Part shown: positions 1 through 64,000 of the stretch, in pieces
Numbering within the stretch: position 1 is the stretch's first letter
Layout: the number at the start of each line of letters is the position of its first letter
From: Pseudomonas sp. R4-35-07
Lineage (GTDB): Bacteria > Pseudomonadota > Gammaproteobacteria > Pseudomonadales > Pseudomonadaceae
Direction of reading: 5' to 3'
Length of the DNA: 64,000 nt
NCBI RefSeq assembly: GCF_003852235.1
Contig: NZ_CP027732.1
Coordinates: 2,976,001-3,040,000 of the forward strand
Translations under genes and position numbers: made by a program
Notes under the pieces: generated by a model
Seen by the model: the letters and a program-made list of their open reading frames with translations, nothing else
Databases searched by the model: none
Told to the model about the DNA's origin: nothing

Positions 1-1
1 G

Positions 2-652
2 GAGTTCACCTCGCCGAGCACCACCCGCGTCATGCTGAGTGAGAATTACCGTAGCCACCAACACATCATCGACGCTGCCGAGCACATCGTGCGCAGTGCC
101 CCGGCCATTCCCGGCAAGAAGGCGAAGGCCGCTGGCGAGCCCAGGCCCTTGGTGCCCGTGGTGGTGCTGGAGCGCGACGACGCGGCGTTGGCCCGGTAGT
201 TGATCGAGCACTATCAGCGGGGCGATACAGTATTAATGTTGTATCGAAAAAGCAGCGATAAGCTGTTGATAAAAGAGCATATTCAGGCGGTAGTTAATCT
301 GGATTCCAGCTTGCCGCCCCAGGCGCGCAGGCTGAAACAGCTGACCTACCACAGCGCCAAGGGCCTGCAGGCGGATGCGGTGTTTCTACTCGGGGATTGC
401 CAACACCTGACCAGCTCGCCTTACAAGAACCAGGTCTACCGTATGGCGGGCCTGGGCAAGGATGGCGACAGTGAGGCGTACGACAACGCTCAAAAAGACG
501 AAGTGCTGCGCCTGGCCTACGTCGGCATCACTCGCGCGGTCAGCCACTGTTATTGGTATGTGGAAAAGCCCGAAGGCCAGGCGGTGAATGTGCCAAGGGC
601 ATCGGAGCAAGTAGACGGCAGGAAAGTATTTTTTGAAGATTTGCGCGGTTAA
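2..652 (+). pseudogene. UvrD/REP-family helicase, C-terminal part, interrupted by an in-frame amber codon
   Basis: The frame opening at base 2 reads through helicase superfamily I motifs: NYRSHQHI (motif IV region) near the window edge, TYHSAKGLQADAVFLL (motif V) and RLAYVGITRA (motif VI), and ends at 650-652. A TAG at 197-199 splits it; both sides stay in the same frame and both match the family, so one C-to-T change of a CAG codon would explain it. The 5' end lies outside the window. A TTG directly after the TAG could in principle restart a 150-residue fragment, but that lacks the Walker motifs. It is either a decayed gene or a sequencing error; the family call is firm, the pseudogene status less so. 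Confidence 0.7.
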
Positions 653-653
653 T

Positions 654-741
654 GTGGGAGGGGGCTTGCCCCCGATGGCGGTGTGCCAGTCGACCTTTCA
701 GTGGCTGACCCAGCGCTATCGGGGGCAAGCCCCCTCCCACA
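654..741. repeat. REP pair (REPIN-like), GGGGGCTTGCCCCC type
   Basis: Two inverted arms GTGGGAGGGGGCTTGCCCC and its complement enclose about 35 nt, starting right after the helicase stop codon. The same element recurs at 12141, 16919, 21357 and 39909. Such REP doublets are common between pseudomonad genes. It may also act as a bidirectional terminator. Confidence 0.85.
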
Positions 742-770
742 ATTGGATTTCACAGGTCTGCGGATATTGA

Positions 771-1043
771 TCAGGCCCGCAACGACAGAGGCGGCACAAA
801 ACACTCCAGCTCAGCCTCCACCGCCTCGATAATGCGCTCCACATCGGCGGCGTTCATCACGGTGGCGCAGGGAATGCCGGCGATCGCGATCAGCGTCTCG
901 CCGCTGGCCCGGTCGAACAGGCGGGCAACCATGCTGCCGGGGGCGTCCATGCTCCCTTCGAAGCCCATCGGATGAAAATGCCAGCGCATCAGCTGACAGG
1001 CGTTGGGGAATGTCACTTTGTTCATGTTGCCTACCTTGTTCAT
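771..1043 (-). CDS. Small DUF1652-type protein
   Basis: A 90-residue protein with no signal peptide or membrane segment. The middle (GSMVARLFDRASGETLIAIAGIPC) and the acidic end resemble my memory of the DUF1652 family of small Pseudomonas proteins of unknown function. ATG at 1043 has GGAAG five bases upstream; an in-frame ATG at 1025, which would give 84 residues, is also possible. It sits alone between a REP element and a divergent stretch. No function can be given. Confidence 0.6.
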   Translation of the reverse strand: MNKVGNMNKVTFPNACQLMRWHFHPMGFEGSMDAPGSMVARLFDRASGETLIAIAGIPCATVMNAADVERIIEAVEAELECFVPPLSLRA

Positions 1044-1184
1044 TGAGCGCTTCCTTTAGCTCGCGGCAGGGGCCAGGACCTTCACTAGTCATGGCATCGA
1101 ACCCTCAAAATAGCATTCGTTCGCAAGACGAGGTGTTTTTTTCAGGCCCGTTCGGCGGTTCTTTACCTGACATTGACCTGGATC

Positions 1185-1313
1185 ATGTTCCAAGCCTACG
1201 GATTGTCCAGGTCATGCTCCAATGACTGGATAAACAACATCGGCCTGCTGGCGTTGTCGGTGATTCTGTATTGCATCAGTGGCCGGTTGAGTCCGGTCTT
1301 TCAGAAATTGTAA
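1185..1313 (+). other. Short hydrophobic reading frame, possible permease remnant
   Basis: The frame ending at TAA 1311-1313 encodes DWINNIGLLALSVILYCIS followed by a short basic tail, resembling the last membrane helix of a transporter. It ends nine bases before the aminopeptidase start and has no convincing ribosome site at ATG 1185. It may be the surviving 3' end of a permease gene or a genuine 42-residue membrane peptide. I do not recognise a family. Confidence 0.3.
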
Positions 1314-1322
1314 GGAGTGGTT

Positions 1323-2447
1323 ATGCGCGCACGTCAATTGGGCATCACCCTGGGGCTGGGCACGCCTGGGAAATGGAATGCGATCACCGATGTGCCCGGC
1401 GTCCGCGTCGGCCATGCCACGCTCAACAGCGAGGTCGGCGCCAAGCAGGTACGCACAGGCGTCAGCGTGATCCAGCCGCGCCCTGGCGAAGCACGCCATC
1501 AACCCTGTTTTGCCGGGTACCACGTGCTCAACGGCAATGGCGACGCCACCGGCCTTGAGTGGATCCGCGAAGCGGGGCTGTTGACCACGCCGATAGCCAT
1601 CACCAACACCCACAGCATCGGCATCGTGCGTGACAGCTTGATCGCTCTTGAGCGTGAGCGCCTGGCTGACCCGGCGGTGTACTGGTGCATGCCGGTGGTG
1701 ATGGAAACCTATGATGGCTTGCTCAACGACATCTGGGGTCAGCATGTGCGCCCTGAGCATGTGCGTGAAGCTCTGGACAAGGCTGAGTCGGGCCCGGTGC
1801 AGGAGGGCGCGGTGGGGGGCGGCACCGGGATGATCTGCCATGAGTTCAAGGGCGGCATCGGCACGGCGTCGCGGCGGTTGCCGGCAGAGCAGGGCGGCTG
1901 GACCGTCGGCGTACTGGTGCAGGCCAACCATGGCAAGCGCCAGGAGCTGCGGATCGATGGTTATCCGGTCGGTCGCTACTTGATGCAGATCGCTTCGCCG
2001 TTCGCCGACCGCGGCACACCGGGCATGGGCTCCATCGTGGTGATCATTGCCACGGATGCGCCGCTGTTGCCCCATCAATGCCAGCGCCTGGCGCAGCGCG
2101 CCTCCATCGGTATCGCGCGCACCGGCGGCGGCACCGAGGATTCCAGCGGCGACCTGTTCCTGGCCTTCGCCACGGGTAACCAGGACTTGCCGCCCGCCGA
2201 TTACGGGCGCAGGGACTTGCCGCACAGTACGGTATTGCGCATGGTCAACACCGACCACATCTCCCCGCTGTTCAGCGCCGCCGCCGAGGCGGTGGAGGAG
2301 GCGATCATCAATGCCTTGCTGGCCGGAGAGGACATGACCACCCAGGACGGCGTCACGGTGCCGGGCCTGGCCGGCGAGACGGTATTGGAGGCGCTGCACA
2401 CATGTGGCTGGCGTAATGTCCCGGTAAAAGGGGGCAACGCAGTTTAA
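1323..2447 (+). CDS. dmpA: P1-family (DmpA-like) L-aminopeptidase / D-esterase
   Basis: A 374-residue protein of the P1/S58 family, which self-cleaves into two chains and releases N-terminal residues from small peptides, amides or beta-peptides. The N-terminus (ITDVPGVRVGHATL), the GGGTGMICHEFKGGIG block and TGGGTEDSSGDLFLAFATGN are family hallmarks; the new N-terminal nucleophile should be Ser274 or Ser275 in DSSGD. ATG 1323 is chosen because AAGGAG ends five bases before it; a GTG at 1317 lies within that site. No signal peptide is seen, so it is probably cytoplasmic. A hairpin terminator follows at 2519. Confidence 0.85.
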   Translation: MRARQLGITLGLGTPGKWNAITDVPGVRVGHATLNSEVGAKQVRTGVSVIQPRPGEARHQPCFAGYHVLNGNGDATGLEWIREAGLLTTPIAITNTHSIGIVRDSLIALERERLADPAVYWCMPVVMETYDGLLNDIWGQHVRPEHVREALDKAESGPVQEGAVGGGTGMICHEFKGGIGTASRRLPAEQGGWTVGVLVQANHGKRQELRIDGYPVGRYLMQIASPFADRGTPGMGSIVVIIATDAPLLPHQCQRLAQRASIGIARTGGGTEDSSGDLFLAFATGNQDLPPADYGRRDLPHSTVLRMVNTDHISPLFSAAAEAVEEAIINALLAGEDMTTQDGVTVPGLAGETVLEALHTCGWRNVPVKGGNAV

Positions 2448-2518
2448 TGGTGTAAGTAGTGGCTCTTTAATGTTGCCAATGACACCGTGACAATATATTG
2501 GATCCCTTATTCAAGTAG

Positions 2519-2540
2519 GCCGCGCAACTAGCGCGGCTTT
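2519..2540 (+). terminator. Rho-independent terminator after the aminopeptidase gene
   Basis: GCCGCG, a seven-base loop and CGCGGC form a perfect six-pair stem followed by TTT. Confidence 0.55.
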
Positions 2541-2795
2541 ACCTGTATTTAATATTTAAATATCGCTGCGCGCTATTCGGTCACCTAAACACAACCGTCC
2601 CCAACAAACGCTACGCACGACTTCCTCAAGTTGCATCTGGGTCAGCTTTTCCCCGCTGAAATATGTGTAGACGAAAGATTTCAAATTGTGTCAGTTTTCT
2701 TACGCCTTCAAAAGAGGTGAGTGATAGGACTATCCTCGCCCGCGAGGTTCCTATCGAACAAAGACTGATGCACTTGCAAACAAGGAAGTACGTTT
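2541..2795 (+). promoter_or_regulatory. aprA upstream region with leader hairpin and RsmA/CsrA-type site on the ribosome site
   Basis: No gene is seen here. At 2723-2755 the arms GATAGGA/TCCTATC and inner arms CCTCG/CGAGG form a long hairpin. The aprA ribosome site lies in ACAAGGAAG (2781-2789), which matches the RsmA/CsrA consensus CANGGANG. Gac/Rsm control of aprA translation is established in related pseudomonads; its action here is inferred. The -35/-10 promoter could not be assigned. Confidence 0.5.
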
Positions 2796-4229
2796 ATGTC
2801 AAAAGTAAAAGACAAGGCTATTGTATCTGCCGCGCAAGCCAGCACTGCTTACTCGCAAATCGATAGCTTCAGCCATTTGTATGACCGTGGCGGCAACCTG
2901 ACGGTCAATGGCAAACCGTCCTACAGCGTGGACCAGGCAGCCACCCAGCTGTTGCGGGATGGCGCCGCGTACCGGGACTTTGATGGCAACGGCAAGATCG
3001 ATCTGACCTATACCTGCCTCACCTCGGCATCCTCGAGCACCATGAACAAACATGGCATCTCGGGCTTCAGCCAATTCAACGCCCAGCAGAAAGCACAGGC
3101 CGCACTGGCCATGCAATCCTGGTCGGATGTTGCCAATGTGACATTTACCGAAAAGGCTTCCGGCGGTGACGCACACATGACCTTCGGCAACTACAGCGGC
3201 GGCCAGGATGGCGCGGCGGCTTTCGCCTACCTGCCCGGCACCGGTGCAGGCTACGACGGCACGTCGTGGTACCTGACCAACAACAGCTACACGCCGAACA
3301 AAACCCCGGACCTGAACAACTATGGCCGGCAGACCCTGACCCACGAAATCGGCCACACCCTGGGCCTGGCTCACCCTGGCGACTACAACGCCGGGAATGG
3401 CAACCCGACCTATAACGACGCGACCTATGGACAGGACACGCGTGGCTATAGCGTCATGAGTTACTGGAGCGAGAGCAACACTAACCAGAACTTCAGCAAA
3501 GGCGGGGTCGAGGCTTACGCTTCCGGTCCGCTGATCGACGATATCGCCGCGATCCAGAAGCTCTACGGTGCCAACCTCAATACCCGCGCCGGTGACACCA
3601 CCTACGGTTTCAACTCCAACGCCGGGCGCGATTTCCTCAGCGCCACGTCCAATGCCGACAAGCTGGTGTTCTCGGTATGGGACGGTGGTGGCAATGACAC
3701 CCTGGACTTCTCCGGCTTCACGCAAAACCAGAAGATCAACCTCAATGCCACCTCGTTCTCCGATGTCGGCGGCCTGGTGGGCAACGTTTCCATCGCCAAG
3801 GGCGTGACGGTCGAGAACGCCTTCGGTGGCGCGGGCAACGACCTGATCATTGGTAACCAGGCCGCCAACCTCATCAAGGGCGGGGCCGGCAACGACCTCA
3901 TCTACGGTGGCGGCGGTGCGGACCAACTGTGGGGCGGCGCCGGCAGCGACACCTTTGTGTTCGGTGCCGTGTCCGATTCCAAGCCAGGAGCGGCGGACAA
4001 GATCTTTGACTTCACCTCAGGTTCGGACAAGATCGACCTGTCCGGTATCACCAAAGGCGCGGGCGTGAGCTTCGTCAACGCGTTTACCGGGCATGCCGGC
4101 GACGCGGTGCTGTCCTACGCATCAGGTACTAACCTGGGTACGTTGGCCGTTGACTTCTCCGGGCACGGCGTGGCGGATTTCCTCGTCACCACCGTTGGCC
4201 AGGCGGCTGCCAGCGACATCGTGGCGTGA
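2796..4229 (+). CDS. aprA: Alkaline metalloprotease AprA/AprX (serralysin)
   Basis: A 477-residue secreted zinc protease of family M10B. The zinc site [11 protein letters not shown] is at about residues 183-193 and the Met-turn SVMSYW follows about 40 residues later. Glycine-rich RTX repeats ([30 protein letters not shown]) at about 343-385 bind calcium and fold after export. There is no Sec signal; the C-terminus ends in small and hydrophobic residues (DIVA) as expected for a type I secretion substrate. Length matches the family. Inhibitor and exporter genes follow. In milk-spoilage pseudomonads this is the heat-stable protease AprX. Confidence 0.97.
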
Positions 4230-4235
4230 TGTAAA

Positions 4236-4257
4236 GCGCGGCGCTCCGGCGCCGCGC
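4236..4257 (+). other. GC-rich intercistronic hairpin between aprA and aprI
   Basis: A perfect nine-pair stem (GCGCGGCGC / GCGCCGCGC) closed by a TCCG tetraloop, without a T run. It may stabilise the aprA transcript end or partly attenuate downstream transcription. Confidence 0.6.
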
Positions 4258-4276
4258 TCCAGGATGGAGCCAGGCA

Positions 4277-4633
4277 ATGCAGCGTTTTTCCAAAGGGGTC
4301 ACCCTATTGATCGTGTCGGCAGGAGCCCATGCAATGGCGAGCAGTCTTGTTTTACCCACTACCGCACAGTTGGCGGGGCATTGGCAGTTGCACCAGGATG
4401 ACCAGGTGTGTGCGCTGGACCTGCTCGAGCAGCCCAACAGCCTGGGGGGCGATGTGGCGTGTGCCGCGCAATGGCTGGGCGATAAACCGCTGACGTGGTC
4501 GCCGACGCCGGACGGCATCTGGCTGATGAATGCCGAAGGCAGTGGCATTACGCACTTGAATCGCCAGAAGGAAGGCGAATATCAGGCCCGCACTAAATCT
4601 GGAGCCATCGTGGTGCTGCAACGTACACCTTAG
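4277..4633 (+). CDS. aprI: Alkaline protease inhibitor (Inh/AprI)
   Basis: A 118-residue periplasmic protein with an N-terminal signal peptide ending near AHAMA. It resembles the Inh family, small beta-barrels that insert their N-terminus into the serralysin active site and protect the periplasm from stray protease. Two cysteines about 17 residues apart (VCALDL, VACAAQ) fit the single family disulfide. GGAG lies seven bases before ATG 4277. It sits between protease and exporter genes as in other fluorescent pseudomonads. Confidence 0.9.
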   Translation: MQRFSKGVTLLIVSAGAHAMASSLVLPTTAQLAGHWQLHQDDQVCALDLLEQPNSLGGDVACAAQWLGDKPLTWSPTPDGIWLMNAEGSGITHLNRQKEGEYQARTKSGAIVVLQRTP

Positions 4634-4639
4634 TTTCAG

Positions 4640-4655
4640 GTTATAAGCTTATAAC
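4640..4655. promoter_or_regulatory. Perfect 16-bp palindrome upstream of aprD
   Basis: GTTATAAGCTTATAAC is perfectly symmetric and AT-rich, and lies seven bases after the aprI stop in a 104-base gap before aprD. It could be a protein-binding site or a cruciform; it lacks a terminator-like T run. Confidence 0.35.
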
Positions 4656-4737
4656 TTCATTTATTAGTTGGCCGCCCGCTATTCAGGGGGTAGGGCAACT
4701 AGTGCGCGTACTTTGGGTTCATGGAAGATAAGAAGAT

Positions 4738-6489
4738 ATGGCCAAGCCCCATACCGTTGCACCCTTGTTCAAGGCGCTGGGTGAATACAAGAGCATCTTG
4801 ATCAGCGTTTGCTGTTTTACCGCGCTGATTAACCTGTTGATGCTGGTGCCCTCGATTTACATGCTGCAAGTGTACGACCGCGTGCTGTCCTCCCAGAATG
4901 AAACCACCCTGGTGATGTTGACGTTGATGGTCGTGGGGTTCTTTGCGTTTATAGGCCTGCTGGAAGTTATCCGCAGTTTTATCGTGATCCGCATCGGCGC
5001 CCAGTTGGAGCGGCGGTTCAACTTGCGCGTGTACACAGCCGCATTCGAACGCAACCTGCAACGTGGGCAGGGGCACGCCGGGCAGTCCCTGGGCGACCTG
5101 ACCCATATTCGCCAGTTCATTACCGGGCCTGCGTTATTCGCGTTTTTCGATGCACCGTGGTTTCCCATCTACCTGTTCGTGATTTTCCTGTTCAACCTGT
5201 GGCTCGGCGTGTTGGCCACGGCCGGCGCGGTGCTTTTGATTGCACTGGCCTGCCTCAACGAATATCTGACCAAAAAGCCCCTGGGCGAAGCCAGCGGTTA
5301 TTCCCAACAGTCGACTCAGTTGGCCACCAGCCATTTGCACAATGCCGAAACCATCCAGGCCATGGGCATGCTCGGCGCGCTGCGCCAGCGCTGGTTCGCG
5401 GTGCATTCGCAGTTTCTCGCCTTGCAGAACAAGGCCAGCGACACCGGTTCGGTGATCACCTCCCTGAGCAAATCTCTGCGCCTTTGCCTGCAATCCTTGG
5501 TGTTGGGCCTCGGTGCGCTGCTGGTGATCAAGGGCGATATGACCGCCGGGATGATGATCGCCGGTTCCATCCTGATGGGCCGGGTACTCAGCCCCATCGA
5601 CCAGTTGATCGCCGTGTGGAAGCAATGGAGTTCGGCCAAGCTGGCCTACCAGCGCCTCGACGAGCTGCTGCGCGAATTCCCGCCGCAGGCCGAGCAGATG
5701 GCCTTGCCGGCGCCCAACGGCCAGGTCAGCTTCGAACAGGTCAGCGCCGGCCCGCCGGGTCGGAGCCTGGCGACCCTGCACCACGTCAACTTCAACCTCG
5801 GCGCCGGTGAAGTGCTCGGTGTGCTCGGCGCCTCGGGTTCCGGTAAATCCACCCTGGCGCGCGTACTGGTAGGCGTGTGGCCGACCCTGGCCGGCACCGT
5901 GCGCCTGGACGGCGCGGATATTCACCGCTGGGACCGCGACGACCTCGGCCCGCATATCGGCTACTTGCCCCAGGACATCGAACTGTTCAGCGGCAGCATC
6001 GCCGACAACATCGCGCGCTTTCGCCAAGCCGACCCGCAGCTTGTGGTGAAGGCGGCGCAACAGGCCGGGGTGCACGAGTTGATCCTGCGCCTGCCCCAAG
6101 GCTACGACACCCTGCTGGGCGACAACGGCGGCGGCCTGTCCGGCGGGCAGAAGCAACGCGTGGCCCTGGCCCGCGCACTGTATGGCGGCCCGCGCCTGAT
6201 CGTGCTGGATGAGCCCAACTCCAATCTCGACACCGTCGGCGAAGCGGCGTTGGCCAGCGCCATTATGCAGATGAAGGCCCAGGGCAGCAGCGTGGTGCTG
6301 GTGACGCACCGTTCCTCCGCATTGGCTCAGGCTGACAAGTTGCTGATCCTCAACGAAGGCCAGTTGCAGGCCTTCGGACCCAGTCAGGAAGTGCTGCGCG
6401 CGTTGTCCGGGCAGCAGGAGGCACCGAAGGAAAAAACCGGCGTCAGCTTTAGTCGCCAGTATCAGGCCGGAAGGAATCCAGGCGCATGA
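4738..6489 (+). CDS. aprD: Type I secretion ABC transporter AprD
   Basis: A 583-residue inner-membrane exporter with an N-terminal membrane domain (about 20-310) and a C-terminal ATPase. Walker A GASGSGKST is near residue 365, the signature LSGGQKQR near 466 and Walker B LIVLDEP near 487. It has no C39 peptidase domain, as usual for exporters of RTX proteins with C-terminal signals. It overlaps aprE by four bases (ATGA), so the two are translationally coupled. It powers export of AprA and probably of the lipase LipA. Confidence 0.95.
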   Translation: MAKPHTVAPLFKALGEYKSILISVCCFTALINLLMLVPSIYMLQVYDRVLSSQNETTLVMLTLMVVGFFAFIGLLEVIRSFIVIRIGAQLERRFNLRVYTAAFERNLQRGQGHAGQSLGDLTHIRQFITGPALFAFFDAPWFPIYLFVIFLFNLWLGVLATAGAVLLIALACLNEYLTKKPLGEASGYSQQSTQLATSHLHNAETIQAMGMLGALRQRWFAVHSQFLALQNKASDTGSVITSLSKSLRLCLQSLVLGLGALLVIKGDMTAGMMIAGSILMGRVLSPIDQLIAVWKQWSSAKLAYQRLDELLREFPPQAEQMALPAPNGQVSFEQVSAGPPGRSLATLHHVNFNLGAGEVLGVLGASGSGKSTLARVLVGVWPTLAGTVRLDGADIHRWDRDDLGPHIGYLPQDIELFSGSIADNIARFRQADPQLVVKAAQQAGVHELILRLPQGYDTLLGDNGGGLSGGQKQRVALARALYGGPRLIVLDEPNSNLDTVGEAALASAIMQMKAQGSSVVLVTHRSSALAQADKLLILNEGQLQAFGPSQEVLRALSGQQEAPKEKTGVSFSRQYQAGRNPGA

Positions 6490-7787
6490 GCAGCCTTATA
6501 GTTGAACAACACGACGCACGTTTCTTCGTCCGCATGGGCTGGCTGCTGACCGTGGTCGGCGCCGGCGGTTTTTTCCTCTGGGCCAGCCTGGCGCCGCTGG
6601 ATCAAGGCATTCCGGTGCAGGGCACGGTGGTGGTGTCGGGCAAGCGCAAGGCCGTGCAAACCCTCAGCCCCGGCGTGGTCAGCCGGATTCTGGTGCGCGA
6701 AGGCGAGGCCGTGAAGCAAGGCCAGCCGCTGTTTCGCCTCGACCAGACCCAGCACCAGGCCGACGTGCAGTCGCTGCAAGCCCAATACCGCATGGCCTGG
6801 GCCAGCGCTGCGCGCTGGCAGAGCGAACGTGACAACCTGCCAGGTGTGCGCTTTCCGGCCGAACTGAGCGCCAACCCCGACCCGGCCCTGGCGCTGGTGC
6901 TCGAAGGCCAACGCCAACTGTTCAGCAGTCGGCGCGAAGCCTTTGCCCGTGAGCAGGCCGGCATCCGTGCAAGCATCGATGGCGCCACCTCGCAGTTGGG
7001 CGGCATGCGCCGCGCCCGCAGTGACTTGAGCGCCCAGGCGCAATCCCTGCGTGAGCAACTGAGCAACCTGCAACCCCTGGCCGACAACGGCTACATCCCG
7101 CGCAACCGCCTGATGGACTATCAGCGCCAGTTGTCCCAGGTGCAGCAGGACCTGGCGCAAAACGCCGGCGAGACTGGCCGCGTCGAGCAGGGCATTGTCG
7201 AGTCGCGCCTCAAATTGCAGCAGCACACCGAGGAATATCAGAAGGAAGTGCGCAGCCAACTGGCCGATGCGCAACTGCGCAGTCTGACCCTGGAGCAGCA
7301 ACTGACCTCCGCCGGGTTCGACCTGCAGCACAGCGAAATCAACGCGCCGGCCGACGGCATCGCGGTCAACCTCAGCGTACACACCGAAGGCGCCGTGGTG
7401 CGGGCCGGTGAAACTCTGCTGGAGATCGTGCCCCAAGGCACGCGCCTGGAAGTGGAAGGGCACTTGCCGGTGCACCTGGTGGACAAGGTCGGCACGCACC
7501 TGCCGGTGGACATCCTCTTCACCGCCTTCAACCAGAGCCGCACCCCGCGCGTGCCGGGGGAGGTGAGCCTGATTTCCGCCGACCAGATGCTCGATGAAAA
7601 GACCGGCGCCCCCTATTACGTGCTGCGCACCACGGTCAGCGAGGCAGCGCTGGAAAAACTCCACGGCCTGGTGATCAAACCGGGCATGCCCGCCGAGATG
7701 TTCGTGCGCACCGGCGAGCGCTCGTTGCTCAATTACCTGTTCAAGCCGCTGCTCGACCGCGCCGGCTCCGCGTTGACCGAGGAATGA
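6486..7787 (+). CDS. aprE: Type I secretion membrane-fusion protein AprE
   Basis: A 433-residue HlyD-family periplasmic adaptor. One membrane helix lies near residues 18-38, followed by a split lipoyl domain (around VQTLSPGVVSRILVREG) and long coiled-coil arms rich in Q, L and E (about 90-260). The C-terminal half (SEINAPADGIAVNLSVHTEG and beyond) is the second lipoyl half and beta-barrel. It links AprD to AprF. The start overlaps the aprD stop and the end overlaps aprF. Confidence 0.95.
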   Translation: MSSLIVEQHDARFFVRMGWLLTVVGAGGFFLWASLAPLDQGIPVQGTVVVSGKRKAVQTLSPGVVSRILVREGEAVKQGQPLFRLDQTQHQADVQSLQAQYRMAWASAARWQSERDNLPGVRFPAELSANPDPALALVLEGQRQLFSSRREAFAREQAGIRASIDGATSQLGGMRRARSDLSAQAQSLREQLSNLQPLADNGYIPRNRLMDYQRQLSQVQQDLAQNAGETGRVEQGIVESRLKLQQHTEEYQKEVRSQLADAQLRSLTLEQQLTSAGFDLQHSEINAPADGIAVNLSVHTEGAVVRAGETLLEIVPQGTRLEVEGHLPVHLVDKVGTHLPVDILFTAFNQSRTPRVPGEVSLISADQMLDEKTGAPYYVLRTTVSEAALEKLHGLVIKPGMPAEMFVRTGERSLLNYLFKPLLDRAGSALTEE

Positions 7788-9130
7788 GCATGAAACCTGT
7801 GTTCATCGCCTTGCTGTTCAGCTGCGCCAGCGCGCACGCCGCCATGGGCCCGTTCGATGTGTACGAGCAAGCCCTGCGCAATGACCCGGTGTTCCTCGGC
7901 GCGATCAAGGAGCGCGACGCCGGCCTGGAAAATCGCACCATCGGCCGCGCCGGCTTGTTGCCCAGGCTGTCGTACAACTACAACAAGGGCCGCAACAATT
8001 CCGAAGCGCACCTGCCCGATGGGCGCGGTGGCAGCTATCGCGACGACCGCAACTACAACAGCTACGGCTCCACCTTCAGCCTGCAACAGCCGCTGTTCGA
8101 CTACGAAGCCTATGCCAACTACCGCAAGGGCGTGGCCCAGGCGCTGTTTGCCGATGAAAGCTTTCGCGACAAGAGCCAGGCGCTGCTGGTGCGGGTGTTG
8201 AGCTACTACACCCAGGCGCTGTTCGCCCAGGACCAGATCGACATCGCCCGCGCCAAAAAGAAAGCCTTCGAGCAACAGTTCCAACAGAACCAGCACCTGT
8301 TCCAGCAAGGCGAGGGCACCCGCACCGATATTCTCGAGGCGGAATCGCGTTATGAGCTGGCCACCGCCGAAGAGATCCAGGCCCTGGATGAGCAGGATGC
8401 GTCCCTGCGCGAGCTGGGTGCGTTGATTGGCGTGCAAAGCGTCAACATCGACGACCTGGCACCGCTGAACCAGGGTTTCGCCGCGTTCACCCTATCGCCG
8501 GCCAACTATGACACCTGGCATGAACTGGCAATCAGCAACAACCCGACGCTCGCCTCCCAGCGCCAGGCCCTGGAAGTGGCGCGCTATGAAGTGGAGCGCA
8601 ACCGCGCCGGGCATTTGCCCAAGGTCACTGCGTACGCCAGTTCGCGCAAGCAGGAGTCCGACAGCGGCAACACCTACAACCAGCGCTACGACACCAACAC
8701 CATCGGCGTCGAAGTCAGCGTGCCGCTGTATGCCGGTGGCGGCATCTCGGCGTCCACGCGCCAGGCCAGCCGCGCCATGGAACAGGCCGAGTACGAGCTG
8801 GAAGGCAAGACCCGCGAAACCCTGATCGAACTGCGCCGCCAGTTCAGCGCGTGCCTGTCGGGGGTGAGCAAGCTGCGCGCCTATCAAAAAGCCCTGGCTT
8901 CCGCCGAGGCGCTGGTGGTGTCGACCAAGCACAGCATCCTGGGCGGCGAGCGGGTCAACCTTGATGCATTGAATGCCGAGCAGCAGCTCTACAGCACCCG
9001 CCGCGACCTCGCCCAGGCGCGGTACGACTACCTGATGGCCTGGACCAAATTGCACTACTACGCGGGCAACTTGCGTGACACCGACCTGGCCAAGGTGGAT
9101 GAAGCCTTCGGCCCGGAGAGAAAGCTGTAA
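7784..9130 (+). CDS. aprF: Type I secretion outer-membrane channel AprF
   Basis: A 448-residue TolC-family outer-membrane channel. The signal peptide is MKPVFIALLFSCASAHA; the mature protein has two internally similar halves with coiled coils, typical of the trimeric tunnel. ATG 7784 overlaps the aprE stop; a second ATG two codons later (7790) could equally be used and would give a cleaner signal peptide. It completes the AprDEF exporter. Confidence 0.94.
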   Translation: MSMKPVFIALLFSCASAHAAMGPFDVYEQALRNDPVFLGAIKERDAGLENRTIGRAGLLPRLSYNYNKGRNNSEAHLPDGRGGSYRDDRNYNSYGSTFSLQQPLFDYEAYANYRKGVAQALFADESFRDKSQALLVRVLSYYTQALFAQDQIDIARAKKKAFEQQFQQNQHLFQQGEGTRTDILEAESRYELATAEEIQALDEQDASLRELGALIGVQSVNIDDLAPLNQGFAAFTLSPANYDTWHELAISNNPTLASQRQALEVARYEVERNRAGHLPKVTAYASSRKQESDSGNTYNQRYDTNTIGVEVSVPLYAGGGISASTRQASRAMEQAEYELEGKTRETLIELRRQFSACLSGVSKLRAYQKALASAEALVVSTKHSILGGERVNLDALNAEQQLYSTRRDLAQARYDYLMAWTKLHYYAGNLRDTDLAKVDEAFGPERKL

Positions 9131-9162
9131 GGGCGGCAATAACAATAAACAGGAGTGTACGG

Positions 9163-12120
9163 ATGATCACGGATTCACCACGTTTCAAACCTTTCACCGC
9201 AGGCTCATTGCTGCTGTTGTCCGTTGCGGCACAGGCGCAATACGCCGAAACCGGCCAGCCGGGTGATCCCGCCAGCTGGAGTTCCGCCGAGTTCCAGAGC
9301 GACTGGGGCCTGGGGCGCATGAAGGCGGATGAAGCCTATGCCGCCGGGATCAGCGGCAATGGCGTGAAAATCGGTGCGCTGGACTCGGGTTTCGATACCA
9401 ATCACCCCGAGGCGGCCAAAGACCGTTTCCACCCGGTCACCGCCAGCGGCACCTACGTCGATGGCAGCGCCTTCAGCACTACCGGCGCGCTCAACCCGAA
9501 CAACGACTCCCACGGCACCCACGTCACCGGCACCATGGGCGCGGCCCGCGACGGCGTGGGCATGCACGGCGTGGCGTATAACGCGCAGGTGTATGTCGGC
9601 AACACCAACGCCAACGACAGCTTCCTGTTTGGCCCCACCCCGGACCCCAAGTATTTCAAGACGGTGTACACCGCTCTGGTGGATTCCGGCGTGCGCGCCA
9701 TCAACAACAGCTGGGGCAGCCAGCCCAAGGACGTCAGCTACCAGACCCTGGACGACCTGCACGCGGCCTACGCCCAGCACTACAACCGCGGCACCTGGCT
9801 GGATGCGGCGGCGGATGTGGCCAAGGCTGGCGTGATCAACGTGTTCAGCGCCGGCAACAGCGGTTACGCGAACGCCAGCGTGCGCTCGGCGTTGCCGTAC
9901 TTTCAGCCGGAACTGGAAGGCCACTGGCTGGCGGTGTCGGGGCTGGATAAAGCCAACAACCAGAAGTACAACAAGTGCGGCATCGCCAAATACTGGTGTA
10001 TTTCCACGCCCGGTGCGCTGATTAACAGCACCATCCCGGACGGCGGTTATGGTGTGAAATCCGGCACCTCGATGTCGGCGCCCCATGCCACGGGCGCGTT
10101 GGCGCTGGTGATGGAACGCTATCCCTACATGACCAACGAGCAGGCGCTGCAGGTGCTGTTGACCACCGCCACGCAGCTCGACGGTTCGATCACCCAGGCG
10201 CCCAACGCCATCGTCGGCTGGGGCGTACCGGACCTGGGCCGGGCGATGCACGGGCCGGGGCAGTTGCTCGGTGCGATGGACGTGAACCTGGCGGCCGGGC
10301 AGGGCGATGTGTGGAGCAACGGCATGTCTGACCAGGCATTGCTCCAGCGTCAGGCGGAAGACCGCGCCGAGCACGGCGCCTGGCAGCAAACCCTGCTCGA
10401 TAAGGGCTGGCAAAACGGCGTGGGCGCCACGGCCAGCCAGCAGGACCAGACCGACTACGCCGTTGGCAACGCGCGCGATCAAGCCGCAGCGAATCGCGTG
10501 TACGAAGGCAGCCTGATCAAATCCGGCGCGGGTAGCCTGGTGCTCAGCGGCGACAGCACCTATCGCGGCGCGACCACCGTCAACGGCGGCCTGCTGGCCG
10601 TGAACGGCTCGTTGACCTCGGCCGTCACCGTCAATAACAGCGCCACCTTGGGCGGTTCCGGGCGTATCGGCGCGCTGTCGGTCAACAACGGCGGGCGTGT
10701 CGCGCCGGGCAATTCAGTGGGCACGTTGCAGGTGGCGGGGGATGTGAACCTGGGCGCAGGCTCTACCTACGCGGTCGAACTGACCCCGACCAGCAGCGAC
10801 CGCATTGTCGCCGGCGGCAAGGCCGTGCTCGGCGGCGGTACAGTGACCCTGGCCCTGGAAAACAGCCCGACGCTATTGAGCCAGAGCCAGGCCCAGAGCC
10901 TGATCGGTCGCCAATACTCGATCCTTGAAGCGGCCGGCGGTATCCAGGGCCAGTTCGGCCAAGTGCTGCCGAACTACCTGTTCCTCGGCGGCACCCTCGA
11001 CTATGCCGCCAACGGCGTGCAACTGGCGGTCGGGCGCAATGACGCCAGCTTTGCCAGTGTCGGCGCCACCCGAAACCAGCGCGCCGTCGCCACGGCCGCT
11101 GAGCAATTGGGCGCCGGCAATCCGGTGTATGAAAGCCTGCTGCAGTCGGACTCGGTTGCCACGGCGCAGCAGGGCTTGCAGCAGTTGTCCGGTGAAATCT
11201 ACCCGGCCGTGGACGCGATGTTGATCAACGACAGCCGCCAACTGCGCGACGCGGTAGGCGAGCGTCTGCGCCATGTGCCGGTGGCCGGTGAAAGCAACCT
11301 GTGGCTCAAGGCCCTGGGCGCCTGGGGCAAGTCGGACACTCGCAGTGAAACGGCGGGCGCCACCACCTCCGTCGGCGGCTTGCTGGCCGGGATCGACGGC
11401 GCACTCGACGAACAGACCCGCATCGGCGTGGTCGCTGGCTACAGCGATAGCTCGTTGAGCCTGGGCGGCGGCACGCATTCATCGGCGTCTATCGACAGCT
11501 ACCACTTCGGTGCCTATGCCGGGCGCGAGCTGGGCGACTGGCGGGTGAGCGTCGGCGGTGCCTACAGCTGGCATCGTGGCGATGTGAAACGTGACCTGCA
11601 ATACGACGAGGTCAGCGGCAAGCAGAAAACCAAGCTGGATGCGCGCACCGCGCAGCTGTTCACCGAAGCCGCCTACCGCATCCACCTGCAACCGCTGGCA
11701 CTGGAGCCGTTTGCCAACCTGGCCTACGTGCACCTGGACAGTGAGTCGTTCCACGAAAAAGGCGCCGCAGCGGCCCTGGAACGTGGCAGTGATCGCCGTG
11801 ATGCCGTGCTCGGCACCCTGGGCCTGCGGGCGTTGAAAACCCTGGCGTTGAACGACCATCAGCAACTTGAGCTGTCGGGTTCCCTGGGCTGGCAGCACAG
11901 CCTCACTGCCGTCGAATCCGAAGAGCATCTGGCGTTTGTCGCGGGAGGGCCTTCTTTCGCCGTGCGCAGCGCGCCGTTGCTGCGCGATGCGGCCCTGGTG
12001 GGCGTGCAGGCGAGCCTGGCGCTGAGCCCGTCGACGCGGGTCAACCTGGATTACAACGGCCAATTGGGTGGACGCGAGAAAACCCAGGGCGTGGGGCTGA
12101 GCCTGAACTGGCAGTTCTAG
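9163..12120 (+). CDS. pspA: Subtilisin-type serine protease autotransporter (PspA/PrtA)
   Basis: A 985-residue type V-secreted protease. After a signal peptide ending near AQAQ comes an S8 domain with catalytic Asp in ALDSGFD (about 74), His in SHGTHVTG (about 117) and Ser in GTSMSAPHATGA (about 302). A passenger stalk with an autotransporter-associated repeat (SGAGSLVLSGDSTYRGATTV) and a 12-strand barrel of about 270 residues follow, ending in the barrel signature NWQF. AGGAG precedes ATG 9163. The same position in other P. fluorescens exoenzyme operons holds the gene called pspA or prtA. Confidence 0.92.
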   Translation: MITDSPRFKPFTAGSLLLLSVAAQAQYAETGQPGDPASWSSAEFQSDWGLGRMKADEAYAAGISGNGVKIGALDSGFDTNHPEAAKDRFHPVTASGTYVDGSAFSTTGALNPNNDSHGTHVTGTMGAARDGVGMHGVAYNAQVYVGNTNANDSFLFGPTPDPKYFKTVYTALVDSGVRAINNSWGSQPKDVSYQTLDDLHAAYAQHYNRGTWLDAAADVAKAGVINVFSAGNSGYANASVRSALPYFQPELEGHWLAVSGLDKANNQKYNKCGIAKYWCISTPGALINSTIPDGGYGVKSGTSMSAPHATGALALVMERYPYMTNEQALQVLLTTATQLDGSITQAPNAIVGWGVPDLGRAMHGPGQLLGAMDVNLAAGQGDVWSNGMSDQALLQRQAEDRAEHGAWQQTLLDKGWQNGVGATASQQDQTDYAVGNARDQAAANRVYEGSLIKSGAGSLVLSGDSTYRGATTVNGGLLAVNGSLTSAVTVNNSATLGGSGRIGALSVNNGGRVAPGNSVGTLQVAGDVNLGAGSTYAVELTPTSSDRIVAGGKAVLGGGTVTLALENSPTLLSQSQAQSLIGRQYSILEAAGGIQGQFGQVLPNYLFLGGTLDYAANGVQLAVGRNDASFASVGATRNQRAVATAAEQLGAGNPVYESLLQSDSVATAQQGLQQLSGEIYPAVDAMLINDSRQLRDAVGERLRHVPVAGESNLWLKALGAWGKSDTRSETAGATTSVGGLLAGIDGALDEQTRIGVVAGYSDSSLSLGGGTHSSASIDSYHFGAYAGRELGDWRVSVGGAYSWHRGDVKRDLQYDEVSGKQKTKLDARTAQLFTEAAYRIHLQPLALEPFANLAYVHLDSESFHEKGAAAALERGSDRRDAVLGTLGLRALKTLALNDHQQLELSGSLGWQHSLTAVESEEHLAFVAGGPSFAVRSAPLLRDAALVGVQASLALSPSTRVNLDYNGQLGGREKTQGVGLSLNWQF

Positions 12121-12140
12121 GGGGAACACCGCAGTTCAAC

Positions 12141-12230
12141 TGTGGGAGGGGGCTTGCTCCCGATGGCGGAGTGTCAGCCACCGAATGTACTGACTGATCC
12201 ACCCCCATCGGGAGCAAGCCCCCTCCCACC
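12141..12230. repeat. REP pair between the two autotransporter genes
   Basis: Arms GTGGGAGGGGGCTTGCTCCC and complement lie 20 bases after the pspA stop, inside the operon. It uses the GCTCCC variant of the arm. Confidence 0.85.
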
Positions 12231-12278
12231 TTGGAAGTGGTTCACATACTGGCAACAAGAAAACTAAGGAAGGTCACC

Positions 12279-15200
12279 GTGAAAAAACGCAAGTCAGGGT
12301 TAACTACCGCCATCCCCACCGGCCCGGGCTATCCGCTCAAGGCCTTGAGCAGCGTGCCATACGGCGCGTTGTTGTGTTGCCTGGCAAGCCTGGGGACCGC
12401 CCAGGCCGCACCCTATGTGGAAACCGGCAAGCTGGGCGACGCCGCCAGTTGGCGCAGCAATGAGTTCAAGGCCGATTGGGGCCTGGGCGCGGTACATGCC
12501 GACACCGCGTATGCGGCGGGCTACACCGGCAAGGGCGTCAAGCTGGGCATCTTCGACCAGCCGGTGTACGCCCAGCACCCGGAATTCGCCAGCCCCAACA
12601 AAGTGGTGACGATCGTCACCGAGGGCATCCGCCAATACACCGACCCGTATATCCCGGTGAAGGCCGGTGATGCGTTTCGCTATGACGGCACGCCGTCCCT
12701 GGGCTCCAACGGCAAGCTGGGCAACCACGGCACCCATGTCGGCGGCATTGCCGCCGGTAACCGCGACGGCGGGCCGATGCATGGTGTGGCGTTCAACGCG
12801 CAAATCATCAGCGCCGAAAACGGTGACCCAGGCCCGGAAGACGGGATCATCCTGGGCAACGATGGTGCGGTGTACAAAGCCGGTTGGGATGCACTGGTGG
12901 CCAGTGGCGCGCGGATCATCAACAACAGTTGGGGCATTGGCATCGGTGATCAGTACGCCAAGGGCGGCCGCGATCCCGCCTTTCCGAACTTCACGGTCAA
13001 TGAAGCCCAGGCGCAATTCAACACCATTCGGCCGATTCTCGGCACGATTGCCGGTGGTGCCTATCAAGGTGCGATCGACGCCGCCCGCAGCGGGGTGCTG
13101 ACCATTTTTGCCGCCGGCAACGACTACAACCGCAACAACCCGGATGCCATCTCCGGCCTGGCGTACTTCGTCCCCGAGATTGCACCGAACTGGCTGTCGG
13201 TGGCGGCCCTGCAGCAGAACCCGGACACCAGCAGTGCCAACCCGTACGTGATCAGCACCTTCTCTTCGCGCTGCGGCTATGCGGCGAGTTTCTGCGTGTC
13301 GGCACCGGGCACCAAGATTTTCAGTTCGATCATCAACGGCACCAATCTGGACAACCTCACCACCGACTACGCCAACTTCAACGGCACTTCCATGGCCGCG
13401 CCCCATGTGGCCGGCAGTGCAGCAGTGCTGATGGAGCGCTTCCCGTACATGAGTGGCGACCAGATCTCCACGCTGCTCAAGACCACCGCCACCGACCTCG
13501 GCGCGCCAGGCATCGATTCGCTGTACGGCTGGGGCATGATCAACCTGGGCAAGGCAGTCAATGGCCCGGGGATGTTCATTACCGCCGAGGATATTCCGGC
13601 TGAGTTTCGCATCGACGGCGCCTATGGCACTGGCCAGTTCGTCGCGGACCTGCCGGGCATCGGCGCGGTGGTGGATGCCGGCAAACCGACCCAGCGCGTG
13701 TGCAACGACGTGCATTGCGGGCTGGATGTATGGAGCAACGACATCGCCGGGCATGGCGGCCTGACCAAGCAGGGCATTGGCACCCTGGTGCTGACCGGCG
13801 CCAACACCTACAGCGGCCCGACCCTGGTCAACCAAGGCTTGCTGGCGGTCAACGGCTCGGTTACCTCCGACGTGACCGTCAGCCAGAGCGGCGTTGTCGG
13901 TGGCTCCGGGCGTATCGGTTCGCTGAGCGCAAACAGCGGCGGCACCGTGGCACCGGGCAACTCCATCGGCACGCTGAACGTGGCGGGCAATGTCACCTTC
14001 GAGCCGGGCTCGACTTACGCGGTGGAATTGTCGCCCACCAGCAGCGACCGTATCGTTGCCGGCGGCACCGCCACGCTGAACGGCGGCACCGTGACCCTGG
14101 CCCTGGAAAACAGTCCGACCCTGTTGAGCGCGACCCAGGCGCAAAGCCTGATCGGCCGCCAGTACAACATCCTGCAAGCCGCCGGTGGCGTCACTGGCAG
14201 CTTTGGTGCGGTACTGCCTGACTACCTGTTCATCGGCGGCACCTTGAACTACGCGGCCAATGGTGTGCAGCTGGACGTGGCACGCACCAACAGCTTCGCC
14301 AGTGTGGCCGCCACACCGAACCAACGCGCCGTCGCCGCCGCCGCCGAGCAATTGGGCGCGGGCAATGGGGTGTATGAAAGCTTGCTGCTCGCCCCGACAG
14401 CGGCTTCGGCACAAGGAGCGTTCCAGCAACTGAGCGGCGAAGTCTATCCGGCGTTGGAAACCGCGTTGGTCAATGACAGCCGCTACGTACGCGAAGCGGT
14501 AGGCGAGCGCCTGCGCAACGGTGAAATGGGCGCGACCAGCCAGGCCATCGACAGCCGTGGCAACGTGTGGGTCAAGGCGCTGGGTGCATGGGGCAAGACC
14601 GACAGCCGCAACGACACAGCGGGCTACACCACTTCGATCGGCGGCATGCTGGCCGGTGTCGACGGTGCCCTCGACGACGCGACACGCATCGGCCTGGTGG
14701 CGGGCTACAGCGATACCTCGTTGAACATGGGCAGCGATACCCATAGCCGTGCGTCGGTCGACAGCTACCACTTCGGCGCGTATGCCGGGCATGAAATCGG
14801 CGCCTGGCGCCTGAGCGGCGGCGCCACCTACAGCTGGCACCGCGCCGATGTGAAGCGCGACCTGCAATACGGTGACGTCAGCGGCAAGCAAAAAGCCAAG
14901 GTCGATGCCCACAGCACCCAGCTATTCACCGAGGCGGCATACCGCGTCAACCTGCAACCACTGGCCCTGGAGCCGTTCGCCAACCTGGCCTACGTGCACC
15001 TGGACACCGATGGCTTCGCCGAGAAGGGCGATGCCGCCGCGCTGAAAAGCGGCGACGACAGCCGCGACCTGGTGCTGAGCACCCTGGGTGTACGCGCCTT
15101 GAAAACCTTCAACGTTAACGATCACCAGCAACTGGAAGTGTCCGGCACCCTGGGCTGGCAGCACAACTTGAGCGGCACCGACTCTGAGCAGCACCTGGCG

Positions 15201-15386
15201 TTTGCCTCGGGTGGCCCTTCGTTCGCGGTGGAAAGCGCGCCGATGGTGCGTGATGCCGCACTGGTCGGTGCGCGGGTGAGCCTGGCGTTGAGCAAGGATG
15301 CGCGGGTGAACTTCGATTACAACGGTTTGCTGGCCAGCAAGGAGAAGGTGCACGGCGTCGGTTTGAGCCTGGACTGGGCGTTCTAA
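12279..15386 (+). CDS. pspB: Second subtilisin-type serine protease autotransporter (PspB/PrtB)
   Basis: A 1035-residue paralogue of the preceding gene. GTG 12279 is chosen because AAGGAAGG ends five bases upstream and gives a long basic signal region cleaved after AQA; an earlier TTG at 12231 would start at the edge of the REP. The S8 triad is Asp in IFDQP (about 92), His in NHGTHVGG (about 150) and Ser in GTSMAAPHVAG (about 370). It has insertions in the catalytic domain relative to PspA, but the stalk and barrel are very similar, ending LDWAF. A cysteine pair near the active site (RCGY...FCVS) is conserved in both. It is exported on its own and does not need AprDEF. Confidence 0.92.
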   Translation: MKKRKSGLTTAIPTGPGYPLKALSSVPYGALLCCLASLGTAQAAPYVETGKLGDAASWRSNEFKADWGLGAVHADTAYAAGYTGKGVKLGIFDQPVYAQHPEFASPNKVVTIVTEGIRQYTDPYIPVKAGDAFRYDGTPSLGSNGKLGNHGTHVGGIAAGNRDGGPMHGVAFNAQIISAENGDPGPEDGIILGNDGAVYKAGWDALVASGARIINNSWGIGIGDQYAKGGRDPAFPNFTVNEAQAQFNTIRPILGTIAGGAYQGAIDAARSGVLTIFAAGNDYNRNNPDAISGLAYFVPEIAPNWLSVAALQQNPDTSSANPYVISTFSSRCGYAASFCVSAPGTKIFSSIINGTNLDNLTTDYANFNGTSMAAPHVAGSAAVLMERFPYMSGDQISTLLKTTATDLGAPGIDSLYGWGMINLGKAVNGPGMFITAEDIPAEFRIDGAYGTGQFVADLPGIGAVVDAGKPTQRVCNDVHCGLDVWSNDIAGHGGLTKQGIGTLVLTGANTYSGPTLVNQGLLAVNGSVTSDVTVSQSGVVGGSGRIGSLSANSGGTVAPGNSIGTLNVAGNVTFEPGSTYAVELSPTSSDRIVAGGTATLNGGTVTLALENSPTLLSATQAQSLIGRQYNILQAAGGVTGSFGAVLPDYLFIGGTLNYAANGVQLDVARTNSFASVAATPNQRAVAAAAEQLGAGNGVYESLLLAPTAASAQGAFQQLSGEVYPALETALVNDSRYVREAVGERLRNGEMGATSQAIDSRGNVWVKALGAWGKTDSRNDTAGYTTSIGGMLAGVDGALDDATRIGLVAGYSDTSLNMGSDTHSRASVDSYHFGAYAGHEIGAWRLSGGATYSWHRADVKRDLQYGDVSGKQKAKVDAHSTQLFTEAAYRVNLQPLALEPFANLAYVHLDTDGFAEKGDAAALKSGDDSRDLVLSTLGVRALKTFNVNDHQQLEVSGTLGWQHNLSGTDSEQHLAFASGGPSFAVESAPMVRDAALVGARVSLALSKDARVNFDYNGLLASKEKVHGVGLSLDWAF

Positions 15387-15393
15387 GGCTACA

Positions 15394-15422
15394 CACCCCC
15401 TGATGGAGTCCGTCAGGGGGTG
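15394..15422 (+). other. Intercistronic hairpin between pspB and lipA
   Basis: CACCCCCTGA and TCAGGGGGTG form a perfect ten-pair stem with a nine-base loop, with only a weak T-rich stretch after it. It may be a partial terminator or an mRNA-stabilising element. Confidence 0.55.
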
Positions 15423-15471
15423 ACAGGTGTTTTCGCTTTCTCTACAAATCCAACAACAGAGAGGCAATACC

Positions 15472-16896
15472 ATGGGTATCTTTGACTATAAAAACCTCGG
15501 GACCGAGGGCTCCAAAGTGTTGTTCGCCGATGCGATGGCGATCACGTTGTATTCCTACCACAACCTGGATAACGGCTTCGCCGTGGGGTATCAGCACAAT
15601 GGCCTGGGCTTGGGCCTGCCGGCCACGCTGGTCGGGGCCTTGCTGGGCAGCACCGATTCCCAGGGGGTGATTCCCGGCCTGCCCTGGAACCCCGATTCGG
15701 AAAAAGCCGCCCTCGACGCGGTGCAACAGGCCGGCTGGACGCCCATCAGCGCCAGCACCCTCGGCTACACCGGCAAGGTCGATGCCCGGGGTACCTTTTT
15801 CGGTGAAAAGCCAGGCTACACCACGGCCCAGGTCGAGGTGCTGGGCAAGTACGATAACGCGGGCACGTTGCTGGAGATCGGTATCGGTTTTCGCGGCACG
15901 TCCGGGCCGCGTGAACATTTGATCACTGATTCTATCGGCGACCTAGTCAGCGACCTGCTCGCCGCCCTCGGCCCCAAGGACTACGCAAAAAACTACGCTG
16001 GCGAAGCCTTCGGCGGCCTGCTCAAGAACGTCGCCGAGTATGCCGGTGCCCACGGCCTGAGTGGCCACGACGTGGTGGTCAGCGGCCACAGCCTGGGAGG
16101 GCTTGCGGTCAACAGCATGGCCGACTTGAGCGACAGCAAATGGTCGAGCTTTTACAAGGATTCCAACTACGTGGCCTATGCCTCGCCGACCCAGAGTGCC
16201 GGTGACAAGGTGCTGAACGTGGGCTACGAAAATGACCCGGTATTCCGTGCGCTGGATGGCTACTCCTCCAACCTGTCGTCGTTTGGCGTGCACGACAAGC
16301 CCCATGAGTCCAGTACCGATAATATCGTCAGCTTCAACGACCACTACGCGTCGACGCTATGGAACGCGCTGCCGTTTTCCATCCTCAACCTGCCGACCTG
16401 GGTGTCGCACTTGCCCACCGGCTATGGCGACGGCATGACGCGCATCCTCGACTCCGGCTTCTACGAGCAGATGACCCGCGATTCTACGGTGATCGTTGCC
16501 AACCTGTCCGACCCGGCGCGGGCCACCACCTGGGTGCAAGACCTCAACCGTAATGCCGAAGCGCACCAGGGCAATACCTTCATTATCGGCAGCCACGGCA
16601 ACGACCTGATCCAGGGCGGCAAGGGCGCAGACTTTATCGAGGATGGCAAAGGTAACGACACGATTCGCGACAGCAGCGGACATAACACCTTTCTGTTCAG
16701 CGGGCAGTTTGGCAATGACCGGGTGATCGGCTATCAGGCGACGGATAAGCTGGTGTTCGACGGGGTAGGGGGCAGCACGGATTATCGTGACCACGCCAAG
16801 GTGGTGGGCGGCGATACCGTGATCAGCTTCGGCGCCGACTCGGTGACACTGGTGGGTGTGAGCAGTTTGTCGGGGGAGGGGATCGTGATCGGCTAA
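15472..16896 (+). CDS. lipA: Extracellular RTX lipase (LipA/TliA type)
   Basis: A 474-residue family I.3 lipase. The nucleophile elbow GHSLGG is at about residue 206, within an alpha/beta hydrolase half. The C-terminal part carries RTX repeats (GSHGNDLIQGGKGADFIEDG, GKGNDTI) and ends in hydrophobic residues, the pattern of a type I secretion signal. There is no Sec signal. AGAGAGG precedes ATG 15472; a GTG at 15427 is in frame but its extension looks like leader sequence. TliA-type lipases are known AprDEF/TliDEF substrates. Related enzymes also act as polyurethanases. Confidence 0.94.
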   Translation: MGIFDYKNLGTEGSKVLFADAMAITLYSYHNLDNGFAVGYQHNGLGLGLPATLVGALLGSTDSQGVIPGLPWNPDSEKAALDAVQQAGWTPISASTLGYTGKVDARGTFFGEKPGYTTAQVEVLGKYDNAGTLLEIGIGFRGTSGPREHLITDSIGDLVSDLLAALGPKDYAKNYAGEAFGGLLKNVAEYAGAHGLSGHDVVVSGHSLGGLAVNSMADLSDSKWSSFYKDSNYVAYASPTQSAGDKVLNVGYENDPVFRALDGYSSNLSSFGVHDKPHESSTDNIVSFNDHYASTLWNALPFSILNLPTWVSHLPTGYGDGMTRILDSGFYEQMTRDSTVIVANLSDPARATTWVQDLNRNAEAHQGNTFIIGSHGNDLIQGGKGADFIEDGKGNDTIRDSSGHNTFLFSGQFGNDRVIGYQATDKLVFDGVGGSTDYRDHAKVVGGDTVISFGADSVTLVGVSSLSGEGIVIG

Positions 16897-16918
16897 CTAT
16901 TGGAACGCGGTCAAAACT

Positions 16919-17021
16919 GTGGGAGGGGCGGTGCGACGATTCGACTTGCTCCCGATGGCGGTGGGTCAGCTACACATAAGCTGGCTGACAGACCGCCATC
17001 GGGAGCAAGCCCCCTCCCACA
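16919..17021. repeat. REP pair with an interrupted left arm
   Basis: The right arm is standard, but the left arm is split by about 16 bases (CGGTGCGACGATTCGA) between GGGAGGGG and CTTGCTCCC. It lies between the convergent lipA and lipoprotein genes and may end both transcripts. Confidence 0.8.
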
Positions 17022-17024
17022 GTT

Positions 17025-17249
17025 TTATTGTTCCTTGCGCACCGTCGCCACGTCAGCGGCCTTGATACGGATGCGCTTGCCGGCGATATCGGTGAACTCA
17101 TAGAAGCCGTCGGCGGTTTTGGCGTTGGGTGTGTCCTTGGTCAAATACTGTGTGCCGTTTTGCAACGTCACCACGGTTTGCGTGGAGCAACCGGCCAATA
17201 CCAGAAAAGTGAGTGCAACCAGCGGCAGACCCAAATTCTTCATGTTCAT
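17025..17249 (-). CDS. Small lipoprotein, YgdI/YgdR type
   Basis: A 74-residue protein with a lipoprotein signal (LVALTFLVLAGC lipobox; Cys near residue 21) and a beta-rich domain of about 50 residues (VVTLQNGTQYLTKDTPNAKT) typical of the YgdI/YgdR (DUF903) family. Function is unknown. ATG 17249 and ATG 17243 are both possible; the AAGGTAAGGG stretch suits either. Confidence 0.85.
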   Translation of the reverse strand: MNMKNLGLPLVALTFLVLAGCSTQTVVTLQNGTQYLTKDTPNAKTADGFYEFTDIAGKRIRIKAADVATVRKEQ

Positions 17250-17267
17250 TACCCTTACCTTTACCTT

Positions 17268-17297
17268 GAAAAGCCCCGCAGCGTCTGGCTGCGGGGC
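17268..17297 (-). terminator. Hairpin terminator on the minus strand
   Basis: Perfect nine-pair stem GCCCCGCAG/CTGCGGGGC with a seven-base loop, followed on the minus strand by TTTT. No annotated minus-strand gene ends here, which suggests a short transcript from 17300-17424. Confidence 0.55.
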
Positions 17298-17424
17298 ATA
17301 AATGTTACGCGATCAGCTCCCACATCTGATCGCTTTTTTGCAAAAAGTTGCAGGCGCCATTTATCTATTACCGATTGCAACAATGCGTTTGCGACGGCAC
17401 TCTGTATGCATAACCAGTAGTTGA
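17298..17424 (-). ncRNA. Candidate small RNA (or remnant of a coding 3' end)
   Basis: Between the fan1 start and the minus-strand terminator lies a stretch with a second perfect hairpin, GCGATCAG/CTGATCGC (17309-17333), followed on the plus strand by six T's. Read on the minus strand, a short frame ends SDQMWELIA then TAA just before the terminator but has no good start codon. It may be a small RNA, or the leftover end of a gene. The direction is not certain. Confidence 0.3.
17309..17339 (+). terminator. Hairpin with T6 tract on the plus strand
   Basis: Eight-pair perfect stem GCGATCAG/CTGATCGC with a nine-base loop, then TTTTTT: a strong terminator signal on the plus strand although no plus-strand gene lies directly upstream. 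Confidence 0.5.
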
Positions 17425-17436
17425 TTGCTCTGCGCC

Positions 17437-19083
17437 ATGGCCCACCCCCTTGAAGACCCCTTGTATTACCTGCACAACTTCCGCCAAGTGCTGATCGGGT
17501 TGCAGCAGCGCTACGCCGATTTGCTCGACCCGGACGAATTGCAGTTCATTCAGCAATTCGACAGGTTGCCGCAAGCGTCCCAGGCGTTATTGGTACGCAT
17601 GGTCATGCGCAAGGGTGTGCATTTTCGTGGAGCAAAGCTCGATTACCTGGAAATCGGCTGCCCCCATGCGGCCATGCAGCCACTGCTGGCGAGCGGTTGG
17701 GTCGATGATCAATGCCTGTTGGGCTTTGATGAACTGTTCGGCTTGCTGCAAAAAGGCGAACTGCTCATGGCCTTCAAGCCCTGGATCGACCAGCCCAGCG
17801 CCAGGAAGTCCGACTGGCTGGCGCCATTGGCTGCGCGGTTCAATGAACGCCGCAGCTTTGCCCGTTGGTGCCCCGAACTGCAGGACGTGCTCTACAGCCT
17901 CACCGTGATGGAGCTGTGCGACCGCCTGCGCCTGATGTTTTTCGGCAACCTCTACCAGGACTGGTCGGAGTTCGTGCTGGCGGACCTGGGCATTTACACC
18001 TATGAGAAGGTGCCGTTCTGCGCCGAGTCCCGTGGGTTGCGCAGCCGCGCCGACGTGGAGGGCTGTGTGTTCCTGCACCAGTGCCAGCAAGCGTTTGAGG
18101 CGGGTGAGGCGCTGGAAACGGTGTTGGCCCACATCGCCAGCTTGCACACCGACAACCCCTGGCTGGAAAAACGCCGCGCCAAGTTGCTGTTCCAGATCGG
18201 CCAATGCTGTGAACGCAGCGCCGAACTGGGCTTGGCCGAGCAGATCTATCGCGGCTGCAGCTATCCCGGCGCGCGCGCACGATTGATCCGCGTATTGGAA
18301 CGCCAGGAGGCTTATGCGCCCGCCCTGGCGTTGGCCGTCGCCGCGCAACAGGCGCCGGAAAGCGCCGCCGAGCAGCAACACCTGCTGCGCGTAGTGCCGC
18401 GCCTGCGGCGCAAGCTGGGTGAGCCGAAGGTGGCGAAGGCCAAGCCGCGGCCCCTCACGCGCCTGGACCTCGCCTTGGCATTCCCCGAGCCGCTGATGTC
18501 GGTGGAATATTGCGTGCAGGCCCATCTGAGCGAGCCGGACGCGCCGGTGCATTATGTGGAAAATGGCCTGATCAATTCGCTGTTCGGCCTGCTGTGCTGG
18601 GATGTGATTTTCGCGCCGCTGCCGGGCGCGTTTTTCCACCCGTTCCAGCGCGGGCCGGCCGATTTGCACAGCGAAGACTTCCAGCAACGCCGCGCCGCCT
18701 TGTTCAGCGCGTGCTTCGAGCAACTGCGCGACGAGCGCTACAAAACCACTATCCGCCAACGCTATGTGGACAAATGGGGGATTCAATCGCCCTTCGTGTT
18801 CTGGAACCTGCTCAGCGAAGAGCTGCTGGAGCAAGCGCTGACGTGCCTGCCTGCCGAACACTTGCGCTACTGGTTCGAGCGGCTGCTGCTGGACATTCGC
18901 GCCAATCGCACCGGGATGCCCGACTTGATCCAGTTCTGGCCGGCGCAAAAAACCTACCGCATGATCGAGGTCAAGGGGCCTGGCGACCGCCTGCAGGACA
19001 ACCAACTGCGCTGGCTGGAATTCTGCGGTGAGTACCAGATGCCGGTCACGGTCTGTTATGTGCGCTGGGCAGAGTCCGCTTGA
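17437..19083 (+). CDS. fan1: FAN1-type structure-specific nuclease (VRR-NUC)
   Basis: A 548-residue bacterial homologue of FAN1, the nuclease that cuts 5' flaps and unhooks interstrand crosslinks. The C-terminal VRR-NUC domain shows NRTGMPDLIQFWP (about 490-502) and MIEVKGPGDRLQDNQ (about 508-522), giving the metal-binding Asp, Glu and Lys of the PD-(D/E)XK fold. The central part is helical and TPR-like; the N-terminal part is the predicted DNA-binding region. ATG 17437 is chosen because the next family-like residues are MAHPLEDPLYYL; an upstream TTG lacks support. It overlaps the helicase gene by four bases. Confidence 0.9.
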   Translation: MAHPLEDPLYYLHNFRQVLIGLQQRYADLLDPDELQFIQQFDRLPQASQALLVRMVMRKGVHFRGAKLDYLEIGCPHAAMQPLLASGWVDDQCLLGFDELFGLLQKGELLMAFKPWIDQPSARKSDWLAPLAARFNERRSFARWCPELQDVLYSLTVMELCDRLRLMFFGNLYQDWSEFVLADLGIYTYEKVPFCAESRGLRSRADVEGCVFLHQCQQAFEAGEALETVLAHIASLHTDNPWLEKRRAKLLFQIGQCCERSAELGLAEQIYRGCSYPGARARLIRVLERQEAYAPALALAVAAQQAPESAAEQQHLLRVVPRLRRKLGEPKVAKAKPRPLTRLDLALAFPEPLMSVEYCVQAHLSEPDAPVHYVENGLINSLFGLLCWDVIFAPLPGAFFHPFQRGPADLHSEDFQQRRAALFSACFEQLRDERYKTTIRQRYVDKWGIQSPFVFWNLLSEELLEQALTCLPAEHLRYWFERLLLDIRANRTGMPDLIQFWPAQKTYRMIEVKGPGDRLQDNQLRWLEFCGEYQMPVTVCYVRWAESA

Positions 19084-21338
19084 GCTATAGCGTCGCGGTG
19101 CGGGCGTTGTGTGAGTTCACGGCCAAGGTCGGAGACCTGGACCTGCGCTTTACCCCATCGCCCAGCGCTCAGGAAGGCATCGTCGGCCATCGCACGGTGG
19201 CGTCGCGGCGCAGCGCCCACTATCAGAACGGAGTGGCGCTCGAAGGCGAGTATCAGCAACTCAAGGTACGCGGCAGGGCGGACGGCTATGACCCGGACAG
19301 CAATCGCCTCGAAGAAGTAAAAACCTATCGCGGTGACCTCCAGGCCCAGCCGGCCAACCATCGGCAACTGCATTGGGCCCAGGTCAAGGTCTACGGTTGG
19401 TTGATGTGCCAGAAGCTCGGGCTCGATGACATCGAACTGGCGCTGGTGTACTTCGATATCGTCGGCGAGGGCGAAACCCTGCTCAAGCAACGCTTTACCG
19501 CGCCCGACCTCGAACATTTCTTCAACCAGCAATGCGCGCTGTTCCTGCACTGGGCCCACCAGCAGATGCAGCACCGTGAAGCGCGCAACCGCGCCGCCCA
19601 GAGCCTGGCGTTTCCCCACGCCGAGTTTCGCAGCGGCCAGCGCGCGCTGGCCGAGTCGGTGTACAAGGCGGTGAGTACCGGCCGCTGCCTGATGGCCCAG
19701 GCGCCTACCGGCATCGGCAAGACCGTCGGCACGCTGTTTCCGCTGCTCAAGGCCCTGGCACCGCAGCAATTGGACACGGTGTTTTTCCTCACCGCCAAGA
19801 CGCCTGGGCGCAAGTTGGCGCTGGACGCCGCCCAGGTGCTGTACGACAGCAGCCCCGACTTGCCTCTGCGGGTGCTGGAACTGGTGGCGCGGGACAAGGC
19901 GTGCGAGCACCCGGATAAAGCCTGCCACGGCGATTCGTGCCCGCTGGCCAAGGGCTTTTACGACCGCTTGCCCGCCGCGCGCCAGGCGGCGTCCGGGATG
20001 CGACTGCTTGATCAACGTAATCTGCGCGAGGTGGCGCTGGCCCACGACGTGTGCCCGTATTACCTGAGCCAGGAAATGGCGCGCTGGACCGACGTTGTGG
20101 TCGCCGACTACAACTACTATTTCGATTTTGGCGCGATGCTCTTTGGCTTGGCCCAGCTCAATCAATGGCGGGTTGCGGTGCTGGTGGACGAAGCCCATAA
20201 CCTGGTCGAGCGCGCGCGTTCGATGTACAGCGCCAGCCTCGATCAGTACAGCCTCAAGACCCTGCGCGAGAGTGCGCCCGAGGTGCTGAAAAAGCCCTTG
20301 CAGCGCCTGAACCGTGAGTGGAACGCTTTGCACAAGGACCAGCTCGCGCCGTATCTGGCCTACGCGGCCAAACCCGACAAGCTGCTCCAGGCCCTGAGCT
20401 TGTGTGCCAGCGCCATGGGCGATTACTTCAACGAGCATCCCGAAGCGCTCAATGGCGACCTGCAAGCCTTTTACTTCGAGGCGCTGCAATTTGCCAAGGT
20501 GGCTGAGCTGTTCAATGAGCATTTCATCTTCGATATCAGCAAACGCACATTCAGCGGCAAGCGCAGCAGTTCGACCCTGTGCCTGCGCAACGTGGTGCCG
20601 GCCGAATTCATCCGGCCCCGGTTGACCGCCGCGCGCAGCAGCGTGCTGTTTTCCGCAACCCTGAGCCCACGCCACTATTACGCCGACCTGCTCGGGTTGC
20701 CGGCGGACACCGCCTGGGTCGACGTCGAATCGCCGTTCCAGGCCGAGCAATTGCGGGTGAGCATCGTCGAGCGTATTTCCACGCGCTTTGTGCATCGCCA
20801 AGCGTCGCTGGAACCCATCGTGGCCTTGATCGCCCAGCAATTTGCCGAGCAACCCGGCAACTACCTGGCGTTTTTCTCAAGCTTCGATTACCTGCAACAA
20901 GTGGCGCAGCTGATGGCCGAGCGTCATCCGCAGATTGCGCTGTGGTTGCAGTCGCGGGGCATGGCCGAGGCGCAGCGCCAGGCCTTTCTGGACCAGTTCA
21001 CCCAGCACAGCCAGGGCATCGGCTTTGCGGTGCTGGGCGGCGCCTTTGGCGAAGGCATCGATCTGCCCGGTGCGCGCCTGATCGGGGCGTTTATCGCCAC
21101 CTTGGGCTTGCCGCAGCTCAACCCGGTGAATGAACAGATGAAGATTCGCATGGGCGCGATCTTCGGCGCGGGGTATGACTACACCTATTTGTACCCCGGT
21201 ATCCAGAAAGTCGTGCAGGCGGCGGGGAGGGTGATCCGCAGCCAGCACGACCGCGGGGTGGTGATGTTGATCGATGACCGTTTTGGCGAAGCGCGGGTGC
21301 GGCAGTTGTTGCCCAGGTGGTGGTCGATTGATAGCTGA
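19080..21338 (+). CDS. XPD/DinG-type iron-sulfur DNA helicase with N-terminal nuclease-like domain
   Basis: A superfamily 2 helicase of about 752 residues. Walker A is APTGIGKT near 210 and the DEAH box VLVDEAHN near 369. Four cysteines between them (KACEHPDKACHGDSCP...VCPYY, about 275-327) match the iron-sulfur domain of XPD, DinG and FANCJ. Helicase motif VI is QAAGRVIRS. The first 130 residues (EGEYQQLKVRGRADGYD, LEEVKTYRGD) look like a PD-(D/E)XK nuclease fold. The start is TTG 19080, overlapping the fan1 stop (TTGA), so the two proteins are translationally coupled and probably act together in crosslink or replication repair. Confidence 0.85.
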   Translation: MSYSVAVRALCEFTAKVGDLDLRFTPSPSAQEGIVGHRTVASRRSAHYQNGVALEGEYQQLKVRGRADGYDPDSNRLEEVKTYRGDLQAQPANHRQLHWAQVKVYGWLMCQKLGLDDIELALVYFDIVGEGETLLKQRFTAPDLEHFFNQQCALFLHWAHQQMQHREARNRAAQSLAFPHAEFRSGQRALAESVYKAVSTGRCLMAQAPTGIGKTVGTLFPLLKALAPQQLDTVFFLTAKTPGRKLALDAAQVLYDSSPDLPLRVLELVARDKACEHPDKACHGDSCPLAKGFYDRLPAARQAASGMRLLDQRNLREVALAHDVCPYYLSQEMARWTDVVVADYNYYFDFGAMLFGLAQLNQWRVAVLVDEAHNLVERARSMYSASLDQYSLKTLRESAPEVLKKPLQRLNREWNALHKDQLAPYLAYAAKPDKLLQALSLCASAMGDYFNEHPEALNGDLQAFYFEALQFAKVAELFNEHFIFDISKRTFSGKRSSSTLCLRNVVPAEFIRPRLTAARSSVLFSATLSPRHYYADLLGLPADTAWVDVESPFQAEQLRVSIVERISTRFVHRQASLEPIVALIAQQFAEQPGNYLAFFSSFDYLQQVAQLMAERHPQIALWLQSRGMAEAQRQAFLDQFTQHSQGIGFAVLGGAFGEGIDLPGARLIGAFIATLGLPQLNPVNEQMKIRMGAIFGAGYDYTYLYPGIQKVVQAAGRVIRSQHDRGVVMLIDDRFGEARVRQLLPRWWSIDS

Positions 21339-21356
21339 CAGGTGGACTGCGGTCCA

Positions 21357-21445
21357 TGTGGGAGGGGGCTTGCCCCCGATACCGGTGGGTCAGCTACACA
21401 TAAGCTGGCTGATAGACCGCCATCGGGGGCAAGCCCCCTCCCACA
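21357..21445. repeat. REP pair between convergent genes
   Basis: Standard GGGGGCTTGCCCCC arms in opposite orientation, 18 bases after the helicase stop and 18 before the alpha-E gene stop. Confidence 0.85.
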
Positions 21446-21463
21446 GTTTGATCCGGGGTGGGC

Positions 21464-22414
21464 TTAGACCACTTCCAGATAGGAGCTTTGTATCGATCGC
21501 GCCAACTCGCGCACGCTGTCGATAAAGTCCGTCAGCCGTGTGTGCAGCCCGTCTTCCAGGATCTCATCGATGCCCGTGTACCTGAGCCGCGCCTCGAACT
21601 CCGCCGCCAGGCGCTGCGCCGTGCGCCCGTAGCTGCCGGGCAGGTCCGCGAGGATATGGCTCAGTTCCTCGATGCACGCATGCAGCGAGCGCGGCACATC
21701 ACTGCGCAGCAGGAGCAACTCCGACACCGAGCGTGCATTCAAGGCGTTCGGGTACAACTCGGTATACGCCTCGAACGACGATAACGCGCGCAGCAGGGCG
21801 CTCCACTGGTAATAACCGCGTGCCGACAGGTCGCTGACTTCTTCGGACTCTTCACCAAACATCTCATAACGCGCATCCAGCAGGCGCAGGGTGTTATCCG
21901 CGCGCTCGACAAAGGTGCCCAGGCGAATGAATCGATAGGCGTCATTGCGCATGATGGTGCCTGAGGTCGCGCCGCGAAACAGGTGCGAGCGTTGCTTGAC
22001 CCAGTCACAGAAGTGGCTGATGCCGTGTCGCGCCAGGCCGCCGGCGGCGATGCTGCGCATTTCCAGCCAGGTGGCGTTGAGGTTCTCCCACATGTCGGCG
22101 GTGATGCGTCCGCGCACCGCGTGGGCGTTGCTCCGGGCGGCGCGCAGGCAGTTGTAGATGCTCGCCGGGTTTTCTTCATCCAGGGCGAAGAAATGCAGCA
22201 TGCGTTCGGCGTCCAGTTGCGTGTGGCGCTCCAGGTAACTGTCCAGGGTGCCGCTGCTGAGCAGTGACATCGCCAGTTCATCCAGCCCATCGCTGCGCCC
22301 GGCCTGGGGCATCAACGACAGCGAATAGCTGACTTCCAGCATGCGCGCCAGGTTCTCGGCGCGTTCCAGGTAGCGGGACATCCAGTACAAGTCTGCGGCG
22401 GTTCTACTCAACAT
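21464..22414 (-). CDS. Alpha-E domain protein (DUF403)
   Basis: A 316-residue all-helical protein of the alpha-E family. The N-terminus MLSRTAADLYWMSRYLERAENLARMLEV is the family signature. It always travels with the circularly permuted ATP-grasp protein, here encoded two bases upstream. The pair is predicted from comparative genomics to be part of a peptide-ligase or peptide-tagging system; no reaction has been firmly shown. No signal peptide or membrane segment is seen. Confidence 0.85.
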   Translation of the reverse strand: MLSRTAADLYWMSRYLERAENLARMLEVSYSLSLMPQAGRSDGLDELAMSLLSSGTLDSYLERHTQLDAERMLHFFALDEENPASIYNCLRAARSNAHAVRGRITADMWENLNATWLEMRSIAAGGLARHGISHFCDWVKQRSHLFRGATSGTIMRNDAYRFIRLGTFVERADNTLRLLDARYEMFGEESEEVSDLSARGYYQWSALLRALSSFEAYTELYPNALNARSVSELLLLRSDVPRSLHACIEELSHILADLPGSYGRTAQRLAAEFEARLRYTGIDEILEDGLHTRLTDFIDSVRELARSIQSSYLEVV

Positions 22415-22416
22415 AC

Positions 22417-23826
22417 TCAGCCCTCCACCACCCAGGTGTCCTTGGTTCCGCCGCCTTGCGACGAGTTGACGATCAGCGAGCCTTCACGCAACGCCACGCG
22501 CGTCAGGCCACCGGGCACCAGGCGCGTTTCCTTGCCCGACAGCACAAAGGGGCGCAGGTCGATATGCCGTGGCGCGATGCCGTTTTCGACAAAGGTCGGG
22601 CAGGTCGACAGGCTCAGGGTCGGCTGTGCGATGTAGGCGTGGGGCCGGGCCTTGATGCGCTGGCGGAAGTCCTCGATCTCGGCGGCGCTGGACGCCGGGC
22701 CGACCAGCATGCCGTAGCCGCCGGAGCCCTGGGTTTCCTTGACCACCAGATGCTCAAGGTTGGCCAGCACATGGGACAACTCCTCCGGCTTGCGGCACTG
22801 GAAGGTCGGCACGTTTTGCAGCACCGGCTCTTCATCCAGGTAGAAGCGGATCATGGCCGGGACATAGGGGTAGATCGACTTGTCATCCGCCACGCCGGTG
22901 CCGATGGCGTTGGCCAGCACCACGTTGCCGGCGCAATACGCCGCGACCAGGCCGGGCACGCCGAGCATCGAGTCGGGATTGAACGCCTCGGGGTCGAGGA
23001 ACGCGTCGTCAATGCGCCGATAAATCACGTCCACAGCCTTGGGGCCGTCGGTGGTGCGCATGAACACCTTGAGGTCGTGGACGAACAGGTCGGCGCCTTC
23101 CACCAATTCCACGCCCATCTCCCGGGCGAGGAAGGCGTGTTCGAAAAACGCGCTGTTGAAGCGGCCCGGCGTCAGCACCACCACGTTGGGGTTGTCCAGG
23201 CGGCTCGAGCTTTTCAGGGTCTTGAGCAGCAGGTTGGGGTAGTGGTCGACCGGCGCAATGCGCTGCTTGGCGAACACTTCCGGGAACAGGCGCATCATCA
23301 TCTTGCGGTCTTCGAGCATGTAGCTCACGCCGCTGGGAGTGCGCAGGTTGTCTTCGAGCACGTAGTAGGTGCCGTCGCCGTCGCGCACCAGGTCCACCCC
23401 GGAAATATGCGAATAGATGCCCCGGTGCAGGTCGAGGCCGACCATTGCCTGTTGATAGCCCTCGTTGCCCAGCACCTGGTCGGCCGGGATGATCCCGGCC
23501 TTGATGATGCGCTGGTCGTGGTAGATGTCGGCGAGGAACATGTTCAGCGCGTTGACCCGCTGGATGCAGCCACGCTCGATCACGCTCCATTCGCTGGCGG
23601 GGATGCTGCGCGGGATGATATCGAAGGGGATCAGGCGCTCGGTGTCCTGTTCGTCGCCATAGAGGGTGAAGGTGATCCCGGCGCGGTGGAATAACAAATC
23701 GGCTTCGCGGCGTCGCTGGGCCAGCAGTTCCGGCGGCGTGTTGGCCAGCCAGCGGGAGAAATCCTGGTAGTGCGCGCGGCAAACGCCTTGCGCGTCATTC
23801 ATTTCGTCAAAGAAAGATCGAGCCAT
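22417..23826 (-). CDS. Circularly permuted ATP-grasp protein (DUF404/DUF407)
   Basis: A 469-residue protein with ATP-grasp features in permuted order: GVDLVRDGDGTYYVLEDNLRTPSGVSYM near 140-170, and the glycine-rich VVKETQGSGGYGMLVG near 355-370. The family is predicted to join amino acids or peptides using ATP. It is the first gene of a two-gene operon with the alpha-E protein. The transglutaminase-like and proteasome-like genes that often accompany such pairs are not within the window next to it. Confidence 0.87.
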   Translation of the reverse strand: MARSFFDEMNDAQGVCRAHYQDFSRWLANTPPELLAQRRREADLLFHRAGITFTLYGDEQDTERLIPFDIIPRSIPASEWSVIERGCIQRVNALNMFLADIYHDQRIIKAGIIPADQVLGNEGYQQAMVGLDLHRGIYSHISGVDLVRDGDGTYYVLEDNLRTPSGVSYMLEDRKMMMRLFPEVFAKQRIAPVDHYPNLLLKTLKSSSRLDNPNVVVLTPGRFNSAFFEHAFLAREMGVELVEGADLFVHDLKVFMRTTDGPKAVDVIYRRIDDAFLDPEAFNPDSMLGVPGLVAAYCAGNVVLANAIGTGVADDKSIYPYVPAMIRFYLDEEPVLQNVPTFQCRKPEELSHVLANLEHLVVKETQGSGGYGMLVGPASSAAEIEDFRQRIKARPHAYIAQPTLSLSTCPTFVENGIAPRHIDLRPFVLSGKETRLVPGGLTRVALREGSLIVNSSQGGGTKDTWVVEG

Positions 23827-24182
23827 TCCAGTACCTTGTCAGTGCCGAGGGGAGCGCGGGGGGCACTGCCGCTTTTAAACGCATTTTTTATGAGCCCGTG
23901 GTCGAGGGTGCCAACGGGCCTGGTCCTTACTTTCTTATGGGGTCGGCTCTGGGTCGGGGGGTAACGAATGCTCCTGAATGTGGGCAGATGAATGGTTTAA
24001 GCAAGGCGTGTGCCGGAACCGCTGAGACACGCTGATTCTCCCGCTGGAGTGCGCAGCACGTCCTGTTGCAGGGCCATTGCCGCCCGGCGCAAGCAAGCGC
24101 CCGCGCCACAACGCTTCAATTTGGTGCGCGACAAACTTGAACTTCACCCAAGCGCGCTTCTTCTAATAAGCCTTGAAACCTT
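23827..24182. other. Divergent intergenic region without a recognised gene
   Basis: 356 bases between the ATP-grasp gene (minus) and the next plus-strand gene. I see no convincing reading frame, hairpin terminator or REP element; it presumably holds both promoters. Confidence 0.5.
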
Positions 24183-24743
24183 GTGGAGCCCCTCGTCGTG
24201 CCCAGAATCATTTCGCCCAACACCCCGGAAGCGGCCCTGACCGACCACAGCGAGCACAACGCCAAGATCTTCGGTTCGCCCAAGGACCGTCTCGACTTCT
24301 ATCGTCGCGAGATCCAGTACGAAACCAGCATCCTGGCCAACCGCACCGACGCCTACCTCACCGCCCAGTCATTTCTGGTCATTGCCTTCGTCTCCGGGAT
24401 GGGCAATCTCAACCCGGAGTGGGGCAAGCTGTTCACCCTGCTGGTGCCGGCCATTCTCGCCGCGCTGGGGATCCTCAGCTCACTCAACGCCTGGCCGGGC
24501 ATACGCGCCGCCTACGAGATCATCGATCACTGGCACTACAAGCAAAGCGAGCTGCTGCGCAGTGAACCGGTGATGGGCATGGCCTACGATGACTCGCCGT
24601 TGTTTTCCGAAATGGAGTCGACCCACAAGGGCTATCGCAAATCGCTGCTGTTTTCCATGCGCGCGCCTTGGCTATTCATGGGGTTCTGGCTGGTATTGGG
24701 CATCTACGCCTTCTACATCCAGGTCGACAACCCGTTGCGATGA
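24183..24743 (+). CDS. Membrane protein of unknown function
   Basis: A 186-residue protein with a charged N-terminal 55 residues (SPKDRLDFYRREIQYETSILANRTDAYLTAQ), a two-helix hairpin at about 60-105 and a third helix near the C-terminus (WLFMGFWLVLGIYAFYIQV). GTG 24183 opens the frame; GTG 24198, nine bases after GGAG, is at least as likely and shortens it by five residues. I do not recognise the family. Confidence 0.7.
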   Translation: MEPLVVPRIISPNTPEAALTDHSEHNAKIFGSPKDRLDFYRREIQYETSILANRTDAYLTAQSFLVIAFVSGMGNLNPEWGKLFTLLVPAILAALGILSSLNAWPGIRAAYEIIDHWHYKQSELLRSEPVMGMAYDDSPLFSEMESTHKGYRKSLLFSMRAPWLFMGFWLVLGIYAFYIQVDNPLR

Positions 24744-24827
24744 GCAATCGTACGGAACTTCATCCAGTAACGCGGCGCCTTAGCATTACGGGGTATAGAT
24801 TCCCCACAGGCCTGTAAGAGGTGTGCC

Positions 24828-25043
24828 ATGACGACAAACAACGATCCCCAAACCAGTAACCGCAACGACCCAGCGATCGACGGTGGCGAGCCGGCCCCCA
24901 GCACTGGCGCCGATGCGCCCAAAGATCCAGCGCCAGCAAGCGACCCAAAGGCCAAGGAAAACGACTACAGTCCAGACTTCAAGCCTGAGCCGCTCGAGCC
25001 CAAGCCTGAAACCGATGCTGATATCGACACCCAAGGCGGTTAG
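24828..25043 (+). CDS. Small acidic, disordered protein
   Basis: A 71-residue protein made almost entirely of D, E, P, N, S, T and K with no predicted fold (PKAKENDYSPDFKPEPLEPK near the end). The start at 24828 is the only sensible ATG. It is followed 11 bases later by another small acidic gene. Composition suggests a hydrophilic stress-related or structural peptide, but no function is known. Confidence 0.65.
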   Translation: MTTNNDPQTSNRNDPAIDGGEPAPSTGADAPKDPAPASDPKAKENDYSPDFKPEPLEPKPETDADIDTQGG

Positions 25044-25054
25044 AGGAGACAGTT

Positions 25055-25189
25055 ATGTCAAAAGAACTGGATGAAGAACTCAACGATCCTGGAAATGAAG
25101 ACCCAGGTTCGTTGATGGACGATGCCGAAGTGCCGCTCAACGACTTGGATGAAGCGGCGGACGTCGGCAACACCGAGGAGCAGGACTGA
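25055..25189 (+). CDS. 44-residue acidic mini-protein
   Basis: ATG 25055 follows a strong ribosome site (GAGGAG, five bases) and encodes 44 residues beginning MSKELDEELNDPGNEDPGS and ending NTEEQD. About a third of the residues are D or E, and it has no cysteine, tryptophan or aromatic residue. It is spaced 11 bases from the preceding acidic gene, so the two look co-transcribed. The function is unknown. Confidence 0.65.
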   Translation: MSKELDEELNDPGNEDPGSLMDDAEVPLNDLDEAADVGNTEEQD

Positions 25190-25282
25190 TCCGATGGCTG
25201 CCAAGGGGGCTCGAGCTTGCAGCAAACGTCTTGCTCGGGCTGCCCACCGGCCTGCGCCCGTTGCGATTACAGCGGCCAGGCG

Positions 25283-26632
25283 TCACGTTTTTTGCACGGC
25301 ACGGCGCTCGTACCACGCCAGCATCGGCTGAGTGCTCAGGCCATGCACGACAATGCTCAAGGCGATCACCGACACCGTAAGGTCCACGGCTACCGCGCTG
25401 CTGGTGCCGATCAGGCCGTGATTGAGGGCATAGAACAGGTAGAAGATACTGCCGATCCCGCGAATGCCGAACCAGCCCATCAAGCCGCGTTGGCGAAGAT
25501 CGATCAGGCGTCCCCAGGGCATCGCCAATACGCTCAGCGGCCGGATCACGCAGAACAACAACGCCGCTATCGGCAGGGCGCGCCAATCCCAATGACTGGC
25601 CAGCACGATCCCCAGCACCGTCACCAGGAACACTTCCATCGAACGCTCCACCAGCCCGCCGAACGCGAGCATGTCGCCCATCATGACTCCGGCGGCAATT
25701 TGCGTGTCTTCCAGCGCGCTGACATCGCCGTGCAAGGCTTTTTCCGGCGCGACTTCCAGATGCCCGACCACGGGTTGGGCCAGGTGCTCGGACGGTGTCT
25801 GCGCTTTGCCGCTGGATTTGAATTCGGCCTGGCGCAACCCCAGCCCGGCGGCGAATACCGCCAGGAAGCCATAGCCACCCACGGCTTGCGCCGCCACGTA
25901 GGCCAAGGCAATCAAGGCCAGGGTCAGGTAATCGTTGGGCGACAGGGTGCTGTCGGCATTGGCGATGCGCATGCGCAAGGTCACACGCCCGATGCCCCGG
26001 CCCATCCAGTAGCCAATCAACAAGCCGGCCGGCACCGCCCACAGCAGGTTCTTCAGTACCCAGCCACCCAGCCAGTCACCGTCGAAGCCGCCGTGCTGCA
26101 TGAACAGCAGCGCGAAAATCACAAAGGGAAAAGCCGTGCCATCGTTCAGCCCGGCTTCACCGGACAAGCCGAAACGCAGCGGGTCATCGTCCTGGGCATT
26201 GTTGACCTGGACCAGGCCGGCCAGCACCGGGTCAGTCGGTGCGAGCATGGCGCCGACCAGCAATGACGCGCCCCATGACAACGCCAACAGATAGTGCAAC
26301 GCCAGGCACACGCCGAAGATGGTCAATAGCATCACCGGCCCGGCCATGCCGAAGGCGATACGCCAGGTGCGATGCTTGAGGGGCAGGCGCAGTTTCAAGC
26401 CGCTGACGAACAGTGAAAACAGCACCGCAACTTCAGTCAGGTGCTCCATCCAGCGGGCCGAGCCCTTGATGTCCAGGTGCAGCAGGTTAGCGCCCATCGG
26501 GCCGATGGCGACCCCAAGCAACAGGCACACCGCCGAGGTAGTCACCGGCATCCAGCGCAGGTAGGAGGAGGTGAGGGCCAATATCAGCAAAATAGCCCCG
26601 AGTACGGCCATCCATAAAATAAATGTCATCAA
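25283..26632 (-). CDS. CPA1-family sodium/proton antiporter
   Basis: A 449-residue inner-membrane protein with 11-13 hydrophobic segments. The ion-binding region LAPTDPVLAGLVQ and SGEAGLNDGTAFPFV (the ND motif) identify the cation:proton antiporter 1 family, which exchanges Na+ or K+ for H+ in pH and salt balance. The start has two consecutive ATGs (26632, 26629). It stands alone on the minus strand. The exact cation cannot be read from sequence. Confidence 0.87.
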   Translation of the reverse strand: MMTFILWMAVLGAILLILALTSSYLRWMPVTTSAVCLLLGVAIGPMGANLLHLDIKGSARWMEHLTEVAVLFSLFVSGLKLRLPLKHRTWRIAFGMAGPVMLLTIFGVCLALHYLLALSWGASLLVGAMLAPTDPVLAGLVQVNNAQDDDPLRFGLSGEAGLNDGTAFPFVIFALLFMQHGGFDGDWLGGWVLKNLLWAVPAGLLIGYWMGRGIGRVTLRMRIANADSTLSPNDYLTLALIALAYVAAQAVGGYGFLAVFAAGLGLRQAEFKSSGKAQTPSEHLAQPVVGHLEVAPEKALHGDVSALEDTQIAAGVMMGDMLAFGGLVERSMEVFLVTVLGIVLASHWDWRALPIAALLFCVIRPLSVLAMPWGRLIDLRQRGLMGWFGIRGIGSIFYLFYALNHGLIGTSSAVAVDLTVSVIALSIVVHGLSTQPMLAWYERRAVQKT

Positions 26633-26740
26633 GCGTGCATCCGGCCGTGGTCTATGCAGATTGGAGAGGCATGGCCGGACACAGGTTCAATGTGGTTTGA
26701 CGCTTGCTAGCCGCAGTATCAAGAGCGCCGGAGTCATCGG

Positions 26741-27997
26741 TCAACGCGCGGGTACCAGGCGCTCCAGCAGCAGACGCTCCAGGGTGGAAGCCGGCAATGG
26801 TCGGCTGAACAGGTAGCCCTGGATCTGGTCACACCCGGCCTCCTTCAAAAACGCCAGCTGATCCTGGGTTTCCACGCCTTCGGCCACCACTCGCAGGTTC
26901 AGGCTGTGGGCCAGTTCGATGATGGTGCGGGTGATGGCCGCATCCTGTGGGTTGGAGGTGACTTCGCGGATGAAGGCGATGTCGATCTTCAGGGTGTCGA
27001 TGGGAAAACGGCGCAGATACGCCAGGCTTGAATAGCCGGTGCCGAAGTCATCGATGGAGATTTTCACGCCCATGGCGCGCAGGCGCTGCAGGCTGGCGAT
27101 GGTGCGCTGAGTGTTCTCCATCAGCGAGCTTTCGGTCAGTTCGACCTCCAGGTAATGGGCCTGAACCCCGGTCCTGGCCAGGGTATGGGCGATATCGGCA
27201 ATCAGGTCGCCTTCGATCAATTGGTGACCCGAGACATTCACCGACACTTCCACAGCGCCGATAACGCCGCGTTGCCAGGTCGCGATCTGTCGGCACACGC
27301 TGTCGATCACCCAGCGCCCGACAATCACGATCAAGCCAATGCTCTCCAGTATGGGAATGAACACCGCCGGAGACACTGGCCCATAGCCTGGGCGCTCCCA
27401 GCGCAGCAACGCCTCCAGGGCGCATATCTGGCCACCGGCCAACTCGATCTTGGGCTGGTAGTGCAGGGTGAAATCCTGTTGCTCAACCGCCAGGCGCAAG
27501 TCCTTTTCCAGGTCCTGGCGCGCCAGGTCGTGCACGCTCATGCCGGTGGTCTGATCGGTTTGCCGCTGCAGTTGCTGCTCGAGCAACAGGCTATGGTTTT
27601 TCAACTGGTCGCCACGGGCCTTGAGCCGCAGCAGGTTGCGCACCCGCAGCCATAACTCGACGCGCTCCACCGGCTTGCTGAGGAACTCCTCAGCGCCGGT
27701 TTCCAGGCCACTGACGCGGGCGCTGGACTCGCTCAGGGCCGAGAGCATGATGATCGGGATGCTGGCCGTGGTTTCATCACCCTTCAAGTGGCTGGCCACT
27801 TCGTAGCCGTCCATGCCCGGCATCATGATGTCCAGCAGGATCAGGTCTGGCGGCTGTTGCGCCACGAACAGCAGGGCTTCTTCACCGCTGGCGGCGCTCA
27901 GGGTCTGGTAGCCCTCATGCTGCAGCAGGGTTTCCAGCAGCTTGCGAACCTGGGGTTCGTCGTCAACGATCAACAGCGTGGCGGGTTGGCTGGCCAT
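26741..27997 (-). CDS. Response regulator with EAL c-di-GMP phosphodiesterase output
   Basis: 418 residues: a receiver domain (about 5-120, phospho-acceptor Asp in [13 protein letters not shown]), a linker coiled coil and an EAL domain (about 160-412). Catalytic motifs [21 protein letters not shown], and EGVET are all present, so it should hydrolyse c-di-GMP. There is no GGDEF domain. It lies nine bases downstream of a stand-alone receiver gene and after a PAS kinase gene on the same strand, forming a likely phosphorelay that controls c-di-GMP. Confidence 0.92.
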
Positions 27998-28006
27998 GGA
28001 GAGGGC

Positions 28007-28390
28007 TCATGTGAGGGGGTTGATAGTCTTTTGCAGCAAGCTGTCGATCACCTGGTACAGCTCTTTGTAGCGCAGCGGCTTGATGATGTAGGCATCGCAA
28101 CCGGCCAGGCGGGTTTTTTCGCGGTCCTCCTTCATCGCCATCGCGGTCAGGGCGATCACCGGGATATGGGCGGTGATGGGGTCTTGCTTGAGCAGAGACG
28201 TGGCGGCCAGGCCGTCCATGCCCGGCAGTTGGATGTCCATCAGGATCAGGGCCGGTTGTTTTTCCCGGGCCAGGGTCAGGCCGATTTCGGCATCGGCGGC
28301 CCACAGCACCGTGTGCCCGGCGTTGATCAGCAGCAAGCGGGCCAGGCGCATGTTGGCCTCGTTGTCTTCGACGATCAGGATGTCGGCCAT
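28007..28390 (-). CDS. Stand-alone receiver domain protein (CheY-like)
   Basis: A 127-residue single receiver domain beginning MADILIVEDNEANMRL with the phospho-Asp in LILMDIQLPGMDG near 52 and the conserved Lys in ITAHIPVIALTAMAM...IKPL. ATG 28390 is chosen because GGAGG precedes it closely; a longer frame to 28423 starts inside the kinase gene. It overlaps the kinase stop by 16 bases. With no output domain it probably relays phosphate or acts by protein contact. Confidence 0.9.
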   Translation of the reverse strand: MADILIVEDNEANMRLARLLLINAGHTVLWAADAEIGLTLAREKQPALILMDIQLPGMDGLAATSLLKQDPITAHIPVIALTAMAMKEDREKTRLAGCDAYIIKPLRYKELYQVIDSLLQKTINPLT

Positions 28391-29715
28391 GACGCCTCCG
28401 GGGCACGATGCAATGGCAGCCACACTACGAAGCGGGCGCCCAGGCCCACGCGACTGGCCACAGCGACGCTGCCGCCGTGCAGGTCGGTCAGTTGCTTGAC
28501 CATCGCCAGCCCCAGGCCCGTGCCTTCAAACTTGCGCGCCAGGCTGCTGTCGATCTGGCTGAAGGCCTTGAACAGCTTGCTCATGTCGTCTTCGGCGATA
28601 CCGATGCCGGCGTCGCTCACGCTCAGTTCCAGAAACCGCTGGTGCGCGCTGGGTTGCAGGGCGAAGCCATGGGCCGGCCAATCCCCCGGCACCTGGCCGA
28701 CCTGGGCGCGGCTGACTTCGCGCACCGCCAGGGTCACGCGGCCGCCGTGTTCACTGAACTTCACCGCATTGGCCAGCAGGTTGTAGATGATCTGCTTGGT
28801 CTTGCGCAGGTCCAGCGCCAGCACGCCGAAATCCGTCGCACATTCGAGCTTCAACTCGATGCGCTGCAGCGCGGCCTTTTCCCGCACGATCAGCAAGCTG
28901 TTGGCCAGCAACCCGTCGAGCGCCACGGCTTCCAGCTCCAGGTCCATCATCCCGGCCTCGACCTTGGACAGGTCGAGAATGTCGTTGATCAGCGACAGCA
29001 AGTGCTGCCCGCTGGTGAAAATATCGCCGATGTATTCGCGCTGCACTTCGCTCATATCGCCCACCAGGCCATCCTTGAGCGCTTCGGAAAAGCCGATCAC
29101 CGCGTTCAGCGGCGTGCGCAACTCGTGGGACATGGTCGCAAGGAACTCGGACTTCATGTGGCTGGCGTGCTCCAGCTCCAGGTTCTTTTCTTCCAGCGCG
29201 CGCTCGAAGCCTTTGCGTTCGGCTTCCTCCTGCTTGCGTGCGGTGTTGTCGGTACCGATCAGCAGGTAGCCAATGATGGTGTCATGGCGGTTGCGCAAGG
29301 CGGTCACCGAGACCATGGCCGACAGGCGACTGCCGTCCTTGCGGATATAGGTCAGTTCATAAATGTCTTCGATGCCACGGGAAGCCTTGAACACCAGGGC
29401 TTCGAAACCCGGTGTGATCGGCGTGTCGAGTTCCAGGCTGAGGGCAGCGGCGCGGGTGATCAGTTCGGCAGGGTCGGAGATGTCGGCGGGGGTGATGCGG
29501 TTGAGCACATCGGCAGCGGCGTAACCGAGCATGCGTTCGGCGCCGACATTGAAAATCTGGATCACGCCTTTTTCGTCGGTGGCGATGCTGGAGAAATACG
29601 CGCTGTTGAAGATCGCATCCTGCAGCGCACCGGTCTTGAGCAAGGTTTTCTGGCGTTTGAACTCAACGATCTTTTCAGCGCGTGATTGGGGCGGGTCGGG
29701 TAGAGGGGTGTCCAT
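28375..29715 (-). CDS. PAS-domain sensor histidine kinase
   Basis: A 446-residue cytoplasmic kinase without membrane segments. A PAS domain (about 30-160; IATDEKGVIQIFNVGAERML and its PAC tail) precedes a HisKA domain with the phospho-His in FLATMSHELRTPLNAVIG (about 196) and a HATPase domain (N box LLANAVKFSEHGG, G boxes DAGIGI and GTGLGLAMV). ATG 29715 is preferred over an upstream ATG at 29748 because the added residues look non-family. It is the first gene of the three-gene signalling operon. Confidence 0.9.
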   Translation of the reverse strand: MDTPLPDPPQSRAEKIVEFKRQKTLLKTGALQDAIFNSAYFSSIATDEKGVIQIFNVGAERMLGYAAADVLNRITPADISDPAELITRAAALSLELDTPITPGFEALVFKASRGIEDIYELTYIRKDGSRLSAMVSVTALRNRHDTIIGYLLIGTDNTARKQEEAERKGFERALEEKNLELEHASHMKSEFLATMSHELRTPLNAVIGFSEALKDGLVGDMSEVQREYIGDIFTSGQHLLSLINDILDLSKVEAGMMDLELEAVALDGLLANSLLIVREKAALQRIELKLECATDFGVLALDLRKTKQIIYNLLANAVKFSEHGGRVTLAVREVSRAQVGQVPGDWPAHGFALQPSAHQRFLELSVSDAGIGIAEDDMSKLFKAFSQIDSSLARKFEGTGLGLAMVKQLTDLHGGSVAVASRVGLGARFVVWLPLHRAPEASWPTS

Positions 29716-29915
29716 TGCCAAGCATTCCGTGAACTTCAGGCCTGCCATCGGCAGAGCACGATGGCGTGGAGCATGCTCATTGACGATCGCGCGAACGCGA
29801 CGCGCAGGAGATGCGTTCTTGGGACAATAGCAGAAAACATAGCGTTTTGATGGCTACGCCATTCATTTGACGCTTAAAAGCCGGCGCTACAGGGCTTTGC
29901 GTATTTTTGGCTGGG

Positions 29916-29927
29916 TGAAACGTTTCA
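29916..29927. promoter_or_regulatory. LacI-type operator 1
   Basis: TGAAACGTTTCA is a perfect 12-base palindrome with a central CG, as bound by LacI-family repressors. Its centre lies 32 bases from the second palindrome, about three helical turns. Confidence 0.6.
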
Positions 29928-29945
29928 TCATGCAAATAAATGCGC

Positions 29946-29961
29946 ACGCAAGCGCTTGCGT
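29946..29961. promoter_or_regulatory. LacI-type operator 2
   Basis: ACGCAAGCGCTTGCGT is a perfect 16-base palindrome centred on CG, 68 bases before the rbsA start. The LacI-family gene at 33527 in the same operon is the likely ligand-controlled repressor. Confidence 0.65.
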
Positions 29962-30029
29962 AAGCAAATGTATCTGGACTAGAGTCGGCAGCACTCGACA
30001 ACAAAAACAATAAATCCAGGAGCTCATCC

Positions 30030-31562
30030 ATGAGCCTTGAACCCTTGCTTGAGATGCAGGGCATCAGCAAAACCTTCAACGGTTTGCGCGTGCTCAAAAG
30101 CGTCGGCCTGAAGGTCTACCCCGGCGAAATCCACGCTTTGATGGGGGAGAACGGTGCCGGCAAATCCACGCTGATGAAAATTCTCTCCGGCGCCTATCAA
30201 GCCGACCCTGGCGGCGAAATCCGCATCGATGGCCAGCCCGTCGCGACCTTCACGCCTGCTACTGCAAAAGCCCTCGGCATCGCCGTGATCTACCAGGAAT
30301 TGAGCCTGTGCCCGAACCTGAGCGTGGCCGAGAACATCTACCTGGGCCGCGAGCTGCGGCGTGGCTGGACCATCGACCGCAAGGGCATGCAGGACGGCTG
30401 CGTCGAGGTGTTGCAACGCCTGGGCGCCGAGTTCAAACCCTCGACGCCGGTCAGCGGCCTGTCGATTGCCGAGCGTCAACTGGTGGAAATCGCCCGCGCC
30501 CTGCATGCCCACGCCAGGATCCTGGTGATGGACGAGCCGACCACGCCGCTGTCCTCCCGCGAGACCGACCGCCTGTTTGCGCTGATCAAACAGCTGCGCG
30601 GCCAGGGCTTGGCGATCATCTACATCAGCCACCGCATGGCCGAGATCTACGAGTTGTCGGACCGTGTGTCGGTGCTGCGCGACGGCCAGTACATCGGCGA
30701 ACTGAGCCGCGATGCGTTGTCGGCCGAAGTGCTGGTGAAAATGATGGTCGGCCGCGACCTCTCCGGCTTCTACAAGAAAGAACACGCCGCCTATAACCCT
30801 GGCAACGTGGTGATGCGCGTGCGTGACATGGCCGACGGCAAACGCGTGCGCCACTGCAGCTTCGACCTGCATGCCGGCGAAGTGCTGGGCATCGCCGGGC
30901 TGGTCGGGGCAGGGCGCACGGAGCTGGCGCGACTGATCTTCGCCGCCGACCCACGCACCAGCGGTACCCTCGAAGTGGTCGGCAAGCACGTCACCCAATT
31001 GCGCACCCCGGCCGATGCGATCCGCGCCGGCGTGGTGTACCTCACCGAAGACCGCAAGGCCCAGGGCCTGTTCCTCGACATGAGCGTGGCCGACAACATC
31101 AATGTGTGCGCCTGTGTGCCGGATGCCCACGCCGGCGGTGTGCTGGATCGCAGCCATGGCGCACAGCGCGCCAACGACGCGATCAAGGCGCTGTCGATCC
31201 GCGTGGCGTCGGGCAAGGTCAATGTGGGCGCGCTGTCCGGTGGCAACCAGCAGAAGGTGTTGCTGGCGCGGCTGCTGGAGGTCAAGCCCCATGTGCTGAT
31301 CCTGGATGAGCCCACCCGTGGCGTGGACATCGGCTCCAAATCCGAGATCTACCGCATCATCAATCAATTGGCCCAGGCGGGTGTCGGCATCGTGGTGATT
31401 TCCAGCGAGCTGCCGGAAATCATCGGCACCTGCGACCGTGTGCTGGTCATGCGCGAAGGCCAGTTGGTGGCTGAAGTCGGCGGGGCCTCCGGTCACGTCA
31501 TCTCCCAGGAACGTATTATCGACCTCGCCACCGGTGGCGATCAGGTGGTGGTCAATGGCTGA
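30030..31562 (+). CDS. rbsA: Sugar ABC transporter ATPase (RbsA-like)
   Basis: A 510-residue tandem ATPase of the carbohydrate-uptake type 2 family. The first domain has Walker [10 protein letters not shown] and Walker [11 protein letters not shown]; the second has a degenerate Walker A (VGAGRTE) but an intact signature LSGGNQQK and Walker [12 protein letters not shown]. It energises the RbsC permease. AGGAG precedes ATG 30030. It overlaps rbsC by eight bases. The gene order rbsA-rbsC-rbsB-rbsR is typical of ribose-type systems, but the true sugar is not certain. Confidence 0.9.
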
Positions 31563-32538
31563 ATCGAATATCGCAACACCAACGACGGGCAAGGCTGAAC
31601 GCGTACGCGAGCTGATGCGCACGGTGGGCATGTTGCCGGTGCTGGTGCTGCTGCTGGTGGGCTTTGCCCTGGCCAGCGAAAACTTCCTGACGATGCAGAA
31701 CCTGTCGATCATCACGCAGCAGGCCTCAGTGAATGTGGTGTTGGCGGCCGGCATGACGTTCGTGATTCTCACGGCGGGTATCGACCTGTCCGTCGGCGCG
31801 ATCCTCGCGGCGTCGGCGGTGGTCGCCCTGCAGGCGTCGATGTCGCCGCAGTTCGGCATGTTCGGGATTGCCGCCGGTATCGGCTTCGGCCTGTTGCTGG
31901 GCCTGGTCAACGGCGGATTGATCGCGTTCATGCGCCTGCCGCCGTTTATTGTCACCCTCGGCGCGCTGACCGCCATGCGCGGCTTGGCGCGCTTGCTGGC
32001 CGATGACAAGACGGTGTTCAACCCGGATTTGCCGTTTGCCTTTATCGGCAACGACTCGATCCTCGGCGTGCCGTGGCTGGTGGTCATCGCCGTGGCCGTG
32101 GTGGCGCTGTCGTGGTTCATCCTGCGCCGCACAGTGATGGGCGTGCAGATCTACTCGGTGGGCGGCAACCCGGAAGCCGCGCGGCTGTCGGGAATCAAGG
32201 TGTGGAAAGTGCTGTTGTTCGTCTACGCCATGTCCGGCGCCCTGGCCGGGCTTGGCGCGGTGATGAGCGCCTCGCGCCTGTTCGCCGCCAATGGCTTGCA
32301 ATTGGGCCAGTCCTACGAGCTGGATGCGATCGCGGCGGTGATCCTCGGCGGCACCAGTTTCACCGGCGGCGTCGGCACCATCGGCGGCACGCTGATCGGC
32401 GCACTGATCATCGCGGTGCTCACCAATGGCCTGGTGCTGTTGGGGGTATCGGATATCTGGCAGTACATCATCAAGGGCATCGTGATCATCGGCGCGGTGG
32501 CGCTGGATCGCTATCGCCAGTCCGGCGCCCGAACCTGA
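31555..32538 (+). CDS. rbsC: Sugar ABC transporter permease (RbsC-like)
   Basis: A 327-residue inner-membrane permease with about ten hydrophobic segments. The family blocks [23 protein letters not shown] and [17 protein letters not shown] are present. ATG 31555 lies inside the end of rbsA; longer frames upstream are antisense-like extensions within rbsA. It forms the membrane channel for the ATPase and the RbsB binding protein. Confidence 0.9.
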
Positions 32539-32572
32539 GTTCATTCCTACAACAATCACAAGAGAGACCGCC

Positions 32573-33505
32573 ATGAACGTCAAACGTATCTTCCCCGTCA
32601 TTGCCTTGGCTGCCCTGATGTCCCAGGCCGTGCAGGCCCGCGAACTCAAGGCGCTGGGCATCAGCATGGGCTCGTTGGGCAACCCGTATTTCGTGACCCT
32701 GGCCGACGGCGCCACGGCGCAGGCGAAGGCACTCAACCCCAACGTCAAGGTGACGTCTGTGTCGGCTGACTATGATTTGAGCAAGCAGTTCTCGCAGATC
32801 GACAACTTCATCTCGTCCAAGGTCGACCTGATCCTGATCAACGCCGTCGACCCGTCCGCCATGGCCTCGGCGATCAAGAAAGCCCGCGACGCCGGCATTG
32901 TGGTGGTGGCGGTGGATGTGGACGCCAAGGGCGTGAACGCCACGGTGCAGACCGACAACGTCGAAGCCGGCAAGCTGGCCTGCCAGTACCTGGTGGACAA
33001 GCTGTCGGGCAAAGGCAATGTGATCATCCAGAACGGCCCGCAAGTCACCGCCGTGACCGACCGTGTCAAAGGCTGCAAGGCCGCCCTGGCCACCGCGCCG
33101 GACATCAAGGTGCTGTCCGACGACCAGGACGCCAAGGGCTCGCGCGAAGGCGGCCTGAACGCGATGCAGGGTTACCTGACACGCTTCCCGAAAATCGACG
33201 GGCTGTTCGCGATCAACGACCCGCAAGCCATCGGCAGCGACCTGGCGGCCAAGCAGCTCAAGCGCAGCGGCATCATCATTACCTCGGTGGACGGCGCGCC
33301 GGATATCGAGAATGCGCTCAAGACCGACACACAGATCCAGGCCTCCGCCAGCCAGGACCCATGGGCCATGGCCCAGACTGCGGTGAACGTCGGCAATGAC
33401 TTGCTCAATGATAAGGCCCCGGCCGAAGCGGTGACCCTGCTCACGCCCAAACTCATCACCCGTGACAACGTCGGCAGCTACAGCGGCTGGTCGAGCAAGC
33501 ACTGA
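32573..33505 (+). CDS. rbsB: Periplasmic sugar-binding protein (RbsB-like)
   Basis: A 310-residue periplasmic binding protein with a signal peptide ending near AVQA. Pattern LKALGISMGSLGNPYFVTLADG and later NGPQVTAVTDRVKGCKAAL and SVDGAPDIENA follow the ribose/pentose family of type I binding proteins. An AGAGAG ribosome site precedes ATG 32573. It delivers sugar to RbsC. Confidence 0.9.
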   Translation: MNVKRIFPVIALAALMSQAVQARELKALGISMGSLGNPYFVTLADGATAQAKALNPNVKVTSVSADYDLSKQFSQIDNFISSKVDLILINAVDPSAMASAIKKARDAGIVVVAVDVDAKGVNATVQTDNVEAGKLACQYLVDKLSGKGNVIIQNGPQVTAVTDRVKGCKAALATAPDIKVLSDDQDAKGSREGGLNAMQGYLTRFPKIDGLFAINDPQAIGSDLAAKQLKRSGIIITSVDGAPDIENALKTDTQIQASASQDPWAMAQTAVNVGNDLLNDKAPAEAVTLLTPKLITRDNVGSYSGWSSKH

Positions 33506-33526
33506 TTGACTCAAGGGGAGCGCGCC

Positions 33527-34519
33527 GTGGTCACCATGGACGACGTGGCAAGCAGGGCCGGCGTGTCGCCGTCGACCGTGTCCCACGTGTTGAACGGCAC
33601 CCGCAAGGTCAGCCCGGCCACGGTGCAGGCGGTACAGCGTGCGATCCGGGAGCTGGGCTACATCCCCAACACCCTGGCGCGCGCGCTGGCCCGTTCCACC
33701 ACCAACACCATTGGCGTGGCGATCTCGGCGCTGTCCAACCATTACTTCAGCGAGACGGTGCACGCGATTGAAACCGAGTGCGCCCGGCACGGCTACATGA
33801 TGCTGTTTGTCGACACCCACGACGACCCGGAGCAGGAATTACGCGTGGTCACCGCGCTGCATCACCGACGGGTGGACGGGATTGTGCTGGCGCCGTCGAA
33901 CGGCTCGCTGGCGCTGGACTACCTGCGCGCCAATGAGCTGCCTGCGGTGCTGGTCGATCGCATGATGAGCGAGCAGTTCGATCAGGTCGGGGTGGAGAAT
34001 AGCCAGGCCACCCAGGCGTTGATCGAGCACCTGATCGCCCACGGGCACCGGCGCATCGGCTTTATCGCCGGGCGTGCGGGCTTCAGCACCACCGATGAGC
34101 GGGTGGCGGGCTACCAGGCCGCGTTGCAGGCGGCGGGGCTGGCGTTCGATCCACGGTTGCTGGTCAACGGCGGCTCCAATACCGAGCCGGCCCGCCAGGC
34201 CACCCGGCAGTTGCTGAGCCTGGCCGAACCGCCGACCGCCATCATGGCCGGCAATAACCTGATGACCCTCGGCGCCATGCACGCCCTGCGTGATGCACAG
34301 ATCGAAGTGCCGGGGCACATGGCGTTGGTCGGCTTCGATGATTTCGAATGGGCGGACTTTTTCGTGCCGCGCCTGACCTTGATCGCACAGCCGGTCCAGC
34401 AACTCGGCGCCCGCGCGGTCGAGCTGTTGCTGCAACGCATGGCGACCCCCACTGCACCCAAGCACAGCGTGCGCCTGGCGCCACGCCTGCAGGTGCGTAA
34501 TTCCTGTGGCTGTGATTGA
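33527..34519 (+). CDS. rbsR: LacI-family transcriptional repressor (RbsR-like)
   Basis: A 330-residue regulator. The helix-turn-helix VTMDDVASRAGVSPSTVSHV is at the N-terminus and a ribose-type binding domain follows. GTG 33527 is chosen because GGGGAG ends six bases upstream; ATG 33536 is also possible, and a TTG overlapping the rbsB stop is less likely. It probably binds the two palindromes at 29916 and 29946 and is released by the transported sugar or its phosphate. Confidence 0.87.
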   Translation: MVTMDDVASRAGVSPSTVSHVLNGTRKVSPATVQAVQRAIRELGYIPNTLARALARSTTNTIGVAISALSNHYFSETVHAIETECARHGYMMLFVDTHDDPEQELRVVTALHHRRVDGIVLAPSNGSLALDYLRANELPAVLVDRMMSEQFDQVGVENSQATQALIEHLIAHGHRRIGFIAGRAGFSTTDERVAGYQAALQAAGLAFDPRLLVNGGSNTEPARQATRQLLSLAEPPTAIMAGNNLMTLGAMHALRDAQIEVPGHMALVGFDDFEWADFFVPRLTLIAQPVQQLGARAVELLLQRMATPTAPKHSVRLAPRLQVRNSCGCD

Positions 34520-34534
34520 TCGGACCCACCCCGT

Positions 34535-35995
34535 ATGAACCGTCCCGTTTCCCTTGGTATAGACCTTGGCACCTCCGAACTCAAAGCCATCCTCATGGAC
34601 CTCGACGGCAACGTGCTGGCCCGCGCGGGCGTGCACTTGAGTGTGTCGCGCCGCCATGGCGGCTGGTCCGAGCAGGCGCCCGAAGACTGGTGGCAGGCCT
34701 GCCTTCAGGCACTGGATTCACTGCGCACCCATGAGGCGTTTGCCCGCGTGGCCTGTATCGGCCTGTCGGGGCAGATGCACGGCGCGGTATTGCTGGGGGC
34801 CGACAACCGCGTGTTGTACCCGGCAATCCTGTGGGACGACTCCCGCGCGGTTCGGCAGGCAGAACAACTGGGCACCGGCTATGCCGAGATCACCGGCAGT
34901 TTGCCGATGGCCGGGTTGACCGCGCCGAAACTACTCTGGCTGCAACAGCACGAGCCCGAGGTGTTCAAGGCGATTGATTGCGTGCTGTCGCCCAAGGATT
35001 ACCTGCGCTTGCGCCTGTGCGGGGAGCGGATCAGCGAGATGTCGGACGCCGCCGGCACCCTGTGGCTGGACGTGGCGCGGCGTGAATGGTTTACCCCGAT
35101 GCTGCGCGCCACCGGCCTGACGCCTGCGCACATGCCCCGACTGGTGGAGGGCGGTGCCGCAAGCACTGGTGTCACGGCCGCTGGCTTGGGCTTGTCGCCG
35201 CAGGTGGTGATCGCCGGGGGCGGCGGCGATAACCCGGCAGCGGCCGTCGGGATCGGCGCTATCGATGCCGGTGACGGGTTTATCACCCTGGGCACCAGCG
35301 CGGCGATTGTCGCGATTACTGCGCACGCCGCCGGCAACCCGGCCAGTGCGGTGCACAGCTTTTGCCATGCGCTGCCCGAGCGCTGGTACACCATGGGCGC
35401 CATGCTGGCCGGCGCCAGTTGCTTGCGCTGGGTAACGCGCCTGACGGGCACGGCGGATGAACAAACGCTGTTGGAGCAGGTGCAGGCGCAACTGCCAATC
35501 GAACACGCGGTGCCGCTGTCCACCCCGTTGTTTCTGCCGTACCTGGCGGGTGAGCGTACGCCGCATAACGACCCCTTGCTGCGCGGCGGCTTCATGGGGC
35601 TTGGCCATGACTGCGCACCGGCGATGCTTGGCTATGCGGTGATGGAAGGCGTGGGGTTTGGCTTGCTCGACGCCTGGCGCGCGGTGCAGTCGACCGGGGC
35701 TGAGGTCAAATCCTTCGCGCTCGTCGGCGGCGGGGCGCGCAGTGAGTATTGGGCGCAACTGCTGGCGAATATTCTGCAGCGGGAGGTTTTTACCCTGCAT
35801 GGCAGCGAACTGAGCGCGTGCATCGGGGCGGCGAAATTGGGGTTCATGGCCATCGGGGAGGGCGCTGATTTGCTGGCGGCGGGGATGCCGGTGAAGGCGC
35901 GGTATGTACCCGATGAGCAAGTGCAGCCGGTGTTGGCGGCGCGGTATGGCAAATTCCAGGGGTTGCTTGCTGCAGCCAAAGCCCTCCGGGATTGA
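34535..35995 (+). CDS. xylB: FGGY-family pentulose kinase (xylulokinase-like)
   Basis: A 486-residue sugar kinase. The N-terminus SLGIDLGTSELKAILMD and ISGLSGQMHGAVLL, DDSRAVRQA, ILGTSAAI and the C-terminal ALVGGGARSEYWAQLLANIL are family blocks for xylulokinases. It lies 15 bases after the LacI-type gene and ends the operon. No isomerase or polyol dehydrogenase is in the operon, so the transported compound may already be a ketopentose, or another enzyme elsewhere feeds it. Confidence 0.88.
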   Translation: MNRPVSLGIDLGTSELKAILMDLDGNVLARAGVHLSVSRRHGGWSEQAPEDWWQACLQALDSLRTHEAFARVACIGLSGQMHGAVLLGADNRVLYPAILWDDSRAVRQAEQLGTGYAEITGSLPMAGLTAPKLLWLQQHEPEVFKAIDCVLSPKDYLRLRLCGERISEMSDAAGTLWLDVARREWFTPMLRATGLTPAHMPRLVEGGAASTGVTAAGLGLSPQVVIAGGGGDNPAAAVGIGAIDAGDGFITLGTSAAIVAITAHAAGNPASAVHSFCHALPERWYTMGAMLAGASCLRWVTRLTGTADEQTLLEQVQAQLPIEHAVPLSTPLFLPYLAGERTPHNDPLLRGGFMGLGHDCAPAMLGYAVMEGVGFGLLDAWRAVQSTGAEVKSFALVGGGARSEYWAQLLANILQREVFTLHGSELSACIGAAKLGFMAIGEGADLLAAGMPVKARYVPDEQVQPVLAARYGKFQGLLAAAKALRD

Positions 35996-35999
35996 ACAG

Positions 36000-36124
36000 G
36001 ATCATTCCCACGCTCTCGCGTGGGAATGCAGCCCGTGACGCTCTGCGTCATCTGCTCACTTGCAGCGGTTGGCGAGACGCGGAGCGTCCCAGGAGGCGTT
36101 CCCACGCAGAGCGTGGGAACGATC
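36000..36124. repeat. Inverted repeat of GTGGGAA type
   Basis: TTCCCACGCTCTCGCGTGGGAA at the left and GTTCCCACGCAGAGCGTGGGAAC at the right are each palindromic, joined by about 80 bases containing a further partly symmetric stretch. This is a different palindrome class from the GGGGGCTTG elements; similar ones are common in fluorescent pseudomonads. Confidence 0.75.
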
Positions 36125-36140
36125 AGTGTTCTGCGTGCTG

Positions 36141-36581
36141 TCAGTCGGTCAACGGCGGCAAGCGCCGTTTCACCGGGGTTTTTTTAACGATGGCGGTGTT
36201 GGTTTCGGCATACCCATTAATCCGGTCGAGCAGGCTGTCCAGGTGGTCCATGGTGCGCACATGCAGGCGGGCGATGAAGCAGTCTTCGCCGGTGACTTTG
36301 TCGCATTCGGTGAATTCGGGGATTGCCTGGATCTGGCGTTCCACTTCCTGCAACTTGCCGGGCAGGGGACGGATGCGCACGATGGCCTGCAGCAGGTAGC
36401 CAAAGTGTTTGGGATCGATATCGACGGTGTAGTGGGTCAACACGCCGCGCTCCTCCAGGCGGCGCAAGCGCTCGCCGACGCTTGGCGAAGACAGCCCGGT
36501 GATGCCGGCCAGGGCTTTGAGGGACAGACGCGAATCATCCATCAAGGCTGCGATCAGTTGCTGGTCGATGGTGTCAATCAT
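36141..36581 (-). CDS. Lrp/AsnC-family regulator
   Basis: A 146-residue regulator with an N-terminal winged helix (IDTIDQQLIAALMDDSRLSLKALA, SSPSVGERLRRLEE) and a C-terminal RAM effector domain (VTGEDCFIARLHVRTMDHLDSLL). It is transcribed away from the EamA exporter gene across a 109-base gap, so it probably controls that gene in response to an amino acid. Effector is unknown. Confidence 0.88.
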   Translation of the reverse strand: MIDTIDQQLIAALMDDSRLSLKALAGITGLSSPSVGERLRRLEERGVLTHYTVDIDPKHFGYLLQAIVRIRPLPGKLQEVERQIQAIPEFTECDKVTGEDCFIARLHVRTMDHLDSLLDRINGYAETNTAIVKKTPVKRRLPPLTD

Positions 36582-36690
36582 GGTACTCGCCTAATAAGAA
36601 AAGGTAACTTGAGGTTTTGGCCTTTTTTAGTCGCTGGAGCGGCTGTCGGGCAGCTTGCCATAATTGCGCCTCACTTGAGGAGCATCAATC

Positions 36691-37599
36691 ATGGATACAG
36701 CTGTCCGTCGCGGAACCTGGGAAATGATCGCCGCCATGCTGATCTCCGGCACCATCGGCTGGTTTGTGCTGGTGTCGGGCGTGTCGGTGATCGAAGTGGT
36801 GTTCTGGCGCTGCGTGATCGGCGCGCTGGCGCTGCTGCTGGTGTGCGCCTGGCTCGGCTACCTGAGGCTGGACTTGCTCAGTTGGGCCAGGTTCGGGCTG
36901 GCGGTACTCAGCGGTGTAGCCATCGTCGGCAACTGGCTGCTGCTGTTCGAATCCTACTCGCGTGCGTCAATCGCCATCAGTACGGCGGTGTACAACGTGC
37001 AACCGTTTCTATTGGTGATGCTGGCGGCGCTGTTTCTCGGAGAGAAAATCACTCTGCAGAAAATGGCCTGGTTGAGTGTGGCGTTCCTGGGCATGCTGGC
37101 GATTGTCACGGCCCATGGTGAACAACCGGCTGGCGAGGACTATTTGACCGGCATCGCGCTGGCCCTGGGCGCGGCGTTGTTGTACGCGATTGCAGCGCTG
37201 ATCATCAAGCAACTCAAGCAAGTGCCGCCGCATTTGATGGCGTTGATCCAGGTGGCCACCGGCGCGGTATTGCTGGCGCCGCTGGTGCCTTGGGACCGCT
37301 TGCCCACGTCGACCGATGCCTGGGCAGCACTCGCCACCCTCGGCCTGGTGCACACGGGGTTGATGTATGTGTTGTTGTACGGGGCGATACAGAAGCTGCC
37401 GACTGCGATGACCGGCGCCTTGTCGTTCATCTACCCGATTGCGGCAATTTTCGTCGACTGGATCGCCTTCGGGCATCGCCTTGGATGGCTGCAATGGTTG
37501 GGCGTGGCGGCGATTCTGCTGGCGGCGGCAGGGTTGCAGCGGGGCTGGTGGTGGCCCCGTAGCTTCGGTAGGAGCGAGCTTGCTCGCGAAGAACGCTAA
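36691..37599 (+). CDS. EamA-family exporter
   Basis: A 302-residue inner-membrane protein with ten hydrophobic segments in two EamA repeats, a family that exports amino acids or small metabolites. The end is unusual: the last 11 residues (FGRSELAREER) are encoded by the left arm of the REP element that starts at 37568, so the original protein was probably shorter. The ATG follows GAGG. It is divergent from the Lrp gene. Confidence 0.87.
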   Translation: MDTAVRRGTWEMIAAMLISGTIGWFVLVSGVSVIEVVFWRCVIGALALLLVCAWLGYLRLDLLSWARFGLAVLSGVAIVGNWLLLFESYSRASIAISTAVYNVQPFLLVMLAALFLGEKITLQKMAWLSVAFLGMLAIVTAHGEQPAGEDYLTGIALALGAALLYAIAALIIKQLKQVPPHLMALIQVATGAVLLAPLVPWDRLPTSTDAWAALATLGLVHTGLMYVLLYGAIQKLPTAMTGALSFIYPIAAIFVDWIAFGHRLGWLQWLGVAAILLAAAGLQRGWWWPRSFGRSELAREER

Positions 37600-37668
37600 C
37601 GATAACGCAGCTCATCGGGTTAACACGCCGGCGTTCTCAGGTTTTTCGCGAGCAAGCTCGCTCCTACA
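37568..37668. repeat. REP pair, GTAGGAGCGAGC type, overlapping the EamA gene end
   Basis: Arms GTAGGAGCGAGCTTGCTCGC and complement enclose about 60 bases. The left arm lies inside the exporter reading frame and the right arm ends six bases before the next gene's stop codon. Confidence 0.85.
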
Positions 37669-37673
37669 GAGGG

Positions 37674-39653
37674 TCAGTGTGTGCCCTGGAAAATGATGTT
37701 TTCCGGGTTGAAATGCTCCACCGCGCTGCCCGGCTGCGGCAATCCGAGGATGTGCCCCTTGATCTTGCCGACCACGTGCATTTCGCACGGTTTGCAGTCG
37801 AACTTCAGCGTCAGTACCTCATCGCCATGGATCAACTGCATCGGCGCCACCTTGGTTTTCACCCCCGTCACGCCCTTGGCCTGTTTAGGGCACAGGTTGA
37901 ACGAGAAACGCAGGCAGTGCTTGGTGATCATCACCGGCACTTCGCCGGTTTCTTCGTGGGCCTCGAAGGCGGCATCGATCAGCTTCACACCGTGACGGTG
38001 GTAAAAGTCGCGGGCCTTCTGGTTGTAGACGTTGGCCAGGAACGACAGGTGCGCGTCCGGGTACACCGGCGGCGGCGTGGTCTCGGCCTTGCGTCCACCG
38101 CGCGGGTGCGCGGCGACGCGAGCGACGGTCAGCGCTTCGATCACTTCACGGCGTAGCGCCTTGAGCTGCGAGTTGGGAATGAAGAACGCGTGCGGCGCGT
38201 CCAGCTCGATGCGGGTGGCGTGGTACTCGGTAGTACCGAGCTGGCCCAGCAGGTCGCGCAGGGTATCCAGGGCCTGTTCCGGCTTGTTGGCCACGCCAAA
38301 CGGGCCGGGCAGGGTGACGCTGGCGCTGATGCCTTCTTCGCTGGTGGCGGTGATTTGCAACTGTTCTTCACGCAGGCGCGCCACCCACGCCAGGCCGATA
38401 CGGCGCTCGGCCGAGGTCTTGAGCAGCGCCTGTTGCCAGTTATGGTCCAGATTGCGGTTCAACGGGTGATTCGGGCGCAGCTGGTGCAGGCCCGCCGGCA
38501 TTTCGTTCGGTTCGACGCGGTAGCGATAGCGCTTCTCGCCGTCTTCCTCGAATTCGCCCTTGGGCTCGGCGATGTTGGCGCGGAACCCCACCACTTCACG
38601 CTTGACCAGTACATTGAGGCCGTCGCCGTTGGACAGCGGCTCATGGGTGACCACCTGCAAGTCGCGCTTGCCGGCTTTTTCCACCACACCCACCGGCAGG
38701 CCGGTGAAGGTCGGGGTGTCGAAGGCGCCGATATCGATCTTGCGGTCGCTGACAAAGTAGTCGGTACTGCCACGGTGGAAGGTTTTTTCCGGGTCGGGCA
38801 GGAAGAAGTGCGCGGTACGCCCGCTGGAAGCGCGGGCCAGGTCCGGGCGGTCTTCGAGGATTTCGTCGAGGCGCTGGCGGTAATAGGCGGTGATGTTCTT
38901 CACATAGCCCATGTCCTTGTAGCGGCCTTCGATCTTGAACGAACGCACGCCGGCTTCGACCAGTGCGCGCAGGTTGGCGCTCTGGTTGTTGTCTTTCATC
39001 GACAGCAGGTGCTTTTCAAAGGCGACGACGCGGCCCTGATCATCTTTCAAGGTATACGGCAGGCGGCACGCCTGGGAGCAATCGCCACGGTTGGCGCTGC
39101 GGCCGTTCTGCGCGTGGGAAATATTGCACTGCCCGGAGAACGCCACGCACAAGGCGCCATGGATGAAGAACTCGATGGCGGCATCGGTCTCGTCGGCGAT
39201 GGCGCGGATCTCTTGCAGGTTCAGCTCGCGGGCCAGTACCAACTGGGAGAAACCGGCCTGGTCGAGAAACTTGGCGCGGCCCAGGGTGCGAATATCGGTC
39301 TGGGTGCTGGCGTGCAGCTCGATGGGCGGAATATCCAGCTCCATCACGCCCAGGTCTTGCACGATCAAGGCATCGACACCGGCGTCGTAGAGCTGGTGGA
39401 TCAACTTGCGCGCCGGCTCCAGCTCGTTGTCATGCAAGATGGTGTTGATGGTGGTGAAGACGCGAGCGTGGTAACGGCGGGCGAATTCCACCAGTTGCGC
39501 GATATCGCTCACCTCGTTACAGGCATTGTGACGGGCGCCGAAGCTCGGCCCACCGATATAAATGGCGTCGGCGCCATGCAGGATAGCCTCGCGTGCGATG
39601 GCCACATCGCGGGCAGGGCTGAGCAATTCCAGGTGATGCTTGGGCAAGGACAT
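37674..39653 (-). CDS. rlhA: U32-family protein, RlhA/YdcP type
   Basis: A 659-residue protein of the U32 family. The signature EFFIHGALCVAFSGQCNISH and four conserved cysteines that bind an iron-sulfur cluster are present; the extra C-terminal region (about 400 onward) and the length match RlhA, which hydroxylates 23S rRNA cytidine 2501 in E. coli, rather than the shorter TrhP. The peptidase name is historical. ATG 39653 is preferred because family proteins begin close to KHHLELLSPA; an upstream in-frame ATG at 39719 would add 22 odd residues. Confidence 0.75.
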   Translation of the reverse strand: MSLPKHHLELLSPARDVAIAREAILHGADAIYIGGPSFGARHNACNEVSDIAQLVEFARRYHARVFTTINTILHDNELEPARKLIHQLYDAGVDALIVQDLGVMELDIPPIELHASTQTDIRTLGRAKFLDQAGFSQLVLARELNLQEIRAIADETDAAIEFFIHGALCVAFSGQCNISHAQNGRSANRGDCSQACRLPYTLKDDQGRVVAFEKHLLSMKDNNQSANLRALVEAGVRSFKIEGRYKDMGYVKNITAYYRQRLDEILEDRPDLARASSGRTAHFFLPDPEKTFHRGSTDYFVSDRKIDIGAFDTPTFTGLPVGVVEKAGKRDLQVVTHEPLSNGDGLNVLVKREVVGFRANIAEPKGEFEEDGEKRYRYRVEPNEMPAGLHQLRPNHPLNRNLDHNWQQALLKTSAERRIGLAWVARLREEQLQITATSEEGISASVTLPGPFGVANKPEQALDTLRDLLGQLGTTEYHATRIELDAPHAFFIPNSQLKALRREVIEALTVARVAAHPRGGRKAETTPPPVYPDAHLSFLANVYNQKARDFYHRHGVKLIDAAFEAHEETGEVPVMITKHCLRFSFNLCPKQAKGVTGVKTKVAPMQLIHGDEVLTLKFDCKPCEMHVVGKIKGHILGLPQPGSAVEHFNPENIIFQGTH

Positions 39654-39749
39654 AGTTTTTTTAGTCAGGCTTGTCACGGTCGAGGCGGGCATTGTAGCTG
39701 CGAAAAGTCTTACCGGCATCTACCACAGGGCTGTCGGGCTCATGGACCT

Positions 39750-39824
39750 GCCGCTGATGGCGGTGGGTCAGTCACACATGCACTCACTGACACTGCCTCA
39801 TCGGGGGCAAGCCCCCTCCCACAG
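39750..39824. repeat. Degenerate REP element, right arm intact
   Basis: CATCGGGGGCAAGCCCCC followed by CTCCCACA (39794-39821) is a normal right arm, while the left side keeps only GATGGCGGTGGGTCAG without GGGAGGGGGCTTG. It lies upstream of rlhA, 85 bases before a complete REP pair. Confidence 0.65.
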
Positions 39825-39908
39825 TTTGACCGAGTTCGGCATCCCGACCCGGTTGGCTCCGAGACCTTCTCGCTGTGTTTACCCAGGCTGTCGGTATGCG
39901 CCGATCCA

Positions 39909-39998
39909 ATGTGGGAGGGGGCTTGCCCCCGATGGCGGTGGGTCAGTTACACATGCACTGCTGACACTGCCCCATCGGGAGCAAGCCCCCTCCCACAG
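39909..39998. repeat. REP pair upstream of ridA stop
   Basis: Arms TGTGGGAGGGGGCTTGCCCC and GGGAGCAAGCCCCCTCCCACA in opposite orientation, separated by about 40 bases. Confidence 0.85.
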
Positions 39999-40009
39999 TT
40001 TTGACCCAG

Positions 40010-40390
40010 TCAGGCCTTGGCCGCCATCGCCGTTACTTCAACACGCATACCTTCTACAGCCAACGCGGCAACACCCACCGCAGCCCGTACCGGCCATGGC
40101 TTGGCGAAAAAGCGTTTGTAGACTTCGTTGAACGCGGCGCGGTCGGCCATGTCGGTCAGGTAGATGGTCAGGTGCATGACCCGGTCCATGGAACTGCCGG
40201 CGTTTTCCAGCGCGACTTTCAGCGCTTGCAGGGTGCATTCGCTTTGCAGCGTGATATCGCCCAGCTCCAGGCTGCCGTCGGCGTGGGTTGGAATCTGGGT
40301 GGAGACCAGGATGCCGTTGAAGCCGATCACGTCGGAAGAGATCGAGTCGGCATCCGGGTCAGGTGTGAAGGTCAGGTCGTGGTTGGCCAT
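40010..40390 (-). CDS. RidA/YjgF-family protein
   Basis: A 126-residue member of the RidA superfamily, which hydrolyses reactive enamine or imine intermediates. Features: DVIGFNGILVSTQIP, a central LTIYLTDMADRAAFNEVYKRFF and the end VGVAALAVEGMRVEVTAMA. GAGG lies six bases before ATG 40390; a longer frame to 40453 lacks support. RidA proteins vary in substrate; the key arginine expected in canonical RidA (RAAVGV here) is present. Confidence 0.87.
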   Translation of the reverse strand: MANHDLTFTPDPDADSISSDVIGFNGILVSTQIPTHADGSLELGDITLQSECTLQALKVALENAGSSMDRVMHLTIYLTDMADRAAFNEVYKRFFAKPWPVRAAVGVAALAVEGMRVEVTAMAAKA

Positions 40391-40431
40391 GGGTGCCTCA
40401 TGTTGGCAGGAACGAAAAGGCGCCATGGTCC

Positions 40432-40459
40432 CTGAAAAAACCACCTGGGGCAAACCAGG
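40432..40459 (-). terminator. Terminator after the decarboxylase gene
   Basis: CCTGG, a six-base loop and CCAGG, then TGG and six T's on the minus strand, directly after the stop at 40463. Confidence 0.6.
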
Positions 40460-40462
40460 GGT

Positions 40463-41332
40463 TTACTCTTTCACGTCCATGAACTCCTCAGCCCACGCCA
40501 CATAGCTCTCCGGCAATGTGTAGGTGTGGGTCAGCTCGGTCGCGCTGAGGTTCGAGGTGCTGTGGGTCAACTGCCGTTGCGCGCGCAGGCTGTCGTAAGT
40601 GGCCTTGATCGCGGCAAAGTAGGCGCCATGCCCGGCCACCACGATGCGCACGCCCAGGCTCGCCAGGCGCTCGCTGTCGTGCAGTTGGGGGTTGCCGTAG
40701 GTCACCAGCATCAGCGGTACCGTGAGGTTTTCGGCGATTTTTTCCAGGTGGTCGAAGTCTTTGACGCCGACCATGCAGATTCCGTCGGCGCCGGCCTTTT
40801 CATAGGCCTGGGTGCGCGCAATCACGTCTTCGGTGGGCAATACGCCGGCGTTGGTGCGCGCGATGATCGACAGTTCAGGATCGACACGCGCCTCCAGAGC
40901 CGCCTTGACCTTGCCGATGCCTTCTTCGACGGAGATCAAGTCCGTGGATTTACGCCCGAATTGCGCAGGCAGCAGGGTATCTTCAATGGTCAGCGCCGCG
41001 ACGCCAGCGCGTTCCAGCTCTTCAACCGTACGCATCACGTTCAGGGCATTGCCGTAGCCGTGGTCGGCGTCGGCAATGAACGGCAACTGTGCGACGCGGC
41101 CGATGCGGGTGGCCTGTTCGACGAACTCACTCAGGGTAATCAACGCGAAATCGGGTGCCGCCAGTACCTGCAGGGAGGCGACGGAGCCGCCGAGAATACC
41201 CACCTCAAAACCCAGGTCGGCCGCGATACGGGCGGACATGGGGTCGAAAACCGAGGCGGTTTCAACACAGATGGGCGTGGCAAGCAGTTCGCGGAAGTGA
41301 CGGCGCAGCGCTGAGTGAGAAATCTTGGGCAT
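40463..41332 (-). CDS. Oxaloacetate decarboxylase-type protein (PEP mutase/isocitrate lyase superfamily)
   Basis: A 289-residue protein with a PEP-mutase/isocitrate-lyase barrel: [62 protein letters not shown]. The superfamily usually splits C-C or C-P bonds in alpha-oxyacids. The closest known type in my memory is a Pseudomonas oxaloacetate decarboxylase of the same length. It is divergent from the binding-protein gene at 41623. Confidence 0.8.
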
Positions 41333-41466
41333 GTTCTTTCCTGGCTTTGGTCATCGTCAAGTGACGATCAATGTCTATTCGTGGTGGCGTGAGATTACCA
41401 CGCAGACGGGCAGGGGTTGATGACGTTTGAATGCGCAAGAGGCGTCTTGCGCGGCGATGCGCGAAT

Positions 41467-41487
41467 AAAATGCAATATGTGCATTTT
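41467..41487. promoter_or_regulatory. Inverted repeat between divergent genes
   Basis: AAAATGCA-N5-TGCATTTT, a perfect eight-base inverted repeat in an AT-rich stretch, between the decarboxylase gene and the binding-protein gene. A further AT-rich repeat AATAT-AA-ATATT follows. It resembles an operator for a dimeric regulator; the regulator is not encoded nearby. Confidence 0.4.
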
Positions 41488-41622
41488 TAGTGAATTACGT
41501 TATGCAATATAAATATTTTACATGTCTTTCTTATAACCTCATCGTAATGCCCCTTACGACTATCGCCGAGACCGCACGCGCGGATCGACTTGACGTGCCT
41601 CCCATGGCATCTGGAGACGAAC

Positions 41623-42579
41623 GTGCGTTACCTGTCAAAACTGGCGACCGGCATGGCCGCCGCATTGATCTGCTTCACCGCCCATGCGCAAACGCTGGTA
41701 GTGGGCGATCAAAGCTATAACGCCCAAGCCGCGATGGAAGCGGCGGGGGTGCTTGAGGATCTTCCCTACACCCTTGAATGGAAGCAGTTCACGGCCGGAT
41801 CGCCGGTGGCCGAAGCGCTCAACGTCGGCAGCCTGGATATCGGCCTGCTCGGCGACGCGCCGGTGTTGTTCCTGGGCGCATTGGGCGCGCCGATCAAGGT
41901 GATCGCCGTCAGCCGGCAAAACCTGGCGGGCGTGGCGATTCTGGTCAAGCAGGATTCGTCGATCCACAGCCTGGCGGACCTGGCGGGCAAACGTGCAGCC
42001 ATCTGGAAAGGCTCCTGGAGCCAGCAACTGCTGCTGAGCGCACTGGATAACGCCGGCGTTGCCCGCGACGCGCTGCAGTTGCGTTACCTCAGTGCACTGG
42101 ATGCGTCCCATGCGCTGGAAGGCGGCTCGGTCGATGTCATCGCCACCTGGGAGCCTTATGTGACCCAGCAGGAACGCCAAGGTGCACGGGTACTCGCGAC
42201 GGCCGAGGGGTTGATTCCCGCCCAGAGTTTTATCGCCGCCAATGCCACTGCGGTCGACGACAAACGCGCGCCCATCAACGACTTTCTCCAGCGCCTGAAA
42301 AAAGCCCGTGACTGGGCACGCCAGAGCCCGGCCAACACCAACGCCTACGCTGACGCATGGGCCAAACGCACCCGCGCCGACGCTGAAATCGCCCGCGCCT
42401 GGTTTGCCAGGGCACGCACCACGGTTGAACCGCTGACTGCCCAGGCACCGGTCGAAGCGCAAAAGACCGTGGACTTCTTCGCCAGCGAAGGCCTGATCAA
42501 GGCTTACCCGGCCGCCAGCCTGTTCGACCCGTCATTCGCTGCGGCCCTGCAGCCCGCCGTCGCCCAGGCACAGCCCTGA
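41623..42579 (+). CDS. Aliphatic sulfonate/nitrate-type ABC substrate-binding protein
   Basis: A 318-residue periplasmic protein of the SsuA/NMT1 family. The signal peptide ends near AHA; the body shows PYTLEWKQFTAGSPVAEALNVGSLDIG, GDAPVLFLGALGAPI and SLADLAGKRAAIWKG. GTG 41623 is chosen because GGAG ends six bases upstream and it gives a proper signal peptide; a TTG at 41590 does not. No permease or ATPase gene follows, so it must borrow another transporter or act otherwise. Monooxygenase and cupin genes follow. Confidence 0.83.
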   Translation: MRYLSKLATGMAAALICFTAHAQTLVVGDQSYNAQAAMEAAGVLEDLPYTLEWKQFTAGSPVAEALNVGSLDIGLLGDAPVLFLGALGAPIKVIAVSRQNLAGVAILVKQDSSIHSLADLAGKRAAIWKGSWSQQLLLSALDNAGVARDALQLRYLSALDASHALEGGSVDVIATWEPYVTQQERQGARVLATAEGLIPAQSFIAANATAVDDKRAPINDFLQRLKKARDWARQSPANTNAYADAWAKRTRADAEIARAWFARARTTVEPLTAQAPVEAQKTVDFFASEGLIKAYPAASLFDPSFAAALQPAVAQAQP

Positions 42580-42602
42580 ATACACCAAGGAATCTCTCTG
42601 AC

Positions 42603-43925
42603 ATGACCAAACGACAGCTCAAACTGGGCGCCTTGACCATGGGTTGCGGTGGGCCGGGTCGCCACAATTTGTGGCTCGACCCGCAATTGCCGGCCGACGC
42701 CAGCGTAAACATCGACTGGTACATCGATATCGCGCGCCAGGCCGAGGCGGCGTTGTTCGACTTGATCTTTATCGTCGACAGCCAGTTCATCACCCCGGGC
42801 TCGCCTTCCCATTACCTCAATCGCCTGGAACCGCTGACGCTGTTGTCGGCGCTGGCCGTGAGCACGCGGCATATCGGCCTGGTCGGTACGCTGACCACCT
42901 CCTACAACGCGCCGTATAACGTTGCGCGGCGCCTGGCTTCCCTGGACCTGATCAGCAAAGGCCGCGCCGGCTGGAACGTGGTGACCAGCGGCGATGCCGG
43001 TACCGCCGGCAATTACAGCCTTGATGAGCATTATGACTACACCACGCGCTACAGCCGCGCCGCCGAACACGTCCAGGTGGTGCAGGGGCTGTGGAACTCC
43101 TATGAGGACGACGCCTTCGTGCGCGACCGCGCCACCGGCCAGTTTCTCGACCCGAGCAAACTGCATAGCCTGAATCATCAGGGCGAACACTTTGCGGTGG
43201 CCGGCCCGCTGAACATCCAGCGCTCACCCCAGGGGCAGCCGGTGATCTTCCAGGCCGGGGATTCAGAGCAAGGCCGCGACCTGGGCGCCGCCACCGCCGA
43301 CGTCATCTTCACCCATGCCGCCAGCATCGAGCAGGGCCAGGCGTTTTACCGGGATATAAAGGGCAGGGCGCTGCAACGCGGACGCGATCCGGAGCAGGTA
43401 TTGATCATGCCCGGCGCGGAAATCTATGTGGGCGACACCGATGCCCACGCCCGCGAAATCGAGCAGCATTATCATCAGGTCGACCATAGTTTCGAGCTTG
43501 CGCTGAAAGAATTCGGGCGTAATTTCGGCTGGCACGACTTCAGCCAGTACGACCTGGATGCGCCATTCCCTCAAGAAAGCCTGGAGGCTGCGCGCAGCAG
43601 CTTTTTCACTGCGGCCAAACGCATCGCCGATCAGGCCCGCGAGAAGGGTTTCAGCCTGCGCCAGGCCGTCGAGTTTGGCCGCCAACTGCGTCCAGGGGCC
43701 TTCACCGGCACGGCCGACACGGTGGCGCAAAAAATGGCGGATTGGCTGCACGCCCGCGCCGTGGATGGTTTCAACATCTACATCGGGCACCCGGAGCAGT
43801 TCACTCGCTTTACCCGAGAAGTCATTCCGTTGCTGCAGGAACGCGGTGTTTACCGGACCGCGTATGAAGGGAGTACGTTACGCGAGCGCCTGGGGCTGGA
43901 AATTCCGCAGTTTGCACGGCGTTAA
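42603..43925 (+). CDS. FMN-dependent monooxygenase, NtaA/SnaA/DszA family
   Basis: A 440-residue luciferase-like enzyme using FMNH2 supplied by a separate reductase. The family blocks LFDLIFIVDSQF, RLEPLTLLSALAVSTRHIGL, SKGRAGWNVVTSG and VIFQAGDSEQGRDLGA are clear. Members oxidise nitrilotriacetate, dibenzothiophene sulfone or related sulfur compounds; next to a sulfonate-type binding protein a sulfur-scavenging role is a reasonable guess. AAGGAA lies about eight bases before ATG 42603. Confidence 0.88.
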   Translation: MTKRQLKLGALTMGCGGPGRHNLWLDPQLPADASVNIDWYIDIARQAEAALFDLIFIVDSQFITPGSPSHYLNRLEPLTLLSALAVSTRHIGLVGTLTTSYNAPYNVARRLASLDLISKGRAGWNVVTSGDAGTAGNYSLDEHYDYTTRYSRAAEHVQVVQGLWNSYEDDAFVRDRATGQFLDPSKLHSLNHQGEHFAVAGPLNIQRSPQGQPVIFQAGDSEQGRDLGAATADVIFTHAASIEQGQAFYRDIKGRALQRGRDPEQVLIMPGAEIYVGDTDAHAREIEQHYHQVDHSFELALKEFGRNFGWHDFSQYDLDAPFPQESLEAARSSFFTAAKRIADQAREKGFSLRQAVEFGRQLRPGAFTGTADTVAQKMADWLHARAVDGFNIYIGHPEQFTRFTREVIPLLQERGVYRTAYEGSTLRERLGLEIPQFARR

Positions 43926-44027
43926 GCCGTGCCTGGCGCAATTGCCGTGCGGATCTCTATAGTTCACTCACCCCCACAGCGCACTCAACGGCGCTGTGCA
44001 AACCAGCCGAAGACTGAGGTGAGCCTG

Positions 44028-44960
44028 ATGAACCGTGAATTCAGCCGCACATTGTCCGATCCCCACCAAGTGGACGCCGAGTACTTCGAGTACAGCAAGG
44101 CCGCCAACCCCATCAGTGCCAATCTCATACCGCGCATTCCCTACCACAGTTTTCCTGCCGCGCTGTATGACAGCGGCCCTTCACGCGTCGTCCCGCTGGA
44201 CCTCAGCGACGCCCTGGGCTGCGAAGGCCCGGCCACAGGTCCCGGATTGTGCGCCAACTTTATGCGACTCAACCGTGGCGACACGCTGGCCGTGCAACCC
44301 AACGCCACCTCCCAGGTGTTCTACGTGATCGCCGGGGAGGGCCGCGTGGTGCAGGCCGAGCATGAGATTCAATGGTCCAAAGGCTGCTTTATCGCGCTGC
44401 CGGGTTTGCAGGCGGCGCACTTCAGCGCCAGCGCGGATGCGCGCCTTTACTACGTGCACGATGAACCGTTGCTGCGCTACCTCGGGGTGGCACCCAGTGC
44501 AGATCGCTTCACACCGACGCTGTACCCCGCAGCGCTGGCCAACGCCAAGCTGCGCGAAGCGGCGGATGATCCGCGTGCCCAGGACCGCAGCCGCATCAGT
44601 ATCCTGCTGGGCAATCGCAACTTTCCCCAAACGCGCACCGTTACCCACGTACTGTGGGCGATGTACGGCATCCTGCCGGCCGGATCGGTGCAAAAGCCCC
44701 ACCGGCACCAGTCGATTGCCCTGGATTTCATCATTGACTGCCCGCCAGGCTGCTACTCCCTGGTCGGCACCGAGCTGGACACGGATGGGCAGATCCGCAA
44801 TCCGGTACGGGTCGACTGGTCGCCCGGCCTGGCGTTCGTGACGCCGCCTGGGTATTGGCATGCGCACTTCAATGAATCCGACACCGAGGCGTTCCTGATC
44901 CCGATCCAGGACGCGGGGCTGCAAACCTACCTGCGTGCGTTGGATATTCGCTTCAGCTGA
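44028..44960 (+). CDS. Cupin-domain protein
   Basis: A 310-residue protein with two cupin-like halves (about 80-150 and 200-300); HRHQSIALDFIIDCPPGCYSLVG and TPPGYWHAHFNES contain His residues that may bind a metal. GAGGTGA precedes ATG 44028. It follows the monooxygenase by 102 bases. It may be a dioxygenase or an isomerase acting on the same compound; the reaction is unknown. Confidence 0.65.
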   Translation: MNREFSRTLSDPHQVDAEYFEYSKAANPISANLIPRIPYHSFPAALYDSGPSRVVPLDLSDALGCEGPATGPGLCANFMRLNRGDTLAVQPNATSQVFYVIAGEGRVVQAEHEIQWSKGCFIALPGLQAAHFSASADARLYYVHDEPLLRYLGVAPSADRFTPTLYPAALANAKLREAADDPRAQDRSRISILLGNRNFPQTRTVTHVLWAMYGILPAGSVQKPHRHQSIALDFIIDCPPGCYSLVGTELDTDGQIRNPVRVDWSPGLAFVTPPGYWHAHFNESDTEAFLIPIQDAGLQTYLRALDIRFS

Positions 44961-45013
44961 GTCGTGCGTCTATGGTGATAACAACGATCACACAGACACG
45001 AGGAGGTTTACCC

Positions 45014-45244
45014 ATGAACGATTACCCAGCGGGCGACACCGATTCAGAAGCGCGCAACCGTTCGATCGGTAATGCCATAGGCCTGGCCGCCGATGAAGTC
45101 GAGTTGTGGGTGGCTTCGGTGGAAGAAGACGGCAGCGGCATGGGCTATGTGCTGACGTTTTCCACGGACACGCCCAGCGAAATCCTCGCCAAGGTCGAGG
45201 GGCTGGGCGCTGACCGCACGATTAATATCGGTCCGATTGACTGA
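45014..45244 (+). CDS. Small protein of unknown function
   Basis: A 76-residue acidic protein. It has GAGGAGG seven bases before ATG 45014, a strong ribosome site, and a predicted alpha/beta fold (DEVELWVASVEEDGSGMGYVLTFS). No signal peptide or cysteine is seen. It is 53 bases after the cupin gene. I do not recognise the family. Confidence 0.65.
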   Translation: MNDYPAGDTDSEARNRSIGNAIGLAADEVELWVASVEEDGSGMGYVLTFSTDTPSEILAKVEGLGADRTINIGPID

Positions 45245-45346
45245 GCCCTGTAAGGCCGGTAGCCATTCACGGCTGCTGGTGAAATGCGATTTGTCGAACA
45301 TGACTGTTCCTCCGTTACACTTAGCAGCGCCTGATGCCAGGTCACT

Positions 45347-45461
45347 GTAGGAGCGAGCTTGCTCGCGAAAAACGCCCAGGCAATGCGTTTATTCTGGATA
45401 AACGCGGGGGCCCTGAATTTTTCGCGAGCAAGGGCTAGCCGCCCGCCTCGCTCCTACAAAA
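45347..45461. repeat. REP pair, GTAGGAGCGAGC type, right arm interrupted
   Basis: The left arm GTAGGAGCGAGCTTGCTCGC is intact; the right arm TCGCGAGCAAG...CTCGCTCCTACA has about 14 extra bases (GGCTAGCCGCCCGC) inserted. It lies between the small protein gene and the kinase gene. Confidence 0.75.
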
Positions 45462-45504
45462 AGCCTTGACTGACCAACACGATGTCCACCATGGAGCAGG
45501 TCAA

Positions 45505-46122
45505 ATGATTCGCCCGCTGTTCATTTCGCTGGACGGGCCCAAGGGCACCGGCAAGACCACGCTGCTGGAGGCTGTTACCTCAGCATTGAGGGCAGACGGC
45601 AAAAAGGTGATCCGACTATGCGAAAAAAAGAGCGATCCCTATCGGGGTGAAACCATGATGCTGGTCAACCAGCTCGTCAGGCATCCCAGCCCGGCACTGG
45701 AGTTGGCGGTGTGTGAGCGATTTGCTGACAGCCGTGGCTGGATTTCCCGGCATGTACTGACCAAACAGCCTTCTGACAGCATCATCCTGATTGACCGCTG
45801 GTACCCGTCTGACGCGGCGTTTCGTCGACTGATGCCATTCGCGCAGATTCTAAAGTTGAACATCGAGCGAGGCGTGCAGGTGCCAGACCTGCATGTCGGG
45901 GTAGTCACTGACGCTGAAACGTCATGGGCGAGGGCGGCGGCACGAACACGTGGGCTGGGCAGTACGGTGCTGCACTCCGTGGAAGAACAGGTGGCCTGCA
46001 CGCTGGGGTTCGAGCGAGAGGTTGCCGATCACGGTTGGGTGCTATGCCGTAATGAAGGATCGATCGAGGACGCCACGGCGCAGGTGGTTGCTGAGATCTA
46101 TGGCGTGCTGAGTGAGCGCTAG
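45505..46122 (+). CDS. Thymidylate-kinase-like P-loop kinase
   Basis: A 205-residue protein with a P-loop SLDGPKGTGKTTLLEAV at 8-24, and DRWYPSDAAFRRLMP (DR(Y/W) motif) as in thymidylate or deoxynucleoside kinases. The LID motif is not obvious (ARAAARTRGLG). GGAG and AGGT precede ATG 45505. It stands alone between a REP and the dipZ promoter. It is too diverged to be the housekeeping Tmk; the substrate is unknown. Confidence 0.68.
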   Translation: MIRPLFISLDGPKGTGKTTLLEAVTSALRADGKKVIRLCEKKSDPYRGETMMLVNQLVRHPSPALELAVCERFADSRGWISRHVLTKQPSDSIILIDRWYPSDAAFRRLMPFAQILKLNIERGVQVPDLHVGVVTDAETSWARAAARTRGLGSTVLHSVEEQVACTLGFEREVADHGWVLCRNEGSIEDATAQVVAEIYGVLSER

Positions 46123-46129
46123 CAGTTCC

Positions 46130-46213
46130 GTATCGCACTGTATCTACAGGCCCTGCGGATACTTGCGGATTCAATAGACCGCTTTACCGACATATCCGCG
46201 ATACCTGCAGGCG
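46130..46213 (+). promoter_or_regulatory. Multi-part promoter motif upstream of dipZ, shared with 49676-49760
   Basis: GTATC (46130), GTATCT (46140), GATAC (46158) and GATACCTGC (46200) occur at exactly the same spacings as in the epoxide hydrolase promoter. The two direct GTATC repeats one helical turn apart fit an OmpR-family operator. Confidence 0.6.
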
Positions 46214-46267
46214 ATTCAATTGGCGCCAGCGAGGGACACCCCCTCGGCCAATTGAGCAGGTAGCGCC

Positions 46268-47479
46268 ATGTTATTGATCGCCTTTCTCGGCGGCATCGTC
46301 ACGGTACTCAGTCCGTGCATTCTTCCCGTCGTGCCGTTTTTATTCGCCCGTGCCGATCGCTCGCCAGCGTCGGTGGTGTGGACACTGCTCGGCCTGGCGC
46401 TGACCTTTGCCCTTGTGTCCAGCCTCGCCGTGGTCAGCAGTGACTGGGTGGTGACCGCCAACGGCATTGGTCGCCAGCTCGCCCTGGTGGTGCTGGTTCT
46501 GTTCGCCCTGTCGTTGCTTTCCGCCAAAGTCGGTAACGGGTTGATGCGGCCGTTGACGGCACTGGGTAATCGCCTCGATCCCGCCACGCGCAGATTGTCG
46601 GGGCCCGGCGCATCGCTGCTGATCGGGGTCGCAACCGGATTGCTCTGGGCACCGTGCGCGGGGCCCATCCTCGGAATCATCCTGACCGGCGCAATGCTTC
46701 AAGGCCCGAGCGCGCACACCAGCCTGCTGCTGTTGGCCTACGGCTTGGGCAGTGGCGTCTCGTTGGGCGTGCTGATCTTCGCGGGCCGAGGCCTGGTGTC
46801 TCGGTTGAAGTTCTCACTGCCCGTGATTGCCTGGCTGCGACGCGGCACAGGGCTGGCCGCGCTGGTGGTTGCGGGGCTGATCGCCAGTGGCTCACAGAGC
46901 CAATTACTCGCCGGCACTTCATCCCAGGGCGCTGCCAAGCTGGAGCAGTCGCTGCTGAGCGGTGTGCCCAAAGTCACTGATTACCTGGTGGACAGCGTCA
47001 AGGCCGCGACCACACCTGACCTGAGTGCCAAGGGTGAAATGCCGTCCCTGTCGGGCGCCGTCCAGTGGCTGAATTCACCCGAACTGAGCAAGGAGTCGTT
47101 GCGAGGCAGAGTGGTGTTGGTGGACTTCTGGACGTTCGACTGCATCAATTGCCAGCGCAGCATTCCGTATGTGAACGAGTGGGCAAAGAAGTACGAGAAG
47201 GAAGGGCTGGTTGTCATCGGCGTGCACACCCCGGAGTATCCCTTTGAAAGGGTGATAGACAACGTGCGCAAAAACGTAGCGAAGCTGGGCCTCAACTACC
47301 CGATCGCGATCGACAATAACTATGCGATCTGGCGCGCATTCGACAATCAATACTGGCCCGCACACTACCTCGTCGACGCCGAAGGCAAGATCCGCTACAC
47401 CCACTTCGGCGAAGGCAGCTACGACACTCAGGAAAAAGTGATCCAGCAGTTGCTGGCGGAGGCTAAGAACAAGGGGTGA
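46268..47479 (+). CDS. dipZ: DipZ-type thiol:disulfide protein (CcdA plus thioredoxin domain)
   Basis: A 403-residue inner-membrane protein. Residues 1-220 form a CcdA-like membrane domain with the two redox cysteines (LSPCILPVV near 17 and WAPCAGPILG near 126). Residues about 260-400 are a thioredoxin-fold domain with active site WTFDCINCQRS. It carries electrons from the cytoplasm to the periplasm. Classical DipZ is about 570-600 residues with an additional C-terminal domain, absent here. It is convergent with the sensor kinase gene, with only three bases between them. Confidence 0.85.
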   Translation: MLLIAFLGGIVTVLSPCILPVVPFLFARADRSPASVVWTLLGLALTFALVSSLAVVSSDWVVTANGIGRQLALVVLVLFALSLLSAKVGNGLMRPLTALGNRLDPATRRLSGPGASLLIGVATGLLWAPCAGPILGIILTGAMLQGPSAHTSLLLLAYGLGSGVSLGVLIFAGRGLVSRLKFSLPVIAWLRRGTGLAALVVAGLIASGSQSQLLAGTSSQGAAKLEQSLLSGVPKVTDYLVDSVKAATTPDLSAKGEMPSLSGAVQWLNSPELSKESLRGRVVLVDFWTFDCINCQRSIPYVNEWAKKYEKEGLVVIGVHTPEYPFERVIDNVRKNVAKLGLNYPIAIDNNYAIWRAFDNQYWPAHYLVDAEGKIRYTHFGEGSYDTQEKVIQQLLAEAKNKG

Positions 47480-47482
47480 TGA

Positions 47483-48826
47483 CTATTGGGGATGATCCAT
47501 AGGCGTCTTTGCGGAAAGTTTCAGGGTTCGCGGCAGTGTCAACTCCACACACAGACCGCCGCCCTCCCGGTTAACCAAGCGCAGGGCGCCTTGCAGGGTA
47601 AGCGCCAGTTGTTGCGAAATCGCCAAGCCCAGCCCTGTGCCACCGGTTTCCCGGTTTCGCGAATTCTCCACGCGATAAAAAGGTTTCAGCACTTCGGGCA
47701 ATTGGTGGTCAGGTATGCCGGGGCCACGGTCCAGCACTTGAATCAGCAGCCCACCGTCCGGCTGGCGCTGCGCGATGATTTGCACCTCTGACCCGAACTT
47801 CAAAGCGTTGTCCACAAGGTTCACCAACACTCTGCGAAGCGCGTGGGGGCGGGTATCGATGGCTGCGCCGCCGTCAGCTTTTAACGCCACTTGCTTGCCG
47901 GTATCGAGGTAGTCAAAGACCAGGCTTTCCAGAAAGGAATCGACATCCACGCGCTGGCTGGGCTCATTGGAACCCGCCATGCTCCGCGCGTAGGCCACGC
48001 CTTCCTGGACCAGGTGCTGCATTTCCTCCAGGTCGTTGCAGAGCTTGTCCTTTTCCATCGAATCGTCCATGAACTCCGCGCGAAGCTTCATCCGTGTGAT
48101 CGGGGTTTGCAGGTCGTGGGAAATCGCTGCCAACAGTTGCATGCGTTCCTTGACGTAATTCGCAATGCGCTCCTGCAGGGTATTGAAAGCCACGGCCGCG
48201 TAGACCACTTCGATTGGCCCTTCCTCCTTGAGCGGTTCGCCCTGGCCATTCGGATCCAGGCCGTCTACCGCTTGGGAAAGCCGCGTCAGTGGCCGTATGA
48301 CCGTGCGTACGGCGAGCCAGGTGCAGACGAACAGCAGCAACAGTTGCGCAACCAGAACTGCCGGTAACCAAGGTGATAGCGGCATCACCAAGGGTCGTAC
48401 ATCAATCGTCAGGGGGCTGCCGTCCTTGAGGCGCAAGTGGGCCTGATAATGAGGGCGCGCATCGGCAATATCGCTGAAGCTCAATGGGTAGTCCCGGCCC
48501 AGCGTGGCTTGCATGGAGCGCACGGAGACGGGAGCGCTGGTCATGTCCATTGGCGTGCCCGGCTGGCCCTCATCAAGTTCGTATCGGTAGTTGGGGTGTT
48601 CCAGGCGCGGCAACCAGGCCTCACGCTCATTGTCCGGCAACCGCTCGAGTATCGCCAGTGAGGTGGTCAGGTCTTGTTCGAAATTGTCCAGCATCAACAT
48701 CTTGGCACTTTGGTAGCGCTCATAGAACTGCAGCCCGAATGACAATCCATGGGCCACCGCCAGGCTCACCAGGAAGATCAGTGTCAACCGCGAGGCCAAC
48801 GTGCGCGGCCAACGCGTCATGGTCAT
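47483..48826 (-). CDS. Membrane sensor histidine kinase
   Basis: A 447-residue EnvZ/PhoQ-like kinase: transmembrane helix near 12-34, periplasmic loop of about 120 residues, second helix near 152-174, HAMP domain, then HisKA (ISHDLQTPITRMKL, phospho-His) and HATPase (NLVDNALKFG, DRGPGIP, GGTGLGLAIS). It overlaps the regulator gene by four bases, so the pair is co-translated. The signal sensed in the periplasm is unknown; the flanking targets suggest envelope redox or toxic organic stress. Confidence 0.9.
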   Translation of the reverse strand: MTMTRWPRTLASRLTLIFLVSLAVAHGLSFGLQFYERYQSAKMLMLDNFEQDLTTSLAILERLPDNEREAWLPRLEHPNYRYELDEGQPGTPMDMTSAPVSVRSMQATLGRDYPLSFSDIADARPHYQAHLRLKDGSPLTIDVRPLVMPLSPWLPAVLVAQLLLLFVCTWLAVRTVIRPLTRLSQAVDGLDPNGQGEPLKEEGPIEVVYAAVAFNTLQERIANYVKERMQLLAAISHDLQTPITRMKLRAEFMDDSMEKDKLCNDLEEMQHLVQEGVAYARSMAGSNEPSQRVDVDSFLESLVFDYLDTGKQVALKADGGAAIDTRPHALRRVLVNLVDNALKFGSEVQIIAQRQPDGGLLIQVLDRGPGIPDHQLPEVLKPFYRVENSRNRETGGTGLGLAISQQLALTLQGALRLVNREGGGLCVELTLPRTLKLSAKTPMDHPQ

Positions 48827-49572
48827 GGCTGTGCTCCTGACACTTGCACCGCATAGGTAAAGACATAGCCCTCGCTGCGAACAGTCTTGATGTAGGCAGG
48901 ATCGCGGGCGTCGTCCTGCAGCCGGTGGCGCAACCGGCTGACGAGCAAGTCAATCGATCGGTCGAAGAGGTCGGCGTCCCGGCCCTGGGTGAGGTTGAGC
49001 AACTGATCGCGGTTCAGCACGCGCTGGGGGTGATCGAGGAAGACGCGCAGCAAGCGATACTCCCCGCCACTTAACGTCACGATGGTGCCTTCGCTGTCCA
49101 GCAGGTGTCGAGCCGTGGTGTCCAGCCGCCATTTGCCGAATGCGAGCAGCCGGCCTGCTTCGGTGACGATCAGGTTGGGCGGCAACATGCGGGTGCGGCG
49201 GAGCACGGCGTTGATTCGCGCCAGTAACTCCCGGGCGACAAAGGGCTTGGCCAGGTAATCGTCGGCGCCCATCTCCAGGCCGATGATTCGATCCGTATCG
49301 TCATTGCGCGCGGTCAGCATCAGAATCGGCGTGGCCTTATGCTTGCCTGCGCGCAGTTCCCGACACAGCACCAGCCCATCGTCTCCGGGCATCATGATGT
49401 CCATCACAATCAAGTCGACCGGCGTGGACGCCAGAAAGGCACGCATCTGGCGACCGTCCGCCACTACCGTCGTGCGCAGCCCGTTTTTCTGAAGATAATT
49501 TCCCACCAGCTCTCTGATCTCGCGGTCATCGTCGACGATGAGGATGTGATCTACGTGCTCCACTTGACTCAC
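48823..49572 (-). CDS. OmpR-family response regulator
   Basis: A 249-residue regulator with a receiver domain (VDDDREIRELV, phospho-Asp in LIVMDIMMPGDDG, Lys in YLAKPFVARELLA) and an OmpR-type winged helix (TLSGGEYRLLRVFLDHPQRVLNRDQLL). It is divergent from the epoxide hydrolase gene across 259 bases. It is the likely binder of the shared GTATC motif. Its own promoter lies in the same region. Confidence 0.9.
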   Translation of the reverse strand: MSQVEHVDHILIVDDDREIRELVGNYLQKNGLRTTVVADGRQMRAFLASTPVDLIVMDIMMPGDDGLVLCRELRAGKHKATPILMLTARNDDTDRIIGLEMGADDYLAKPFVARELLARINAVLRRTRMLPPNLIVTEAGRLLAFGKWRLDTTARHLLDSEGTIVTLSGGEYRLLRVFLDHPQRVLNRDQLLNLTQGRDADLFDRSIDLLVSRLRHRLQDDARDPAYIKTVRSEGYVFTYAVQVSGAQP

Positions 49573-49675
49573 CTTTATCCCTGTTTAACGGCGTTGAAGA
49601 AGGTGGCGTCGAGTATATCCAGGTGACGCTTTCCAGCTGATAAAACTTTTGCACCAGACTCGCCTGGGTGGGTTT

Positions 49676-49760
49676 GTATCGTTGTGTATCTGCGCCGCAG
49701 CCAGATACACAGTGATTCGTTCAAGGCGGTTGGTGACACATACCGGATACCTGCGGGGCG
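49676..49760 (+). promoter_or_regulatory. Multi-part promoter motif upstream of the epoxide hydrolase gene
   Basis: GTATC (49676), GTATCT (49686), GATAC (49704) and GATACCTGC (49746), with GATTC and GACA at matching places in between, mirror the dipZ promoter. The perfect arms GTGTATCTG/CAGATACAC (49684-49710) make an added inverted repeat in this copy. Confidence 0.6.
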
Positions 49761-49831
49761 TTAAATGAACCCATCGAGAAGGCGCAGCCCCTCTCCAACT
49801 GATGGCTCATCTAACGCTCGGAGATCTCGTT

Positions 49832-51154
49832 ATGCCCTGGAAAAACCCCGTGAGGATGGGCGTGTTTGGTTTGGCCCTGGTCGCAGGCAGCGGCGGTGCC
49901 TGGGCCGCCGAAGCGTCAGTTGCCAGTTCGGCCACGATCCAACCCGAATCGATCCGGCCTTACCGAATTCATGTCGATGAAGCTCAACTGACCGATCTCA
50001 AACAGCGCATCGCCGCGACCCGCTGGCCAGATAAAGAGACGGTCAATGACGTCTCCCAAGGCGTGCAGCTGGCCCAGGTTCAGGCGTTGGTGAAGTATTG
50101 GGGCAACGGCTATGACTGGCGTAAGGCCGAAGCGAAGCTCAATGCGCTGCCTGAATTCATCACCACCATTGACGGCGTGGATATTCAGTTCATCCATGTC
50201 CGCTCGCGCAACCCGAATGCAATGCCGCTGCTGCTGACACACGGATGGCCGGGCTCGCAGTTCGAGTTCCTGAAGACCATCGGCCCGCTGACCGACCCTG
50301 TGGCTTACGGCGGTAAGGTCGAAGATTCGTTCGACGTGATCATCCCCTCGATCCCCGGTCACGGCTTTTCCGGCAAGCCCACTGAATTGGGCTGGGGGCC
50401 GGATCGCGTCGCGAAGGCATGGGATGTGCTCATGAAGCGTCTCGGATACTCCCGCTATGTTTCCCAGGGTGGCGATCACGGCTCGGTGATATCGGATGCA
50501 CTGGGTCGCCTGAATCCGCCGGGTCTGTTGGGCATTCACTTGAACATGCCGGCCACCATTCCGCCCGAGCTGGTCAAGCCGATCAACAGTGGTGACCCGG
50601 CACCTGTCGGGCTCAGCGAGCCTGAACGCAAGGCGTTTGAGTCCCTGAGTACCTTCTTCGGCCGCAACGCGGCATACGGCGCAATGATGGTGACCCGCCC
50701 GCAGACCATCGGCTACCTGCTGGCCGACTCGCCCACCGGTACGGCGGCGTGGATGTATGAAAAGTTCGCCGCCTGGACCGACAGTGACGGTCAGCCTGAG
50801 CGGGTACTCAGCCGTGACGAGATGCTGGACGACATCAGCCTGTATTGGCTGACGAACGTCGGCGCATCGTCATCGCGCTTCTACTGGGAAAACAACAACA
50901 ACAATTTCAGCGCCGCCGCGCAGAAAACCGCAAGTATTAAGGTGCCGGTGGCAATCACGGTCTTCCCCCACGAAATCTATCAGGCACCCAAAAGCTGGGC
51001 GCAACGCGCTTATCCCTCACTGGCCTACTACAACCAGGTTAACAAGGGCGGCCACTTCGCTTCCTGGGAACAACCGCAACTATTCAGCGAAGAATTGCGT
51101 GAGGCCTTCCGGCCACTGCGCGCCAAGCTCGGCGTAACGAAGACCGCTCAGTAA
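49832..51154 (+). CDS. Exported epoxide hydrolase (juvenile-hormone type)
   Basis: A 440-residue enzyme with a signal peptide ending near AWA. An N-terminal EHN domain (IRPYRIHVDEAQLTDLKQRI) precedes the alpha/beta hydrolase core with HGWPGS (oxyanion) and the nucleophile in QGGDHGSVIS, and a late His near KGGHFASWEQP. These hydrolyse epoxides to diols. ATG 49832 with GGAG eight bases upstream is preferred over ATG 49802. It is the first gene of a row of exported enzymes. Confidence 0.85.
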   Translation: MPWKNPVRMGVFGLALVAGSGGAWAAEASVASSATIQPESIRPYRIHVDEAQLTDLKQRIAATRWPDKETVNDVSQGVQLAQVQALVKYWGNGYDWRKAEAKLNALPEFITTIDGVDIQFIHVRSRNPNAMPLLLTHGWPGSQFEFLKTIGPLTDPVAYGGKVEDSFDVIIPSIPGHGFSGKPTELGWGPDRVAKAWDVLMKRLGYSRYVSQGGDHGSVISDALGRLNPPGLLGIHLNMPATIPPELVKPINSGDPAPVGLSEPERKAFESLSTFFGRNAAYGAMMVTRPQTIGYLLADSPTGTAAWMYEKFAAWTDSDGQPERVLSRDEMLDDISLYWLTNVGASSSRFYWENNNNNFSAAAQKTASIKVPVAITVFPHEIYQAPKSWAQRAYPSLAYYNQVNKGGHFASWEQPQLFSEELREAFRPLRAKLGVTKTAQ

Positions 51155-51216
51155 CGCCTACCCAACCCTGTCAATACACCGGGCCGTTATGCGGCGGCTC
51201 GCTACGGAGAAACATC

Positions 51217-52290
51217 ATGGAGATGACCTTGCTGAACAACCAGAATAAATCCGGCCGCCTGCGGGGTGTTGCCCCCTCGCTACTGGCAGCAGCGTTGCTG
51301 CAATTCGGCGCCGTGGCGGCAGGGTTTGCCCAGGCCAGCGCTGCTGACGTACCGGCCTCCACGGTGGCCGCTATTACGCCGGGCGCTCACACTTCGCTGG
51401 GTGACCTCAAGCATGTGAAAGCGGGTCTGCTGGACGTTTCCTACGCGGAACTCGGCCCCGCCGATGGCCCGGTGGTTATTTTGCTGCACGGCTGGCCCTA
51501 CGATATCAACGCCTTCGCTGATGTCGCGCCGGCTTTGGCGGACAAGGGCTATCGGGTGTTGATCCCGTCTGCCCGTGGGTATGGCGACACGCATTTTCTC
51601 TCGGCCAAGACCGTTCGCAATGGGCAACCCGCTGCGCTGGCCACCGACCTGATCGACTTCATGGACGCACTGAAAATCAACAAAGCCGTGCTGGGTGGAT
51701 TCGACTGGGGCGCCCGCACTGCCGATATCGTTGCCGCACTATGGCCGGAGCGCGTGAAAGCCCTGGTGGCGGTCAGCGGATACCTGATCGGCAGCCAGGA
51801 AGCGGGCAAAGCACCACTGCCACCCGCCGCCGAGTTGCAGTGGTGGTACCAGTTCTACTTCGCAACCGAGCGCGGGCGTCTAGGCTACGAGAAAAACACC
51901 CATGACTTCGCCAAGCTCATCTGGAAGCTGGCGTCGCCAAAGTGGAATTTCGACGACGCCACGTTTGACCGCAGCGCGGCATCCCTGCAAAACCCGGATC
52001 ACGTGGCCGTGTCGATGTTCAACTACCGCTGGCGCCTCGACTTGATCAAAGGCGAGCCCAAGTACGACGCGATCGAGAAGAAGCTGGCGGCATTCCCTAC
52101 CATCAGCGTGCCGACCATCACGATGGAAGGCGATGCGAACGGTGCGCCCCATCCACCGGCTGAAGCGTATGCAAAACGGTTCACCGGCAAGTATGAGTAT
52201 CGCCTTGTCAGCGGTGGAATAGGCCACAACCTGCCTCAGGAAGCGCCGCAGGCTTTCGCCCAGGCGGTGATTGACGCCGATCATCTCTGA
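51217..52290 (+). CDS. Exported alpha/beta hydrolase, epoxide hydrolase / dehalogenase type
   Basis: A 357-residue protein with a signal peptide ending near ASA. It shows LLHGWPYD, the nucleophilic Asp in GGFDWGARTAD, and the catalytic His in GGIGHNLPQEAP. This arrangement fits epoxide hydrolases or haloalkane dehalogenases. GGAG lies seven bases before ATG 51217; a second in-frame ATG lies two codons later. It is in line with its neighbours and probably shares their transcript. Confidence 0.83.
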   Translation: MEMTLLNNQNKSGRLRGVAPSLLAAALLQFGAVAAGFAQASAADVPASTVAAITPGAHTSLGDLKHVKAGLLDVSYAELGPADGPVVILLHGWPYDINAFADVAPALADKGYRVLIPSARGYGDTHFLSAKTVRNGQPAALATDLIDFMDALKINKAVLGGFDWGARTADIVAALWPERVKALVAVSGYLIGSQEAGKAPLPPAAELQWWYQFYFATERGRLGYEKNTHDFAKLIWKLASPKWNFDDATFDRSAASLQNPDHVAVSMFNYRWRLDLIKGEPKYDAIEKKLAAFPTISVPTITMEGDANGAPHPPAEAYAKRFTGKYEYRLVSGGIGHNLPQEAPQAFAQAVIDADHL

Positions 52291-52304
52291 CAGGGAGCGT
52301 CACC

Positions 52305-52805
52305 ATGAAACTCATGCATCTGTCCGGGGCTGTTGCAGCGCTTGCGCTCACCCTCGCTGGCGTCGCAGCGGGCGATTCCGCTGGCGGTGACGCTTCGCCG
52401 ATCTACGGCGTGAAGATTCCCGAAGGCTATCGCCAGTGGCCGCTGATTGCGCCAGCGCAGGAAGCCGCGCCCTTGGATGAACTGCGCGCCGTGGTCGGCA
52501 ATAACCTGGCAATCAAGGCCTACCAGGATTCAGCGCTGCCGTTTCCCGATGGCACGGTGCTGGTGAAACTGGCGTGGAAGCACGTCCAATCACCCGAGTT
52601 CGAGCCCGCCTCAATACCCGGTGCGGCCACCACGGTTCAAGTCATGGTGAAGGATTCGAAGCAGTACGCGGCGACCGGTGGGTGGGGCTTTGGGCGTTTT
52701 ATCAACGGCAAAGCGGTCGACCAGGCTCAGCACGAGACGTGTTTTGCCTGCCATCAAGCGCGCGTCAAAAACCATGATTTCGTGTTCACCCGGTACGCCC
52801 CATAA
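52305..52805 (+). CDS. Cytochrome P460-family protein
   Basis: A 166-residue periplasmic protein with a signal peptide ending near GVAAG and a single haem-c site CFACHQ near the end. The pattern IPEGYRQWPLIAP and GTVLVKLAWKH matches the P460 family, whose known members oxidise hydroxylamine or bind NO with an unusual lysine-crosslinked haem. Whether the crosslinking lysine is present cannot be told with certainty. It lies 14 bases after the preceding gene. Confidence 0.82.
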   Translation: MKLMHLSGAVAALALTLAGVAAGDSAGGDASPIYGVKIPEGYRQWPLIAPAQEAAPLDELRAVVGNNLAIKAYQDSALPFPDGTVLVKLAWKHVQSPEFEPASIPGAATTVQVMVKDSKQYAATGGWGFGRFINGKAVDQAQHETCFACHQARVKNHDFVFTRYAP

Positions 52806-52827
52806 CCCCAAGTTCAAGGAGTTCTCC

Positions 52828-53604
52828 ATGAAGAAAATCATTGCCTCGCTGGCAGTCGCTGCCTCTGTGTTGGTCGGTGCTGACGCGTTCGCGCAGACTG
52901 TGAAGCCGACGGTCGTGCTTGTTCACGGCGCCTTCGCCGACGCCTCGAGCTGGAACGGCGTGGTCAAGATCCTCGAAAAGGATGGCTACACCGTTGTCGC
53001 CGCAGCAAACCCGTTGCGCAGTGTGAAAAGTGATGCCGCATCCGTCGCCTCGCTGATCGCGAGTATCAAGTCGCCCGTTGTGCTGGTGGGGCATTCCTAC
53101 GGCGGCAACGTCATCAGCGAAGCGGCCAATGACCAGGCCAACGTCAAGGCGCTGGTCTACGTGAGTGCGTTCGCTCCCGACACCGGCGAAACCGTCGCCG
53201 GCCTGGCTGGCAAGTTTCCCGGCAGCACCTTGGGGCCAACCCTCGCAGCGCCGGTGCCATTGAGTGAGGGTGGCAAGGATCTGTACATCCAGCAGGACAA
53301 ATTCCACGCGCAATTCGCCGCTGACGTGCCCGCCGCTGAAGCGGCAGTGATGGCCGCCACCCAGCGTCCGGTCACCGAAGCCGCGCTGAATGAGCCGTTT
53401 GGGACGCCAGCGTGGAAGCACATTCCAAGCTGGGCTATCTACGGCGACAAGGACAAGAACATTCCGCCCCAGGCACTGGCCTTCATGGCCAAGCGCGCGG
53501 AGGCTAAAGCCGTGGAAGTGGTGAAGGGCGCCTCCCATGTGGTGATGGTTTCAAACCCGGCGCCCGTTGCTCGCTTGATCGAAAGAGCCGCGACGGCGAA
53601 ATGA
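52828..53604 (+). CDS. Exported alpha/beta hydrolase (esterase-like)
   Basis: A 258-residue protein with a signal peptide ending near AFA. It has VLVHGAFADASSW, the nucleophile elbow VGHSYGG and the His in GASHVVMVSNP, like salicylate esterase and EstC-type enzymes. AAGGAG precedes ATG 52828. It follows the cytochrome gene by 22 bases, and is the fourth exported protein in a row. Confidence 0.83.
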   Translation: MKKIIASLAVAASVLVGADAFAQTVKPTVVLVHGAFADASSWNGVVKILEKDGYTVVAAANPLRSVKSDAASVASLIASIKSPVVLVGHSYGGNVISEAANDQANVKALVYVSAFAPDTGETVAGLAGKFPGSTLGPTLAAPVPLSEGGKDLYIQQDKFHAQFAADVPAAEAAVMAATQRPVTEAALNEPFGTPAWKHIPSWAIYGDKDKNIPPQALAFMAKRAEAKAVEVVKGASHVVMVSNPAPVARLIERAATAK

Positions 53605-53634
53605 GCGCCCTATAAAGCCCCCAAGGTGAAGCCT

Positions 53635-55053
53635 ATGTACACCCTCAGCACGAGCTATATAGACGGCACATTTGTCCCGGTTCGGGGCACGGAGAGCTTG
53701 CTGATTATTTCTCCCACGACCGAGAACGTCCTCGGGACGGTCACGCTGGCAAACCGCGAAGATGCGGTGCTGGCCATCGAAGCAGCCGCGCGGGCCCAAC
53801 GTTTATTCGCCAGAAGTCCTAAGGCGCAGCGGATTGACATGCTCAGAGCGCTGCAAGCTGCGGTATTAAGGAACGCCGATAGCATTCGCGACTCTGCCAT
53901 TGAAGAGTACGGCGGGGTCTACTCGCGTACTCAATGGGTAAGCCAGTACGTCTCGCAGAGCTTTGCGAATGCTATCCAGACGCTTGAAGACTACCCTCTG
54001 GTGCGAACAATCGGCGCGGCGCGGGTATCAATGGAGCCGGTGGGTGTCGCAGCGCTGATTGTGCCGTGGAACAGTGTCGCCGGAACCGTCTGCAGCAAAT
54101 TGGCCTCGGCTATCGCCGCAGGTTGTACCTCTGTGATCAAGCCCAGCGAGCTCAGCCCCCTCCAGACACAGGTGATTACCGAGGCGCTTCACAGCGCGGG
54201 GTTACCGGATGGACTGTTCAATGTCTTGCTGGGCAGAGGGCACGACGTTGGAGATGAACTGAGCACCAACCCGACGGTTGCGAAAATTTCATTCACGGGC
54301 TCTACCCCAACCGGCAAGTTGATTGCGCGTGCAGGCCTCGACAGCCTGAAGCGGGTGAGCCTGTCGTTGACCGGCAAGTGCGCCTCGATTCTGCTGGAGG
54401 ATGCAGATTTGGCGAGTGCCATCCCGATGATCGTGAATGCCGCGTTCATGAACAACGGCCAGGCCTGTGTCGCTGGCTCGCGACTCCTGGTGCCGAGCCA
54501 GCGGGCAGACGAGGTCGTTGCTGCCGTGAAGGCCTGTGTTGATGGGTTGGTGGTGGGCGACCCATGGCGTCCCGATACCAGCCTGGGGCCGCTGGCCAGT
54601 GCAGCGCAGTTTGATCGAGTCCAGCATTTCATCCGCCAGGGCTTGGAACAGGGGGCCCGACTCGTCGCTGGCGGGGCAGGGCGCCCGGACGGCATCGACA
54701 GAGGCTACTTTGTCAAACCAACGGTATTTGCCGATGTGACGAGTTCAATGGCGATCGCGCAGGAAGAGATATTCGGGCCGGTGCTGTCAATCATGACCTA
54801 CGACTCCGAGGAACAGGCTGTCGAGATTGCCAATGACACCATTTACGGACTGCAGGCCTATATCTTCGGTAAAGATCTCGACCGCGCCAAGCGTATGGCC
54901 TCCCAGCTTGAGGCTGGCACCGTCTTGATCAATCGTGCCACTCCAGAATTACTTGCACCCTTTGGCGGTTTGAAGCAGTCGGGGATAGGCAGAGAGTTTG
55001 GCGTGCATGGCCTGGAAGCGTTTCTTGAGGCTAAATCGGTGGTGGTGGGTTAG
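53635..55053 (+). CDS. Aldehyde dehydrogenase-family protein, general base replaced
   Basis: A 472-residue cytoplasmic protein with the fold of NAD(P)-aldehyde dehydrogenases: VGVAALIVPWN, KPSELSPLQ, SFTGSTPTGKLI, catalytic Cys278 in NNGQACVAGSR and the end FGGLKQSGIGREFG. The usual ELGGK box reads SLTGK here, so the conserved general-base Glu is Ser244. Activity may be altered. AAGGTGA is seven bases before ATG 53635. It ends the row that begins with the epoxide hydrolase. Confidence 0.88.
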   Translation: MYTLSTSYIDGTFVPVRGTESLLIISPTTENVLGTVTLANREDAVLAIEAAARAQRLFARSPKAQRIDMLRALQAAVLRNADSIRDSAIEEYGGVYSRTQWVSQYVSQSFANAIQTLEDYPLVRTIGAARVSMEPVGVAALIVPWNSVAGTVCSKLASAIAAGCTSVIKPSELSPLQTQVITEALHSAGLPDGLFNVLLGRGHDVGDELSTNPTVAKISFTGSTPTGKLIARAGLDSLKRVSLSLTGKCASILLEDADLASAIPMIVNAAFMNNGQACVAGSRLLVPSQRADEVVAAVKACVDGLVVGDPWRPDTSLGPLASAAQFDRVQHFIRQGLEQGARLVAGGAGRPDGIDRGYFVKPTVFADVTSSMAIAQEEIFGPVLSIMTYDSEEQAVEIANDTIYGLQAYIFGKDLDRAKRMASQLEAGTVLINRATPELLAPFGGLKQSGIGREFGVHGLEAFLEAKSVVVG

Positions 55054-55251
55054 GCGTCAGCGTTATGTCTCCTAGCTAACGACAAATGGGGATGTCAGTG
55101 AAACGGTCACAGCGCTGCGAGCGAGGACAACTCGACCTTGTGGCGGGCGAACGCACCCCAATGCCGATCAGTTAAGCGAAAGTGGTTCATTGTAGGAGCG
55201 AGCCTTAACTGGCGGGCGCCAGGGCTTGCCTGCGTTGGGGCGGAGAAATAA
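55054..55251. other. Intergenic stretch with a decayed REP arm
   Basis: Between the dehydrogenase gene and the phz terminator. TGTAGGAGCGAGCC (about 55192-55205) is the left arm of a GTAGGAGCGAGC-type REP, followed by unrelated sequence with only a vague right half. No gene is seen. Confidence 0.5.
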
Positions 55252-55284
55252 CTCCAAAACCAGGCGCTGCAATCGCGCAGCGCC
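55252..55284 (-). terminator. Terminator of the phz operon
   Basis: Perfect eight-pair stem GGCGCTGC/GCAGCGCC with a six-base loop and, on the minus strand, TGG then TTTT, ten bases after the phzG stop. Confidence 0.65.
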
Positions 55285-55294
55285 CACCCATAAA

Positions 55295-55963
55295 TCAGGG
55301 CTGCAAACGCCGCACCCTCCAGCCCGTATCGCTGCGGTCATAGCGCAACCGCTCATGCAACCGTTCCTGCCCATTCCCCCAGAACTCCAGTGACTCAAGT
55401 CGCAACTCGAACACGCAATACCCCTCGGGACGCGGCAGTGGGCCTTGCGCCTCGGCCAGTTGCCTGGCGGCGTTGCGCATGGCTTGCACGTCTTCTAAAT
55501 CTTCACTCTGGTGCGATACCGATGACATCGGGTGCGTCGCATACGGGCGCTTGAGCCATGCTTCATCGGCCTTGGCATCTGGCAGGCGCACGGCCTGGCC
55601 ATTGAGGATGATCTGCTGACTGGTCTCGCGCCAATACAGCACACCCGACGCCCACGGGTTGTCGGTCAGTTCACGGCCTTTCTGGCTGCCAGCATGGGTG
55701 CTGAACAACAGCCCGGCGTCGCTGATTTCACTGATGACCACGATCCGCGTGGAGGGCCGGCCCTGGCGGTCGGCGGTGGCCAGCGCCAGGGCCTTGGGTT
55801 CGCGGATGCCCACGCGGCGGGCACGCTCCAGCCAGTTGTGCAGCACGCTCATGGGGTCGGCGGGCAGTGTCTGATATTCGGGGAAGGGCGCATCCAGTGT
55901 GCCGGTGAGGGATTCCGACATACCTTTACCCAGCAGCGGCTTGCCTTGCAGTGAAAGGTTCAT
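55295..55963 (-). CDS. phzG: Phenazine biosynthesis FMN oxidase PhzG
   Basis: A 222-residue FMN-binding protein of the pyridoxamine-phosphate-oxidase fold, which oxidises tricyclic intermediates toward phenazine-1-carboxylate. [20 protein letters not shown], [18 protein letters not shown] and [15 protein letters not shown] blocks identify it. The start ATG 55963 overlaps the phzF stop (ATGA); family length fits, while longer frames run into phzF. Confidence 0.95.
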
Positions 55964-56796
55964 AACACGATGCTCCCGCGTCCGAACGTGACGCCATGAC
56001 CGGATACCTCGACTCGCGTCAGTTGATCGGCGCGGCCCTCGGCTTTGGCGAACATCAGTGAAGGGCGGCCGATTTCCACGCCCTGCAAAATCTCCACGGG
56101 TTGGCCGAACGCTATCTGGCCGTGACGCGCCAGGTGAATCGCCAACGGCCCGGCAGCAGAACCAGTGGCCGCATCCTCGACCACGCCGTAGGCCGGCGAG
56201 AACATCCGGCTGCGCCAATGCCGTCCCGCGCCGGCAAAGCAGTTGATGGCCATGTCGTGGAAGCTGGACAGCGCGCGATGGTCGGGGTGCAGGGCCGACA
56301 AGGCTGCAATGCTCGGCAGGCCGACGAACACATGGCGCGGCCCGTTGTGATAAATCTCGATGGGAAAGGTCGACTCGCTGATGCCCAGGGCCTCGAGCAA
56401 TTCAGCGTCGCGGCCCAGGGCCGTCCAGGTCGGGATCGGCTGGTCCATGCTGGCGGCGATCACGCTGCCGTTCTGGCGCTCGAGTTCAAAAGCGATGGTG
56501 CCCATTTCGGTTTCCAGGTACAGCCGGTGATTGTCGGTGTGCGCACCCAGGGCAATGGCCGTACCCAGCAACGGGTGGCCGGCGAAGGGCAGTTCGTTGA
56601 CCGGGGTGAAAATCCGGATCAGCGCATCCCCACCGTTACGTGGCTTGAGCACGAAGGTGGTCTCCGACAGGTTCATTTCTCGGGCGATGCGTTGCATCTG
56701 CGGGGCCGGCAAGTCGTCGGCGTCAAAGAACACCGCGACCGGATTGCCTTCCAGCGGCACGCTGGCAAAGGCGTCGATGATGACGTAGTTGTGCAT
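55960..56796 (-). CDS. phzF: Phenazine biosynthesis isomerase PhzF
   Basis: A 278-residue isomerase of the diaminopimelate-epimerase fold that converts trans-2,3-dihydro-3-hydroxyanthranilate to its reactive ketone form, which then condenses. Catalytic Glu in MNLSETTF (about 45), FAGHPLLGT and [10 protein letters not shown] are present. It starts two bases after the phzE stop. Confidence 0.96.
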
Positions 56797-56798
56797 GG

Positions 56799-58712
56799 TT
56801 ATCTCCCGGCGGCCGAAACGGTGCTGTCGACAGGTGCGTGGATGAGGGCGTGCCGCAGCAGGTCGGCGATGATGCGCGGGCCTTCCTGGGTCAGCAGCGA
56901 CTCGGCATGAAACTGCATGGAGGCAAACGACGGCCCGCGCAGCGCGTGGACCTCGCCGGTCTCGCTGTCGCGGCTGATCTCGACCGTGCCGATGCCATCG
57001 ATGTCCAGGCGGTCACTGGAACTTTGGGCCGCGAATGTGTTGTAGAAACCCACCCGTTCGGCGTTGCCGAACAGGTCGATCTGTTTTTGCACGCCCTGGT
57101 TGGGAATGGCCTTGCGTTGCAACTGCAGGCCCAGGCACAGGCTTAGCACCTGATGACTCAGGCACACCGCCAGGAACGGTCGCTGCTGGCTGAGCAGGGA
57201 ACGGATGGCTACGTGCAGATGGTCGATTTTCGGCAGTTGGACATCGCTTGGGTTGCCAGGACCGGGGCCCATGATCACCAGGTCGTAACCGTCGAAACTG
57301 TACTCGTCGCTGAAGCTGCACACCGTCACCACCAGGCCCAGCGCCCGCAGCTGTTTGGCGATCATCGAGGTGAAGGTGTCTTCGGCGTCGACGATCAGCA
57401 CATGTCGCCCGCTGAAGTCGGCTTGGGTTTGTTGGCGCTGCTGGCTGTCCATCAACCAGAAATCCGAGACGTAGGCATTGCGGCTGGCCAATGCTGCGCG
57501 CACCTGCAGATGGCCACCGAAGCGCGAAGGTGCCTGGTTTTTCAGTGCGGCGATCAGGCCGGCGGCCTTGGCCCGGCTTTCAGCAGCTTCGGTCAGCGGC
57601 TCGGAGTGGCGCACGATGGTCGAACCCACGCTGATGCGTACCTGCCCGCTGTTATCGATGTCGGCGGTGCGAATCAGGATCGCCGAGTCCAGGGAGCGTC
57701 CGCCTTTACCATCGCTGCCGATCAGCGCGGCCATGCCACTGTAGTACGCACGGCCTTGCGGCTCATAGCGCTGGATCACCCGGCAGGCGCTCTCCAGCGG
57801 GCTGCCGGTGACCGTCGGGGCGAACAGAGTTTCGTGCAGGATCTCGCGCACATCGCGGCGGGTCTTGCCTTCGATGAAGTACTCGGTGTGGGCCAGGTGC
57901 GTCATTTCCTTGAGGTAAGGACCGAGGACGTGTCCGCCGTCTTCACAGATGCGCGCCATCATTTTCAGCTCTTCGTCGACCACCATGTACAGCTCATCGG
58001 CCTCCTTGCGGTCAGCCAGGAAGTCCATGACGTCGGTCAGGCTGGGTCCGGCGGGAGGGTAGCGATAGGTGCCGCTGATGGGGTTCATCACCGCGAGCCC
58101 GTCCTTTACGCTGATGTGGCGCTCGGGGGACGCGCCGACAAAGGTGCGACTGCCGGTGTGAATGATGAATGTCCAATAGACGCCTTTTTCCCGCTCCAGC
58201 AGATGACGAAAGAACGACAGCGCACTGGCCGGGCCGTACTCACTGATCTCGGCCAGAAAGGTGCGCTTGATCACGAAGTTGGCGCCTTCCCCGGAGCCGA
58301 TTTCGTTGGCGATCACTTGGCTGACGATCTCGGCATAGGTGGCGTCGCTGAGGTCGAAGCGTTCGTTGTTCAATTGAATCGGCACGTTGGGCAGCGACGC
58401 CAGCAACTGCTCAATGCCGATGGACTGCTGCTCGGTGATGTTCATCGCCAGCAACGGTGACCCATCGTCCACCGCCTCGAAGCCGCGTTCGGCAATCTGG
58501 CGGTAGGGAATCAGCGTCAGTACATCCAGGCGCGGGGCACCGATCGACGGGGCAGGCAAGTCGATATCGGCCAGTACCTGCGGCTGCGACATCTCGCCGA
58601 TCAGCACGTTCAGCAGCCCGGGACCGCTGGATTCCGGACGATACAAGAGGGCAAACGGTTCGGGCGTCGGTTGCAGGATGCGTTCCATGAGGCGGGCGGC
58701 GGCTTGGCTCAT
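56799..58712 (-). CDS. phzE: 2-amino-2-deoxyisochorismate synthase PhzE
   Basis: A 637-residue fused enzyme: residues 1-430 form the anthranilate-synthase-like chorismate domain ([27 protein letters not shown]), residues about 440-637 a glutamine amidotransferase (VCLSHQVL nucleophile, FHAES His). It makes ADIC from chorismate and glutamine. ATG 58712 overlaps the phzD stop. Family length matches. Confidence 0.96.
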
Positions 58713-59332
58713 AGCACCACCTCGTCGGTGGTGACGACCATGGCGCAACGGCTGGCGGCGTATTCCATGGCCATCCAGTGATGCTCCTTGCTGAAGTCGG
58801 CGATCGCGTCGGCAACGAGGAAGGGTTGGATGTCGTTGGAGTAGGCATCCACGCTGGAAATCAGTACCCCGACATGCGCATACACCCCGCACAGGATCAA
58901 CTGGTCGCGCTCGCCGGCGTGCATGCGTTGCAGCAAGTCGGAATTGAAGAAGGCGCTGTAGCGCCACTTGGTCAGCAGCCAGTCACCCGGTTTGGGCGTG
59001 AGGGCGTCGACCACCTCGCGGTCGGCCGGGCTGGCCTGCATGCCTGGGCCCCAGAAATCCTTGAGCAGCCCGCGTTGCTCCGCGTTCATGCTGCCCGGTT
59101 GGGCGGTGTAGGCCACTGGCACGTCGTTGTCGGCGGCCCACTGGCGAATGCGCGCGGCATTGCTCACGACTTCTTCACGCAGGGCCTGGGGCAAGGGCCG
59201 CAGGAAGTAGCGCTGCATGTCATGCACCAACAGCACGGCGCGCTCGGGGTCGATACGCCACTGCGCGAGGTTGGAGGGCAGGTCGCGGGAGGTGGGCAGG
59301 GCGTAAGGGACGATCGATGGAATGCCGGTCAT
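58709..59332 (-). CDS. phzD: Isochorismatase PhzD
   Basis: A 207-residue hydrolase that removes pyruvate from ADIC to give trans-2,3-dihydro-3-hydroxyanthranilate. It shows the Asp of VHDMQRYF and Lys of LTKWRYSAF; the position of the nucleophilic Cys in other family members is not Cys (GVYAHVGV), as in known PhzD. It overlaps phzC by four bases. Confidence 0.96.
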
Positions 59333-60549
59333 GGCGACAAACTCCAGTCAGAGGGAACCAAGGGTGGAGGAGGGCAGGTTTGCCAGGCCATCACCGCAGC
59401 AATGGCTTGCCTGGGGTTCAGGCGCGGGTCGCACAGGCTTGTGTAGTGGCTGGCAACCTGGTTCAGGCCGGCGGCATCGGAGGCGCACTCGCTGACGTCA
59501 TCGGGGGTGGTTTCCAGGTGCAGTCCGCCGGCCACGCCACCAGCGGAGATCACGGCATGTTTGAAGGCGGTGATTTCCTCGGTGATGGTTTGCACCATGC
59601 GGGTCTTGTTGCCGCAGGGCGCGACGATGGTGTTGCCGTGCATCGGGTCGCTGAGCCAGATGATCTGGTGGCCGGCACGGCGCACCGCTTCAACCAGCGG
59701 TGGCAGGCGGTCGGCGACCTTGTGGGCGCCCATGCGGGCGATCAGCGTCAGCCGGCCGGGCTCGCGCCTGGGGTCCAGGCGCGAGCACAGGCTCAGCAGC
59801 TGGTCCTGGGTGATGTCCGGGCCGACCTTGCAGGCCACCGGGTTGAGTACTTCGCTGAGCAACGCTACGTGAGCGCCGGTCAACTGGCGGGTACGCTCGC
59901 CAATCCAAGGCCAGTGGGTTGAGCCGAGAAATACCCGGCCCTGTTCGTCCTGGCGCACTTGCGGCAGTTCGTAGTCGAGCACCAGCATTTCGTGGCTGGT
60001 CCAGGCGGGAGAACCGCTGAGCGACTCCTTGCCGGCCGGGTCCTTCCACCCCAGATGCTGCATGATGTCCTGCGCGGCGCGATAGCCGCGCACCAGGCGT
60101 TGCGCATCATGCTGGCGATGGCCGCTGACTGCCTCCCGACCGTTGACCATGTCACCGCGATACACCGGCAACTCGACATCGCCGATGCGTTCGCTGTGGT
60201 TGGAACGCGGTTTGGCAAACTGCCCGGCAATCCGCCCCACCCGCACCACCGGTTGCTGGGTTACCAGCCGGAACGCACCGGCCAGAATGTCCAGCACCGC
60301 GGCTTTGCGCGTCACATGGCTGGGCGCGCTTTCATCCATGTCCTCGGCGCAGTCGCCGCACTGGATGATCATCGCTTCGCCAGCCGCGACCCTCGCCAGG
60401 GTGGCACGCAGGACCAGAATGTCTTCGACGCGAATCAGTGACGCGCTGTCCCTGAGGTAGGCCTGCGCGTCATGCAATTGTGAGGGTTCGCTCCATTGAG
60501 GCTGCTGGAACGCTTCACAATTTAGAACCCGTTTCAGTAAGTCTTCCAT
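59329..60549 (-). CDS. phzC: Class II DAHP synthase PhzC
   Basis: A 406-residue 3-deoxy-D-arabino-heptulosonate 7-phosphate synthase, which boosts flux into chorismate for the pathway. [34 protein letters not shown] and DPMHGNT are class II hallmarks. GGGAGAG precedes ATG 60549 by about 12 bases. It follows phzB by 23 bases. Confidence 0.95.
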
Positions 60550-60572
60550 GATGCGATCACTCTCCCAAAGGA

Positions 60573-61061
60573 TTAAGTAGGGATGCCTTCACGCTTGATG
60601 TGCGGTACCGCAATACCCAAGGCGCGCAGTTGTTGAAAGACGTTCATGAATTCACGATTGCGTTTTACTTTGCCGTCCTCCAGTTCGAAAGAGTGCAGGA
60701 AGTGATTCTCGTAATAACCTTCCGGGTAACCCGGAAAGAGAATCTTGCCGTGACCATCGCACTCGACCCAAATATGGTTAGGGTCATCGGTTTCAAACAC
60801 CTTGACGTTGTACCATTCCCAATCCGGGAAGCACTTGAGTGACCAAACAGCGTGTTCGGCCAATTTGGCTTTGCCACTGATTACAATCGGGGCGCCGGTA
60901 TCCGTGGTCCATAAGCCGCCGGAACCGTCTTCAGTGAATAGTTCATGACGACGCAGGCGATCCTGGCCTTTGGTGCGCATGTATTGCTCGACCGTGGCGC
61001 GGTTTTTGCGACGTAGTTCAGTGTCATTAGTTGTCAGTTGTTGTGCTGCGCTGGTAGACAT
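60573..61061 (-). CDS. phzB: Phenazine condensing protein PhzB
   Basis: A 162-residue ketosteroid-isomerase-fold protein that promotes the condensation of two PhzF products. It is similar to PhzA next door ([21 protein letters not shown]). Here the [13 protein letters not shown] block and [14 protein letters not shown] are present. ATG 61061 is chosen as family proteins begin MSTSA; longer frames add unrelated residues. Confidence 0.95.
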
Positions 61062-61086
61062 GCTCAATCTCCAATGGATAAAGGGC

Positions 61087-61578
61087 TTATGAGGCGGGGA
61101 TCCCTTCACGCTTGATGCTTGGAATCGGGATGCCCAAGGCGCGAAGTTGCTCGAAGGGGTTCATGAATTCACGGTTTTGCGTGATCTTGCCGTTGTCCAG
61201 CTCGAAGGAATGGATGTAATGGTTTTCGCAATACCCCTCCGGGTAACCGGGCACCAGGGACTTGCCACGGCCGTCGCTTTCCACCCAGAAATGGTTGGGA
61301 TTGTCGGTTTCAAACACCCGGACGTTGTGCCATTGCCAGTCTGGAAAGCACTTGTCCAGCCACACGCCGAGGGCGGCGAGTTTCGCGTGGCCTTTAAACA
61401 CAAGGGGCTCACCGGTTTCGGTGTTCCAGGAGCCGCCGCTGCCATCCGGCGTGAACAGCTCATGCCGGCGCAGGCGATCTGCGCCGTTAGTGCGCATGTA
61501 CTGTTCAACCGTGGCGCGATTTTTTTGGCGAAGTTCGAGCTGATCATTAAAACCGCCAGTGATAAGCGAAGCAGGCAT
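61087..61578 (-). CDS. phzA: Phenazine protein PhzA
   Basis: A 163-residue paralogue of PhzB and first gene of the operon. Known PhzA proteins are less active than PhzB but needed for full yield, probably as partner in a heterodimer. AAGGAG lies ten bases before ATG 61578, partly inside a small hairpin. phzA-phzB gap is 25 bases. Confidence 0.95.
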   Translation of the reverse strand: MPASLITGGFNDQLELRQKNRATVEQYMRTNGADRLRRHELFTPDGSGGSWNTETGEPLVFKGHAKLAALGVWLDKCFPDWQWHNVRVFETDNPNHFWVESDGRGKSLVPGYPEGYCENHYIHSFELDNGKITQNREFMNPFEQLRALGIPIPSIKREGIPAS

Positions 61579-61590
61579 GGGCAGCGTTCT

Positions 61591-61606
61591 CCTTAGTTGA
61601 TTAAGG
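61591..61606 (-). promoter_or_regulatory. Hairpin covering part of the phzA ribosome site
   Basis: On the minus strand CCTTA and TAAGG pair around a six-base loop; TAAGG continues into AG, the phzA Shine-Dalgarno region. Pairing would hide it and make initiation dependent on melting or a bound protein. Confidence 0.4.
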
Positions 61607-61980
61607 TTTAAAAAATCAAGTAAATATTTAGTTAATTACGCATGGCCGTATCTAACAGTTGTTTTAACTGTCGTGCCTTCGCGGCTGTTCCGAGCGGTGT
61701 TGTTTATACACCCGCATTTCCGGGGCTTGGAACTACCAGATCTTGTAGTGGCTCAAGCCTGAGTGGTGCGGTGCGGGCTGTCGGATAGGTTGTTGCAGTA
61801 TTATGAATGGGCAGGTTCATTCGTCGGCCGAGAAACAGTGGCCTATGGCTAGTTAGTTGGGTTAGTCATAAGAAATCTAGTGCTAGTGCGAAGCAGTCTA
61901 TGGCGCTGGGATTTTGTGTTTGACATGAGTTCAGGTTGGTTTAGTCTCATATCTCCTTTGGAGCTTTATAGGTGTTCAAA
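61607..61980. other. phzA/phzR divergent region
   Basis: About 370 bases, noticeably AT-richer than flanking genes. Apart from the phz box at 61732 and the phzR ribosome site I see no gene or repeat. It should carry the promoters of phzA (minus) and phzR (plus). Confidence 0.6.
61732..61749 (-). promoter_or_regulatory. phz box upstream of phzA
   Basis: Read on the minus strand, ACTACAAGATCTGGTAGT is an 18-base near-palindrome with one mismatch that matches the phz box of P. fluorescens 2-79 as I recall it. PhzR with acyl-homoserine lactone binds here to activate phzA transcription. Confidence 0.85.
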
Positions 61981-62706
61981 ATGGAATTAGGACAGCTGTT
62001 GGGATGGGATGCTTATTTTTACAGTATCTTTGCGCAAACCATGAACATGGAGGAATTCACGGCGGTTTCATTGAGGGTCTTGCGTGAACTGCGGTTTGAT
62101 TTCTTTGCTTATGGCATGTGCAGTGTGACGCCGTTCATGCGGCCCAGAACCCATATGTACAGCAATTATCCCGAAGACTGGATACAGCGCTATCAGGCAG
62201 CTAACTACGCAACGATCGACCCTACGGTGAAACACAGCAAAGTCTCGTCGGCCCCTATTTTGTGGAGCAATGAGCTGTTCCGGGGCTGCCCGCAGCTGTG
62301 GTCTGAAGCCAACGATTCGAATCTACGCCACGGCCTGGCACAGCCCTCGTTCAACACCCAGGGGCGTGTCGGGGTGTTGAGCCTGGCACGCAAGGACAAC
62401 GTCATCAGTCTTCAGGAGTTCGAAGCATTGAAGCCGGTGACCAAAGCGTTTGCCGCGGCGGCCCTGGCGAAGATTTCCGAGTTGGAAAGCGACGTTCGTG
62501 CGTTTAACACCGATGTGGAGTTCAGCGAGCGGGAATGTGATGTGTTGCGCTGGACCGCAGACGGCAAGACCTCGGAAGAAATTGGCGTGATCATGGGTGT
62601 GTGCACCGACACCGTGAATTACCATCACCGCAATATCCAACGCAAACTCGGTGCCAGCAACCGCGTGCAGGCCGTGTCTTACGCGGTCGCGCTGGGCTAT
62701 ATCTGA
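61981..62706 (+). CDS. phzR: LuxR-family quorum regulator PhzR
   Basis: A 241-residue activator. The N-terminal autoinducer-binding domain ([31 protein letters not shown]) and the C-terminal helix-turn-helix ([20 protein letters not shown]) are clear. ATG 61981 matches the known protein; GTG 61972 would add three residues. It is divergent from phzA and convergent with phzI. With its signal it activates the phz operon through the phz boxes. Confidence 0.95.
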
Positions 62707-62721
62707 GGTTCATCGACTGCG

Positions 62722-62747
62722 CCGAGTCGTCCAGCAGGACGACTCGG
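62722..62747. terminator. Convergent hairpin between phzR and phzI
   Basis: CCGAGTCGTCC and GGACGACTCGG form a perfect 11-pair stem with loop AGCA. It has no T run on either side, but its position between two convergent genes suggests a shared terminator. Confidence 0.6.
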
Positions 62748-62753
62748 CCGGTA

Positions 62754-63344
62754 TCATGCGGTCTCTTCCAGAAACGCCCCGGACGTGAAGGCTGAAGGCA
62801 TGCGCGCACCACGGTGGTGTTCACGGTGAGCCGAGAGTTTGATCGCGAGGATTTTTTCGTCCTGGTGCAGGGTGACCGGCCCCAGGCGTTCGTAGTTGAC
62901 CCCATTGATTTTGTAATAGCGCTCCATCGTGCTGTTGACGATGCCGACGATGGCATCGGCGCCTGCCAAGCGAGCGGTCTTGAGACTTTTCCAGAACAAG
63001 GGCATGGCCAATTGCGGTTCGCGGGTGGTGAAACGTGTCATTTCCCAGATGGCGGTATGCTTGGGCGGTGTGCCTGCGCAGGTATGGCTGAAGACGCCCT
63101 CCAGCAGGTTGGGGAATATTGTGGGTATCAGGCGGGCGCAGCCTACAATGCAATGATGCTCGTTGAACGCCAGGAGGTAGCGGGCGTGCTCCGTGTCGTA
63201 TTGGTCCCACTCACAACCGGCCTGATGCGGCTGGATGGGCAATCGCCATCCAAGTTTCTCGACGAATTGTTCGTGCCGAAAGCGACCTAACATGAGTTTG
63301 AGCTCGTCACTCATTTCGCTCAGCGTATGCTCTTCCATGTGCAT
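62754..63344 (-). CDS. phzI: Acyl-homoserine lactone synthase PhzI
   Basis: A 196-residue LuxI-family enzyme producing the quorum signal (for 2-79, mainly hydroxylated C6/C8 forms; here inferred). GRFRHEQFVEKLGWRLP, EWDQYDTEHARYLLAF, and WEMTRFTTRE are hallmarks. ATG 63344 is chosen since the homologous protein begins MHMEEHTL; the longer frame to 63410 enters the phz box region. Confidence 0.95.
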   Translation of the reverse strand: MHMEEHTLSEMSDELKLMLGRFRHEQFVEKLGWRLPIQPHQAGCEWDQYDTEHARYLLAFNEHHCIVGCARLIPTIFPNLLEGVFSHTCAGTPPKHTAIWEMTRFTTREPQLAMPLFWKSLKTARLAGADAIVGIVNSTMERYYKINGVNYERLGPVTLHQDEKILAIKLSAHREHHRGARMPSAFTSGAFLEETA

Positions 63345-63410
63345 GACAGGATGTTCCTTGGGGAGGGGGCAAGTGCGGGTTTTTATAGAGGACTTGTAGA
63401 GGCTTGGCAC

Positions 63411-63426
63411 CTACAAGATCTTGTAG
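63411..63426 (-). promoter_or_regulatory. phz box upstream of phzI
   Basis: CTACAAGATCTTGTAG, a perfect 16-base palindrome and the symmetric form of the box at 61732, 66 bases upstream of phzI. It implies positive feedback of PhzR on signal synthesis. Confidence 0.8.
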
Positions 63427-63611
63427 TGGGCTCTATGCGCCATTTTTACTGAACTACCGAAACCCATAATGATCTAGCGTCCATTGCAGGCTCAGAAAAG
63501 ATCTTTGCGGGTGAAATGAGATTTATCTGAAGTGGAACGCCGTCTCAGGCAGAGTAGGCCCTAAGACGGTGAAAACAGATGCGTTCCAATCAGGTGTTTG
63601 AGGAATGAACG

Positions 63612-64000
63612 ATGTTGAATTTTGATGAGCGCCCCAGAGACGCGCGCGAGCCCAGCGAGTACGAGAAGCTGGTCGCGATGGGAACTCAAACGCTCGATGC
63701 CATTCCCGGGGCTATCTATCTCTGTGACCACAACGGGTGGCTCGTCCGATTCAACAGCGAAGCGGTCGAGCTGTGGGGCAGGACGCCGGCGCTGGGGGAG
63801 GGCGCAGACCGCTTCTGCGGTTCGTATCGCCTTTATTCCACAGATGGCACGCCGTTGGCCGTTGACGAATGCCCGATGGCCTCGACCCTCAAGGCGGGCC
63901 AGTGCGCGCGTAACCAGGAAGTCTTGATCGAGCGCCCTGACGGATCGCGATTCGTGGCACTCATGAGTATCCGCACGCTGAGAGACCGGGAGGGACACAT
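63612..64000 (+). CDS. PAS-domain protein, 5' part only
   Basis: A reading frame from ATG 63612, with GAGGAATG just upstream, runs off the window after 129 codons without a stop. The translated part has a PAS fold (DAIPGAIYLCDHNGWLVRFN...ELWGRTP) and a PAC-like tail (VLIERPDGSRFVALMSIRTL). Such proteins are usually sensor kinases or diguanylate cyclases; the output domain is outside. There is an open frame on the opposite strand that looks like a shadow. Confidence 0.7.
   Translation, partial: MLNFDERPRDAREPSEYEKLVAMGTQTLDAIPGAIYLCDHNGWLVRFNSEAVELWGRTPALGEGADRFCGSYRLYSTDGTPLAVDECPMASTLKAGQCARNQEVLIERPDGSRFVALMSIRTLRDREGH

Follow-up and report, generated by a model that had tools for sequence, protein, structure and literature searches.

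A six-half-site promoter shared by dipZ and an epoxide hydrolase operon on either side of an OmpR-type two-component system

Introduction

The DsbRS system of Pseudomonas aeruginosa / P. fluorescens is copper-responsive and has dsbDEG under its control. According to three reports (PMC10141476, PMC12802237, PMC13101516), its regulator is transcribed divergently from a gene for envelope thiol-disulfide chemistry. The two-component system that we describe here likewise has a divergently oriented regulator gene; unlike DsbRS, it appears to target DipZ and hydrolases by way of pairs of GTATC half-sites.

The promoters of this system can be compared with several well-known architectures. In Pho-box (PhoB) promoters an 11-bp direct repeat replaces the -35 element about 10 bp upstream of the -10. 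By its sequence geometry the promoter studied here is similar, with an 11-bp direct repeat at the presumed -35 position and a like distance to the putative -10, but the sequence differs, and at a fixed distance upstream there are two further tandem sites in inverted arrangement. The CpxR box, GTAAA-N5-GTAAA, shares with our motif five-base direct repeats 10 bp apart, whereas the GTATC core, the use of an inverted pair and the regulator are different. At ompF and ompC, OmpR forms multi-dimer arrays that load towards the promoter, and we propose a comparable succession of dimers here; in contrast to ompF/ompC, the upstream dimer sites point towards one another, and thiol and hydrolase genes, not porins, make up the predicted regulon. 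The original prediction named no earlier description of this arrangement, and we recognised none of this system in the literature searched, whose coverage leaves out most subscription papers.

Results

The window (the whole analysed stretch of 64,000 nucleotides) carries the two-component system between dipZ and an operon that begins with an epoxide hydrolase (EH) gene:

46268..47479, + strand: dipZ, 403 aa, a DsbD/CcdA-like membrane part (below the Pfam cut-off) and a redoxin domain
47483..48826, - strand: EnvZ-like sensor histidine kinase, 447 aa, its start overlapping the regulator end by 4 bp
48823..49572, - strand: OmpR-like response regulator, 249 aa, the protein proposed to bind the sites
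49802..51154, + strand: epoxide hydrolase (EHN and alpha/beta hydrolase), operon gene 1
51217..52290, + strand: abh1, alpha/beta hydrolase with an export-type N-terminus (by eye), a target in other loci too
52305..52805, + strand: cytochrome P460 family protein
52828..53604, + strand: abh2, alpha/beta hydrolase with an export-type N-terminus (by eye)
53626..55053, + strand: aldehyde dehydrogenase, after a 21-bp gap

The regulator has a receiver and a Trans_reg_C (winged-helix) domain, and its best NCBIfam match is OmpR, under that model's cut-off. The true start of the epoxide hydrolase is probably the ATG at 49832, and the hydrophobic N-terminus, ending in AWA and judged by eye, suggests that the enzyme is exported. 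The aldehyde dehydrogenase is possibly the final gene of the operon. For abh2, our scans used a start at 52825, one codon upstream of the one given above.

The original prediction held that one four-part motif stands at identical spacing before dipZ and before the epoxide hydrolase gene, 3.5 kb apart and on either side of the two-component system. This is accurate to the base: two exact occurrences of GTATC-N5-GTATCT-N12-GATAC-N37-GATACCTGC stand 3,546 bp apart, one at 46130-46208 (+) and the other at 49676-49754 (+). The window holds no third match to the full pattern, even with up to 3 mismatches allowed, and 100 dinucleotide shuffles gave 0 matches. The number of parts, on the other hand, had to be revised, as we observe six half-sites, an inverted pair of tandem repeats and a -35-region repeat, laid out as [GTATC-N5-GTATC]-N13-[GATAC-N5-GATTC]-N16/17-[GACAC-N6-GATAC]-N10-TTnAAT. 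The GATTC and GACA that were said to coincide within the N37 gap do so, the one being the fourth half-site and the other the start of the fifth, and the shared stretch runs beyond the pattern to a -10-like hexamer at equal distance in both promoters:

46130..46144, + strand: dipZ promoter, distal tandem pair GTATC-N5-GTATC, with conservation across 33 non-redundant promoters
46158..46172, + strand: dipZ promoter, inverted tandem pair GATAC-N5-GATTC, least conserved in its second half-site
46189..46204, + strand: dipZ promoter, -35-region pair GACAT-N6-GATAC (11-bp repeat)
46215..46220, + strand: dipZ promoter, putative -10-like TTCAAT, 10 bp past the last half-site
49676..49690, + strand: EH promoter, distal tandem pair GTATC-N5-GTATC
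49704..49718, + strand: EH promoter, inverted tandem pair GATAC-N5-GATTC
49735..49750, + strand: EH promoter, -35-region pair GACAC-N6-GATAC
49761..49766, + strand: EH promoter, putative -10-like TTAAAT

In the window and in its relatives the half-sites stand in tandem, 10-11 bp apart, as in promoters of OmpR/PhoB-family regulators. By sequence, the third pair fits a geometry in which it replaces the -35 at a fixed distance to the -10; in the 33 non-redundant promoters from which the logo was built, the -10-like hexamer is moderately conserved and is weak in the rhizobial ones.

We scanned the genome with the first 33 bp of the pattern at up to 3 mismatches, using the backwards pattern as a control, and obtained 9 forward and 6 reverse matches versus 2 and 5 for the control. 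At 2 mismatches or fewer the scan returns nothing but the two sites of the window and the same sites read in reverse, and the 3-mismatch matches are roughly as numerous as those of the control. With up to 2 mismatches allowed, the box pattern finds 2 places in the genome (both exact), fewer than the 3 of its backwards control. Three further exact copies of GTATC-N5-GTATC fall within long open frames or on their borders and are missed by the longer patterns, so they were dropped as targets.

The same genome has a separate DsbRS-like locus, where an RR-HK pair is divergent from DsbD, a redoxin and a DsbC/G-type gene. The regulator there is 35% identical to the window regulator, and the intergenic region carries a GGTTAATC repeat and a single GTATC. 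The motif precedes dipZ and the EH operon and was not found before the dsbDEG-like genes of this genome. Compared with this separate locus the window system has a distant regulator and other repeats, and on that comparison we reject its identification with DsbRS.

The scan of related pseudomonads proposed with the original prediction reveals that the motif tracks the regulator in 199 Pseudomonas genomes: 81 have both, 2 the motif alone, 26 the regulator alone and 90 neither (Fisher p ~1e-29, a statistic inflated by the shared ancestry of the genomes). The regulator family is present in 107 of the 199, as well as on many rhizobial plasmids, and the strict motif is missing in 26 of those 107. 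Directly upstream of the 30 best regulator copies the palindrome (<=4 mismatches) is found in 24, and for the other 6 there is no site within the 1.5 kb examined; under 58% regulator identity the site fades (1 of 19).

The third pair was counted at 104 palindromes in the relatives' loci, a set from which identical copies of the 43-bp core and sites too close to locus ends had been removed. It is present at 62 of them, solely at a gap of 16 (38) or 17 (24) and, at these gaps, only with a repeat spacing of 11 among the spacings 5-17 tested; the loci counted are also those from which we had read the consensus of the third pair and the labels of the genes. Nearly all of these full promoters (60 of 62) face labelled regulon genes. 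The promoter is also kept by EH, abh1 or abh2 genes far from the regulator copies found (G010, G124, G125, G173, G186, G044, G047), on a different contig or 0.4-1 Mb away.

When only 600 bp upstream were searched, the promoter was found at 6 of 30 EH and 5 of 30 dipZ copies. Because DUF2790 genes stand between the promoter and dipZ, we widened the search to 1.5 kb, within which the full promoter (<=8 mismatches of 30) stands before dipZ in 26 of its 30 best copies and before EH in 6 of 30; 6.0 Mb of Markov sequence gave 0 matches at <=9 mismatches. In 14 close EH relatives the promoter lies directly upstream in 6, a weaker site lies about 2.5 kb upstream in 3, and in 5 the operon is kept and no convincing site was found. 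The original prediction would have been undermined by genes kept without the motif, and for EH this is in part what we see, in those 5 relatives. Most dipZ copies retain the promoter.

Discussion

We consider it very likely, from sequence comparison, that both sites are activator-dependent promoters of one design and belong to the two-component system whose genes lie between them. Its OmpR-type regulator (48823-49572) is very probably the activator of both dipZ and the EH operon. That this regulator controls both operons was the central claim of the original prediction, and the comparison supports it strongly, through the co-occurrence counts, the sites at regulator and dipZ copies, and the remote targets. 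We infer activation rather than repression. The phosphorylated regulator would bind as dimers, a first one occupying GTATC-N5-GTATC and a second the inverted GATAC-N5-GATTC, and these two upstream dimers would help to load the third pair on GACAC-N6-GATAC. Located where a -35 element is expected, with the -10-like hexamer 10 bp further on, the third pair would recruit RNA polymerase, as an activator in such a position does at Pho-box promoters. The output would be a protective and largely exported set: one flank would supply the thiol reductant DipZ, and the other epoxide-hydrolase-type enzymes together with cytochrome P460 and aldehyde dehydrogenase. The signal may be envelope redox or electrophile stress.

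How else could the shared sites arise? If one promoter had recently been duplicated, the identity would reflect history and the identical spacing would be expected. Across the 91 bp of the two sites, however, 34 of 36 half-site and -10 positions are equal as against 19 of the remaining 55, the upstream flanks agree at 20 of 60 positions, and nearly the same spacing is preserved in distant genomes. Because the agreement is mostly confined to the half-site and -10 positions, the two sites are not a recent copied block, and we reject this explanation as having almost no chance of being correct. It is also improbable, though not to that degree, that another DNA-binding protein (of TetR, MarR or LysR type, or an OmpR-family paralogue) binds the palindrome and the two-component system is a mere neighbour. 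The core is indeed palindromic, and palindromes are used by many non-OmpR repressors; at E<=1e-20 the regulator has 26 matches in the genome, its own included and three of them confined to the receiver part, and LysR genes lie close to some Burkholderia/Paraburkholderia sites. Yet 81 of the 83 genomes with the motif also have this regulator, repeats in tandem every 10-11 bp suit an OmpR-type dimer, neighbours besides the regulator and its targets vary between clades, and the regulator shares 48-54% identity with its three nearest paralogues in this genome.

A more serious alternative, towards which we nonetheless do not lean, is that only the dipZ-type promoter is ancestral and the EH promoter is a lineage-specific recruitment, in which case the shared arrangement would be uninformative on EH biology. 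The uneven distribution (26 of 30 dipZ versus 6 of 30 EH copies, or 6 of 14 close EH relatives) and the 5 of 14 relatives that have the EH operon without a convincing site are in its favour. Against it, exported-type hydrolases recur as targets: the first labelled gene is abh1 at 15, EH at 4 and abh2 at 1 of the 62 promoters, in Rhizobium, Burkholderia/Paraburkholderia and Pseudomonas loci. Such a recruitment is compatible with activation of both operons by the regulator.

Beyond the probable regulation of the two operons by this regulator, we tentatively suggest, as an idea that could well fail, that this is an envelope-stress two-component system not described before, with a strict three-dimer promoter, which has spread horizontally among soil Alpha-, Beta- and Gammaproteobacteria. 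It would couple periplasmic thiol reduction (DipZ, redoxin) to exported epoxide-hydrolase-type detoxification, Ohr and MbnB-like genes, the signal being oxidants or reactive electrophiles present in the envelope. Our comparison supplies an apparently uncharacterised yet common regulator family with a predicted binding site, by which its regulon can be recognised in sequence. This regulon ties envelope thiol redox to export-looking hydrolases, so that the signal and the hydrolase substrates become directly testable, and the promoter offers a clean natural case for possible cooperation of oppositely oriented OmpR-type dimers.

Two smaller observations concern the sensor and the intergenic region. 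In 32 aligned kinases, the part that we read by eye as periplasmic has 0 conserved Cys, 1 conserved His (QxH) and 1 conserved Met. The distal pair of the EH promoter at 49676..49690 also stands upstream of the divergent regulator gene.

Two promoters of six half-sites in the window

The original prediction held that dipZ and the epoxide hydrolase gene (EH, which heads an operon with abh1, the cytochrome P460 gene and abh2) share a four-part promoter motif, probably controlled by the regulator between them. We find this motif exactly twice in the window, with 0 mismatches, and the full pattern has 0 occurrences in 100 dinucleotide shuffles. The features concerned are:

46130-46208 (+), motif before dipZ
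46268-47479 (+), dipZ
47483-48826 (-), EnvZ-like kinase
48823-49572 (-), OmpR-like regulator
49676-49754 (+), motif before EH

Comparison of the window sites with relatives reveals that the motif is larger than stated, comprising six half-sites: GTATC-N5-GTATC, 13 bp, GATAC-N5-GATTC, 16 bp, GACA[TC]-N6-GATAC, 10 bp and TT[CA]AAT. Of the two words noted in the earlier description, GATTC corresponds to half-site four and GACA opens half-site five. Pairs one and two face each other as an imperfect 43-bp palindrome, of which the gene-proximal pair is the degenerate member; the third pair, an 11-bp repeat, occupies the -35 position and is separated from the -10-like hexamer by 10 bp. The word CCATCGAG lies shortly 3' of the -10 in many Pseudomonas promoters (window copy at 49771-49778), and a thymidylate-kinase-like gene (45466-46122) ends 7 bp before the palindrome of the dipZ promoter.

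Could the likeness stem from a copied block? The two promoters agree at 34/36 positions in the half-sites and -10, at 19/55 elsewhere and at 20/60 in the 60-bp upstream flanks, so a copied block does not account for the likeness. Searched over the complete genome, a single contig of 5.84 Mb, the leading 33 bp at ≤2 mismatches match the two window sites only, the reverse reading of each site being counted as the same place. The downstream box with the -10-like element, again at ≤2 mismatches, also matches only these two, both exactly. Since the short downstream-box pattern read backwards gives 3 matches at this threshold, it is exactness and position that count here, not the number of matches.

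Geometry of the promoter across relatives

We collected distinct palindromes (≤4 mismatches, enough flank) from window positions 40001-58000 and fetched loci L001-L118, giving n=104; L089-L118 were chosen by the motif itself, so that there the third-pair and target counts are informative about the added elements only. The third pair is present, with at least 9 of its 10 bases matching, in 62/104, judged by a consensus derived from the same loci on which it was counted. Among gaps of 10-25 searched, its gap is 16 (38 cases) or 17 (24) and no other, and repeat spacings of 5-17 other than 11 give no match at gaps 16/17. Among the 42 palindromes below threshold are Massilia-type sites, the second palindrome next to the regulator gene, and several in which 7-8 of 10 third-pair bases match at the same gap.

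Reduced to <75% identity, 33 promoters remain, among them ones from Pseudomonas, Rhizobium and relatives, Burkholderia/Paraburkholderia and one Gallionellaceae contig. Their half-sites are strong and the -10-like hexamer moderate, being weak in rhizobial promoters. The two window sites differ from the full promoter (palindrome plus third pair) at 1 and 2 of 30 positions; 6.0 Mb of Markov sequence contains no match with ≤9 mismatches.

Paired palindromes 68 bp apart are frequent where dipZ diverges from the regulator in Pseudomonas (L009, L011, L016, L090-L118; e.g. L099:1433 and 1501). Neighbour distances <250 bp in L009-L063 and L089-L118 comprise 18 pairs at 68, 2 at 67 and 1 each at 58, 81, 91, 114, 118, 120 and 159. 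The window has no second palindrome of the 68-bp kind.

The promoters track the regulator

The best NCBIfam matches are OmpR for the regulator and EnvZ for the kinase, both under the model cut-offs. Across 199 Pseudomonas genomes, this one included, the 43-bp motif (≤3 mismatches) occurs in 83, its backwards control in one, and the regulator (E ≤ 1e-80) in 107. Both occur in 81, the motif only in 2 (G132, G183), the regulator only in 26 and neither in 90 (Fisher p ~1e-29, a statistic that ignores shared ancestry). In a regulator-centred rather than motif-centred search, 24/30 best copies have the palindrome (≤4 mismatches) just upstream. Among the best 80 of at least 590 candidate loci from the named collection, the share with a palindrome within the flanks is 18/24 at ≥80% regulator identity, 10/18 at 70-79%, 5/7 at 62-69%, 8/12 at 58-61% and 1/19 at 50-57%; 40 shuffled-letter control patterns reach <1% in the same loci. 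The predicted assignment of the regulator at 48823 to both promoters is thus well supported by comparison across relatives.

A regulator-side palindrome (GATACACTGCAATAC) also lies upstream of the regulator gene (L009-L019, L048), followed in several species by a TAGACT-like -10 at a similar distance by eye, which suggests autoregulation. Regulators ~80% identical to the window's are found on rhizobial plasmids (L020-L033 and plasmid matches), suggesting horizontal spread of the system.

Putative target genes

With labels picked from genes present in these same loci, 60/62 full promoters are followed within 1.6 kb by at least one labelled gene in the correct direction, the first being DUF2790 (23), abh1 (15), dipZ (8), EH (4), MbnB-like (3), redoxin (3), c15 (2; an 84-aa ORF with no Pfam match), abh2 (1) or the regulator (1). 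Among the cluster genes, these labelled ones are those with a demonstrated full promoter.

For dipZ the motif is retained, a full promoter lying within 1.5 kb upstream in 26/30 best copies, whereas for EH only 6/30 copies have one, which is 6/14 among those ≥86% identical. In G067, G121 and G175 the same cluster contains a weaker full site, with 5-6 mismatches of 30, located ~2.5 kb before EH. The other 5/14 (G159, G167, G016, G002, G156) keep EH-abh1-P460-abh2 with no convincing site upstream (in G167, over the 2.6 kb readable to the contig end; in G016 a candidate 2.6 kb upstream has 8 mismatches). By the criterion set with the original prediction, such operons kept without the motif count in part against it; we read them as lineage-wise loss or recruitment of EH. 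The EH-abh1-P460-abh2 operons of loci L219, L220, L222 and L225 lack the motif.

Full promoters precede EH in G010, G124, G173 and G186, abh1 in G125 and G044, and abh2 in G047. The regulator copies found in these seven genomes are on another contig, which in drafts is no proof of distance, or 0.4-1 Mb away; such separation favours control in trans.

Relation to DsbRS and content of the proposed regulon

Of described systems, DsbRS (PMC10141476, PMC12802237, PMC13101516) comes nearest. The window system is not DsbRS, because DsbRS-like genes lie elsewhere in this genome, at ~3.985-3.991 Mb, with a 440-aa kinase, a 240-aa regulator and, divergent from these, genes of DsbD, redoxin and DsbC/G type. 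The regulator there is 35% identical to the window's, and the intergenic region has different repeats, GGTTAATC-N3-GGTTAATC with a single GTATC. The window promoters resemble Pho-box promoters and CpxR boxes in their direct repeats, with another sequence, and OmpR arrays in their series of putative dimer sites, with the two upstream ones facing each other. The proposed regulon and the operator layout are apparently new, within a kind of regulation that is already well known.

Clusters with this regulator further contain OsmC/Ohr proteins, a GFA-family protein, MbnB/TglH-like with DUF2063, and DoxX; Massilia-type loci have DsbD and an HlyD/CusB-type membrane-fusion protein. By eye, the window EH, abh1 and abh2 have hydrophobic export-type N-termini. 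The presumed periplasmic part of the kinase has no conserved Cys, one conserved His and one conserved Met (32 kinases). We infer that the signal may be envelope redox or electrophile stress. Pairs of MbnB/TglH-like and DUF2063 genes stand behind 3/62 full promoters (L009:8182-10161, L010:8410-10108, L018:9019-11149), and through them a tie of the regulon to metal-handling or RiPP genes is possible.
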